Positions 1-38,464 of a stretch of DNA of 38,464 nucleotides are shown in pieces. The translations under genes were made by a program, and so were the position numbers. The notes under the pieces were generated by a model. That model saw only the letters and a list, made by a program, of their open reading frames with translations. It searched no databases and was not told where the DNA came from. The DNA is from a virus. Location of the stretch: the IMG/VR virus record IMGVR_UViG_3300037502_003860, positions 1-38,464 of that record. One strand, written 5' to 3'. The stretch's first letter is position 1. Each line of letters opens with the position of its first letter.

Positions 1-2560
1 TGGGGTTACAACATCTTTGGTCAGCTGGGTGACAACAGTACCATTAATCGCAGCAGTCCGGTGCTGGTGTTTAGCCAACCACTGACTGATCTGGCGGTGT
101 GGCAATATGGGTGGCTTGGTGTATGGAGCGCTGCGAATCAAGTCTACCTAACAGGTTACAATCCCTATGGCAACATCGGTGATGGTACCACCAACAATCG
201 CAGCGCGCCCTTTGGCATAGGCGGCCCGCAGGCTCTGCGCTTGGTGGCCCAAGGCCTAAGTGGATTTCAACCTGCGTTGGCCAGCGAGACTGGTCTATGG
301 TTCATGGGCCTCAGCACCTGGACTCGGGGCACTGGGTATCCCACGCTTCGGAGCAGTCCCACGTTCTTGGCCTGGTCCAGTTTCAGCTCACCGGTGCAGA
401 TCGGCACCCTCAGCTACACATCAGTCGGCATGGGCCGGGATTCGGGCATAGCCTTGCGCAACACCGGGGCCATATTCACCTGGGGCTCCAATCAATATGG
501 ACAGATCGGCAACGGCAGCAGCCTGCTGCAGCCTGCTGTCAGTCCGGTGCAGGTGGGCACGTCCAGCTGGACCCAAGTCAGCGCTGGTAGATACAATGTC
601 ACAGCGCTGCGCCAAGACGGCACGGCTTGGGTCTGGGGACTTTCCATTGGTGGCGAAGGCTACGAAGCAGGTACCCAATATCGCAGCAGTCCCGTGGCCG
701 TGGTCAGCAGCCAGATCGCCAACAGCTGGACCGCGGTACGTTCACTGCGCGGTGACAACAACGTGGGCGGCGTGGGCATCAACATCAATACCACGCCGCA
801 GCAGCTGGCTTGGTTCTGGGGCACCGGTGGTTGGGCCATGGGACAAGGCTACGATTCATTCACGGTCAACACTCCTGTGGTGCTGTACAACAATGCCTTC
901 AGCAGTCCCACCCAAGTGGGCGAAGGTCGGGCATGGTCGCAGACAGCGCAGGGCGATCAGTATGGCCTGGCGCTGTTTGGCAGCAGTCTCTATGGCTGGG
1001 GACAAAACAACAGCGGGCAGCTGGGCACCGGTGATCGCCAGAGCCGCAGCAGCCCCACGCAGATCGGCGCCAGTGCCTGGAGCAGTGTTTCGGCCAAAGG
1101 CGTTTTCGCTCATGCCATACGCCAGAACGGTACCTTGTTTGGTTGGGGTCTCAACAACAACGGCAGTGTCGGTGATGGCACCAGCATAGATCGCAGCAGT
1201 CCGGTGCAGATCGGCGCCAGCAGCTGGAGTGCTGTGTCCTCGGGACAGAGCCATGCCATGGCCATTGGAAGCCAAGGCACCTTGTGGGCCTGGGGATTCA
1301 ACAGCACTGGAGAAGTAGGTGATGGCACGCGTATAACTCGCAGCAGTCCAGTGCAGCTGGGCACCAGCAGCTGGCAGGCTGTGGCAGCTGGTCTCCAGTT
1401 CTCCTTGGCCATACGCCAGGACAGCACCCTGTGGGCCTGGGGCTTGAACACCAGTGGTCAGCTGGGCACACCATTAACAGCTATTTTCGTTCAGAGTCCT
1501 GTGCAGATCGGTGCCAGCAGCTGGACAGCCGTAGCCGCGGGCCGCAGCCATGCGCTGGCCATACGCTCGGATGGAAAATTGTTTGGGTGGGGACTCAACG
1601 ATCGTGGAGCTCTGGCTCAGCCTCTGGTTAATATAGCCTTCAGCCGCTACTACAAAGGTGTCAACGCGGCGTATGGTATAGATACCCTGGGACGACTCTG
1701 GACCATGGGCAACAATGCCACTGGTCTGTTGGGCCTAAATGTCGATCCAAATGCTCTGAACGTCGCGATCTGGCCAGCCCAGGTCGGCACCAGCAGCTGG
1801 ACTGCTGTCAATGCAGGCAGCCAAAATTCCGCATTTGCCTTGCGCCAAGGTGGTTCACTGTTTGGCTGGGGCAGTGGACAGTTTGGCAGTATAGGCGATG
1901 GCACCAACATCAATCGCAGCAGTCCGGTGCAGATCGGCTCCAGTGCTTGGACCGCCATAGCCACAGACAACAACGGAGTGTACAAGGGAGCGGCCATACG
2001 TCAAGATGGTAAATTGTTTACCTGGGGATACAATCCGTTTGGTGATCTAGGTGACGGTACCCTTGTCAATCGCAGCAGTCCGGTGCAGATCGGCACCAGT
2101 AACTGGGCAGCAGTGGCCTGGGCTGGATATACCGGAATGGCCATACGTCAAGATGGTAGGCTGTTTGCCTGGGGCTATAATCCCCGCGGCAACATCGGTG
2201 ATGGTACCACCGAGGCCCGCAGCAGTCCTGTTCAGATCGGCACCAGCTCATGGGTTGCTGTGACTGGTAGCACAGCCTATTCCACATGGGCCATACGTCA
2301 GGGCGGCACCTTGTTTGCCTGGGGCGAAAACGCCAGTGGAGAACTGGGTCTGGGTGACACCATCACTCGCAGCAGTCCCACGCAGATGGGCACCAGTTCC
2401 TGGACCGCGATATCGGTGTCAGGCAATTCCAGTGTGTGGGCTCTGCGCCAGGACGGCACGCTGTGGGCCTGGGGCTTGAACACTGGTGGACAATTGGGTG
2501 ACACTACCGGGACCAATCGCAGCAGCCCGGTACAGATTGGCATAGGACTGAGTTTCACGG
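1..2560 (+). repeat. Tandem RCC1 repeats, about 150 bp period
   Basis: The repeats are still similar at DNA level. The core CGCAGCAGTCC followed by a GTGCAGATCGG-like segment recurs near positions 49, 682, 1042, 1192, 1339, 1913, 2071, 2218, 2368 and 2518. Several neighbouring copies are 147-150 bases apart. Such near-identical direct repeats could recombine to change blade number or be misassembled from short reads. Confidence 0.8.
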
Positions 2561-2949
2561 CCATAGGACAGTACGGTGCCGTGACCACTGCCCAGGTGCC
2601 CTATGGTTGGTATAATTTGCAGGGCATGGGCAACGGCCAGCAGAGCGGCACCGTGTTTTCACCCATACCGGCCATGACTGCGTTAAACAATTCCGTGCTG
2701 GTGTCACCCACGCAGATCGGCAACAACAGCTGGACCGCTGTAGCCGCGGGATCCATGACCAGCGCAGCCCTAGACGTCAACCAGTATCTCTGGACCTGGG
2801 GTGCTGGCAATCTCCTGGTGTTGGGCGGTCCTGGCGGTGGTACCACCGTGGACAGATCCAGTCCAGTGCAAGTGGGAGGCAACATAGCCTGGAGCACTAT
2901 ATCCTTGGGCTACAGCGGTGCGTCCGCAGTGAGCGAAAATCTCCCCTAG
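1..2949 (+). CDS. RCC1-repeat beta-propeller protein, 5' end missing
   Basis: The reading frame is open from base 1, so the gene begins upstream; 982 residues are visible and it stops at TAG 2947-2949. It is built almost entirely of RCC1-type repeats of about 50 residues. The recurring pattern is W-x-W-G-x-N-x-x-G-Q-L-G-D-G-T, then R-S-S-P-V-Q-I-G, then S-S-W-T-A-V, then A-I-R-Q-D-G. I count roughly 18-19 units, some degenerate near residues 240-300 and 830-880. RCC1 units form seven-bladed beta-propellers, so this much sequence could make more than two. No signal peptide or membrane segment is visible in the part present. In a tailed phage such a protein is most likely an exposed adhesin or tail-associated binding protein; that role is inferred. 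It sits directly before the glycan operon. The family call is secure, the function is not. Confidence 0.85.
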   Translation, partial: WGYNIFGQLGDNSTINRSSPVLVFSQPLTDLAVWQYGWLGVWSAANQVYLTGYNPYGNIGDGTTNNRSAPFGIGGPQALRLVAQGLSGFQPALASETGLWFMGLSTWTRGTGYPTLRSSPTFLAWSSFSSPVQIGTLSYTSVGMGRDSGIALRNTGAIFTWGSNQYGQIGNGSSLLQPAVSPVQVGTSSWTQVSAGRYNVTALRQDGTAWVWGLSIGGEGYEAGTQYRSSPVAVVSSQIANSWTAVRSLRGDNNVGGVGININTTPQQLAWFWGTGGWAMGQGYDSFTVNTPVVLYNNAFSSPTQVGEGRAWSQTAQGDQYGLALFGSSLYGWGQNNSGQLGTGDRQSRSSPTQIGASAWSSVSAKGVFAHAIRQNGTLFGWGLNNNGSVGDGTSIDRSSPVQIGASSWSAVSSGQSHAMAIGSQGTLWAWGFNSTGEVGDGTRITRSSPVQLGTSSWQAVAAGLQFSLAIRQDSTLWAWGLNTSGQLGTPLTAIFVQSPVQIGASSWTAVAAGRSHALAIRSDGKLFGWGLNDRGALAQPLVNIAFSRYYKGVNAAYGIDTLGRLWTMGNNATGLLGLNVDPNALNVAIWPAQVGTSSWTAVNAGSQNSAFALRQGGSLFGWGSGQFGSIGDGTNINRSSPVQIGSSAWTAIATDNNGVYKGAAIRQDGKLFTWGYNPFGDLGDGTLVNRSSPVQIGTSNWAAVAWAGYTGMAIRQDGRLFAWGYNPRGNIGDGTTEARSSPVQIGTSSWVAVTGSTAYSTWAIRQGGTLFAWGENASGELGLGDTITRSSPTQMGTSSWTAISVSGNSSVWALRQDGTLWAWGLNTGGQLGDTTGTNRSSPVQIGIGLSFTAIGQYGAVTTAQVPYGWYNLQGMGNGQQSGTVFSPIPAMTALNNSVLVSPTQIGNNSWTAVAAGSMTSAALDVNQYLWTWGAGNLLVLGGPGGGTTVDRSSPVQVGGNIAWSTISLGYSGASAVSENLP

Positions 2950-2954
2950 ACGTC

Positions 2955-2982
2955 TTGCGGTGATACTTAAAGTAGTTACAAT
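2955..2982 (+). promoter_or_regulatory. Sigma70-like promoter before the glycan operon
   Basis: TTGCGG (2955-2960) and TACAAT (2977-2982) are separated by 16 bases. They lie in the 51-base gap after the RCC1 gene. The predicted start is near 2989, followed by a strong ribosome binding site GAGGAA (2989-2994), six bases before ATG 3001. The late-type TAAATA motif is absent here, so this operon may be read by host polymerase early. Confidence 0.5.
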
Positions 2983-3000
2983 CTCGTCGAGGAAACCCCT

Positions 3001-4188
3001 ATGCATCTAATCGATCAACAACTCAATCTCATGGTCCGCGGGCGCTTTGAAGAAGGCTGGCGCATCAGCGAACAGCTTGAAGCCATGAAACATGAACTGC
3101 CCGGCGATGCTCCCTTGCGCCATGCATTCAATCGTGGTTGGTTTTTGTTGCACCACGGTAAACTGCAAGAAGGCATGCAACATCTCGAAGCCGGCCGGCA
3201 CATTGGTGTGTATGGCAGCGGCAGACTAGACACATCCAAGCCCATATGGAATGGCCGAGATAGCCTCGAGGGCAAAATCGTGATCATCAATCTCGAAGCC
3301 GGGGTGGGAGATCAGATCATCTCTGCGCGATTCGCCACTGAAGTCATGGCACGCGGCGGCGAAACGATTTTCTGCACGCATCCCAGTTTGTTTGGATTGT
3401 TGAAACGCATACCGGGATGCCGAGATTGCATCACCCTCAACGAGCTGCGTGCCACCTATCATGACTACTGGATACCGGGGTTCAGTTGCTCATGGTTGTT
3501 TGGGCACGAGTTTTCTAACCTGCCCAACGAACCTTACATCCGTGGCAACGACAACAGCATCGATCTATGGAAGGACATACTCAAGGTCGAAAATCGCAAG
3601 CCCAAGATTGCCCTGCGTTGGAGCGGCAACCCCAAGTTTGAACACCAGCAGTTCCGTAAATTCCCCCCGCAAAAACTCATAGGTCTCAGTGACATTGACA
3701 GCCTGCAGTTTTACAGTGTGCAGCGCGACACTGATCTCGTGGAATTGCCTGACCACGTGCGGGACTTGCAGCATTTCTTGATCAGCTGGGAGGACACTGC
3801 TGCTTGTCTGGCCAACATGGATCTCATCATTACCAGCTGTACCAGTATCGCGCATCTAGCTGGTGCCATGGGATTGCCTACCTGGGTCATTGTGCCCATA
3901 TTGCCTTATCATGTATGGGCATACGGCGGCGATCACAGTCCGTGGTATCAAGAAACCACCCGGGTGTTCCGGCAGAAAAAATTCGGTGAGTGGGACGAAG
4001 TATTTGACGAAGTGCGGCAGGCCCTGAAAGATCGTTTCCGTGATCAAGCCGAAACAGCCATGAAACCCCGAGGCTCGGATCTCTATGTGCCGCCAGTGGT
4101 GCCAGTGCCTGGGCTGATTGATGCCGAACCCCCACAGCCAGAGCCGGACCCAGTGACAGATCACCCAAACGACGTTGCAAACACTTGA
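3001..4188 (+). CDS. TPR-GT9-like glycosyltransferase, copy 1
   Basis: The 395-residue protein has an N-terminal helical TPR-like region (about 1-75) and the linker P-I-W-N-G at 81-85. A GT9/heptosyltransferase-like GT-B domain follows. The first Rossmann half has LEAGVGDQIISAR at 98-110. The second half starts near 200 with KIALRWSGNPK and ends with the donor-site segment SCTSIAHLAGAMGLPTWV around 280-300. GT9 enzymes transfer ADP-heptose or related sugars in LPS core synthesis; substrate and acceptor cannot be read here. The C-terminus is proline-rich. The start has GAGGAA six bases upstream. It is the first gene of a plus-strand glycan operon and is paralogous in architecture to the gene at 6286. 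Family call firm, substrate unknown. Confidence 0.8.
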   Translation: MHLIDQQLNLMVRGRFEEGWRISEQLEAMKHELPGDAPLRHAFNRGWFLLHHGKLQEGMQHLEAGRHIGVYGSGRLDTSKPIWNGRDSLEGKIVIINLEAGVGDQIISARFATEVMARGGETIFCTHPSLFGLLKRIPGCRDCITLNELRATYHDYWIPGFSCSWLFGHEFSNLPNEPYIRGNDNSIDLWKDILKVENRKPKIALRWSGNPKFEHQQFRKFPPQKLIGLSDIDSLQFYSVQRDTDLVELPDHVRDLQHFLISWEDTAACLANMDLIITSCTSIAHLAGAMGLPTWVIVPILPYHVWAYGGDHSPWYQETTRVFRQKKFGEWDEVFDEVRQALKDRFRDQAETAMKPRGSDLYVPPVVPVPGLIDAEPPQPEPDPVTDHPNDVANT

Positions 4189-4223
4189 TCACAGTGTTAG
4201 CATACTATTTTGAAAGGTCATAA

Positions 4224-4988
4224 GTGACTACAAAAACTCTCAACCTCATCACGGGTCTGCCGAGGTCTGGCAGTAGCGTGATCAGCAGTGTCTTGGCACA
4301 AAACCCCAAGCTACACAGCAACACCAACAGCGTACTGGCACAGGTGCTGGGTCAGCTCAATCTAAAGTGGCCCAGCAATCCGGATTTGTCTGATGACAAA
4401 GTCCTGCAGCAAAAACGTGATACCCTGCGCGGTACCATCATGGGATATTATGCTTCAACCTCATCGGACATCATACTTGATAGGAATCTCGGCTGGGTCC
4501 CCCTCATCGCTCTCATGGAAGATCTATTGCAGACCGAGATCAAGATTTTGGTGTGCGTGCGCAATCCCGCCGAAATCCTATCTTCGTATGAACGCACCCG
4601 GATCGCTAACCCGGCTGTTGACACTGCACCAGGCATGAGCAAGAAAGATCGCAGCAGCATCGCCAGTCGCGCGTTTTACTATTCAGGCCCCGATGGCCAA
4701 CTGGGCAAAATCCATCGAAACATACAGGATGCAGTGATCATGGGTTACCTAGATCGCATGCTGTTCGTGGATTATGGTATGTATTGCAGCAATCCGCGCA
4801 GCCAGACTCGCCGCATCTATGACTTTTTTGGCATGGAAGAGTTCTCACATGATTTCCAGAACATCGCGCCAGGCAACCCCGGAGTGAGACCGCAGTTGGA
4901 AAAAATCACAGTGAACTGTGTGCAGTATCTCGGACTTGATCTCTTTGACCAATACAACAGCCAGATCTTCTGGAATGCCTGGGTCTGA
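4224..4988 (+). CDS. Sulfotransferase-like protein
   Basis: This 254-residue protein starts with GTG at 4224, with AAAGG upstream. The N-terminus has LITGLPRSGSS (8-18), the P-loop-like 5'-phosphosulfate binding motif of PAPS-dependent sulfotransferases. A second segment, VCVRNPAEILSSYER (110-124), matches the 3'-phosphate-binding Arg/Ser region of the family. Known members move a sulfuryl group from PAPS to a sugar or peptide. Between glycosyltransferases and methyltransferases, the likely acceptor is a glycan, which is inference. Related P-loop proteins without sulfotransferase activity exist, so the reaction is likely but unproven. Its 3' end overlaps the next gene by 14 bases. Confidence 0.7.
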   Translation: MTTKTLNLITGLPRSGSSVISSVLAQNPKLHSNTNSVLAQVLGQLNLKWPSNPDLSDDKVLQQKRDTLRGTIMGYYASTSSDIILDRNLGWVPLIALMEDLLQTEIKILVCVRNPAEILSSYERTRIANPAVDTAPGMSKKDRSSIASRAFYYSGPDGQLGKIHRNIQDAVIMGYLDRMLFVDYGMYCSNPRSQTRRIYDFFGMEEFSHDFQNIAPGNPGVRPQLEKITVNCVQYLGLDLFDQYNSQIFWNAWV

Positions 4989-5586
4989 TCTACGCCTCAA
5001 CCTAGGTTGTGGACATCAGCTCTTGGATGGCTATGTCAACATAGACATTGATCCGCTGTTTGGGGCCGACATGGTGTTTGATCTAGAAAAGCCCTGGCCC
5101 CTGGACACCAGCAGTGTGCAGCAGATCATGGCGCACCATGTCATGGAACACCTGGGTGAGACTGTCCATGCCTTTATAGCAGTGATACAGGAAATGTATC
5201 GCGTCAGCGCAGATGGCTGCGAATGGCTCATCACCGTGCCAGATCCCAACAGCGATGTGTTTGGCATAGACCCCACACATGTGCGACGCATCACTCCGGC
5301 TACCATGCGCATGTTTGATCAAGCTGACAACCTACAAGATCTCATGAATCATGGTCACTACACCAAGCTAGGCATGATGCACGGCATAGACGTCGAGGTG
5401 CAAGAAGAAACCGTGTTGCCATTGGAGCCATATCTCAGCAAGCTGCAACGCAACGAAATATCTATCGAAGACCTAGATTTCATGGCGCGCCACTACCGCA
5501 ATGTCGCACAGGAAATATCCATGCGCTGCCGGGTGCATAAACCCCAGAGATACGGCCGGGAGTTCTTGCACAAATTCCGTGGGTGA
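4975..5586 (+). CDS. Class I SAM-dependent methyltransferase, copy 1
   Basis: The 203-residue protein begins at ATG 4975 inside the end of the sulfotransferase-like gene. Motif I of the Rossmann methyltransferase fold is LRLNLGCG at 6-13, followed by the acidic NIDIDP strand near 22-27. HHVMEHLGE and IQEMYRV, near residues 54 and 70, are typical of the methyltransferase type 11 group. It closely resembles the protein at 7543: both share LNLGCG, a VDIDP-like strand, IQEMYRVSA and a C-terminal VHKP. The substrate is unknown; O-methylation of a sugar fits the neighbourhood. Confidence 0.8.
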   Translation: MPGSDLRLNLGCGHQLLDGYVNIDIDPLFGADMVFDLEKPWPLDTSSVQQIMAHHVMEHLGETVHAFIAVIQEMYRVSADGCEWLITVPDPNSDVFGIDPTHVRRITPATMRMFDQADNLQDLMNHGHYTKLGMMHGIDVEVQEETVLPLEPYLSKLQRNEISIEDLDFMARHYRNVAQEISMRCRVHKPQRYGREFLHKFRG

Positions 5587-6301
5587 CTGTTTTCTAGTTA
5601 CTTCGGCCGTGGGCTCCACGCAGGATGGTGTTGACATGCCACAGAGATTGCAGCAAACTCTTGGATCCCTAGACAGCATACGGAGATACTGTGCTGGCTC
5701 CACCACGGTGTTGTTGGAGACCACTTTGCATGGCGTGGATCCAGACACGCGGTCCTTGCTGCAAACACATTGCGATCTTTATCTAGAGTATGGCCATGAT
5801 CCCATGGTCGAGATGCTGCACACCTGGGCCGGAGACCGTGTGTCGCTGGTAAAATCACCCAACGAAGCCTTGATACTGCACCGAGCATTGCGTGAACATC
5901 CCAGCGTCCGTGCGCACGACAGGATTTTCAAGCTCAGCGGCAGGTACCAGCTCACCAGTGGATTCGATCGACGCGCACACGACCATCGGGGCTCACTGGT
6001 GATGTTGCGCAGAGAGCCCAGCATGATATATTACAGCGCATACACCAATGAGAGATTCGAGCCTTTGACACCATGGCAGTACAAAACCCGTCTCTATAGT
6101 TTCTGTGCGTCTCTGGCGGATACCATGAGCCAGATCTATCAAGATGTGCTGATGTACCTGTTGGATCTTTACCAGCAGTATAGATTCAACGACATCGAAC
6201 ATGTTTTGTTTGCAGCCACGCAAAACATACCCACCCATGAACTCGCAGTCATGGGCGTGGCCGGTATGCAGGCTCCCAACCAACAATGGATACAGGAATA
6301 A
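5579..6301 (+). CDS. Conserved phage protein with KLSGRY motif, unknown function
   Basis: I place the start at GTG 5579, overlapping the previous stop by eight bases. This gives 240 residues beginning MGDCFLVTSAVGS, the usual hydrophobic N-terminus of this family as I remember it from marine phage genomes. Other marks are QTLGSLDSIR near 25-35, KSPNEALILHRAL near 90-100, and RIFKLSGRYQL near 115-125. The order resembles a small GT-A-like fold (N-terminal strand, then a KxSGRY segment), but I see no clear DxD motif. It lies inside the glycan operon and overlaps the next gene by 16 bases. A sugar-related role is likely from context only. Confidence 0.6.
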   Translation: MGDCFLVTSAVGSTQDGVDMPQRLQQTLGSLDSIRRYCAGSTTVLLETTLHGVDPDTRSLLQTHCDLYLEYGHDPMVEMLHTWAGDRVSLVKSPNEALILHRALREHPSVRAHDRIFKLSGRYQLTSGFDRRAHDHRGSLVMLRREPSMIYYSAYTNERFEPLTPWQYKTRLYSFCASLADTMSQIYQDVLMYLLDLYQQYRFNDIEHVLFAATQNIPTHELAVMGVAGMQAPNQQWIQE

Positions 6302-7521
6302 CACATACCGAAACCGCACTGCGGACCATGATAGCCACGGCCGTAGAGCAGCATCACTACGCTGATGCCGCTGATCTGTTGCAACAGCTAGTATCAGTGG
6401 TACCGGAATCTGAGCGTTATGGATGCTGGACTGATATCCAGAGAGCCAGGTATCTCGCAGGCGATATTCCAGCAGCGCTGGCAGCAGCCGAGACTCGATT
6501 GTCCATGCGTGAGTTTGATGATGTTGGTTGGATACAGGAATACAGCAACTATCACAGATATCTGGGTCTCCATGATCGCGCGCGCGAGATCACCAGTGAG
6601 ATTCCGGATCAAGGCATACGTCTGCGTGATCTCAGTTGGCACGAATTCCGCTGGGGAGACATTAGATCTGCATTTGAGATGCAAGAACAAGGACGTGATG
6701 ACTGGGGATGGTCATTGCATGAGCCTCCCGTGGGCCTGACCCGATGGCGCGGGGAGCGGTGTACAAATCTCGTGATTTTAGGCGAGGCCGGAGCCGGAGA
6801 TCAGATACTGTACAGCCGCTGGATACCCGATCTCCAGCAGCGCTGTGAGCATGTATGGTATCTCGGCGACGGCAACATATCTGCGGCGCTCTCCAGGGTA
6901 TTTGACCTCACACCGGTATCAGACATCAGCATATTGTCTCGGCCAGGCATGTGTGCTGTGCCCATGCTCAGTGTGCCCTATGAACTGGGAGTGTCTGAGA
7001 TCCAGTCCCGCGCTTATCTGTCACCGGATCCCATGTGGAGCCGATTCTACGACATGGATATACCAAAGTCATCGAGACCGCGCATAGGGATCTGCTGGAG
7101 TGGTAGGAAGGATCACACTGAAAATCATCTCCGCTCTGTAGATCCACAGGCCTTGTACCACTGTGTTGAACATCTGGGTGACATCATCAATCTACAGTAC
7201 CAGAGTGAGCCTGTGCCGGGCGCGATAAATCCCCGCATAGAATTTTGGGAACAAACCCTAGCACTGATACATAGTTGCGATGCAGTGGTCAGTGTTGACA
7301 CCGCTGTGGCACATGCGGCAGCAGCATTGGGAATTCCTACTGTGGTGGCTGTGAACCGAGCTTGTTATTATTGTTGGCCAATGGGAACGCATGCAGAGTC
7401 TAGTTCATGGTATCCCAATGCATGGTCCGTGGCCCAGACCCAGGTACAACGCTGGGATGACGTTTTAGAAAAGATCAAATCTTGTGTGGCCGCATTGTTG
7501 GCACGCAGGATTGATGAATGA
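6286..7521 (+). CDS. TPR-GT9-like glycosyltransferase, copy 2
   Basis: This 411-residue protein has the same plan as the gene at 3001 but with a longer TPR-like region (about 10-140). The first GT9-like half carries LGEAGAGDQILYSRW (165-179). The second half starts with RIGICWSGRKDH and includes VSVDTAVAHAAAALG, the classic GT9 donor-site segment, around 325-345. The two copies have diverged strongly outside these motifs, so they probably use different acceptors or sugars. ATG 6286 lies within the end of the preceding gene; coupling by overlap is likely because no strong ribosome binding site is seen. Confidence 0.8.
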   Translation: MDTGITHTETALRTMIATAVEQHHYADAADLLQQLVSVVPESERYGCWTDIQRARYLAGDIPAALAAAETRLSMREFDDVGWIQEYSNYHRYLGLHDRAREITSEIPDQGIRLRDLSWHEFRWGDIRSAFEMQEQGRDDWGWSLHEPPVGLTRWRGERCTNLVILGEAGAGDQILYSRWIPDLQQRCEHVWYLGDGNISAALSRVFDLTPVSDISILSRPGMCAVPMLSVPYELGVSEIQSRAYLSPDPMWSRFYDMDIPKSSRPRIGICWSGRKDHTENHLRSVDPQALYHCVEHLGDIINLQYQSEPVPGAINPRIEFWEQTLALIHSCDAVVSVDTAVAHAAAALGIPTVVAVNRACYYCWPMGTHAESSSWYPNAWSVAQTQVQRWDDVLEKIKSCVAALLARRIDE

Positions 7522-7542
7522 TTTGTTTGACATGGAGAATAC

Positions 7543-8157
7543 ATGAAACCCGAACACCAAAAACTCAATCTCGGTTGTGGTTACCGCAAGCTCGAAGGAT
7601 TCTGGAACGTTGACATAGATCCAGTGTGCAACCCCGACGAGGTCATTGACCTTGAAGTTTTGCCATGGCCCTATGAAGATGATTTTTTCACCAAGATACA
7701 GGCCAATCTCGTCCTGGAATATCTGGCACCAGACAATCGACTGTTCATGAAAATCATACAGGAGATGTATCGTGTCAGCGCGCCCAAGGCCGAATGGGTC
7801 ATATCCATGCCACATCATCGCTGTGACATGGCCTATGATGACTTCATGCAGGTACGCCGGCTGACTCCTCGTAGTTTCTCGTTTTTCGATCAAAAACGGA
7901 ACTTTGAAGTCACTGCCAAGAAGGTAGGCGAAAGCACATATGGCATGCGCTACAATGTTGATCTAGAAATCGCTGACGTCAACTTTGGAATGATTCCTTA
8001 CTGGAAACAAAAACAAGAAGCTGGATTGATTGGTTCCGCGATGATGGAAGAATACTTGATGACAAAAAACAACGTGGCCGATGTGGTAAATCTGTTTCTC
8101 AAGGTCCACAAACCCGGGAGGTTCATGGATTGGAATCCAGCAGCCAAGCGCCGATAA
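7543..8157 (+). CDS. Class I SAM-dependent methyltransferase, copy 2
   Basis: The 204-residue protein has LNLGCGYRKL near residue 8 (motif I), NVDIDP near 22-27, and IIQEMYRVSAPKAEWVISMP near 68-87. It is a paralogue of the 4975 gene, with the same length, motif spacing and closing VHKPGR. GGAG lies about eight bases before ATG 7543. The first half of the pair follows a GT9 and sulfotransferase; this one directly follows the second GT9. Function is inferred to be methylation of a sugar or glycan intermediate. Confidence 0.8.
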   Translation: MKPEHQKLNLGCGYRKLEGFWNVDIDPVCNPDEVIDLEVLPWPYEDDFFTKIQANLVLEYLAPDNRLFMKIIQEMYRVSAPKAEWVISMPHHRCDMAYDDFMQVRRLTPRSFSFFDQKRNFEVTAKKVGESTYGMRYNVDLEIADVNFGMIPYWKQKQEAGLIGSAMMEEYLMTKNNVADVVNLFLKVHKPGRFMDWNPAAKRR

Positions 8158-8894
8158 CCTGGCCGTTCTATCTCGAAGACCGCGTCAGGCGCAATGTCTT
8201 GGTGCAGACCGACCATGGACTGATGTTGGTCAATCGATTTGACTACAATCAAGACATGGTGGGACAAGGCCGGTGGTTGTTGGATCACGGCAACGTCAGC
8301 ACAGTAGAGGCCAGCATGTGCCTAGGCGCGCTGGCAGATCGTGTCAATCCCGTGGTGTTTGACGTGGGGGCCAACATTGGAACTTTTTGCACTTGGATGG
8401 CCCGAGCACTGCCCCAGGGCCGTGTCTATGCGTTTGAACCCCAGCGTCCGGTGTTCCAGATACTCACAGCCAACATAGCCATCAACAATTTTTACAACGT
8501 CTGGACCTATCCTTGTGCGCTGGGCGCTGAGAACCACACTGTGCAATTCCAGGAGCCGGACTATTTCTCACCGGTAGATTTTGGTATTTTCAGTCTGGTA
8601 CAAGACAAGATACCGGACAAGAGTTCAGTGCAGAACACCGTGGATGTGTTTAGTTTAGATTGGTTTGTGCAACATCACTCAGTGCCCCAGGTAGATCTCA
8701 TCAAGATCGATGCCGAGGGCATGGACCTTGCTGTGTTGGAAGGTGCGCGTGACAACATCGCCCGTTGGCGTCCAGTTATATTCATTGAGCACTGTGACAA
8801 TCAGCGCAGCATCCAGGCCGACATGGAGGCCTGGTTAGCACCCTATGGGTATGGGTTCAGCGTGCAGGGCAATAATCTGTTGGCAGTGATCTGA
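8130..8894 (+). CDS. FkbM-family methyltransferase
   Basis: The 254-residue frame uses TTG 8130 as its earliest start, overlapping the preceding gene by 28 bases; a slightly later start is possible. SAM-binding motif I is VFDVGANIGTF near 75-85, followed by RVYAFEPQRP near 97-106. The FkbM C-terminal signature VDLIKIDAEGMDLAVLEGA lies near 187-205. FkbM enzymes O-methylate sugars, antibiotics or glycan chains. The family call is secure. A third methyltransferase in one operon suggests a multiply methylated glycan. Confidence 0.85.
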   Translation: MESSSQAPITWPFYLEDRVRRNVLVQTDHGLMLVNRFDYNQDMVGQGRWLLDHGNVSTVEASMCLGALADRVNPVVFDVGANIGTFCTWMARALPQGRVYAFEPQRPVFQILTANIAINNFYNVWTYPCALGAENHTVQFQEPDYFSPVDFGIFSLVQDKIPDKSSVQNTVDVFSLDWFVQHHSVPQVDLIKIDAEGMDLAVLEGARDNIARWRPVIFIEHCDNQRSIQADMEAWLAPYGYGFSVQGNNLLAVI

Positions 8895-9745
8895 TGAAAT
8901 CAATACACTTGGTAATGCAGGTATGCGACACACAGTTCTATCAAGTGGAGAATCGTATCTGTGGCACTGATCGTACACTCTTGACCTTGAAGAGCCTCAC
9001 CAGTTTCATGACCAGCGTGCAACAAAGCCATGACTCAAGACTAGATCATCAGTATCACGTGAGATTTGTGTGTGATCGTGTGAGCGCGAGAGTGCAGCAT
9101 TATCTACAGGGGTTGATCGCACAGTATTCTGCCCCTAGGTTATCAATAGACATGGTGGATCTGCCTGCACCTGGCGGCATCGCTGCCAGCATCCGCGACT
9201 GCTATCTGTGGCTGCAAGAACAAGGCCGGGACATCGTGGCACAGTTCCAAGATGATTACATTTTTTTCCCCGAAGCCATCGATGATGCTGTGGACATGTT
9301 TTATCAGGCACAGGAGCAATGCAAATGTGATCCTGTGTTGTCTTTGTTTAATTTCCCAGACTTCTTTCGATATCTCTATCACAACAATTCTGTGCCTAGG
9401 TTGATGGTAGTGGGGCGACACTGTTATTGGGTACAACTTTATGACATAGCATGTGCGATAATGACCAGCCATGCACAATTCTCCCAGCACTGGGATCTCT
9501 ACACAGATTTTTTCTACTTGATAGACCACCGGCGCACGCACGAAAATACCTATCTAGAAAACGCCAGCCTAAATCTCATGTTTACTCGACGTGGAGTACT
9601 GGGCCTACAACCCATCCGGAATCTCAGTCTGCACATGCAGGGCCAGCAGGATTTTGACCCGCATGTGGATTGGCGTCCACTGTGGGACAGCATTGTAATC
9701 TCTGAGGAAAATCATGCAATCACAACTGCAAATGAAACGATTTGA
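8894..9745 (+). CDS. Probable GT-A-fold glycosyltransferase
   Basis: ATG 8894 overlaps the FkbM stop in a TGATG junction. The 283-residue protein shows VAQFQDDYIFF at 115-125, where DD is at the place of a metal-binding DxD-like motif after a beta strand. The DLPAPGG and AASIRDCYLWL segments before it resemble the nucleotide-sugar-binding half of GT2-like enzymes. The C-terminal part has FYLIDHRRTHENTYLENA, compatible with an acceptor-side helix region. I do not recognise a named family; the GT-A call is by pattern and context. Confidence 0.5.
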   Translation: MKSIHLVMQVCDTQFYQVENRICGTDRTLLTLKSLTSFMTSVQQSHDSRLDHQYHVRFVCDRVSARVQHYLQGLIAQYSAPRLSIDMVDLPAPGGIAASIRDCYLWLQEQGRDIVAQFQDDYIFFPEAIDDAVDMFYQAQEQCKCDPVLSLFNFPDFFRYLYHNNSVPRLMVVGRHCYWVQLYDIACAIMTSHAQFSQHWDLYTDFFYLIDHRRTHENTYLENASLNLMFTRRGVLGLQPIRNLSLHMQGQQDFDPHVDWRPLWDSIVISEENHAITTANETI

Positions 9746-10343
9746 CGTGTTTCCCACATCTCTGGTGGTGTTTGACTGGTCCAGTGTGTTTTCTGAGGCC
9801 GATGTAGAAAACATGATATCAGACATAGACGCCATCATAGAAGATGGTCGCCACTTGCAAATCAACGAGCGCACCCCAAGATGGCAGTGCAAACCTATTT
9901 TGTTCAATCCCGAGATAACTCCAGGTCAGCATTGGCAGCGACTGGCCCAGACATTCAGCCAAAGCTGCCATCTCTACACCGAGAACGTGCAAGATTTTTG
10001 CAACAATCAAAATGCTCTGGAACCGGGTGGATTACGAGCATGGTTCTACAAAGGCTACAAAAGCCTCAACGAAACACAGAAAAATCCCTGGCATAATCAT
10101 AGCCCATCATTCCTCAGCGGGGTGTTTTATCTACGTGTACCTGGCGATCACTCTGTGGGAGGCACTGAATTCCGAGATGGGCGAGGACCTGGCATGCGCA
10201 GCATCCGTGACATCGTGATGCTGCCTTATACTCTGTCTTGGACCATATTTCCTGGTTGGATGGACCATCGCAGCAGCCGCGTAGACACCGAAGATCCTAG
10301 ATATGTGATCGCAGCTGATTGTTACATCAAAGTGAGGGCTTGA
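9714..10343 (+). CDS. 2OG-Fe(II) oxygenase, TIGR02466/2OG-FeII_Oxy_5-like
   Basis: This 209-residue protein has the core pattern W-H-N-H-S-P (126-131), followed by LSGVFYLRVPG (134-144). A second metal-ligand candidate is H185 in FPGWMDHRSS, with R196 as a 2-oxoglutarate-binding candidate. This order fits the small phage and bacterial family with WHxH...SGxYYL. Proposed ligands are H127 or H129 and H185. These enzymes hydroxylate or otherwise oxidise a substrate using 2-oxoglutarate; the substrate is unknown. ATG 9714 is chosen over ATG 9732 because GAGG (9704-9707) lies six bases upstream. It overlaps the preceding gene by 32 bases. Confidence 0.7.
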   Translation: MQSQLQMKRFDVFPTSLVVFDWSSVFSEADVENMISDIDAIIEDGRHLQINERTPRWQCKPILFNPEITPGQHWQRLAQTFSQSCHLYTENVQDFCNNQNALEPGGLRAWFYKGYKSLNETQKNPWHNHSPSFLSGVFYLRVPGDHSVGGTEFRDGRGPGMRSIRDIVMLPYTLSWTIFPGWMDHRSSRVDTEDPRYVIAADCYIKVRA

Positions 10344-11035
10344 TGCAGAGCCTGTTGAACCGGCGCGACATGAGTGTGCAGTCGGCCTATGTGATCACGC
10401 TGGAAAACAACGACATCAGCGCTGCCCTGTCCGGTCGATGCCAGGCCAGCTGTGTAGCCATACAACAGGCCGTGACACCGTGGCCCGGGTTTGATGCCAC
10501 CAGCGGCGTGATACAATGTCCACCGCAGTTACAGGATCAGATGTGGTGGCAGTGGATCAAGGTCTACGATCATTTCCAGAGCCCCACCGAAGTGGCCTGC
10601 AGCCTCAGCCACATCAGTCTCTGGGCGCATTGCATGACCATAGACCAACCCATCATCGTGCTGGAACATGATGCTGTGATGACCAAAAAATTACAGCATC
10701 ATAGATTCTACAACACTGTGCAGTATCTGGGTTGTGCCCAACAACGAGAGTTTGACATCGCTCGCGGTGATGCAGTGCCCTGGAGCAGCATCAATCAAAA
10801 CTGGATCTTCATCAATCGGGCGCATGCCTACAGCATCGATCCTGCTGCAGCTCGCCGTTTGTTTGGCATGGTGCTGGAACGCGGTATCTTTGAAAGCCTG
10901 GATGTCATGATCATGGCCGATGCAGTGGCCATAGTCCAAGATGGGGTCTATGCCTATGACGATCCTGTGGGTGTGACCACCATCACTGATCGCAAGCAAA
11001 CTGGACAGCACGGACCCGGAGAGATCCGGATCTAG
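10343..11035 (+). CDS. GT25-family (LPS) glycosyltransferase
   Basis: I choose ATG 10343, which overlaps the previous stop as TGATG, over an upstream TTG. The 230-residue protein starts its fold with SAYVITLENN (14-23). It has the GT25 segment EVACSLSHISLW (83-94) and IIVLEHDAV (104-112), with the EHD acidic motif. GT25 enzymes add galactose or glucose in LPS outer core and capsule synthesis. This is the last gene of the plus-strand glycan operon. Its TAG stop (11033-11035) shares bases with the stop of the opposing SDR gene. Confidence 0.75.
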   Translation: MQSLLNRRDMSVQSAYVITLENNDISAALSGRCQASCVAIQQAVTPWPGFDATSGVIQCPPQLQDQMWWQWIKVYDHFQSPTEVACSLSHISLWAHCMTIDQPIIVLEHDAVMTKKLQHHRFYNTVQYLGCAQQREFDIARGDAVPWSSINQNWIFINRAHAYSIDPAAARRLFGMVLERGIFESLDVMIMADAVAIVQDGVYAYDDPVGVTTITDRKQTGQHGPGEIRI

Positions 11036-11040
11036 ATCTC
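11021..11040. other. Palindrome holding both convergent stop codons
   Basis: GATCTAGATC (11029-11038) is a perfect palindrome. The plus-strand GT25 gene ends in TAG at 11033-11035 and the minus-strand SDR gene ends at 11034-11032, so CTAG (11032-11035) encodes both stops. GAGATC (11021-11026) can also pair with GATCTC (11035-11040). There is no U-tract, so it is not a canonical intrinsic terminator. Confidence 0.6.
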
Positions 11041-11832
11041 GGTGAGCATGCTGTCTATGGCCTGGCGCCAGGTCAGCTGCGGTCGCCAGCCCAGCCTACT
11101 CAGCCGGTCACAGTCCAGGATACAGTCCACTACATCAAAACGAGTTTCCAGCACTGTTTCGCTGCGACTCTGGGTGCGTTCACGCACATAGTCGATGGCC
11201 TGATGGAATCTGATGCTGTGGCCTGACCCTATGTTGTAGATCTTGTTGATCTCGCCCCGTGTGATCACGGTGTCGATGGCGTCACAGGCATCTGACACAT
11301 GCAGGTAATCTCTGAGGAAGTCCCCGCGATTCACCAAGGTTATGGGCTCGTGGTGCCGCAATCTCTGGCTCATGGTGTGCAGGATGTTTTTCTTGGTGCT
11401 GGCTCCGGGATCTTTGGCACCTATGACATTGCACAACCTCAGGATGCGCCAAGGTATGTCATGCACCCTGCAATATTCCATCAATAGCTGCTCGGCAGTG
11501 CGTTTGGTTATGCTGTAAAATCCCTGGGGGTCACAGGGCGCACGTTCGTCCACGGCCTGTCCCACGGCCCCATACACGAACCATGAGCTCACGAAATTGA
11601 ATTCTATGTTGGCCACGGATCGGGCCTGTTCCAAGACCCTGATGAGATGCATGATGTTTACGTCCACATCGATATAGGGATTGGCGGGCAAGTGATGGTT
11701 GTGCGTGGTGCTGATCATGTACAGAACCTTGGGGCCCTGGGGCCGTAGATCATCTCTGGGCTGCAACACAGCACCATGCTGCTGGCGATACCAACTGCCT
11801 AGATAACCGGTGCCACCAAACAAGGTCACCAT
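11032..11832 (-). CDS. SDR NAD(P)-dependent sugar epimerase/reductase
   Basis: Starting at ATG 11832 gives 266 residues that open directly with the Rossmann motif GGTGYLG (6-12). The extended SDR catalytic set is visible: VSSWFVYG (81-88), with S82/S83, then YSITK (106-110), with Y106 and K110. RGDFLRDYLHVSDACDA follows near 180, as in nucleotide-sugar epimerases and 4-ketoreductases. It is a little short for the family (usually 290-340). It overlaps the RfbH-type dehydratase by seven bases, so the best guess is a 4-keto-sugar reductase or epimerase acting on the dehydratase product (compare abequose/paratose synthases). The exact substrate is unproven. Confidence 0.75.
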   Translation of the reverse strand: MVTLFGGTGYLGSWYRQQHGAVLQPRDDLRPQGPKVLYMISTTHNHHLPANPYIDVDVNIMHLIRVLEQARSVANIEFNFVSSWFVYGAVGQAVDERAPCDPQGFYSITKRTAEQLLMEYCRVHDIPWRILRLCNVIGAKDPGASTKKNILHTMSQRLRHHEPITLVNRGDFLRDYLHVSDACDAIDTVITRGEINKIYNIGSGHSIRFHQAIDYVRERTQSRSETVLETRFDVVDCILDCDRLSRLGWRPQLTWRQAIDSMLTEI

Positions 11833-13109
11833 TTCAGCGTGACCTCCTGGATGTAATCCAGCACTGCGGGCGTCCAGCTGGGCGAACAACCCAGGAAAAA
11901 CACACGATCTAGACTGGCATTGGCGTTGGGATATCTGCGGAAATCATCCAGGTGTCGATACGCAGGGTGCAACAAGATGTTGCCGCCAAAGTAATTGCGC
12001 GTCTGCACACGATGGTGCTCAAAATGCGACACCAAGAGATGTTTCTGATCGCGGTCATCGCACAGCAGTGGCGTGCCGAACCAGCTGGGGCTGGCCTGTG
12101 GCAAGGTCTGGACCTGAGGCAGGCCCACGTGCTGGGTCACTGCACGTTCCACCTGTGTTTTGTGCAGTACCCTGCGATCATGTATGGCCCGGAACTTGGT
12201 GAGCTGCACCAAGCCCACGGCGCCCTGTAGATCCAGGGGCTTGAGGTTGTACCCAATGTTGCTGTACACATACTTGTGATCTATCACATCGTCCCAGTCT
12301 GGCAGCCACTCGCTGAAGCGTCGACCGCAGGTGCCACAGGCCAAGGTGTTGGCCCGGCCCACGCAGTAGCAGTCTCGACCCCACCAAGAGATGCTGCGCA
12401 CGGTGTTGATAAAGTCTGCATCGTCACTAGAAACCATGCCTCCCTCGCCGGTGCAGATATGATGTGCGGGATAGAAACTGCAGCTCCAGGCATAATACAG
12501 CTTGGCTATGTGCTGGCCGCGCCACTCAGTGCCGAGACTGTCGCAGTTATCGCCGATCAAGGTGATGCCGTGCTGATCTCGCAGCGCTGTGAGACGATCC
12601 ATGTCGGGAGGATTGCCCAGCACAGGGCTCACGAATATGCCACGGGTGCGAGGGCCAATGGCGGACTCAACTTGATCTAGATCAAAATTCAGGGTATCCA
12701 GCTCGATGTCCACGAACACCGGGCGCAGTCCGTTCTGTATGATGGGCGCTATGGTGGTGGGGAATCCCACGGGGCTCACGATGATCTCGTCGCCGTCCTG
12801 CCAGCCCAGATGTTTTTTCAAGGCAGCCACCATCACGAGATTGGCGCTGCTGCCACTGTTGACCATGTGGCTGTGTGCTGCACCAAACTGCGCGGCAAAT
12901 GCTGTTTGGAATTCTGTGACACGGTCGCCGCTGACGATCCAATTGCCTTGCAAGATGCTGGTGAGCATGGCTTGGATTTCCTGGTGATCCCAATAAGGAC
13001 CGCTGTACAGCACCTGGCTCTGGCCGGGTTGAAAATCTTGGTAATTGGCTAGATATCCGGGCTGGAAAGCTCGTGCTAATTCAGAGAGATCAGGTTTATT
13101 TTGTTCCAT
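11826..13109 (-). CDS. RfbH/E1-type PMP-dependent sugar 3-dehydratase
   Basis: This 427-residue DegT/DnrJ/EryC1-fold protein has the hallmarks of CDP-4-keto-6-deoxyglucose 3-dehydratase, not of an aminotransferase. In SFYPAHHICTGEGG (211-224) a histidine (H216) replaces the lysine that forms the PLP Schiff base. DNCDSLGT (187-194) gives cysteine C189. C247 and C249 in RDCYC, plus C261 in TCGRRF, give the spacing C-x57-C-x-C expected for the [2Fe-2S] ligands of E1. Compared with E1 as I recall it, about four residues are inserted before the last cysteine, and an extra C258 is present. The enzyme removes the 3-hydroxyl on the way to 3,6-dideoxyhexoses and needs a reductase (E3), not seen here. 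It overlaps both neighbours. Confidence 0.85.
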   Translation of the reverse strand: MEQNKPDLSELARAFQPGYLANYQDFQPGQSQVLYSGPYWDHQEIQAMLTSILQGNWIVSGDRVTEFQTAFAAQFGAAHSHMVNSGSSANLVMVAALKKHLGWQDGDEIIVSPVGFPTTIAPIIQNGLRPVFVDIELDTLNFDLDQVESAIGPRTRGIFVSPVLGNPPDMDRLTALRDQHGITLIGDNCDSLGTEWRGQHIAKLYYAWSCSFYPAHHICTGEGGMVSSDDADFINTVRSISWWGRDCYCVGRANTLACGTCGRRFSEWLPDWDDVIDHKYVYSNIGYNLKPLDLQGAVGLVQLTKFRAIHDRRVLHKTQVERAVTQHVGLPQVQTLPQASPSWFGTPLLCDDRDQKHLLVSHFEHHRVQTRNYFGGNILLHPAYRHLDDFRRYPNANASLDRVFFLGCSPSWTPAVLDYIQEVTLKW

Positions 13110-13827
13110 GTGTGTAGTATCGTATGGGCACCACGTCTATGGCGCCGAGGTAGTGTTGGTGATTGGCATAGATGATGTTCAAGATCCGCTCGGCCAAGAA
13201 TGCCAGCATGCGGGCCTGTGGGCGGCCATCTGGAGCTATCTGCATGTAGGGCAGGCTGTACCGGACTCCATCACGCAGCTCAAAAATGATGTCAAACAAC
13301 ACACTGCACACACGGTCAAACACTGACCTGTGTGCAAAAAACATGTTGCAAGGCGACAGCGTGTGTATGTGGTCTAGACCTTCTATCATGTCCGTGGTCA
13401 TGGGTATCCGGCCTTGCCGCGCTGCTTCCCACAGCACATGCAGACCGATGTCGCCGTGGCATGTGCGGTATTGATGAGCGATGCTGTAGGGAAATTGTAG
13501 AAACACACTGACCCAGAGTCGATCCTGTCGCTGCGGTTGCTGTTGCACATCACCATCGTCGTAGCTCCTGCGATATTGATTGGTGCCCACCCATTCATCC
13601 TGGGTGTTTTTCCAGACCCAGTACAATCCAGTGAGGTCTCCCAACCAGGGATTCAGCGCACTGATATTGTCGCCCTGATCATCAAAACAATACCCTGCTG
13701 TTGCGAGATCCTGGCGCTGCACAGGATCCAAGCTCTGTGCGTGGCACATGAGGTCTCGCTGTTGGAACTGCCGTATCCGTGCAGTGTGTCCAGGAAAACA
13801 ATTGCAGTATAACACTAGATCTCGCAT
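13096..13827 (-). CDS. DUF4422 glycosyltransferase-like protein
   Basis: ATG 13827 gives 243 residues matching DUF4422 in order: LNPWLGDLTGLYWVWKN (58-74), GTNQYRRSY (81-89), LSPCNMFFAHRSVFD (157-171), then FDIIFEL (178-184) and AFLAERILNI (209-218). DUF4422 proteins are found in capsule and LPS clusters and in glycosyltransferase chains. They probably transfer a sugar, although biochemical data are thin as far as I know. The 3' end overlaps the dehydratase by 14 bases, and 35 bases separate it from the NUDIX gene. Confidence 0.8.
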   Translation of the reverse strand: MRDLVLYCNCFPGHTARIRQFQQRDLMCHAQSLDPVQRQDLATAGYCFDDQGDNISALNPWLGDLTGLYWVWKNTQDEWVGTNQYRRSYDDGDVQQQPQRQDRLWVSVFLQFPYSIAHQYRTCHGDIGLHVLWEAARQGRIPMTTDMIEGLDHIHTLSPCNMFFAHRSVFDRVCSVLFDIIFELRDGVRYSLPYMQIAPDGRPQARMLAFLAERILNIIYANHQHYLGAIDVVPIRYYTHGTK

Positions 13828-13862
13828 GATGCGAGTATGTATGCGTGTTTTTTGATCCTGCC

Positions 13863-14300
13863 CTATTTCACGCCGATCATGCGTTCCACGGCCAGTATTT
13901 TTTGTTGTATGGTCTCGATGTTCACGGTGTTCCACAGGCCCGGATGCATGGGTCTGGGCCAGCAGCCCCGGTAGATCCAGGCATAGCCCAGATGTTCGTG
14001 ATTGAGGCGGGGATGGAACTCCTGCGGTACCACACAGATCCAGGTGTTGTACTCAAACTCGCCGTCTGCGGAAGTGAAACGCTCCAGGGGCACCAGATGC
14101 TGATATTCCGGGAAAAACCCCAGTTCTTCGCGGCATTCGCGTTCCATGCCGCCCAGCAGGGTTTCCCCGGGTTCGATCTTGCCACCGGGCAAGGCCCAGG
14201 TGTCAGGTTGCCGGCTGTCGTTGCGCATGAGATAGAGATAGCGCTGGGTGTCCTGGCTCAAGAACCACACACCCACGGCTTTTACAGCACTATGCTCCAT
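13863..14300 (-). CDS. NUDIX hydrolase
   Basis: The 145-residue protein contains a complete Nudix box: G-x5-E-x7-R-E-C-R-E-E-L-G-F, starting at GGKIEPGE near residue 38. The WALPGG segment before it is typical. NUDIX enzymes hydrolyse a nucleoside diphosphate linked to another group, such as nucleotide sugars, dinucleotides or oxidised dNTPs. In this place, between tail-completion gp15 and sugar genes, it may handle nucleotide sugars (GDP-mannose-type activity is one option), but the substrate cannot be read. ATG 14300 lies inside the end of gp15, with 19 bases of overlap. Confidence 0.85.
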   Translation of the reverse strand: MEHSAVKAVGVWFLSQDTQRYLYLMRNDSRQPDTWALPGGKIEPGETLLGGMERECREELGFFPEYQHLVPLERFTSADGEFEYNTWICVVPQEFHPRLNHEHLGYAWIYRGCWPRPMHPGLWNTVNIETIQQKILAVERMIGVK

Positions 14301-15679
14301 GTGCCTCCGGCGTAGACGCCTTGATAGCTCTTCTGCCAAAACTCACCGTTCCACTCATATTGTATGCCCGTGGTGATGTTGGTGACATATTGCTGGGCCG
14401 TCTGGTTCTGTGCTGGAAATACCACGCGCCAGCGCTGTGAGGTGTATTCGATGATGTCATTGGCCTGTGCCAGCAGCGGACGACCGTTTTCACCCACCCA
14501 AGCCAAGGCTGGATCTATGTTGTCATCGCCGCCAGTGCCCTGGGTCAAGAGATAGCGCTGACCGTTGGCAGCGGCTGGCAGTCCCGAACCCGGACCGCTG
14601 ATCAAGGGATCTATGATGGCATCTATGGGTGCTAGGGTGTTCTGGGGCGCAGTGTCGGGGTCAACATCAAATATCACCAGCCTATCATCGTTGGGGTTGA
14701 TATTGATGGTGCCGATGATCTCTGTGCCGTCCTGCCGCTCCAGCCGGATCTGGCTGATGCCCGGACGCAGCTTGCCGTAGAGATCGATCACAGCGGGCCA
14801 CAGGAGATTGCTGTCAGGCACCAGCTGGGTGGGATCAAGATCTGCAGCGCTGCCATTGGGCACACGCGCCGCGGCCTGCAGGCATTGTATCTGATTGTCG
14901 ATCACTGCCAGTTTGTAATTGAATGGTGTGATCTTCTGGCGTGTGCCCAGCAAGAGATCGCTGTCATTGATGGCTTCATTGGCGTCACCTTGGCTGTCGA
15001 ACACCGATGCCACGATACGCTCCACCACGCCTAGCTTCTTGAGTTTGGCTGGTGATGAGATCCATATGGGCAGATTGAAACGCATGGTACAGATATCTAT
15101 GGGATTTTCTGTGCCCATGGGAATGGTCCTGCTGCTGAACTGTGTGCTTTCTAGTTCCAGCACTGACAGACTGGTCCAGTCGATGTAGTTGTCGGTGCTT
15201 TGTATCTCTAGGCTGGGATTGAACAAGGTAGCGATCTGCTCGAAGATCTGGAATTTCTGGTTGGTATTTGAGGTCCAGATGTCGAGATTGATGGTCATCT
15301 TGTAGGGCACTGGCATGAGCCGTTCGATAGTAAACGCATTGCCCTGCGTGGTCTCGTAGCTGTCGGTGTCAGCATCATAGGTTCTCTGGCGCACTGCTAT
15401 TTTACTGACAAAATAGGGATCCTGCATCCTGGGTCGGTCATATTCCAAGGCAGCGATGTAGAAGGTCATGAGTGGCGTGCTGGGCAGGCTGTTGCGGCTA
15501 TTTTCCTGTATGATGGTCTGCGCATTGCGGCTGGCATCGCCATAGCGCACTGGCACCCGCAGCAGGGCGAAGTCATCGCTGCCTTCTTCGCGTCCATACT
15601 GCACCTGGAATCCCGAAAAAATCCTGGTAAACTGCAGCAGGAATCGGCGTATCTGTTCATCGTAAAAGAAAGTTTGCAT
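14282..15679 (-). CDS. 15: gp15-like tail sheath stabiliser/completion protein
   Basis: The N-terminal half follows T4 gp15: an FFYDEQIRRFLLQFTRIFSG opening (4-23), then a LLRVPVRYGD strand near 40-50. The segment PVPYKMTINLDIWTSNTNQK near 122-141 corresponds to the region ending in the LSIFTRYEDD part of T4. gp15 forms the hexameric terminator that caps the tail tube and sheath and joins the tail to the neck. At 465 residues it is far longer than T4 gp15 (about 270). The extra C-terminal region, roughly 250-465, includes a GKLRPGISQIRLERQDGTE segment and a C-terminal beta-rich part. It is two bases downstream of the gp14 gene. Confidence 0.75.
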   Translation of the reverse strand: MQTFFYDEQIRRFLLQFTRIFSGFQVQYGREEGSDDFALLRVPVRYGDASRNAQTIIQENSRNSLPSTPLMTFYIAALEYDRPRMQDPYFVSKIAVRQRTYDADTDSYETTQGNAFTIERLMPVPYKMTINLDIWTSNTNQKFQIFEQIATLFNPSLEIQSTDNYIDWTSLSVLELESTQFSSRTIPMGTENPIDICTMRFNLPIWISSPAKLKKLGVVERIVASVFDSQGDANEAINDSDLLLGTRQKITPFNYKLAVIDNQIQCLQAAARVPNGSAADLDPTQLVPDSNLLWPAVIDLYGKLRPGISQIRLERQDGTEIIGTININPNDDRLVIFDVDPDTAPQNTLAPIDAIIDPLISGPGSGLPAAANGQRYLLTQGTGGDDNIDPALAWVGENGRPLLAQANDIIEYTSQRWRVVFPAQNQTAQQYVTNITTGIQYEWNGEFWQKSYQGVYAGGTWSIVL

Positions 15680-15681
15680 GT

Positions 15682-17055
15682 CTATCCGTCGTTGGGTTGA
15701 CCAGGCTGTGTGCCAGGTCTTGGCCGGGCGGGTTTGTTTCCTCCCGCGTCGCCGTTGTCGGCGCGAGGTTTCAGTATCTCTGACAGGCTCTGGCGGCTGG
15801 GAACCTCGCCCATGTCCGTGGTGCGTACTGTGTAGGGATTGTTGACAAAGCTCGACCGCAGGGTCTGATTGGTGGGACCGTTAGAGAGATTGGTGCGCAC
15901 TTTTTCTTCGATCTTGACCCAGCGCTTGCCATCATAACGGAATAACCTGTTGGGAAAATAATCCAAGCGCAAGGCATAATCGCCCACACCGGGATTGGCC
16001 GGAAACGTGATGCCCGAAGTCACGGGCAGACCATTGGGCGGGATTCCGTCGCCGGTGATGTAACCCACGGTGTAGCCATCCGCGCGTGGCGTGACATCCA
16101 TGCCAGGCTGTGTGCCATCCACCGTGGTGTTGCCACCGGCAGTGAGGCTGGCAGGGTTGGCTGGGTCATCAGCGGGTGTAGTGGGTTCGATGTAGAATTT
16201 TACGGTGTCATAGCCCGACGTGGGCACCTCGATCTCGGCCTGTGTGACTATGGCATCGTTGATCTCAGTGTCTTTGGTGCGGGTGCTCTGTACGTCACTG
16301 ATGGTGGGCGGAGTGAAGACATTCCAATAGGTGGTGTTGGTGATATCCACTCCTGCTGGCACGTTCTGCGTGGCCCGATAGTAAACGTCGCCGTAGTTCA
16401 CCACGCTGCCTGCGGGATAGTAATCGCCTGGATCCCAGATGTATTCGCTGACAAAAGGTTTGTCTAGTATGTCCTTGTATTCTTGAGCATTGACCAGAGG
16501 TGTGGCCTTGATGCGCCAGAGATGTGGTAACCAGGTCTGGCTAAAGCCCTCTGCCGCGAACGCAGCGTCCTGTACCACATAGTATTTGGGATAGGGCAAC
16601 ACCGTGGGATCCAAGGGGTTGTAGTCTTTGAGCGTGGGAATCTCTATGACATCGCCTGCCATGATCTTGCGCTGGAACGTGTCGATCATGTCGTTGTAGT
16701 GGAATGTGATGAACAGGGTGTCGGTATTGAGGAACAACCCAAACTGTGTGAGGTCAAAATCCACGTCTTGCATGTTGAACACGCCGCGCATGACATATAT
16801 GTCTGGGGCATAGATGCGATCTCGGTTCTCTAGCAGCAAGAGATCTTGGATGTTCATGGGACTCTGGGTGTCATACACAGGTTGCGTGGCATCATAGTTG
16901 CCACTGAAAGCCGAATCCTCACCCCCGGTCTGTGGTCCCATGTACTTGTGTAGGTAAACATCCACTCCGCCCACGGTGTACATCTCCGAAATGGTGCGGT
17001 CTAGGAATTGGTAATCTCTGGTTCGATTGGGACGGTATAGGCTCAGGCGAGGCAT
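15682..17055 (-). CDS. 14: gp14-like neck protein
   Basis: The 457-residue protein is first in the minus-strand operon and lies directly before gp15, as gp14 does before gp15 in T4. The opening region includes YTVGGVDVYLHKYMG, corresponding to the gp14 region that reads RGVECYYVPREY in T4. FITFHYNDM and a VIEIPTLKDYNPLDP segment follow near 130-170, matching the T4 GDLIYFP-type region. A C-terminal extension (about 205-457) is rich in Thr, Pro and Gly and ends in a Pro/Gly/Asp tail. gp14 helps build the neck that joins head and tail. The assignment rests on order and recalled similarity. Confidence 0.7.
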   Translation of the reverse strand: MPRLSLYRPNRTRDYQFLDRTISEMYTVGGVDVYLHKYMGPQTGGEDSAFSGNYDATQPVYDTQSPMNIQDLLLLENRDRIYAPDIYVMRGVFNMQDVDFDLTQFGLFLNTDTLFITFHYNDMIDTFQRKIMAGDVIEIPTLKDYNPLDPTVLPYPKYYVVQDAAFAAEGFSQTWLPHLWRIKATPLVNAQEYKDILDKPFVSEYIWDPGDYYPAGSVVNYGDVYYRATQNVPAGVDITNTTYWNVFTPPTISDVQSTRTKDTEINDAIVTQAEIEVPTSGYDTVKFYIEPTTPADDPANPASLTAGGNTTVDGTQPGMDVTPRADGYTVGYITGDGIPPNGLPVTSGITFPANPGVGDYALRLDYFPNRLFRYDGKRWVKIEEKVRTNLSNGPTNQTLRSSFVNNPYTVRTTDMGEVPSRQSLSEILKPRADNGDAGGNKPARPRPGTQPGQPNDG

Positions 17056-17062
17056 GATAAAC

Positions 17063-17070
17063 TATTTAGT
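17063..17070 (-). promoter_or_regulatory. T4-late-type promoter element for the gp14 operon
   Basis: On the minus strand this reads ACTAAATA, seven bases before the gp14 ATG (17055). T4 late promoters use TATAAATA around -10. A start six bases beyond the motif falls about two bases from the ATG, so the mRNA may be leaderless; no Shine-Dalgarno sequence is visible. Confidence 0.5.
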
Positions 17071-17098
17071 TGACCCCAAATAGCAAACATGCTATAAT
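17070..17098 (+). promoter_or_regulatory. Strong sigma70 promoter, extended -10
   Basis: TTGACC (17070-17075), 17-base spacer, TATAAT (17093-17098), with TGC just before it (extended -10). It lies between the divergent gp14 and 17120 genes and overlaps the minus-strand late element at base 17070. Predicted start is near 17105, followed by AGGAG (17110-17114) five bases before ATG 17120. Confidence 0.75.
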
Positions 17099-17119
17099 AA
17101 CCAAAACCTAGGAGATGCC

Positions 17120-18277
17120 ATGGCCCGCGCCCGACCTGTTGTTGCCCAAAAACCGCTCAGAGCGATGAACCCACGCTCACCAGATCTCAAGTACACTGGA
17201 GTAGAACCCGAGTGGCCCACACAGCCCACGCCCGACACGCGCAACAGCGCCCTGATCGGGGCGTTCAGCTGGTACAACTATCACTATGGCAAAAAAGATG
17301 CCCGAGAATTACTGGAAGAATGGTTGACCTGGCGTGGACACACCGAACTGGCCAAGACCTTTGCTCGTGTGGGCGAGCATCTCAACATGCTCACCGCAGG
17401 TTGGTTGGCCCGTATGCACATGAAAGGGCTAGATATCAACGAGCGCGAACTGCGCCACATCACCGACACCATCGAGCAACACATCCAGGCACATCAGGCT
17501 GTGAAAACCGTGGTCAAAGCAGCCGTGGAAGAAGTTCGACGACCAAACATACAAGACCGACTCAGAGACATCATGATCACGGCTGCGGGTGATCTCGAAG
17601 GCATGTACGACGATCTCATCGCCGCAGACTCCAAGCTCACGGCGGATTTCAAACCCATGGCGGTATTGCGTGGCCACAATGTGGCACCGGCTCTGATACG
17701 CGAAGTGCGTGATACCTGGCTTGCACGACAGGCAGAGCTCAAGTCAGTGGCAGAAGGCAAACAAGCACAGCTGGTGGAAGGCTATGGTAATTTCTCAAAA
17801 ACACAGATCAAGAACTTGCTGAAGTTCGTGGATCTTGTGCTGGCTGACTGTGACAGCTATGTGCAGGTCAAGAAGACCGAGCGCGCCCCTCGCAAGAAAA
17901 AGCCTGTTAGCCCCGAGCGCCAGACCCAACGATTCCCATACCTCAAGGAATTCGCTGAATTGAAGCTGAAATCAGAACCCGTGACCAAGCTGGTCAATGC
18001 CACCGAAGCCTGGCTCTATGACACTGCCAAACGCAAGCTGATCCATGTCATGGCTGACAGCCACGTGGGCAGTTTCACTGTAAAAGGTACGTCAGTGATA
18101 GGGTTTGATGCTGTGCAGACCACGCAAAAAACCCTGCGCAAACCCGCAGAGCAGCTGAAATCCGTGATAGGTGCAGCAGCGGCAGTGGCGCGCAAGGCCT
18201 ACAAAGACATCAAGACCACCGAAGTCAAGTGGAGCGGTCGCGGCAACGAAAACATGGTGATACTCAAAGTGCGGTGA
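17120..18277 (+). CDS. Conserved phage protein of unknown function
   Basis: The 385-residue protein is mostly helical in appearance, with a long charged helix region (about 60-250). A basic stretch, APRKKKPVSPERQTQ, lies near 254-268, followed by a RFPYLKEFAELKL-type segment. A C-terminal beta-rich part has WLYDTAKRKLIHVM and SHVGSFTVKGTSVIGFD. I recognise the last region as shared by unnamed proteins of marine T4-like phages. No enzymatic motif is visible. It has its own strong sigma70-like promoter, unlike the structural genes beside it, so early or middle expression is likely. Function is not assigned. Confidence 0.65.
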   Translation: MARARPVVAQKPLRAMNPRSPDLKYTGVEPEWPTQPTPDTRNSALIGAFSWYNYHYGKKDARELLEEWLTWRGHTELAKTFARVGEHLNMLTAGWLARMHMKGLDINERELRHITDTIEQHIQAHQAVKTVVKAAVEEVRRPNIQDRLRDIMITAAGDLEGMYDDLIAADSKLTADFKPMAVLRGHNVAPALIREVRDTWLARQAELKSVAEGKQAQLVEGYGNFSKTQIKNLLKFVDLVLADCDSYVQVKKTERAPRKKKPVSPERQTQRFPYLKEFAELKLKSEPVTKLVNATEAWLYDTAKRKLIHVMADSHVGSFTVKGTSVIGFDAVQTTQKTLRKPAEQLKSVIGAAAAVARKAYKDIKTTEVKWSGRGNENMVILKVR

Positions 18278-18282
18278 TAGGC

Positions 18283-18290
18283 AATAAATA
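18283..18290 (+). promoter_or_regulatory. T4-late-type promoter element before gp13
   Basis: AATAAATA, 17 bases before ATG 18308. The predicted start near 18296 leaves room for the ribosome binding site TAGGAG (18297-18302). Confidence 0.55.
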
Positions 18291-18307
18291 CTCCATAGGA
18301 GTCGTGC

Positions 18308-19075
18308 ATGGAACAGCAACAAGACAGCCTCAGCCAGCTCAAACAAGATCTCATAGATTATGTGCGCCTGACCTTGGGTGACCAGATCATTGATCTAGAA
18401 TTGGATCCGGCCCACTATGAAGCGGCATACCGGCGTACCCTGGGTGTGTACCGCCAGCGCGCCAACAATGCCTACGAAGAGAGCTACAGTTTCATGTATC
18501 TGGTCAAAGACGAGAACATCTATCAGCTGCCACAGGAAGTGATGTCGGTACGCCAGATCTTCCGGCGCACATTCGGTGATGCCACGGGACCATTTGCTTC
18601 AAATTTTGATCCCTTTGCTCAGGCATCGTTGAACGTTTACCTCATGAACTTCAACGTCGCGGGCGGCATGGCCACCTATGATTTCTACAGCCAATACGTG
18701 GAACTTGCAGCCAGGATGTTTGGTGGTTATATGAACTACACCTATAATCCTGTGACCAAAAAACTTCAGTTGATCCGTGACCCCAAAGGTACCGGCGAAG
18801 CTGTGTTGTTGTGGACCTACAATCTCAAACCCGAAATCAATCTGCTCAGTGACATGCAGATATCACAGTGGATCCGTGACTACATGGTAGGCGCCTGCAA
18901 GATGATCATAGGCGAAGCACGCGAAAAGTTCGCCACCATTGCTGGCCCACAGGGCGGTGGCACGCTCAACGGCGCAGCCATGAAGAGCGAGGGACAGGCC
19001 ATCATGGACGCCAAGATCGAAGAGCTCAAGCTGTACGTGGATGCCTCGCAGCCCCTGACCTGGGTCATTGGTTAA
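18308..19075 (+). CDS. 13: gp13-like head completion/neck protein
   Basis: The 255-residue protein begins with LKQDLIDYVRLTLGDQIIDLEL, then the helix AHYEAAYRRTLGVYRQRANN near 37-56. This matches the opening of gp13-type neck proteins of T4-like phages. IYQLPQEVMSVRQIFRR lies near 74-90, and a WIRDYMVGACKMIIGEARE helix near 194-212. gp13 and gp14 form the collar where head and tail meet. It stands in a separate plus-strand unit, while gp14 and gp15 lie opposite. The call rests on recalled family similarity and context. Confidence 0.7.
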   Translation: MEQQQDSLSQLKQDLIDYVRLTLGDQIIDLELDPAHYEAAYRRTLGVYRQRANNAYEESYSFMYLVKDENIYQLPQEVMSVRQIFRRTFGDATGPFASNFDPFAQASLNVYLMNFNVAGGMATYDFYSQYVELAARMFGGYMNYTYNPVTKKLQLIRDPKGTGEAVLLWTYNLKPEINLLSDMQISQWIRDYMVGACKMIIGEAREKFATIAGPQGGGTLNGAAMKSEGQAIMDAKIEELKLYVDASQPLTWVIG

Positions 19076-19082
19076 ATCATCG

Positions 19083-19112
19083 TAGACTAGTTCCTAAGTT
19101 CCATGCTATAAT
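19083..19112 (+). promoter_or_regulatory. Sigma70-like promoter with extended -10 before the exonuclease
   Basis: TAGACT (19083-19088), 18 bases, then TGC plus TATAAT (19107-19112). The -10 region CATGCTATAAT is identical to that of the 17070-17098 promoter. The start would fall within a base or two of ATG 19118, and no Shine-Dalgarno sequence is present, so the transcript may be leaderless. Confidence 0.6.
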
Positions 19113-19117
19113 ACGGC

Positions 19118-19639
19118 ATGGACGTAATGCTCGACATCGAGGGCCTGGGCACGGGACCCGACACCACTATACTGACCATAGCCGCACAGGAATTTGATCC
19201 GCTGGTACGGGACCGTTTTGGCGAGCATTTCTATGCCCGAGTGACCCTGGAAAGCCAAGAGAATCGCAGCATCCAGCAGAGTACCATAGATTGGTGGGCC
19301 ACACAGCCTGCGATCGTGCGCGAAGAAGCCTTTGCCGAATCGGACCGAGTGCCTCTGGACCAGGCTCTCCAGGGCTTGCATCGCGTGTGCTGGCATGCCC
19401 GCAGGATCTGGGCGCAGGGTCCCACCTATGACATGACCATACTGGAGCATGCCTACAAGAGCTACAACATGGCCCTGCCTTGGCGATATTTCGCTGTGCG
19501 CGACAGCCGCACGGTGTTCAGCTTGGTGCCAAATCTAGAGAAATATCCGGCCAGCCATCATGCCCTAGAAGATTGCCGGCGGCAGTGCAATCTCTTGTGG
19601 GACAGTCTAGAATATTTGAAAATCCGGGAGTTGGCTTGA
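19118..19639 (+). CDS. DEDDh-type 3'-5' exonuclease
   Basis: The 173-residue protein has the DEDD pattern: D6-I-E8 at the N-terminus, D105 in GPTYDM (101-106), then H147/H148 and D152 in SHHALEDCRRQ. This is the layout of the small phage and bacterial 3'-5' exoribonuclease-like group (Rv2179c-like, related to T4 DexA). It likely trims RNA or single-stranded DNA. The residues WWATQP (59-64) after QQSTIDW are also typical of this group. The next gene overlaps its stop. Confidence 0.8.
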   Translation: MDVMLDIEGLGTGPDTTILTIAAQEFDPLVRDRFGEHFYARVTLESQENRSIQQSTIDWWATQPAIVREEAFAESDRVPLDQALQGLHRVCWHARRIWAQGPTYDMTILEHAYKSYNMALPWRYFAVRDSRTVFSLVPNLEKYPASHHALEDCRRQCNLLWDSLEYLKIRELA

Positions 19640-20505
19640 TTCCACGCTTGTTACAGCCAATCGTGCCGCCACGCTATGATACTCTAGTGGTGTCGGGCTG
19701 TAGTTTTACTTCTTGCGATTTTGGACAGAAACATCACTATTGGAACACCTTGAGGTCTTGCTATGCTGCAGTGAAAGATCCTGACTGGCCAGACATACAA
19801 GAACCACGCGATTGGCAAGATTTACCCCACACGATATCAAGCGAATGCCGAGATCGGGGGTTGGATGCGTCGCATCTCACCTACGTGACCTGGCCCATAT
19901 ATCTCAGGGATCTCCTGGGAGTACAGCACGTGATCGACACCAGCGCATCGGGCGCAGGTAACCGCCACATACATGATTCTCTGATACTGGCACTGGAGAC
20001 ACATCCACGATTAGATCCCGCGCGCACCTTGGCTGTGGTGATGTGGTCAGAATGGGACCGTGACGATTTCATAGCCGATACTGCAGCAGTGACACCCGGT
20101 CGCACTGATACCTACTACTATTCTGATCACTCGGCGTTGGTTGGCACCATGGGCATGGTGGGCGAAAGCAACTGTGTGGTCCAGATTGACGCCGTGAAAA
20201 AAATCAAGAACGAGGCTTCACGAGCCCTGGAAAATTATCTGCAGACAGTGTCTCTGCGCAGTTATCTACAGCATCGTGGCATCGCATCGGTGTTTACTCG
20301 GTATCGCAGTGCGCAATGTTTTGATCTGGGATCTTGGTTACCCCAAGATCTACAGCAATCTTGGAACCAACAGTTTGACATAGGACTGTGTCTGGGCGAC
20401 ATGGCCCATGACACCATTGATGGTTTCCACCCCACGCCACAGTGGCACAGGGTGTGGACTCAGGCAGTGCTACTGCCATTTCTCGTGACACAGGGGTTGG
20501 CATGA
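19636..20505 (+). CDS. SGNH/GDSL hydrolase-like protein
   Basis: The start is probably TTG 19636, which overlaps the exonuclease stop and lies five bases after GGGAG (19626-19630), giving 289 residues. Block I is VVSGCSFTS (18-26), with S23 at the nucleophile position of GDS. GAGNRHIHDSL near 115-125 resembles the Gly/Asn blocks, and DTIDGFHP, with D262 and H265, fits the C-terminal Asp-x-x-His block. SGNH enzymes act on esters, often acetyl groups on sugars. Phage members of this GCSFT group have no known substrate that I can recall. An upstream in-frame extension to 19480 was rejected as overlap with the exonuclease. Confidence 0.65.
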   Translation: MIPRLLQPIVPPRYDTLVVSGCSFTSCDFGQKHHYWNTLRSCYAAVKDPDWPDIQEPRDWQDLPHTISSECRDRGLDASHLTYVTWPIYLRDLLGVQHVIDTSASGAGNRHIHDSLILALETHPRLDPARTLAVVMWSEWDRDDFIADTAAVTPGRTDTYYYSDHSALVGTMGMVGESNCVVQIDAVKKIKNEASRALENYLQTVSLRSYLQHRGIASVFTRYRSAQCFDLGSWLPQDLQQSWNQQFDIGLCLGDMAHDTIDGFHPTPQWHRVWTQAVLLPFLVTQGLA

Positions 20506-21134
20506 TCATAGGAGTATGTGGACTCATTGGGTCCGGCAAAGACACCACAGCAGACTATCTAGTCAACATCCATCAGTTCCGCAGAGACAGCTTTGCGGCC
20601 ACGCTCAAAGATGCTGTGAGCGCGGTGTTTGGTTGGGATCGCGACATGCTGGAAGGACGCACCAAAAGCAGCCGTGAATGGCGTGAGCAATTGGACACAT
20701 GGTGGAGTCAACGGTTGGGGCGACCCATCACACCACGCTGGATTTTGCAATACTGGGGCACCGAAGTGTGCCGGCAGGCCTTCCACGACGACATCTGGAT
20801 CGCCAGCCTTGAAAACAAGCTGCGCAACACAGCAGATGACGTGGTGATATCTGACTGCAGGTTCCCCAATGAAATCAATGCCATACGCAGGGCTGGCGGG
20901 GCAGTGATCCGTGTGGTCCGGGGCGCCGAGCCTGCATGGTTCCCAGCTGTCCAGCAGCATCTACGACATGGCACACCGTGTCCAGCAGATCTACCGCATG
21001 CCAGCGAATGGAGTTGGGCGGGCACAGAATTTGATCGCGTGATCGACAACAACAGCACACTGGATCGGCTCTATGCGCACATCAACGATCTGGTTCGAGA
21101 TCTCCAGGCTTCCAGATCAGATCACCGCGACTGA
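20502..21134 (+). CDS. 1: Deoxynucleoside monophosphate kinase (T4 gp1-like)
   Basis: ATG 20502 overlaps the previous stop in an ATGA junction. The 210-residue protein has the P-loop GLIGSGKDT (7-15), the first helix TADYLVN, and a SFAATLKDAVSAVFGW segment near 31-46. WILQYWGTEVCRQ lies near 82-94 and VVISDCRFPNEINAI near 114-128, where the SDxRFxNE motif is diagnostic for phage dNMP kinases. It phosphorylates dNMPs for phage DNA synthesis. Its last 53 bases overlap the opposing zinc-binding gene. Confidence 0.9.
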   Translation: MIIGVCGLIGSGKDTTADYLVNIHQFRRDSFAATLKDAVSAVFGWDRDMLEGRTKSSREWREQLDTWWSQRLGRPITPRWILQYWGTEVCRQAFHDDIWIASLENKLRNTADDVVISDCRFPNEINAIRRAGGAVIRVVRGAEPAWFPAVQQHLRHGTPCPADLPHASEWSWAGTEFDRVIDNNSTLDRLYAHINDLVRDLQASRSDHRD

Positions 21135-21435
21135 CTTCAATCACGCAATTTTGGCACACTGACCGTAGATTTTTTGGATCTGAGTTTGTGACCCGGCCAT
21201 CCACATGGTATACCATGATCTGGGCGCTGTATCTGGCACGGAATCCACAGCGGTCACAGCGCATCTTCTTCTCATAGCCCTGGCTTTTCCAGCGTGGTTC
21301 AGGAGGTTTGACATTGCGGCCACGGCGCAGGCAGTGGGTGCATCGCGTGCGGTAATGTGTGCGGCCATCCCGCACATAATTGATAGCCACCAATCTCTGG
21401 CGGCATGCCTGACACACAGGGCGAGGGTTGGTCAT
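21082..21435 (-). CDS. Small CxxC zinc-binding, HNH-like protein
   Basis: ATG 21435 gives 117 residues with four CxxC pairs: C8/C11, C32/C35, C60/C63 and C94/C97. The second half, VYHVDG (75-80), then N84, NL at 89-90 and SVCQNC (92-97), follows the beta-beta-alpha outline of HNH nucleases, with H77. The final catalytic-type His after the last Cys is replaced by V98. I recognise close relatives in T4-like marine phages, where they are unnamed. It may bind DNA or RNA. It runs against the dNMP kinase and overlaps it by 53 bases. Confidence 0.7.
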   Translation of the reverse strand: MTNPRPVCQACRQRLVAINYVRDGRTHYRTRCTHCLRRGRNVKPPEPRWKSQGYEKKMRCDRCGFRARYSAQIMVYHVDGRVTNSDPKNLRSVCQNCVIEVSRGDLIWKPGDLEPDR

Positions 21436-21480
21436 GTGGTAAACCTTTGCAAAGGCACCTGTACTTACCCTTTTTTTCCA

Positions 21481-21517
21481 GGATTCCATAAATATCAGCA
21501 ATAGAAAAAAGGAATCC
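21481..21517 (+). promoter_or_regulatory. T4-late-type promoter before the sheath, framed by an inverted repeat
   Basis: CATAAATA (21487-21494) lies 26 bases before ATG 21521, and AAAGGAA (21508-21514) is the ribosome binding site. GGATTCC (21481-21487) and GGAATCC (21511-21517) form a seven-base inverted repeat around the promoter. Confidence 0.55.
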
Positions 21518-21520
21518 GCT

Positions 21521-24500
21521 ATGGCCCTAACATCACCCGGCGTAGAAGTTATCGTAATTGACGAGAGTCAGTACATCCCTTCTGCAGTCAACACAGTACC
21601 TTACTTTTTGATCGCTACAGCACAGAACAAAGTCAGCGGTGACGGTGTCACTGTGGCTGCTGGTACCGTAGCGGCCAACGCCAACAAAACATATCTCATA
21701 ACCAGCCAGCGAGATCTCGTGGCTACGTTTGGTGTGCCGTTCTTCTACAACACCACCACTGGCACCCCCATCAATGGATATGAACTCAATGAATACGGGT
21801 TGCTGGCTGCTTACAGCGCATTGGGAGTGACCAATCGGGCCTATGTACAGCGGGTCAACATTGACCTCACAGAACTCACCGCCAGTCTTGGTCGTCCTCG
21901 CGGCGAACCCGACAACGGTGCCTACTGGCTCAACACTTCTGAATCTACCTGGGGTATCCAAGAGTGGAATCAAAGCACCGGCACTTTCACAGTCAAGACT
22001 CCCATCATCATCAATGACCCCGACGATGTGGGCAACTTCGATGGCGGTAACTACAAACCCAACGCTGACGTAGGCAGCATCGGTGACTATGCTGTGGTGA
22101 CCGCAGCTACCACCAACCCTGGTTGGTACAAAAATTACCTCAATGACTGGGTGGCCATCGGCAGTGACGACTGGAAACTCAGTTGGCCCACAGTGGCCGG
22201 CGGCGCCACACCCACCAGCCTCACCAACGGCGCCAACATGTATGTCAATGACTTTTTGATCACCGTGGGCGCTAGTGCCACACCAAATACTGTAGCCGGC
22301 ATAGTACAGGTCATCAATGCATCAAGCATACCAGGAGTTGAAGCTGCGTCGGTCAATGGTAGACTTTACATCTACGCAGACAGCCTTGCCACCAATGACG
22401 GTAGCACAGCCAATGGTGGTATCGTTACCATTGACGCGGGTCCCAACGCCGGCGTGCCACTGTTGGCTGCCCTGGGCATCGCAGCAGGCGAGTATCTCAC
22501 ACCGCAATTGTTTACCAGCGCCAGCTATGGTGTGCCACGTTGGCGCAGCACTGACCTGGCGCCGAGACCCACGGGATCTGTGTGGAACAACAACACTCCT
22601 GCCAACAACGGTCTCAGCCTACAGGTCGAGCAGTACAGCACTAGCCTGGGTGATTGGGTCACCCAGAATTGTCCCTCGTACATCGATGACGAAGCTGCGA
22701 TTTTTGCGCTTGATCCCAGCGGCGGTGGACGCAATATCCCCATAGGTACGCTGTATGCACAGTATGGTGTAGAAGATTACCAATACGGTTTACGAGTATT
22801 TGGATACAGCATCTATCGTAGAGTGTCTATTGGAGCCACTGAAGTAGTAGGTACCACTGTGCCTACCACGTTTGTTGTGGGCAACAGTTTCACCATTGAA
22901 GCTTCAGAAGCTGGCAGCGACAATCTCAACAGTGGAACTGTTACCATAGGTGGCACTGGAACTGTGGCTGATTTCATCAGTGCAGTGAGCGCGGCCAACG
23001 TACCATTTGTGTCGGCCACAGTCAACAGTGCCGGCAATATCGTGTTCACACATCAGCAGGGCGGAGTCATTTACCTGTTCCCGCAGACTGGCAACCCCCT
23101 GGCCACAGCAGGCTTCACAGTGAACACTCCCAAGGTACGTCTCAATCCTGACGTTGATGCAAATGCCGGTGACCTGATACTCAGCAACTGGGTGGGCACG
23201 CCTCTGTTTACCTACACAGCTGATGATGTCAGCCCTGATCAGAATCCTGCAGATGGCCGCTTGTGGTATTACAGCACAGTGAGCCAAGTGGACATCATGA
23301 TCCAAGACAATGGTATCTGGCAAGGGTATCAGAACGTTGGCAATGATGTGCGTGGCTTTGATCTCACTCTGACCAATGCATCAGGTCCCATCATCGCAGC
23401 ATCGGCACCTACCACACAGAATGACTCCAGCGAAAGTCCTCTGCAGTACGGTGATCTCTGGATCGACACCAGTGATCTAGAAAATTATCCCAAGCTGTAT
23501 CGTTGGCAACCTGTTAACGGTGAAGATCAGTGGGTGTCAGTGAATACCACAGACCAAGTCACTGAAAACGGTATCTTGTTTGCTGATGCACGCTGGGCCA
23601 CCAATGGCAGCACTGACCCAGTGAGTGATCCCATCCCTACTATCGAAGACCTCTTGGTCAGCAACTATCTCGATCTTGATGCACCGGATCCTGCGCTGTA
23701 TCCCCAGGGCATGTTGTTGTTCAACACACGCCGCAGTGGATACAATGTCAAGAGCTTCCAGGTCAACTATTTCAGTGCCGCGAACTTCCCTGACGAGACT
23801 CTGCCTTCGGTGACCAATGCTTGGGTTTCGGCATCAGGCAACAGGAATGATGGTGCTATGTGGGCAGGTCGTTTGGCTCAGCGCAACATCATCGTAGAAG
23901 CATTGAAGTCCGGTATAGACAACAGCGCAGCAGCCAGAGAAGAGCAGAATGGCTTCAACATCATAGCCACTCCAGCATATCCTGAGTTGACACCCAACAT
24001 GATCGCACTCAGCAACGAGCGCAACAACACATTGTTCGTAGTGGCTGACACGCCCATGAGACTTGGACCTTCGGGCAACGAGCTGGTGAACTGGGCCACC
24101 AACAACAATGGCTTTGGTTTGTCAACACAGGATGGACAGATTGCTACCAGCAACTATGCTGCCAGCTTCTATCCCAGCTGCCAGACCACAGATCTCTCGG
24201 GCAACAGCGTGGTAGCACCTCCCAGCCACATGATGGTACGCACCATCCTGCGCAGTGATGCTGTGAGCTATCCTTGGTTGGCACCAGCAGGCACGCGTCG
24301 TGGTGTAGTAGACAACGCCACAGGCATTGGTTACATCAATGCTGCCAGCGGTGAGTTTGAACCACTCAGCGTGGGACAGGCCCTGCGTGACATACTGTAC
24401 GAGCGCAACGTGAACCCCATCACATTCATACCTGGTGTGGGCATCACGAACTTTGGTAACAAAACCAGCACCACGGTTACCACAGCACTGGATCGTATCA

Positions 24501-24814
24501 ATGTGGCACGACTGGTAGCGTTCCTGCGTGGTAGACTAGAAGAGATTGGCAAGCTGTTCTTGTTTGAGCCCAACGACGAGATCACTCGCAATGAGATCAC
24601 CAACACTGTAAACAGTCTCATGATTGACCTCATCGCCAAGCGCGCCATCTATGACTACTTGGTAGTGTGTGATCTCAGCAACAACACACCGGCCCGTATC
24701 GACAGAAACGAGCTGTGGGTGGACATCGCGATCGAACCAGTGAAAGCCGTGGAGTTTATCTATATTCCGCTGCGTATCAAGAACACCGGCGAGATTTCGG
24801 GGTTGGCAGGCTGA
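21521..24814 (+). CDS. 18: gp18-like tail sheath protein, enlarged
   Basis: The N-terminus MALTSPGVEVIVIDESQYIP and the C-terminal third identify a contractile tail sheath. Marks near 930-1090 are ILYERNVNPITFIPGVGI, ARLVAFLRGRLEEIGKLFLF, EPNDEITRNEITNTVN and LWVDIAIEPVKAVEFIYIPL, all sheath C-terminal domain segments. The sheath contracts to drive the tube through the host envelope. At 1097 residues it is much longer than T4 gp18 (659). The excess lies in the middle (about 130-700), with repeated beta-rich, Asp/Asn/Gly-rich segments that are probably surface insertions. A late promoter element and a good ribosome binding site precede it. Confidence 0.9.
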   Translation: MALTSPGVEVIVIDESQYIPSAVNTVPYFLIATAQNKVSGDGVTVAAGTVAANANKTYLITSQRDLVATFGVPFFYNTTTGTPINGYELNEYGLLAAYSALGVTNRAYVQRVNIDLTELTASLGRPRGEPDNGAYWLNTSESTWGIQEWNQSTGTFTVKTPIIINDPDDVGNFDGGNYKPNADVGSIGDYAVVTAATTNPGWYKNYLNDWVAIGSDDWKLSWPTVAGGATPTSLTNGANMYVNDFLITVGASATPNTVAGIVQVINASSIPGVEAASVNGRLYIYADSLATNDGSTANGGIVTIDAGPNAGVPLLAALGIAAGEYLTPQLFTSASYGVPRWRSTDLAPRPTGSVWNNNTPANNGLSLQVEQYSTSLGDWVTQNCPSYIDDEAAIFALDPSGGGRNIPIGTLYAQYGVEDYQYGLRVFGYSIYRRVSIGATEVVGTTVPTTFVVGNSFTIEASEAGSDNLNSGTVTIGGTGTVADFISAVSAANVPFVSATVNSAGNIVFTHQQGGVIYLFPQTGNPLATAGFTVNTPKVRLNPDVDANAGDLILSNWVGTPLFTYTADDVSPDQNPADGRLWYYSTVSQVDIMIQDNGIWQGYQNVGNDVRGFDLTLTNASGPIIAASAPTTQNDSSESPLQYGDLWIDTSDLENYPKLYRWQPVNGEDQWVSVNTTDQVTENGILFADARWATNGSTDPVSDPIPTIEDLLVSNYLDLDAPDPALYPQGMLLFNTRRSGYNVKSFQVNYFSAANFPDETLPSVTNAWVSASGNRNDGAMWAGRLAQRNIIVEALKSGIDNSAAAREEQNGFNIIATPAYPELTPNMIALSNERNNTLFVVADTPMRLGPSGNELVNWATNNNGFGLSTQDGQIATSNYAASFYPSCQTTDLSGNSVVAPPSHMMVRTILRSDAVSYPWLAPAGTRRGVVDNATGIGYINAASGEFEPLSVGQALRDILYERNVNPITFIPGVGITNFGNKTSTTVTTALDRINVARLVAFLRGRLEEIGKLFLFEPNDEITRNEITNTVNSLMIDLIAKRAIYDYLVVCDLSNNTPARIDRNELWVDIAIEPVKAVEFIYIPLRIKNTGEISGLAG

Positions 24815-24823
24815 TCCTGGCTA

Positions 24824-24831
24824 GGTAAATA
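24824..24831 (+). promoter_or_regulatory. T4-late-type promoter element before the tail tube
   Basis: GGTAAATA, 19 bases before ATG 24851. The predicted start near 24837 leaves the ribosome binding site TAGGAG (24839-24844) inside the leader. Confidence 0.5.
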
Positions 24832-24850
24832 AACATATAGGAGATACCAA

Positions 24851-25483
24851 ATGGCAGTTTCATCACTACAGAGAATGACGGTTCCCCTGGCCAGCGATCA
24901 AAGTTCGTCGACGCAAGGCCTCTTGATGCCCAAACTCAGATATCGCTTCCGGGTGATGTTTGAGAACTTTGGCATCAGCAAACCCACCACAGAGCTGACC
25001 AAGCAAGTGGTGAGTTTCACGAGGCCCAATCCCAGCTTTGAAGAAATCGCATTGCCAGTATACAACAGCACGCTGAAGATCGCAGGAAAATACAGCTGGC
25101 CTGATGTCACATGCGAAATCAAAGACGATGCATCAGGCAACGTGAGCCGACTGGTAGGCGAGCAACTGCAGAAGCAATTTGACTTCCTGGAAATGGCATC
25201 CGCGGCTTCGGGCATCGATTACAAGTTCCTCACCAAGGTCGAAGTGTTGGATGGTGGTAACGGCGCAGCCGAGCCCATCGTTCTTGAAACCTGGGAACTG
25301 TATGGTTGCTTTATCAAGAACGCAGACTACGGTGCATTGAACTATGGCGAAAGTGCTGCAGCAACTATCAACCTCACCATCACATACGACAACGCCAATC
25401 AGACACCTGAAGGCACTGGCGTAGGCACACCTATTGGACGTACCATAGGCGACGTGGTGGCAGGCGTAGGCCAAGGCCAGTAA
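24851..25483 (+). CDS. 19: gp19-like tail tube protein
   Basis: The 210-residue protein follows the sheath, as gp19 follows gp18 in T4. The tube fold is indicated by LMPKLRYRFRVMFENFGI near 27-44 and ELTKQVVSFTRPNPSFEEI near 49-67. LPVYNSTLKIAGKYSWPDVT (68-87), ETWELYGCFIKNADYG near 147-162 and ATINLTITYDNA near 174-185 follow. The length is a little above T4 gp19 (163). Subunits stack as hexameric rings inside the sheath and carry DNA. A late-type promoter lies in the 36-base gap. Confidence 0.85.
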   Translation: MAVSSLQRMTVPLASDQSSSTQGLLMPKLRYRFRVMFENFGISKPTTELTKQVVSFTRPNPSFEEIALPVYNSTLKIAGKYSWPDVTCEIKDDASGNVSRLVGEQLQKQFDFLEMASAASGIDYKFLTKVEVLDGGNGAAEPIVLETWELYGCFIKNADYGALNYGESAAATINLTITYDNANQTPEGTGVGTPIGRTIGDVVAGVGQGQ

Positions 25484-25493
25484 GGCGTAACCC

Positions 25494-26651
25494 ATGGCCA
25501 ACGGCGGCGGTCCGTTTGGTATCGGCGATCAGATCCTGAGGGGATTTTTCGGTAACGAAACCCTCAGGGACTACACACACGCCAGCAGAGTTTTCACAAC
25601 CAACAGTTACGAACTTAAACCCCGGTTTAAGTTCCTGTTCCACGTCAGTTTTACTCTCAATGTCACAGAAATTCCCTATCTCAGGGGAGTGTTTGGCAAC
25701 GATGACATCGCGGAACTCAGCCTCTTGGTCAAGACCGTGGATCTGCCCAAGTACAACATCCAGACCGAGGTCTTGAATCAGTACAATCGCAAACGCGTGG
25801 TGCAGACCAATCTCGAGTATCAACCAGTTACCATAACGTTCCACGACGATGGTGGTGACAATGCACGCAAACTGTGGTACTATTATTACACCTATTACTA
25901 CAAAGATGCCACGCACCAATATCTGTCGCCCAATGTCACCAACGGCAACGTGGGCGACAATGCCAACCGCCAGGCCGGCTTTGGTTACAACACACGTGAC
26001 ATCTACAGTGATGTCTTGCAGGTCAAGGACTGGGGTTATGTGGGTGAAACCTGGAATGACGGCACCAGCGCACCATCAGGCAAGCCGCCTTTTTTCCGTG
26101 ACATCAGGATCTATGGCATGGACCAGCGCAAGTATGCTGAATATGTGTTGATCAATCCCATCATCACCAGTTTCAATCATGATCAGTATGCCTACAGCGA
26201 AGGCGCCGGTATCATGCAAAACACCATGACCATCGCCTACGAGACAGTGAAATACTACGAAGGTGCTATTGGTCAAGCTCGTCCCGATACCAATGTTGTG
26301 GGATTTGCAGATCCGGCCCACTACGACACACGGCTCAGTCCCATTGCCAGACCCGGCGCCAACGCCACGATATTTGGCCAGGGCGGTTTGTTGGATGCTG
26401 GCATCGGCATCATTGGTGATCTCCAGAGTGGCGGTGTGGCGGGATTGGTGGGAGCTGTGCAAAAAGCCGGAGCTGTGCGCAACACATTCAAGGGCAAGGA
26501 TCTCAAGAGCGTGGCCAAGAGTGAAGCCATCGCTCTGGGACAGAATGAAATCCTGCAGAGCCTACCGGGTGCCACACGCAGCGTGATCAATAGACCCACA
26601 GGTGTGTTTATACCAACACCACGCACTGCGCCCAATACCACACAGAGATAA
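25494..26651 (+). CDS. Second tail-tube-fold protein (gp19/gp54-like)
   Basis: The 385-residue protein has a KPRFKFLFHVSFTLN strand region (43-57), then SLLVKTVDLPKYNIQTEVLN near 78-97. VVQTNLEYQPVTITFHDDGG lies near 104-123, and a KLWYYYYTYYYKD helix near 127-139. This order is that of the tail tube beta-barrel with added loops. A C-terminal Gly/Ala-rich, low-complexity tail (about 280-385) follows. It could be a tube initiator like T4 gp54 or another baseplate-to-tube adaptor. It directly follows gp19 and is followed closely by a small gene. The fold is fairly likely, the exact role is open. Confidence 0.55.
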   Translation: MANGGGPFGIGDQILRGFFGNETLRDYTHASRVFTTNSYELKPRFKFLFHVSFTLNVTEIPYLRGVFGNDDIAELSLLVKTVDLPKYNIQTEVLNQYNRKRVVQTNLEYQPVTITFHDDGGDNARKLWYYYYTYYYKDATHQYLSPNVTNGNVGDNANRQAGFGYNTRDIYSDVLQVKDWGYVGETWNDGTSAPSGKPPFFRDIRIYGMDQRKYAEYVLINPIITSFNHDQYAYSEGAGIMQNTMTIAYETVKYYEGAIGQARPDTNVVGFADPAHYDTRLSPIARPGANATIFGQGGLLDAGIGIIGDLQSGGVAGLVGAVQKAGAVRNTFKGKDLKSVAKSEAIALGQNEILQSLPGATRSVINRPTGVFIPTPRTAPNTTQR

Positions 26652-26653
26652 TC

Positions 26654-27013
26654 ATGAGTTCAGTGAATTTTGAAAATCCCGCCATAGATCAGACCGTGCG
26701 CGTGTTTGATGACTTCTATCGTTATGAAGTCACAGTGCCAGCAGCTCAATACGACATCGTATACAGTTTCTTCCGCGACACCATGCAGAATCAACAGAGC
26801 GCTGGCAATTTTGCTGTGAGCCTGTTCAAAGTGGCCGAAGAGACCGGCATCCCTGCCTTGACCTTGTTGCAAGGATTCCAGGGGCTGGATCAAGTGCAGC
26901 TCAACGCCAATCTCGCTTATTACCTCAATCAGATACGCAGCACCGCGACATTGTTGGGCGTGAGCGTGGCCGTGGTACCCAACTCCTATGCTGCGAGATT
27001 AGTGATACAATGA
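26654..27013 (+). CDS. Small phage protein, probably structural, unknown
   Basis: The 119-residue protein starts two bases after the preceding stop. It has RVFDDFYRYEVTVPAAQYD near 16-34 and YSFFRDTMQ near 37-45. A long, probably helical middle follows, ending in LAYYLNQIRSTATLLGV near 88-104. Similar proteins sit beside tail tube genes in other T4-like aquatic phages as far as I recall. The position between tube-like and head-completion genes suggests a tail or neck assembly role. No enzymatic motif is present. Confidence 0.6.
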   Translation: MSSVNFENPAIDQTVRVFDDFYRYEVTVPAAQYDIVYSFFRDTMQNQQSAGNFAVSLFKVAEETGIPALTLLQGFQGLDQVQLNANLAYYLNQIRSTATLLGVSVAVVPNSYAARLVIQ

Positions 27014-27447
27014 CTCGCTGGGCCAATGGCTCTTATCAACCCATGAACCCTGACAAATACGTGGGACGTAAGTTGCCCCACTATCGTTCAGGATGGGAAC
27101 ACAGCTTCATGAGATTTTGCGATACCAACGATCACATCCTGCAGTGGGCCAGTGAACCCATGACCATACCCTATAGACATCCGCTCACAGGCAAACAAAC
27201 TGTGTATGTGCCGGATTTCCTCATCACATATCGCACCCGTGACAACACCGTGCGCGCAGAACTCATAGAGATCAAGCCCAAGAAACAAAGCATGATCGAA
27301 AGCAAGATGAACAGCCGGGATCGTGCTGTGGTGGCCATCAACTACGCCAAGTGGGATGCGGCCACTCGTTGGTGCAGACAAAATGGTCTGCATTTCCGCG
27401 TCATAACCGAAGATCAGATATTCCATCAAGGCAGCCGTGGTAGATAA
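27010..27447 (+). CDS. 4: gp4-like head completion nuclease
   Basis: ATG 27010 overlaps the previous stop in ATGA. The 145-residue protein has YRSGWEHSFMRFCDTN (25-40), ILQWASEPMTIPYRHP (43-58), YVPDFLI (66-72) and ELIEIKPKKQ (84-93). E30, D69 and E87-x-K89 form the PD-(D/E)xK set of the TnsA-N-like endonuclease fold seen in phage T4 gp4. gp4 acts on packaged heads before tail joining, probably by trimming DNA at the portal. Family call is strong. Confidence 0.85.
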   Translation: MTRWANGSYQPMNPDKYVGRKLPHYRSGWEHSFMRFCDTNDHILQWASEPMTIPYRHPLTGKQTVYVPDFLITYRTRDNTVRAELIEIKPKKQSMIESKMNSRDRAVVAINYAKWDAATRWCRQNGLHFRVITEDQIFHQGSRGR

Positions 27448-27452
27448 CCGCC

Positions 27453-27460
27453 CATAAATA
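27453..27460 (+). promoter_or_regulatory. T4-late-type promoter element before gp16
   Basis: CATAAATA ends four bases before ATG 27465, placing the expected start at the ATG itself. No Shine-Dalgarno sequence at usable spacing is present, so the transcript may be leaderless. Confidence 0.5.
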
Positions 27461-27464
27461 GGGC

Positions 27465-27962
27465 ATGACCCGTAAACTCGAACAACTGTTTGATCTGCCC
27501 ACAGCAGAAGACACCGAAGATGCTGACAGCGTGCGCGCTGATCTCCCAGAACATCTGCCCATCATGCCCAAGACCCTAGAGGCCTTGGACAAGATAGAAA
27601 ACGCCTTGCCACAAGTGCGTGGACTAGAGACTGCTGACGAGGAACTGGATGAGCTGGCACGACTGGCCACTGACAGTTTCAATGACCTGCAGGATCTAGG
27701 CATGCAGGTAGATTCGAGGTTTGCAGCAGAGATATTCTCAGTGGCATCAAACATGCTGGGACATGCCATCACTGCCAAGACCGCCAAGCTGGACAAAAAA
27801 CTCAAGATGATAGATCTGCAGCTCAAAAAGCGCAAACTGGATCTACAGGAACGCGGTGATGAAGAACCTGCAGCACAGATGGGCACAGGCCAGGTGCTGA
27901 GCCGCAATGATCTCTTGGAGAGAATCTTGGCGGGCAACAAGCAAAAAGCCCCAAACGAATAA
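27465..27962 (+). CDS. 16: gp16-like terminase small subunit
   Basis: The 165-residue protein begins MTRKLEQLFDLPTAED, the usual opening of T4-like small terminases. It then has an acidic region, and the helix pair DELARLATDSFNDLQDLGMQ near 63-82. FAAEIFSVASNMLGHAITAK (86-105) and a basic coiled-coil-like KLDKKLKMIDLQLKKRKLDL segment (109-128) follow. T4 gp16 forms rings that recognise DNA and stimulate gp17. Unusually, the gp17 gene does not follow; it lies 6.9 kb downstream. Confidence 0.8.
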   Translation: MTRKLEQLFDLPTAEDTEDADSVRADLPEHLPIMPKTLEALDKIENALPQVRGLETADEELDELARLATDSFNDLQDLGMQVDSRFAAEIFSVASNMLGHAITAKTAKLDKKLKMIDLQLKKRKLDLQERGDEEPAAQMGTGQVLSRNDLLERILAGNKQKAPNE

Positions 27963-27965
27963 ATA
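27958..27965 (+). promoter_or_regulatory. T4-late-type promoter element before the 27985 gene
   Basis: AATAAATA overlaps the gp16 stop and lies 19 bases before ATG 27985. The predicted start near 27971 leaves an AGGA ribosome binding site (27972-27975) in a short leader. Confidence 0.5.
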
Positions 27966-27984
27966 CTGGACAGGACACCCAACA

Positions 27985-28593
27985 ATGAAATCATTCCGCG
28001 ACTACCTAATCGAAAACGAGCGCACATACGACTACAGGATCAAACTGTGTGGTCGTGTGCCGGAAGAACTGATCCGTGCCCTAAAAGCACGTTTTGATCA
28101 GTTTGATCCTGCTCGCATGGGCGATACCAAGACCACACCCATACAGAAGATCCCCACGGATTTTCCCAACTTCCCCAACGAAGCTGTGACCATGTTTGAT
28201 GTGAGTTTCCGTTACCCGGCCATAGAACCACAGATCAAACAACTGGCGCAACTTCTCAACTTTGACCCCAACCGTGTGGTCATGCAAACACAGAAGTACG
28301 TGGATGGCATGGTACAGGAGATGGATCGGATCGCGGAAGAAAACAAAGATCTTCTCACTGACACCGACTATCCTGCGCCCGATGCTGAACAACGTGCGCT
28401 GAAGAAAGACTACTCAGCGCCATCGCATGATCACGTGGTTCTGAAAAACGCCTACCGCACTGATTTCACCGTGGCCGGTGGCAACACTCCTGCTGCCAAG
28501 ACCACCAATGATCTACCACAGGGAACCAAAGGTCCCATGTACAAGATCAACAGACCACCCAAGCCTGCCACAGGCGCCCAACCCCGAGGATAA
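27985..28593 (+). CDS. Putative capsid-targeted protein, N-terminus like T4 internal proteins
   Basis: ATG 27985 gives 202 residues beginning MKSFRDYLIENE. This strongly resembles the T4 capsid-targeting sequence (MKTYQEFIAE as I recall it), and L-I-E fits the prohead protease site (L/I)-x-E. The middle has KIPTDFPNFPNEAVTMFDVS near 52-71 and QIKQLAQLLNFDPNRVV near 79-95, looking like a compact alpha-beta domain. The tail is Pro/Lys-rich. It is the first gene of the block between the terminase genes. A head-internal or core role is inferred from the N-terminus only. Confidence 0.6.
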   Translation: MKSFRDYLIENERTYDYRIKLCGRVPEELIRALKARFDQFDPARMGDTKTTPIQKIPTDFPNFPNEAVTMFDVSFRYPAIEPQIKQLAQLLNFDPNRVVMQTQKYVDGMVQEMDRIAEENKDLLTDTDYPAPDAEQRALKKDYSAPSHDHVVLKNAYRTDFTVAGGNTPAAKTTNDLPQGTKGPMYKINRPPKPATGAQPRG

Positions 28594-28596
28594 GCC

Positions 28597-30525
28597 ATGA
28601 CATTTTTTTACGATCTCAACAAAAAGCTCGCAGATCTAGCTGCGAAATCACAACCGCAGACACTGAACGAAGGTCGCGAAGAAGTTTACCGAGAGTACCA
28701 AGGCGATGTCCAAGAGAAGTGGGACACAGAGACCAAGGTCAGCCCCGAAGAAAAAGGCAAATATCAGGGCAAGAGCAAGGCTGAGCTGCAGAAGCAGTAC
28801 AATGCTCTCAAGGCCCGCGGACCGCACAAAAAAGGGTCTCCAGACTTTGGCAAGATGCGTGAACTGGCATTTGCTATCCGTGCCAAGAGTGGCTGGGGCA
28901 AAGTCAGCGAAGATCCCAACGAAGGCAACGAGTTTTCAGGCGAGCTGGCCAAAGCGCGTGCCTCGGGCCAAAAAGAGTTTGAAGTTGATGGCAAAGAGTA
29001 TCCCGTGAAAGAAGCCGCTAAGAAAGACAAAGCCCCTTGGCCTGGCAGTGCTGAATACAAAGAAAAATTTGGCCAAGATCGTGAAAGTTTCCGTAAGAAG
29101 CATGCGCCCAGCGTGATGAAAGATCCCAAAGGCCGTGAGGAACTAGCCAAACTCGACACTGAGTACGAAGCCGGCAAGAAGAGCTATGGCCGCGACGAAG
29201 AGGGTGATGACGAAGAAGGTGATAAAAAAGCCAAACCCGCGGGCGAAAAACGTGGCCGCGGTCGTCCCAAAGGTTCTAAGCGTGCCATTGGCGCCAAAGG
29301 TCCTTCGGGCAAAAGCAAGCTCTTGACTCGCGAAGACTACGACAAAGACGAGTACGACGAAGAGGGTGAGATGGCTATGAGCCAGGCCCGCACCATCGAA
29401 GACGCTGCAGAAGAACTGCAAAGCATCCTAGATGCCGACGAGAATCTTCCAGAGTGGGTGCAGAAAAAGATCAGCTTGGCTAAAGAATATATCGACTCTG
29501 CGCGTGATTATCTCAAGGCCAACCGTCCCGAAGACGAGATGATGGCCGAGAAAGCTGTGAGCAAAGCCCAACGTGCTGCTGCTGGCATTGCACGAGCTGC
29601 ACAAAAGGGCGAGATTCCCAAGTCGGAGCTGCGTGGTGCTTCAAAGGAAATGGCCCGGATGGAGCCCAAGGAATTGCGCAAGTTCGCCAAGACCAAAGAA
29701 AAAGGTCTGCCTGAGAAAATAAAGGAAGTTGACACAGGTGAAGCCGATGCTCGCAAGACCGTGCCCGCCAGCAAAGATCAGCAAGACCAAACTTTTGCCC
29801 GGCATCGTGAGCGAGCTGCCAAAGAAAAACAAGATCACGACAAAGAGAAACCAGTCAAAGAAACCACCACAGCTGGTTCAGTGGCCACTGCTCCGGCCGA
29901 GGGCGGCAAAAAAAGCAAGGGCGGCATGCAGTTTGGCAAAGGCATCTATGACAGCATGAATCGCGAAGTCGAGGCCATGATCTCTGAGAGCATGAACGTC
30001 AGCATCAACATGAACACTGATGCGCACGGCGGCCCCAGCAAGAGTGTAACTGTCACGGCCACTGACGAAGATGCAGAAAAATTAGCAGAATTGCTGCGCA
30101 TGGCCGGCATGGCACAGGGCAGCGACAGCGGTGTTTGTTCCGCGTGCGGTAAGCGCGGTTGTGGTTGTGGTGGTGAGCAAGTGGACGAAAACAAGCCTGA
30201 TTGGCCCACCAACACCGAAACCAGCAACGATGCCCTGCAGTATTCTGGTGGACTCAACAAACCCAAGGCCACAGGGCAGACCACTGTGCCCGTGATCGCC
30301 AGCCAGGCGGATCGGCAGCATGCCTACGAGGGCGATGATGAACTGCGTCGACTGCGTGAGCGTGCAGGTATCTTTGCTGAAGCCAAGAAAAAACCTGACT
30401 TCTTGGACATGGACAAAGATGGTGACAAATCCGAGCCCATGAGCAAGGCCATCAAGGACAAAGAATCCAAGGTGGACGAAGCCGTGGAGGGAAGCCTGTG
30501 GAATCTCTACAAGAGGCTGCAGTGA
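28597..30525 (+). CDS. Large charged, AT-hook-bearing phage protein
   Basis: The 642-residue protein starts MTFFYDLNKKLADLAAK, an N-terminus I know from unnamed marine T4-like phage proteins. It is very rich in Lys, Glu and Asp. KRGRGRPKGSKR (218-229) is a textbook AT-hook with core RGRP. LPEWVQKKISLAKEYIDSA (284-302) and SINMNTDA...ATDEDAEKLAELLRMAGM (469-506) are modules shared with other phage proteins. C514, C517, C522 and C524 could bind a metal. DMDKDGD (604-610) is EF-hand-like. A packaged DNA-binding or head-core protein is plausible; the function is not established. Confidence 0.65.
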   Translation: MTFFYDLNKKLADLAAKSQPQTLNEGREEVYREYQGDVQEKWDTETKVSPEEKGKYQGKSKAELQKQYNALKARGPHKKGSPDFGKMRELAFAIRAKSGWGKVSEDPNEGNEFSGELAKARASGQKEFEVDGKEYPVKEAAKKDKAPWPGSAEYKEKFGQDRESFRKKHAPSVMKDPKGREELAKLDTEYEAGKKSYGRDEEGDDEEGDKKAKPAGEKRGRGRPKGSKRAIGAKGPSGKSKLLTREDYDKDEYDEEGEMAMSQARTIEDAAEELQSILDADENLPEWVQKKISLAKEYIDSARDYLKANRPEDEMMAEKAVSKAQRAAAGIARAAQKGEIPKSELRGASKEMARMEPKELRKFAKTKEKGLPEKIKEVDTGEADARKTVPASKDQQDQTFARHRERAAKEKQDHDKEKPVKETTTAGSVATAPAEGGKKSKGGMQFGKGIYDSMNREVEAMISESMNVSINMNTDAHGGPSKSVTVTATDEDAEKLAELLRMAGMAQGSDSGVCSACGKRGCGCGGEQVDENKPDWPTNTETSNDALQYSGGLNKPKATGQTTVPVIASQADRQHAYEGDDELRRLRERAGIFAEAKKKPDFLDMDKDGDKSEPMSKAIKDKESKVDEAVEGSLWNLYKRLQ

Positions 30526-30977
30526 TGAAAGGTCTCCGGGAATACATCACAGAGTCAGAGCAATGGATTGATTCGCCCGTGGCGGGCGATGACTTTGCCA
30601 TCAACATCCGTGAAGATGTGCTCTTGGAGACCTACATCCTAGAAGCTGACGATGACCGCATATTGCTGGCCTCGGATGATGAGTTAGTCACTGTGCTGGA
30701 AGAATACGGCATGCTGGATGAACTGGAGCCCTTGGACGAAGCTGAATACCGCGGACGCAAGGTTCCCTTGGGCAAGCCCATGGCAGGTGACGTGAAAAAA
30801 CGCAAGGTCTATGTGCGCAAGCCCAACGGCAATGTTGTCAAGGTTGAGTTTGGTGACAAAACCATGCGCATCAAGAAATCAAACCCCAAACGCAGAAAGA
30901 GTTTCCGTGCTCGCCACAACTGTGCCAATCCTGGCCCACGCTGGAAAGCACGATACTGGAGCTGCAGGGCCTGGTGA
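30525..30977 (+). CDS. Putative capsid-targeted protein with basic ARHNC module
   Basis: ATG 30525 overlaps the previous stop (TGATG), giving 150 residues. It opens MKGLREYITESE, again close to a T4 capsid-targeting sequence with an I-T-E cleavage site. An acidic stretch (about 20-85) is followed by a basic C-terminal module: VYVRKPNGNVVKVEFGDKTM, then RRKSFRARHNC and GPRWKARYWSCRAW at the end. This module is widespread in aquatic phage proteins in my recollection and may bind nucleic acid or metal through H/C residues. Cys occurs at ARHNCANPG and YWSC. Confidence 0.65.
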   Translation: MKGLREYITESEQWIDSPVAGDDFAINIREDVLLETYILEADDDRILLASDDELVTVLEEYGMLDELEPLDEAEYRGRKVPLGKPMAGDVKKRKVYVRKPNGNVVKVEFGDKTMRIKKSNPKRRKSFRARHNCANPGPRWKARYWSCRAW

Positions 30978-30978
30978 T

Positions 30979-31143
30979 ATGCTGAAGATACTCACAGAAC
31001 TGGTCAATGAACGCCGGCGTTATCCCGGCGCGCCGCCCGTGAATCAACCTACACCAGCCAAAAAACCACAGAACCTGCGACGTGAGCCCAGGGCCGTGGA
31101 CATACAACGCCAATACAACACGCAATCAGGAGCAAAACGATGA
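30979..31143 (+). CDS. Small basic protein, 54 residues
   Basis: ATG 30979 follows the previous stop by one base and the stop TGA 31141-31143 overlaps the next ATG. It begins MLKILTELVNERRRYPG and is rich in Arg, Lys, Pro and Gln. The tight fit between its neighbours supports it as a real gene, though no motif is seen and a longer out-of-place frame also exists here. Possibly a head-associated accessory protein. Confidence 0.45.
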   Translation: MLKILTELVNERRRYPGAPPVNQPTPAKKPQNLRREPRAVDIQRQYNTQSGAKR

Positions 31144-31427
31144 GCGCAAACGTCTATACCACACTGGCCAATGCCGTGGTCTACACCGACAAACTCCGGG
31201 TGAGCACCGGTGCCAGCACAGTGACATATCAAGTCTATGCCGTGGAATTGGGTGGTGCCGCTGCTGTGGGTAATCTCTATTCAGCGCCCATACAGATCCC
31301 AGCCAACACCACACGTGATCTTTACAGTGGTGCCGGCAACCGCGTAACCATCACCGGCAGCAGTTGGACCGCGCTGGAACTGGGCACAGCTAGCTCGGCT
31401 ACTGCCAGCATATATCCTCCGGGCTAA
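31140..31427 (+). CDS. Small beta-rich protein, possibly decoration-like
   Basis: The 95-residue protein starts at ATG 31140, overlapping the preceding stop, with CAGGAG seven bases or so upstream. It is rich in Thr, Ala, Val, Ser and Gly: TYQVYAVELGGAAAVGNLYS near 28-47, then IQIPANTTRDLYSGAGNRVT. It has alternating beta pattern and no charged core, as in small head or tail decoration proteins. It has no recognised family; a virion role is inferred from location. Confidence 0.55.
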   Translation: MSANVYTTLANAVVYTDKLRVSTGASTVTYQVYAVELGGAAAVGNLYSAPIQIPANTTRDLYSGAGNRVTITGSSWTALELGTASSATASIYPPG

Positions 31428-31433
31428 TGATCA

Positions 31434-31805
31434 ATGCGAGCCCGAGAGTTTATTGCAGAAATACGCAATGCCCGCATAACCAAACGTCAACAAAGTGGCA
31501 CGCGTGGTCTGCATATCTTTGGCGACGGTGAACGTTGGAACGGTGACTACACCTTAAATCGTGTGGGCATGGCTGCAGCAGCCACTGACGGTCGCACCAT
31601 GCCTGAAATCAATGCCAAGAGCTGGGTGGGCAAGCACAAGACCGCGCACCCATATACTCCCGAGGAAGCGGCCATGCTGAAGATGGCATACCGAGCTGTG
31701 GGTGCAGATTATCATGACATAAATGGTGGAGATCTCGACAGCGAAGAACCTCCCGGTGGCAACGGCCACAGTCCCATCCAAGCATTCCGAGGATATCCCA
31801 GATGA
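31434..31805 (+). CDS. MRAREF-family phage protein, copy 1
   Basis: The 123-residue protein begins MRAREFIAEIRN and ends with IQAFRGYPR, as does its neighbour at 31802. The N-terminus also resembles a capsid-targeting sequence, with I-A-E as a possible prohead protease site. The middle includes YNRVGMAAA-like and PYTPEEAAMLKMAYRAVGAD segments. I recall families starting MRAREF in marine T4-like phages. No enzymatic motif is visible. The two tandem copies overlap by four bases. Confidence 0.6.
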   Translation: MRAREFIAEIRNARITKRQQSGTRGLHIFGDGERWNGDYTLNRVGMAAAATDGRTMPEINAKSWVGKHKTAHPYTPEEAAMLKMAYRAVGADYHDINGGDLDSEEPPGGNGHSPIQAFRGYPR

Positions 31806-32188
31806 GAGCCCGAGAGTTCCTGCGCGAAGAGCGAGAACTACCGCCTGAGATATCTGAACCTCTGCGGTACACCTATGTATTGCCAGGTCTCAGTGCTGCT
31901 GATCCCTACAAAAACTATCGCATGGGTGTAGCGGTGGCACGAGCACGCAGCGATGCCCGGCCCGACGATGTCAACCCCAATCGTCCGGCCTGGAGCGCAG
32001 AAACGGCGTTTGGTGAACATGCTGTTATTTCCGGAGTCAACGATTCAGTAGACCCCATCATAGATCAGGCCTTGGCCATGACTCGCACACCCGGCGGCAA
32101 GCGCCTGGTCAGTAGTGCTGCCAGCGAAGAGCCAGCTGCAACCAACGCTCGCAGTCTATTGAAACCATTTCGAGGATACCCCCGATGA
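31802..32188 (+). CDS. MRAREF-family phage protein, copy 2
   Basis: The 128-residue protein begins MRAREFLREERE and ends KPFRGYPR, like copy 1. Between these ends are AADPYKNYRMGVAVARARSD near 32-51 and HAVISGVNDSVDPIIDQAL near 73-91. L-R-E after position 7 could be a prohead protease site. It is joined to copy 1 by an ATGA overlap and to the next gene by another four-base overlap. It is probably a diverged duplicate; function is unknown. Confidence 0.6.
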   Translation: MRAREFLREERELPPEISEPLRYTYVLPGLSAADPYKNYRMGVAVARARSDARPDDVNPNRPAWSAETAFGEHAVISGVNDSVDPIIDQALAMTRTPGGKRLVSSAASEEPAATNARSLLKPFRGYPR

Positions 32189-32562
32189 AGATGTCAGACA
32201 TACTGAGAAAACTAGCCGATATCGCAGACCGCGATGCTGATCCCGGGCGTCCCGACGACCGCATACAGAACCCCGCTGAACTAGGCCCAGTGCCCGGCGG
32301 CATGCACGTAGACACACCTGACAACGCCGATGCCGGTGCCGACGATGAAGTCATGGTGCCGCCCCTGCAGCTCAAACTAGAACTGCTGAAGCGTGCTGTG
32401 GGCGTAGACAACATCTACGATGATGAGCGTGCGGACGAAGTGCATGATCCCGACGAGCCCGATCCCCTGGCACAGATCAAACGCAACGCCGGCATAGATC
32501 CCGGTGGCATCACTGCCGTTATACATGGCATCGCAGGTGAAGACGAACCCCTAGACGAGTAA
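32185..32562 (+). CDS. Acidic protein, 125 residues, unknown
   Basis: The protein begins MKMSDILRKLADIAD and is strongly acidic, with many Asp/Glu and Pro. The MVPPLQLKLELLKRAVGVDN segment (57-76) is a conserved block I recognise from marine T4-like phages. The C-terminus is acidic again. A scaffold- or core-like role would fit the composition, but there is no direct evidence. It starts inside the end of the preceding gene. Confidence 0.6.
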   Translation: MKMSDILRKLADIADRDADPGRPDDRIQNPAELGPVPGGMHVDTPDNADAGADDEVMVPPLQLKLELLKRAVGVDNIYDDERADEVHDPDEPDPLAQIKRNAGIDPGGITAVIHGIAGEDEPLDE

Positions 32563-32570
32563 CCGTTGCT

Positions 32571-34370
32571 GTGACCATACAAAACTTTTTCACCAGCCGC
32601 GACAACAATGCCAATGCCAACAGCTATGTTGGCCAGCAGGATCGCCTGTGGTACAATATCAATCTCAATGCCATCTACGTCAGCGACGGCAACACCCCGG
32701 GCGGAATCCCCGTGGGTCTAGCCACTGGCGCCAATGCTATATTCGACAACATTGCGGTCAATAACATAGGCAACGATGACAGCACCGAAGTGAAGTTCAC
32801 TTCGGATGTAACATTTGATGATGAGATCACTGTCAACGGCAATGCAGTGATCATAGGCAATATATCGCCGGCCACCACTACGAAAATTGGGGGAGTACGA
32901 GCCGGTCCCGGGGCCAATATATCTGCTGACGGATTGCTGACCATAGACACTTCGGGCCTGCCCTTGAGTTTTGGTGATTTTACAGCCAACAACAACATCT
33001 TGACCTTGGTCAATGTGGATCAGGACATGATCTTGGCTACACAGGGCAATGCCGAGATACAATTGGTAGGCAACATTGGTTTTTACAAGAGCAATGGTCT
33101 ACCGCCGGATCCCAACAATCTATTTTTCTTCGCTCAGGATGACGGCCAGATCAAGATTTTTGTACCGACATCAGATCCCTTGGCGGGAGCAGTAGAAATC
33201 ATTGGCAGTACCAGTGGTACATCTGTGCCTCCTGCACAGACAGGCGTAATGTTGCACATCACAGGCAATCCAAATAGTTTTTCCAGTCAGTACATAGATG
33301 GTGCCAACAGTTTCCCCAACTACATCGGTCGAAGATACAACGGCACTCCTGTGTCTCCCACACAGGTATTGGCCGGTGATGTCATAGTTAGATTTAGTGG
33401 TCAGGGCTACAGCACCGGTGGATTCAACGCTCCTGCCGACGGTACCATCAGCTTGGACGCACTGGAAAATTTCACCCAGAGCAATCAAGGTGCGATCTGG
33501 CGTTTCTCTGTCAACGCCGTGGGCGGCAACACACGACAGGAAGTGGCCAATATATCAGTGGCCAACGGGGTAACAGCCACGCAGTTCACCACTGCAGGCA
33601 ATGTCACGGCCACTGGCAATGTCTCTGGTGGCAACATCATTATCAATTCAGGTGGTCTAATCAGCAGCACAGGCTTGATCACCACCACTGGCAATATCGC
33701 AGCCGGCAATGTGAACTCATACGTTACTCTCACTGCAGGCACCACCAGCAAAGATCCCTTGGTGTTTGCCACGGGGTCACTGACCACCGTGCCCACAGTT
33801 GGAGCTATGGCGTATGATGGACAATTGTTCTATGCCACGCCGCTGACCAGCCAACGCGGGCTACTCAAATCCGTGCAGACCTACATACTCAATGCTGATT
33901 ACAACATCGTAAATCAGACCGGGGTACAATCTATGTTTGGGGTCAGCACCGCTGTGAGCAGCAACACACGCTATGCCTACGTGATCAATGCCGTGGTGTA
34001 CAAGACAGCCAACAACATCACCATGAGCTATGCCCTAGATGGTGGTGCCACACTGGCACGTCATACCTACCAGACCACTACGACAGCCACCGCTGCCTTG
34101 GCCACGCTGACCACACCCAGCATAGTAAAAAACATCCTCACCACGGGATTCGACACACCAGTGGTGGTCACGGCTGCGCTCAACGGTACTGGCTACTACG
34201 GCATCCAGGTCTTTGGTACAGTCAATGTCACCACCGGCGGCACCTGGAACCCTTTGATAGCGTTCTCGGGTCTTCCGGGCACAGGCAGCTACGTGGCCGC
34301 AGGCAGCAGTGTGGAACTTTATCCCCTGGGTCCTGGAAACGCCACGGTCAGTATCGGAAACTGGAGTTAA
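32571..34370 (+). CDS. Large beta-rich virion protein (fibre-like)
   Basis: The start is GTG 32571 (no ATG nearby), giving 599 residues. It begins MTIQNFFTSRDNNANANSYV, with WYNINLNAIYVSDGNTPGG near 26-44, an opening I recall from a widespread but unnamed marine phage virion protein. The middle has many GNV/GNIS repeats, and TTKIGGVRAGPGANISADGL near 103-122, like fibre or host-recognition proteins. The C-terminus has Ser/Thr/Gly-rich beta-type segments. No enzyme motif is seen. A head or tail fibre is likely. Confidence 0.6.
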   Translation: MTIQNFFTSRDNNANANSYVGQQDRLWYNINLNAIYVSDGNTPGGIPVGLATGANAIFDNIAVNNIGNDDSTEVKFTSDVTFDDEITVNGNAVIIGNISPATTTKIGGVRAGPGANISADGLLTIDTSGLPLSFGDFTANNNILTLVNVDQDMILATQGNAEIQLVGNIGFYKSNGLPPDPNNLFFFAQDDGQIKIFVPTSDPLAGAVEIIGSTSGTSVPPAQTGVMLHITGNPNSFSSQYIDGANSFPNYIGRRYNGTPVSPTQVLAGDVIVRFSGQGYSTGGFNAPADGTISLDALENFTQSNQGAIWRFSVNAVGGNTRQEVANISVANGVTATQFTTAGNVTATGNVSGGNIIINSGGLISSTGLITTTGNIAAGNVNSYVTLTAGTTSKDPLVFATGSLTTVPTVGAMAYDGQLFYATPLTSQRGLLKSVQTYILNADYNIVNQTGVQSMFGVSTAVSSNTRYAYVINAVVYKTANNITMSYALDGGATLARHTYQTTTTATAALATLTTPSIVKNILTTGFDTPVVVTAALNGTGYYGIQVFGTVNVTTGGTWNPLIAFSGLPGTGSYVAAGSSVELYPLGPGNATVSIGNWS

Positions 34371-34371
34371 A

Positions 34372-34815
34372 ATGCGAGCAATCTTTGCAACCGTCTTAGT
34401 ATACTGTGCCATGTTGGGTGCAGCAGTGGCACAGAAGCAACCCACCGGCGTCACCTACGACACCACTATCATACGTGTGAGTGATGGAGACACCATAGTC
34501 ATAGCTGCCCCTTACCTCCCACAGCCTCTGAAACCCGAACTGGCTGTGCGTATCTATGGTGTGGACACACCAGAAAAAGGACACCGTGCTCAGTGCGCGT
34601 CAGAAGCACAGCGTGGCGAACAAGCCTCGCAGTGGACCAAAAATCTAGTGAGCCGTGGCAAGCGATTCCAGGTCACGCTGTACACCTGGGACAAGTTTGG
34701 TGGTCGTGTGCTGGGCGACATCATAGTAGACGGCAAGAGCGTGCGTGAAGGACTCATAGCAGCGGGCCTGGCCCGGGCGTACTTCGGCGACAAAAAGCAG
34801 AGCTGGTGCGAATAA
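34372..34815 (+). CDS. Exported thermonuclease (SNase-like)
   Basis: ATG 34372 follows GGAG (34363-34366). The 147-residue protein opens with a signal peptide (about 1-21, hydrophobic LVYCAMLGAAVAQ, cleavage near AVAQ). All staphylococcal nuclease catalytic positions are present: D40 in SDGDT, R60, D65 and E68 in RIYGVDTPE, and R112 in GGRVLG. SNase cleaves DNA and RNA with Ca2+. The Sec signal predicts export to the periplasm or outside. It lies between the fibre-like protein and terminase. A role in clearing or degrading extracellular or periplasmic DNA, or in entry, is speculative. Confidence 0.8.
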   Translation: MRAIFATVLVYCAMLGAAVAQKQPTGVTYDTTIIRVSDGDTIVIAAPYLPQPLKPELAVRIYGVDTPEKGHRAQCASEAQRGEQASQWTKNLVSRGKRFQVTLYTWDKFGGRVLGDIIVDGKSVREGLIAAGLARAYFGDKKQSWCE

Positions 34816-34833
34816 TCGCTGACTCACACAGCG

Positions 34834-34841
34834 AGTAAATA
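34834..34841 (+). promoter_or_regulatory. T4-late-type promoter element before gp17
   Basis: AGTAAATA ends five bases before ATG 34847, so the expected start is at the ATG. No ribosome binding site is visible. A weak hairpin TCGCT/AGCGA (34816-34820 with 34830-34834) sits just upstream. Confidence 0.5.
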
Positions 34842-34846
34842 ACGCC

Positions 34847-36424
34847 ATGCAAGGCGTGAAAAGTCACTTAGAAACCCAGCTGGTAAAACCGCCACACCGG
34901 CGGCAGACCTATACTGAAAGCGAACTAGAACAGTTCATGCTGTGTGCGGATCCGGAGACCGGACCCATATACTTCATGGACAACTTCTTCTACATACAGC
35001 ACCCCACACGCGGCAAGATGCTGTATCATCCGTTTGAATTCCAGCGCCGGCTCATCGAAACCTATCACAACTATCGCTACAGCATCAGCCTCATGCCCAG
35101 GCAGACCGGCAAGTCAACTTCGGCCGCAGGGTATCTGCTGTGGTATGCCATGTTCGTGCCAGACTCAACCATACTCATAGCTGCGCACAAATACACCGGT
35201 GCCCAGGAGATCATGCAGCGCATACGCTATGCCTATGAGCTGTGTCCCAATCACATACGCGCCGGCGCCACCAGTTACAACAAAGGTTCGATAGAGTTTG
35301 AAAACGGCAGCCGCATCGTGAGCCAGACCACCACAGAGACCACGGGACGGGGCATGTCAATATCGCTGCTGTACTGTGACGAGTTCGCGTTCGTGAGGCC
35401 TACCATAGCCCGGGAATTCTGGACTAGTATCTCGCCCACGCTGAGCACCGGTGGTAAAGCCATCATCACATCTACACCCAACTCAGACGAGGACATGTTC
35501 GCATTCCTGTGGAAAGGTGCCAACAAGACCCTGGACGAACACGGCAACACCATGGAGCTGGGACGCAATGGATTCCGCGCCTACCGGGCCTACTGGCGCG
35601 AGCACCCCGATCGCGACGATGTCTGGGCCGCAGAGCAGCGCCAGCAGCTGGGCGAAGATCGTTTCCGCAGGGAGATGGACTGCGAATTCATCATCAACGA
35701 CGAGACCTTGATTGCTCCGGCAAAACTCCTGGATCTCGAGCCCCGTGAGCCCTTGAGGAAAACCGCACAGGTGCGCTGGTATGAACCCATCATAGCAGGA
35801 CGAATGTATGTGGTGAGCCTGGATCCCAGCCTTGGCACCGGCGGAGACCCCGCGGCCATCGAAGTGTTTGACGCCAACACCACCACACAGGTAGCAGAGT
35901 GGCGTGACAATCGCGCCACCATACCGGATCAAGTGCGCATCCTGGCCGACATCGTCAAAGAGCTGCATGCCACGGTGCGCGATGACAAGATGATCTACTA
36001 CAGCATCGAAAACAATACCATAGGCGAGGCTGCTCTGATCTCTATCGCAGAATACGGTGAAGAGAACATACCAGGCTATTTCCTGTCAGACAACAGCGTG
36101 GTAGGGCAGCGCAGATTCCGCAAGGGATTCAACACCACGCCCAAGGCCAAGCTCACGGCCTGTGCCAAGTTCAAGATGCTGATTGAAAGCGGACGCATGA
36201 CCGTGAGCAGCCGTGCCCTGATCTCGGAACTCAAGACCTTCGTGGCACACGGCGTGAGCTATGCTGCCAAACCCGGTGAGACCGATGATCTCGTCATGAG
36301 CACACTGCTGGCAGTGCGCATGATGTTGCTGCTGCAGAGCTATCACACCGAAATCGACTCGCAGCTCAAAGATCACGGTGATGTGGTCATAGAACCCATG
36401 CCCTTTATCAGCGTGTTACGGTAA
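34847..36424 (+). CDS. 17: gp17-like terminase large subunit
   Basis: The 525-residue protein has both motor and nuclease domains. ATPase: Walker A PRQTGKST (84-91), Walker B LLYCDEF (174-180), coupling motif TSTPN (208-212). The RNase H-like nuclease carries D326 in VSLDPSLG, E388 in YSIENN and D481 in ETDDLV, matching the three acidic residues of T4 gp17. It packages DNA into proheads and cuts concatemers. It is shorter than T4 gp17 (610) mainly at the N-terminus. A late-type promoter precedes it and the gene ends within the promoter of the next gene. Confidence 0.92.
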   Translation: MQGVKSHLETQLVKPPHRRQTYTESELEQFMLCADPETGPIYFMDNFFYIQHPTRGKMLYHPFEFQRRLIETYHNYRYSISLMPRQTGKSTSAAGYLLWYAMFVPDSTILIAAHKYTGAQEIMQRIRYAYELCPNHIRAGATSYNKGSIEFENGSRIVSQTTTETTGRGMSISLLYCDEFAFVRPTIAREFWTSISPTLSTGGKAIITSTPNSDEDMFAFLWKGANKTLDEHGNTMELGRNGFRAYRAYWREHPDRDDVWAAEQRQQLGEDRFRREMDCEFIINDETLIAPAKLLDLEPREPLRKTAQVRWYEPIIAGRMYVVSLDPSLGTGGDPAAIEVFDANTTTQVAEWRDNRATIPDQVRILADIVKELHATVRDDKMIYYSIENNTIGEAALISIAEYGEENIPGYFLSDNSVVGQRRFRKGFNTTPKAKLTACAKFKMLIESGRMTVSSRALISELKTFVAHGVSYAAKPGETDDLVMSTLLAVRMMLLLQSYHTEIDSQLKDHGDVVIEPMPFISVLR

Positions 36425-36427
36425 ATA
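36420..36427 (+). promoter_or_regulatory. T4-late-type promoter element before the last gene
   Basis: GGTAAATA includes the terminase stop TAA (36422-36424) and ends seven bases before ATG 36435. The predicted start lies within two bases of the ATG and no ribosome binding site is seen. Confidence 0.5.
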
Positions 36428-36434
36428 CACTACC

Positions 36435-38464
36435 ATGCCCAAAGAACAGAATATATCGCAAGACCTCTACAACCTCTTGCTCACACGAGATTTTGACCCT
36501 GAAACCACTGATCGCCAGGGCCAAGCCACTACTCCCAACGAGGGCGTGGTTTTCAGTTTTGACTATGTATCAGGCAGCGGACGCAACTATGGTACCGCTG
36601 TGCTGGTCATAACAGATGATGCTGAATTGTTGCTGTTTTTTGGCGACAATCTCGGCAAGAGCATGGAAGACCCAGACAAGACCGAATGGTTCGAGTTCCT
36701 GCAGCAACTCAAGCAGTTCGCTACTCGGCACAACTTCCATACGTTCAGTCCGCAGAACCTCAATCAGCTCAAACACACCATGGCTGGCATGGCGGCCATA
36801 CGCGAGGGCTTGTTTGAAGGTTACTACGGCACCCGACGCCAGAGCTACATGGGTGAGCCACAGCAGGCCCGGCTGGTGATACGTCATGATCGCGACATCG
36901 CCGAAGGTGATGCACGCTACCGGCACATCGAGAGCATTTTCATCGAGACCGCCGAAGGCGAGCGTTTCCGTTTGGGTTTCCGCAATCTCTCGGGCGCCCG
37001 CGCCATGCTGGAGCATGTGCGGCAGGGCGGTCGTCCCTATGACGTGCGTGGTGTGCATATTTCCGAGATGGTACAGGAGATACAGCTACTGAGCCGCTTC
37101 AATCGGGCCAGCGCTCGCCGTGTTGTTGAAGGCACCGAGCACCTGGTAGAGGCAGCCCGAGCTTTTTATTCGCAACTGCGTCGTGACCTGGGCCACATGG
37201 GCCATGCTCGCGGCTACACAGCATATTTTGAATCATGGCGCCCCGCAGAGATACAGTTGTCAGATGGTCTCGTGGAAGATCTGCGTGGTTTGTTTGTAGA
37301 ACAACGCATAGATGATCGCATCGAAGCTGCGCTGCCGGTGTTGGCCAAAGTGGAGAAACAAATGAAAGAAGTCGCAGTGTTTGAAAACTGGGCCGCCAAC
37401 CTCAGCGAAGGCACCTGGACCCTGCCGGAAACTCCCGAGCAGCAGAAGAAACTCCGAGAACTCATGGCCAAAGAACTGCCCTTGGGTCCTGATGCTACCA
37501 ACGCCACTGAACAACTGTATGATCTCGTGGGCGATGACGAACTGTTTGACATACTGGGCGTGGCCGCCAAGTATGATCCCGATGCCAATGCCTGGGAAGT
37601 CCCGGGCGTGGCCGAACGCCTGGAAGAACTGGGTGTAGAGATGCCCGGCGAAGACGCCACAGCAGACCAAGCCGCCGCCGACGCTGGGGCTGCCGCTGCT
37701 GCCCAGCCCACTGTGAATGCTACAGCACCTGTGGGCAATGTTGCACCGGTGCCCCCCACGGGCGCTCCAGCACAACCCATAGCAGAAGCCGACAACATCA
37801 GCCAATTTGAGCAGGCGGCTGGCACCGTGGCGCAACGCACTGCGGCCTATCAGCAACAACTTTTGGATCGCATGGGCGCGAGATTTGGATTGCCACCGGG
37901 CAGCAGCCTGGAACAGGTCAAAGCCGCACAGTTGGCCTATCTCGACAAGAACGATCCGCAGGCCGCGGCACAGGCCCGTGCGGGTCAACCCGTGCAGTTG
38001 GCCAAACGCGACCCCATGCAAGATCCCAATTTCGCCCAGGGTCTGGCTGCGGCCAAAGCCGGCAAAGGTTCCTTGGCTATCATGCTGGCACAGCCTGACA
38101 TCGCCAACAACCAGAAATATCTCGATATCATAGCCAGCAGTTATGGGTTGCCAGCAGGACTCACTGCACAAGAGATACAGGCCCAGGCCGCCAAAAAATT
38201 CGCACGCCCCGCTCAACCTGCAGCTCAACCTGCAGCTCAACCTGCAGCTCAACCTGCAGCGCAACCGGTGGGCGAAGTCAAGCACAAAGGCCAAGGAGTC
38301 TCGGAGGGCCATGCTGATCAACAGAGAAAAATATTCAAGAAAAATGGACAACCCGTGGGCGAAGTAGGCATCGATCGTGAATCAAGCCCCGGTGTTGGGC
38401 AGTATTATATGAAGCATTATGCTTCGGGCACAGACCTCAGTGGCTACGACAGTCGTGAAGAAGC
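36435..38464 (+). CDS. Large phage protein of unknown function, 3' end missing
   Basis: The frame is open from ATG 36435 to the window end, about 676 residues; its stop lies outside. The N-terminal region begins MPKEQNISQDLYNLLLTRDF. It includes beta-rich SFDYVSGSGRNYGTAVLVIT and a conserved-looking DVRGVHISEMVQEIQLLSRF near 203-222. A central helical part and an Ala/Pro/Gln-rich linker (about 415-460) follow, then a PAAQ repeat near 593-610. The last part has HKGQGVSEG. Composition and location after gp17 suggest a virion or packaging-linked protein, but I recognise no enzyme motif or named family. Confidence 0.6.
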   Translation, partial: MPKEQNISQDLYNLLLTRDFDPETTDRQGQATTPNEGVVFSFDYVSGSGRNYGTAVLVITDDAELLLFFGDNLGKSMEDPDKTEWFEFLQQLKQFATRHNFHTFSPQNLNQLKHTMAGMAAIREGLFEGYYGTRRQSYMGEPQQARLVIRHDRDIAEGDARYRHIESIFIETAEGERFRLGFRNLSGARAMLEHVRQGGRPYDVRGVHISEMVQEIQLLSRFNRASARRVVEGTEHLVEAARAFYSQLRRDLGHMGHARGYTAYFESWRPAEIQLSDGLVEDLRGLFVEQRIDDRIEAALPVLAKVEKQMKEVAVFENWAANLSEGTWTLPETPEQQKKLRELMAKELPLGPDATNATEQLYDLVGDDELFDILGVAAKYDPDANAWEVPGVAERLEELGVEMPGEDATADQAAADAGAAAAAQPTVNATAPVGNVAPVPPTGAPAQPIAEADNISQFEQAAGTVAQRTAAYQQQLLDRMGARFGLPPGSSLEQVKAAQLAYLDKNDPQAAAQARAGQPVQLAKRDPMQDPNFAQGLAAAKAGKGSLAIMLAQPDIANNQKYLDIIASSYGLPAGLTAQEIQAQAAKKFARPAQPAAQPAAQPAAQPAAQPVGEVKHKGQGVSEGHADQQRKIFKKNGQPVGEVGIDRESSPGVGQYYMKHYASGTDLSGYDSREE
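38211..38258 (+). repeat. Four perfect 12-bp repeats coding AQPA
   Basis: The unit GCTCAACCTGCA occurs four times in a row without change (38211-38258), followed by a degenerate GCGCAACCG. It encodes AQPA repeats in a flexible linker. Perfect short tandem repeats of this type tend to vary in copy number by slippage. Confidence 0.9.

Follow-up and report, generated by a model that had tools for sequence, protein, structure and literature searches.

The closest described systems are Yersinia E1 (CDP-6-deoxy-L-threo-D-glycero-4-hexulose-3-dehydrase, AscC/DdhC/RfbH; 3bcx, 3bb8), ColD (GDP-4-keto-6-deoxymannose 3-dehydratase; 2gms, 3b8x) and SpnQ (dTDP-4-keto-2,6-dideoxyglucose 3-dehydratase of spinosyn biosynthesis). 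To our knowledge, a dTDP carrier has not been described for the classical dideoxyhexose pathways. ColD lacks an Fe-S cluster and restores its PMP by means of glutamate; SpnQ, which is of the E1 type, converts a dTDP sugar and draws on general ferredoxin or flavodoxin systems in place of E3 (PMC8987622). Virus-borne rfbH genes have been listed in marine surveys under the CDP-sugar name (PMC10653327, PMC11295528), and phage database records already bear E1-like names. Viral rfbH as such is accordingly known, but no description of a clade with a four-residue insert, of its coupled SDR, of a dTDP context or of the cysteine C258 was found in the open-access literature searched. Here we propose, with a probability of about 0.6, that an E1-like protein and its SDR neighbor form the last two-step unit of a phage-borne, E3-free pathway for a nucleotide-linked (most likely dTDP-linked) 3,6-dideoxyhexose.

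Active site and predicted fold of the phage enzyme

The window, i.e. the whole analyzed stretch of 38,464 nucleotides (IMG/VR virus record IMGVR_UViG_3300037502_003860), encodes an E1-like protein of 427 aa on the minus strand (11826..13109; ATG at 13109, TGA at 11826-11828). An earlier note on this DNA had correctly recognized the open reading frame, but without its strand, and had ascribed it to a phage, in agreement with the terminase, tail sheath, tail tube and neck genes of the record. The terminase large subunit (34847-36424, plus strand) is nearest to those of PA5oct-type jumbo phages of Pseudomonas (52.6% aa), followed by Sinorhizobium Phosso and Agrobacterium Atu_ph07, which makes it probable that the 38 kb window is a fragment of a far larger genome.

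The top PDB sequence match of the E1-like protein in phmmer is Yersinia E1 (3bcx/3bb8, E=7.5e-69), ahead of 9wvy, a putative NDP-4-keto-6-deoxyglucose 3-dehydratase, and ColD. Its AF2 model (pLDDT 93.5) is weakest at the loop around residues 241-280, where the confidence is 70-80, and its best structural match is again E1 (VIA-align; Z 49.5 over 402 residues, 32% identity). The E-value and the extent of the structural match indicate that this kinship reflects homology rather than chance. His216 (codon 12462..12464, minus strand), located within SFYPAHHI, replaces the Schiff-base lysine of aminotransferases and is aligned with the catalytic histidine of E1, at the position that carries Lys in the H220K mutant. 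Cys189 (12543..12545), the Cys247-Tyr-Cys249 segment (12363..12371) and Cys261 within C258-G-T-C261 (12327..12338), all on the minus strand, provide the predicted [2Fe-2S] ligands 1 to 4, each of which aligns with one of the four E1 cysteines. Their spacing is x57, x1 and x11; the last gap in E1 is x7, and the E1 sequence is gapped by four residues opposite the insert, in whose region C258 represents an extra cysteine. Neither His216 nor any of the four cysteines varies among the 81 viral sequences or in a 51-row alignment in which classical E1 of bacteria and archaea is represented.

The earlier note had deduced the PMP-type active site, the four cysteines in the E1 register and the displaced last cysteine with its additional neighbor, and it had named structure prediction and alignment with E1/RfbH/ColD among the ways to check them. 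Both analyses agree with it: the active site has a histidine and no lysine, the cysteines lie at the cluster site and E1 is the best fold match. The note's rejection of a plain sugar aminotransferase also stands, as the DegT/DnrJ/EryC1/StrS reading is ruled out by His216 together with the four cluster cysteines. A ColD-type enzyme was likewise rejected, because all four cysteines are retained here and the ColD-like rows of the alignment lack the set. Translation, database search, model and tree support the assignment as an E1-type PMP/[2Fe-2S] NDP-4-keto-6-deoxysugar 3-dehydratase in the broad sense, with both the cluster and the C3-deoxygenase activity predicted from the protein sequence.

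A sister clade of RfbH and its SDR partner

One scan of IMG/VR yielded at least 590 viral stretches with relatives of the E1-like protein, and the best 80 of these relatives share 56-64% identity with it. Among bacterial and archaeal genomes, a scan retrieved ten cellular relatives at 49-57% identity (Nitrosomonadaceae, an actinobacterium, Bacteriovoracales, Polyangiaceae, two Prochlorococcus, Rhodospirillales, Nitrospirae) before a drop to 40% or less, which corresponds to classical E1. All ten possess the four-residue insert without C258, and classical E1 has neither. The maximum-likelihood tree unites the insert clade in one group (SH-aLRT 100), next to which stands classical E1 (92); the viral C258 group is a single branch within the insert clade (SH-aLRT 99). 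The isolated Synechococcus phages S-H68 and RN05-S and their kin have the insert form without C258 and branch near a Prochlorococcus copy; within Prochlorococcus the gene is rare (2 of 121 genomes). A match in Salmonella phage S.Kent (34%) stems from a record of 2.6 kb.

The curated RfbH equivalog model (NCBIfam NF011936) has a cut-off of 423 bits. The E1-like protein reaches 349.4 bits and falls outside the class, and its close viral and bacterial relatives score 354-372. The basal Nitrospirae member (L091) attains 446.8 bits, and six classical E1 controls from the genome scan 598-760 bits. By the tree and by its sub-threshold score in comparison with classical E1, the phage protein is a member of an insert-marked clade that is sister to E1/RfbH, and not of E1/RfbH proper as had been noted earlier, although by its residues it should work like E1.

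The additional C258 is the hallmark of a subclade that is mostly viral. The residue might alter the metal site, either as an alternative fifth thiol, by a redox-switch disulfide or through a different cluster type, which would be compatible with the reaction proposed below. Its presence in 80 of 81 viral loci, its absence from the other members of the insert clade and the single viral branch fit this idea, but one viral locus (L016) has Gln at this position, showing that C258 is not essential in all of them, and the model confidence in the C258 loop is only 70-80. We consider such a change of the metal site improbable.

The gene directly downstream, which the earlier note had passed over, is the most conserved partner of the E1-like gene. 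It encodes a short extended-SDR of 266 aa (11032..11832, minus strand; Pfam Epimerase, 98.7 bits), whose start codon ATG at 11832 overlaps the stop codon of the E1-like gene (AAATGGTGA). The junction (CTGAAATGGTGACC) contains AGGAGG ten bases upstream of this ATG. Neighbor clustering of the best 80 of at least 590 viral relatives located an SDR directly after the E1-like gene, on the same strand and usually overlapping, in 78 cases. In L052 the SDR is 703 bases away. In L072 its slot is filled by a fusion of an RmlD-like protein, a member of another ketoreductase family, with GT2, and the same arrangement is found in the 642 kb phage LR756502. Such one-chain reductase-transferases directly follow the E1-like gene in L072 (9293-10672) and L084 (9263-10681). 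The SDR is also present in nine of the ten cellular relatives, usually just upstream of the E1-like gene and overlapping it, i.e. in the order opposite to the viral one, and in phages of the S-H68 type it lies upstream at a distance of about 6 kb from the E1 end. The pair thus persists through changes of gene order.

G9/G12, S82, Y106 and K110 of the SDR are invariant in 31 sequences, and both the glycine-rich NAD(P) motif and the catalytic S-Y-K residues are present, a combination that suits ketoreductases but fits epimerases too. The AF2 model (pLDDT 89.3) has the extended SDR fold, and its top fold matches (Foldseek, VIA) are a mixture of epimerases, dehydratases and reductases, including GDP-4-keto-6-deoxymannose reductases, that does not separate the reactions. 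The protein is not RmlB or another 4,6-dehydratase: it has SSWFVYG instead of the Asp-Glu motif and a shortened NAD half, and it scores 93.6 bits on RmlB versus a curated cut-off of 365. A 4-keto sugar that results from C3 deoxygenation normally needs to be reduced before transfer, and an NAD(P)H-dependent C4-ketoreductase is therefore the simplest role of the SDR and its likely one. This partner also bears on an activity of the E1-like protein as a C4 aminotransferase that makes an amino sugar with no dedicated reductase. In vitro, SpnQ catalyzes this side reaction when glutamate and PLP are supplied and the reductase is missing (PMC8987622), but here neither His216 nor any of the four cysteines varies, and the constant SDR fits a ketoreductase, which would be needless at C4 in an amino sugar pathway. 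Amination as the main activity is very improbable.

On the other side, the E1-like start is overlapped by the gene of a DUF4422 protein (13096..13935, minus strand; likely start ATG near 13827; PF14393, 94.9 bits), and a NUDIX hydrolase gene (13863..14339, minus strand; PHROG MutT/NUDIX, 82.9 bits) lies upstream in the same gene run. The resulting minus-strand operon has the order DUF4422, E1-like, SDR, each gene overlapping the next. DUF4422 immediately precedes the E1-like gene in eight other viral loci and directly follows E1 in the Nitrosomonadaceae contig, which makes it a candidate glycosyltransferase for the sugar. The operon converges on plus-strand glycan genes for a sulfotransferase, an FkbM methyltransferase, a 2OG-Fe(II) oxygenase and GT25. 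The sulfotransferase (4224-4988, plus strand; PF00685, 46 bits) suggests that the phage glycan is sulfated. Just before this gene run, a 962-aa protein (61-2949, plus strand) has a PHROG match to RCC1 repeats (“regulator of chromosome condensation”). Because the cluster sits among tail and structural genes, it is slightly more likely that the finished sugar decorates virion glycans than the host surface.

The sugar carrier

The earlier note had assumed a CDP-linked substrate and had missed the dTDP context that is visible in some relatives, where RmlB, sometimes together with RmlA, lies beside the E1-like gene. Of 50 viral records, 15 encode an RmlB that exceeds the curated cut-off, and in most of these 15 it is located directly upstream of the E1-like gene and overlaps its start. 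Two reservations apply: the 15 loci correspond to only 6-7 lineages among 37-45 at 90-95% identity, and RmlB is widespread in general. The most complete candidate pathway was observed in L061 (3576-7499), with RmlB, an RmlA-like gene, the E1-like gene and the SDR in a row. The RmlA-like protein of this locus reaches 316 bits, below the cut-off of 361, with RmlA as its best model by far. L064 and L066 have an RmlA-like gene, the E1-like gene and the SDR in a row. In cellular members of the clade, RmlA and RmlB, both above cut-off, adjoin the SDR-E1 pair of Bacteriovoracaceae (L087), and RmlB that of Polyangiaceae. Most viral loci, including the window, have no visible 4,6-dehydratase.

These neighbors have to be weighed against the classical pathway, in which a phage RfbH/E1 would convert CDP-4-keto-6-deoxyglucose supplied by host RfbF/RfbG, with the help of a host E3, into an end sugar of the CDP-abequose or CDP-paratose type. 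E1 is indeed the closest characterized relative in both sequence and fold, and the CDP name is already in use for phage genes. With home-made profiles, however, 18 of 33 classical loci proved to have a CDP-glucose dehydratase at a distance of up to about 10 kb from E1, compared with none of the 94 insert-clade loci. The difference also holds for cellular loci alone (0 of 10 insert-clade versus 18 of 33 classical; Fisher p=0.002). As for the glucose-1-phosphate cytidylyltransferase of the CDP route, no NTP_transferase match above the cut-off was obtained in the 35 viral records searched. Curated models applied to whole genomes identified the CDP-glucose 4,6-dehydratase somewhere in seven of eight genomes with classical E1 versus two of ten bacterial genomes of the insert clade, eight of which contain RmlB. 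The position beside E1 is taken by RmlB and RmlA instead, and the score of the E1-like protein below the RfbH cut-off also speaks against the CDP route, which we judge unlikely.

Still less probable is a GDP-linked route, in which GDP-4-keto-6-deoxymannose from Gmd would be turned into a colitose-like sugar by the Fe-S enzyme in place of ColD. A GDP-mannose 4,6-dehydratase is present in two viral records, one with a strong GDP_Man_Dehyd match (L008) and one with Gmd above its cut-off (L035). Gmd is however not a recurrent neighbor, in contrast to RmlB with its frequent overlap of the E1-like start; the next gene in L035 encodes another SDR of GDP-fucose synthase size, so that Gmd may serve fucose there, and the cluster cysteines are not ColD-like. 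As the recurrent 4,6-dehydratase is RmlB, sometimes accompanied by RmlA, a dTDP-linked rather than a CDP-linked 3,6-dideoxyhexose pathway is predicted, with dTDP as the most likely carrier and dTDP-4-keto-6-deoxyglucose as the most likely substrate.

Electron supply, proposed pathway and comparison with known systems

The earlier note had seen no E3 reductase, and the FAD/NAD reductase domain PF00175 of E3-type enzymes was not found in 35 related viral records; these comprise many fragments but also records of 161, 163, 207 and 642 kb. The only Fer2 matches belonged to small ferredoxins encoded by two cyanophages. No E3-sized Fer2 fusion was seen in the two Prochlorococcus genomes that have the E1-like/SDR pair, where every Fer2 frame is at most 136 aa long, although their assemblies are incomplete. 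A regular-expression search for E3-like fusions in the cellular flanks was uninformative, since it retrieved none even beside classical E1. The missing E3-type domain in the viral records points to a host ferredoxin or flavodoxin as the likely donor, a mode of E1-type chemistry for which SpnQ sets a precedent. The note's suggestion of a host donor is thus plausible and can be extended to the clade, but it is unproven for a fragmentary genome that may carry an E3 elsewhere. Electrons most likely come from a ferredoxin or flavodoxin system of the host, or in some cyanophages of the phage, and not from a dedicated E3. Culturable test cases are provided by the isolates S-H68 and RN05-S (L082, L083), which possess an insert-clade E1, have a plant-type ferredoxin in its vicinity and carry about 20 sugar genes; S-H68 also has RmlB above cut-off.

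In the proposed pathway, dTDP-4-keto-6-deoxyglucose would be supplied by host RmlA/RmlB in the case of the window and, for some relatives, by an RmlB (and RmlA) of the phage itself. By analogy with E1, PMP would form a Schiff base with the NDP-4-keto-6-deoxyhexose; His216, which is incapable of forming an internal aldimine, would deprotonate the cofactor, with expulsion of the hydroxyl group at C3. The predicted [2Fe-2S] cluster (C189/C247/C249/C261) would then give single electrons to the intermediate, yielding NDP-4-keto-3,6-dideoxyhexose. In the second step the SDR would use NAD(P)H to reduce the ketone at C4, giving NDP-3,6-dideoxyhexose, and DUF4422 or another nearby glycosyltransferase might finally move the sugar onto a glycan. 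More tentatively, the phage-enriched Fe-S dehydratase clade as a whole may make dTDP-linked 3,6-dideoxyhexoses without E3, with the fifth cysteine of the viral members tuning or protecting the cluster. If the dTDP reading is true, much of the CDP annotation of viral rfbH needs correcting, and the virus would tap the dTDP-rhamnose precursor pool of its host. The pair would represent a compact two-gene, E3-free system for 3,6-dideoxy sugars, pointing to phages that build rare sugars into virion or host-surface glycans.

Among known systems, the SDR resembles the GDP-6-deoxymannose reductase RMD (6x3b, 2pk3) in its extended-SDR fold and in being a short single-domain enzyme, but the two share only about 20% identity. 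The CDP-paratose/abequose synthases RfbS/RfbJ, short single-domain extended-SDR enzymes as well, may be similar to it. ColD shares with the E1-like protein the fold (Z about 46), the active-site histidine and C3 deoxygenation; the retention of all four cluster cysteines sets the phage protein apart. SpnQ, likened here by its description as an E1-type [2Fe-2S] PMP enzyme (PMC8987622), differs by its antibiotic pathway and trideoxy product. E1 itself has in common with the phage protein the fold, the PMP-type histidine, the four cluster cysteines in register, the GRDCxC segment and the expected C3 deoxygenation. The phage protein differs from E1 by an identity of about 32%, the four-residue insert before the last ligand and the extra C258. 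Its locus is distinguished from that of E1 by the lack of a nearby E3 or CDP-glucose dehydratase, by RmlB/RmlA in its relatives and by the constant short SDR partner.

Follow-up and report, generated by a model that had tools for sequence, protein, structure and literature searches.

T4-type capsid-targeting tags predicted at the N-termini of a putative late gene block in a large aquatic phage

Introduction

Phage T4 injects its internal proteins into the cell, where they inhibit the restriction enzymes of the host (PMC12373910). In the T4 genome (AF158101), ipII and ipIII open with MKTYQEFIAE and ipI opens with MKTFKEFTSTTTPVSTITE. The protease gp21 cleaves after L/I-x-E, and in the IPIII tag residues 4 and 7 mainly determine targeting while residues 8 and 10 determine processing (PMC9026906). 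The original prediction for the DNA studied here had built on both points: the start MKTYQEFIAE that it gave for T4 internal proteins is true for ipII and ipIII, and its cleavage after (L/I)-x-E agrees with the published rule. Work on capsid-targeting sequences has so far centred on the T-even phages, and in the searched literature the terms 'capsid targeting sequence' and 'cyanophage' came together only in a T4 review.

Our DNA belongs to a large aquatic phage related to T4. We analyzed a stretch of 38,464 nt (hereafter the window), in which a block of genes at 27985-32188 carries N-termini that resemble those of the T4 internal proteins. The features of the block and its surroundings are as follows.

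27010..27447, plus strand: gp4-type head completion protein (phrog_218), upstream of the block
27959..27965, plus strand: T4-type late-promoter-like box ATAAATA, 20 bp ahead of the F1 ATG
27985..28593, plus strand: F1, 202 aa, tag and ferredoxin-like (S6-like) domain; phrog_14802, virion structural protein; homologue of PA5oct EST35_0202
27985..28014, plus strand: F1 tag MKSFRDYLIE, conservation followed across 42 homologues
28597..30525, plus strand: F4, 642 aa, charged, modular, with a DUF3008 module; homologues of 565-1412 aa
28597..28671, plus strand: long propeptide-like N-terminus of F4, MTFFYDLNKKL...TLNE, with conserved [LI]-x-E
30525..30977, plus strand: F3, 150 aa, tag, variable middle and basic C-terminal module; phrog_7595
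30525..30554, plus strand: F3 tag MKGLREYITE, with equivalent tags in homologues
30732..30974, plus strand: basic C-terminal module of F3, residues 70-150, ...SFRARHNC...ARYWSCRAW, pI 11.1, charge about +19
31140..31427, plus strand: F6, 95 aa, conserved operon member without a tag
31434..31805, plus strand: F2a, 123 aa, C-terminal end FRGYPR
31434..31460, plus strand: F2a tag MRAREFIAE, 9 residues
31802..32188, plus strand: F2b, 128 aa, paralogue of F2a, C-terminal end FRGYPR
31802..31828, plus strand: F2b tag MRAREFLRE, 9 residues
34847..36424, plus strand: terminase large subunit (gp17-type, PF03237), downstream of the block

Results

Four N-termini had been singled out beforehand, and we confirmed their positions at 27985, 30525, 31434 and 31802. 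The F1 start is the ATG at 27985, where homology begins, and the mechanical ORF opens further upstream at 27907; the F3 start at 30525 is an internal ATG of an ORF called from GTG 30498.

A trivial explanation would be chance or shared ancestry, with common amphipathic N-termini on several genes and F2a and F2b as mere duplicates. The two F2 proteins are truly paralogues, and a search for [LI]-x-E that drops the aromatic residue hits 8.7% of internal ATGs. Requiring the aromatic residue, however, lowers this share to 0.3%. Among the relatives' loci, the T4-rule motif M..[hydrophobic]..[FYW][LI].E follows 99 of 2534 first ATGs versus 0 of 12547 internal ATGs, and the looser M.{3,7}[FYW][LI].E follows 191 of 2534 versus 41 of 12547. 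The form M-x(3-7)-[FYW]-[LI]-x-E opens 214 of the 267 genes of tagged families in the relatives and 8 of 2313 other genes; derived from the latter rate, the expectation among the 42 called genes of the window is 0.15 matches, while the looser motif opens exactly these four genes (P of at least 4 about 1.7e-5). The bodies behind the near-invariant tag form three unrelated families (F1, F2 and F3 do not cluster), and the N-terminal ten-residue window of F2 ranks second most conserved of 114. The four-tag observation is real and beyond chance, and the explanation by chance or common descent, already disfavoured, is hardly credible. In HTVC008M, the strict motif retrieved almost nothing and is therefore not universal, even within Kyanoviridae; some HTVC008M genes bear looser tag forms, such as MLSFTGYSNLSE.

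The tags are near-invariant while their codons vary, and because of this variation we rejected a nucleotide-level constraint as the cause of the conservation for most tag residues. K2 of F1 is nearly always encoded by AAA.

F1 and F3 follow the T4 pattern. Across 42 homologues of F1, M1, Y7 and E10 are invariant and K2, F4 and L8 reach at least 90%. Residues 4 and 7 (F4/Y7) are of the targeting type, and LIE at residues 8-10 fits a gp21 site of the form L/I-x-E. F3 has L4/Y7, conserved in its homologues, followed by ITE, and nearly all F3 homologues with complete 5' ends bear equivalent tags. The F2 tag is one residue shorter, with the consensus M-R-A-x-[ED]-F-[IVL]-x-E, in which F6 and E9 (each 96 of 97 homologues) and [IVL]7 are near-invariant. 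Two features of F2 speak against a propeptide of the T4 kind: residue 3, which corresponds to the aromatic residue 4 of T4, is Ala, and 25 of 97 homologues (about a quarter) have Val in place of L/I ahead of x-E.

A fifth member, F4, had escaped the original prediction. Its N-terminus is unlike the four other tags but equally conserved and ends in L-N-E; 52 of 53 homologues have [LI]-x-E between residues 18 and 28 (background 8.8%), and the window protein has its site at residue 25. Compared with a T4-type propeptide, taken as MKTYQEFIAE-like and no longer than about 20 residues, F4 has only [LI]-x-E in common; by sequence it lies outside that class, and it may work like a T4-type tag all the same.

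Expression timing was read from the promoter region. Every one of the 103 loci has TAAATA no more than 45 bp from the F1 start (95 have NATAAATA), compared with 0 of 162 for F2, 3 of 64 for F4, 2 of 77 for F6 and 1.85% of random 45-mers. This box ahead of F1 points, at the sequence level, to late expression.

The maturation machinery was sought in the window and in the relatives. The genes for gp21, gp22 and gp23 are absent from the 38,464 nt, which counts against the propeptide reading, and gp21-type protease and gp23 are each encoded in 15 of 17 related records. The presumed gp23 cut site of these relatives, [KR]YLKE|NAS[AS]G (for example KYLKE|NASAG), aligns with T4 SFLTE|AEIGG, and their gp21 N-terminus reads RYLRE or RYLQE; both match the tag. 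The relatives encode the protease and a predicted major-capsid-protein cleavage site of the same form.

We then weighed whether these N-termini are instead interface helices of ordinary structural proteins of head, neck or tail, with no targeting tag and no cleavage. F1 lies in synteny with head-completion and tail genes, and its structure model has a short helix at residues 4-10. Its homologue EST35_0202 of PA5oct, annotated as a virion protein by ESI-MS/MS, begins MKSFRDYYDAS, which keeps the targeting-type residues, including MKSFRDY, but has no Glu and no [LI]-x-E. The F1 homologue of Kaldavass, distant like that of PA5oct, also has no [LI]-x-E, and both cases weigh against a propeptide. 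However, an interface helix does not account for the same N-terminus on unrelated bodies, for a fixed Glu whose position and context match those of the gp23 cut site, or for the tag on enzymes of related phages; in addition, the models of F1 and F2 put the tag ahead of the folded domain or outside it, with the first ten residues of F2 disordered. We regard this alternative as quite improbable. The fold search with F1 pointed to the ferredoxin fold of S6-like type, with a best Z of 8.4 at 7% identity; this arrangement is very widespread and reveals no function for F1.

The proteins could also be targeted and processed but serve in assembly or in the core, as T4 gp67, gp68 and gp22 do, to be degraded or retained, none being injected. 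Nearly all relatives have F1 and F4, and their order is fixed, which is unlike accessory internal proteins; F4, a large, charged and modular protein, has several more [LIV]-x-E sites, and the PA5oct F1 homologue is a virion structural protein. Against this stand the F2 copy number of 1 to 4 among relatives and the frequent absence and variable length of F3, as expected of accessory cargo, as well as the enzymes among the tagged cyanophage proteins. This explanation is unlikely as a whole, although F1 itself may be a resident head protein instead of injected cargo.

The prediction of diverse cargo including a basic module was borne out by the C-terminal module of F3, which is common to many marine phages; a Pfam search of the long middle parts of F3 homologues gave no domain. 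The F2 model contains two longer confident helices and matched nothing in a viral fold library; by sequence, F2 gave chance-level hits only in the PDB, no tblastn match in isolate phages and no relatives in a single-protein scan of viral contigs. The F2 loci of relatives were collected via terminase and F1 searches, and the diversity of the F2 alignment (A2) was too great for searching with a pattern. PADLOC assigned no defence-related profile to the block, and NCBIfam none to the window proteins.

Published virion proteomes of cyanophages were compared for the tag. In S-CREM2, it is present on 4 of 28 detected proteins outside the annotated structural set versus 2 of 167 undetected proteins (p 0.0043; small numbers, uncorrected for protein size or abundance), and the authors of that proteome allowed for co-purification of virion-associated proteins. 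The S-CREM2 virion enzymes SAM hydrolase, kinase and cytidylyltransferase have the tags MKDFDSFLEE, MKRFDAFLTE and MKNFSSFLTE, and the sole enzyme in S-SZBM1 virions, a cytidylyltransferase, opens with MRFRQFIIEA.

Discussion

We propose, with a probability of about 0.78, that the tags of 9-10 residues on F1, F3, F2a and F2b and the longer form of 25 residues on F4 are capsid-targeting propeptides of the T4 kind, on late-expressed, gp21-cleaved proteins inside the head, of which the variable ones are most likely ejected. This reading is supported because near-invariant tags sit on unrelated bodies, because relatives have the gp21 protease and a matching gp23 site, because a late-promoter-like box heads the operon, because the PA5oct F1 homologue was detected in virions, and because the tag is enriched among the MS-detected S-CREM2 proteins outside the annotated structural set. 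The predicted set of internal or injected head proteins is supported in part, as regards the tag and its putative gp21-type processing; it was incomplete without F4 (28597-30525), and not all of it need be injected.

In the proposed mechanism, the tagged genes would be expressed late from a TATAAATA-like promoter, and each protein would dock by its tag to the prohead's scaffolding core. Once the prohead is complete, a gp21-type protease encoded outside the window would cut after [LIV]-x-E, and the mature protein would be freed inside the head, with DNA then packed around it. The variable members (the F2 paralogues, F3 and F4) would most likely be ejected with the DNA, to target either the host or the incoming DNA itself, while F1, conserved clade-wide, may stay as a head component. 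For the source phage we infer docking, cleavage, internal location and injection. The pattern suggests that this phage and many of its relatives pack extra proteins into the head, probably for delivery to the host along with the DNA.

More broadly, aquatic phages of the T4 superfamily, from cyanophages to jumbo phages, may share a capsid-targeting code of about M-[KR]-x(1-4)-[FYL]-x-x-[FY]-[LIV]-x-E, with variants of 9 and 25 residues, and it would mark a large repertoire of exchangeable proteins packed into the head, among them enzymes (NMNAT-like cytidylyltransferase, SAM hydrolase, kinases); we give this slightly better than even odds. If true, the packaged protein set of a phage could be read from N-termini alone. 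A tag working here would provide a rule by which the proteins that abundant uncultured aquatic phages pack into the head, and probably inject, could be listed from sequence, and would help to settle the doubt, raised in two cyanophage papers, whether virion-associated enzymes are packaged or co-purified. The tags would also offer a means of loading proteins into other phage heads.

Comparison with known systems

The closest counterparts are T4 IPI, IPII and IPIII, which resemble the window proteins in several ways: proteins that are otherwise unrelated start with a short tag that contains hydrophobic or aromatic residues and closes with [LI]-x-E, the genes are late (read here from the box), and the lineage has a gp21-type protease. 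In contrast, the bodies of the window proteins are unrelated to those of T4, F2 has a 9-residue form in which Ala replaces the aromatic residue near the start, and the F4 N-terminus is longer and of other sequence. The virion structural proteins of PA5oct EST35_0202 and phrog_14802 are homologous to F1 from residue 1 and occupy the same place after a gp4-type gene, whereas the window F1 has LIE where PA5oct does not keep the site. The virion enzymes of S-CREM2 and S-SZBM1, detected by others and with tags recognised here, bear the same kind of N-terminal tag but have known enzyme folds, unlike the window proteins, which have no known enzymatic domain. The ejection proteins of phiKZ and SPN3US are packaged in the head and freed by a gp21-related protease, but their propeptides are mostly >100 residues long in SPN3US (PMC5694885) compared with 9-27 here, so that the window tags fall outside that type. 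By sequence, the window proteins would rather add to the known T4 class of capsid-targeting sequences.

Proteins with a proposed packaging tag in a probable late gene block

On sequence grounds, our best reading of this gene block is that a short N-terminal tag would direct proteins to the prohead, where a gp21-type protease would free them; the released proteins would be kept in the head with the DNA, and the variable members would probably be ejected into the host. The original prediction proposed a set of four T4-like capsid-targeting N-termini in 27985-32188. All four are present in the sequence as stated; F4, which looks like a fifth member, was not among them.

Genes of the block (window positions)
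27985-28593, +, F1, begins MKSFRDYLIE
28597-30525, +, F4, longer N-terminal form
30525-30977, +, F3, begins MKGLREYITE
31140-31427, +, F6
31434-31805, +, F2a, begins MRAREFIAE
31802-32188, +, F2b, paralogue of F2a, begins MRAREFLRE

The T4 start given for comparison, MKTYQEFIAE, was confirmed for IPII and IPIII (AF158101). In the IPIII tag, residues 4 and 7 are the main targeting determinants and residues 8 and 10 serve processing by gp21, whose specificity is L/I-x-E (PMC9026906). F1 (Phe4, Tyr7, Leu8, Glu10) and F3 (Leu4, Tyr7, Ile8, Glu10) agree with this at all four positions, F2a and F2b at three, in a form shortened by one residue. Loci of relatives served as the background: of 2534 first ATGs there, 99 carry the T4-rule motif (M..[hydrophobic]..[FYW][LI].E), whereas the 12547 internal ATGs yield no case. 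Carriers of the looser motif M-x(3-7)-[FYW]-[LI]-x-E made up 214 of the 267 genes of families F1, F2 and F3 in the relatives, compared with 8 of 2313 other genes; we infer that the 53 family genes without it mostly have Val before x-E, are partial or have a mis-called start. Two of the eight non-family carriers adjoin the 3' side of F4 in the same block, at the place of F3 in other loci.

Non-family motif carriers directly after F4
L163, 13067, MKSFRDYLDET
L142, 10284, MKTLMEYIQELE

Tag and body in each family

Across 42 F1 proteins, Met1, Tyr7 and Glu10 of the tag are invariant, and Lys2, Phe4 and Leu8 are conserved in at least 90%. The structural model of F1 (pLDDT 71.7) has a short, lower-confidence helix at 4-10, a ferredoxin-like domain and a low-confidence C-terminus; the domain can be aligned with ribosomal protein S6 (Z up to 8.4), starting at about residue 14. 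This arrangement would fit a removable tag ahead of the domain. The homologue in phage PA5oct, annotated as detected by ESI-MS/MS, keeps MKSFRDY and lacks the Glu, and that of Erwinia phage Kaldavass has Asp at position 10. Since Asp at position 10 of the T4 tag blocks processing and leaves targeting intact (PMC9026906), an unprocessed protein could still be packaged. F1 is possibly a protein that stays in the head. For the Agrobacterium phage Atu_ph07 homologue (L004, 12001-12756), the annotated start at 12088 probably misses the first 29 codons, because the ATG at 12001 yields MKTLQDYLTESKK, which matches the F1 family.

The 97 non-redundant F2 proteins begin almost without exception with M-R-A-x-[ED]-F-[IVL]-x-E and end with S-P-[VI]-x-x-F-x-G-Y-P-R, which is nearly as constant as the tag, while their bodies form two paralogue groups (F2a and F2b, 25% identity). 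Codons of the constant tag residues vary at most positions, so selection acts on the protein. Residues 1-10 of the F2a model are of low confidence (pLDDT 51 vs 81 overall), which again would fit a removable tag ahead of a domain.

The length of F3 homologues varies between about 105 and 757 aa; nearly all complete ones start with some version of MK-x-[FL]-x-x-[YH]-[ILM]-x-E, and they share a basic module at the C-terminal end. Homologues of F4 begin M-[ST]-F-F-[YH]-[DN]-L-N-K-[KR]-L, followed by a variable spacer and [LI]-x-E. In 52 of 53 sequences this site lies within residues 18-28, vs a rate of 8.8% for 11-residue windows taken from other parts of these proteins. The sequence after this site differs between phages (RDMSRAAKGYEKYG..., RDEGKPGKNFAKIAK..., GTHTQHAMDLN...), and the F4 N-terminus looks like a second, longer propeptide ahead of a series of modules that have been shuffled. 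A possible precedent for such a longer tag is T4 IPI, with I-T-E ending at residue 19 (AF158101). The AT-hook-like stretch RGRGRPKGS in F4 and the basic module of F3 may point to nucleic-acid binding. F4 proteins also share a C-terminal tail (30430-30525 in the window), approximately [KV]-V-[DE]-E-S-[IL]-x(6)-W-x-x-Y, which may serve in interactions or be another site for the protease.

Probable late expression, lineage and head-maturation genes

The ATAAATA box occurs four times in the window, always on the + strand and a short distance ahead of a structural gene, F0 (27465) or F1, as expected of T4-type late promoters.

ATAAATA boxes
18284-18290, +
21488-21494, +
27454-27460, +
27959-27965, +

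All 103 loci have TAAATA ahead of F1, at a median distance of 17 bp from its ATG; the corresponding counts are 0/162 for F2, 3/64 for F4 and 2/77 for F6, and random 45-mers contain it at a rate of 1.85%. We read F1-F4-(F3)-F6-F2-F2, the commonest order among relatives, as one T4-type late operon.

The window, a 38 kb fragment of an IMG/VR virus record, encodes T4-type structural proteins (head-tail adaptor, 1097 aa tail sheath, tail tubes, gp4-type head completion, gp17-type terminase) with a dNMP kinase among them. Contigs of 250-349 kb are among its relatives as judged from the terminase and F1, and a jumbo T4-superfamily lineage is therefore most likely. Kaldavass has a similar order of adaptor, dNMP kinase, sheath, tubes, gp4, small protein and F1, which PA5oct matches partially. 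Elsewhere in the window, 61-2949 encodes a 962 aa product with matches to phage families of the RCC1-like type ('regulator of chromosome condensation'), and 34372-34815 a staphylococcal-nuclease-like protein (PF00565) whose N-terminus, MRAIFATVLVYCAMLGAAVAQ, resembles a signal peptide; similar-sized exported nuclease genes (MKKLL...ALAQ) were found repeatedly at this place in relatives.

The gp21-type protease (PF03420) and gp23 (PF07068) were each found in 15 of 17 related records. A 349 kb relative has the T4-like order portal-like, acidic gp67-like, gp21, scaffold-like and gp23, the portal, gp67 and scaffold names being assigned from position and composition. The gp23 of the clade carries [KR]YLKE|NAS[AS]G, aligned with SFLTE|AEIGG of T4 gp23, so the site expected in it shows the [YF]-L-x-E pattern of the F1 tag; its gp21 begins MSSRYLRE or MARYLQE. 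Genes that start with the strict motif are few in the 349 kb relative and comprise the protease, F1, both F2 genes and a few others that look like chance.

Tag-like starts in virion proteins of other phages

The virion proteome of cyanophage S-CREM2 comprises 52 proteins, for which its authors allowed for co-purification (PMC10665884). Leaving out 24 annotated structural proteins, a pattern close to the earlier one (V and M allowed beside L and I, positions up to 10) was found in 4 of 28 detected and 2 of 167 undetected proteins (Fisher p 0.0043; small numbers, raw counts uncorrected for protein size and abundance). Such starts may explain the virion presence of these four proteins.

Virion-detected S-CREM2 proteins (OR473000; loci L249-L252)
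3837-5081, SAM hydrolase, MKDFDSFLEE
10310-10546, small protein gp13, MKDLHSFLTE
10579-12846, APH/ChoK-like kinase, MKRFDAFLTE
124608-125468, cytidylyltransferase, MKNFSSFLTE

Outside the 4/28 count, near-matches occur in detected gp136 (MQTFSMFFSE) and, about 17 residues in, in the detected Cas9-like gp12 (7704-10313; RFASFMAEA). The only enzyme listed from the S-SZBM1 virion is a cytidylyltransferase starting MRFRQFIIEA, a nine-residue form like that of F2a. In phage Melnitz, a cytidylyltransferase domain is fused to a version of the terminal basic module of F3.

Cytidylyltransferase-like proteins with tag-like N-termini
L006 (Melnitz), 14914-16866, MKKFSEIIEA
L002 (C48C1), 15325-16734, MIKNFSQYLLEE, read from a GTG ahead of the annotated ATG

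Comparison with T4

Our literature search, which covered few subscription journals, found no description of these tagged members, of nine-residue or 25-residue tag variants or of the gp23-matched site of the clade, and no link of the tag to cyanophage virion-associated enzymes. The principle of the tag is already known from T4. In their packaged and ejected role, the T4 internal proteins inhibit restriction endonucleases (PMC12373910), a role that F2 and F3 might share.
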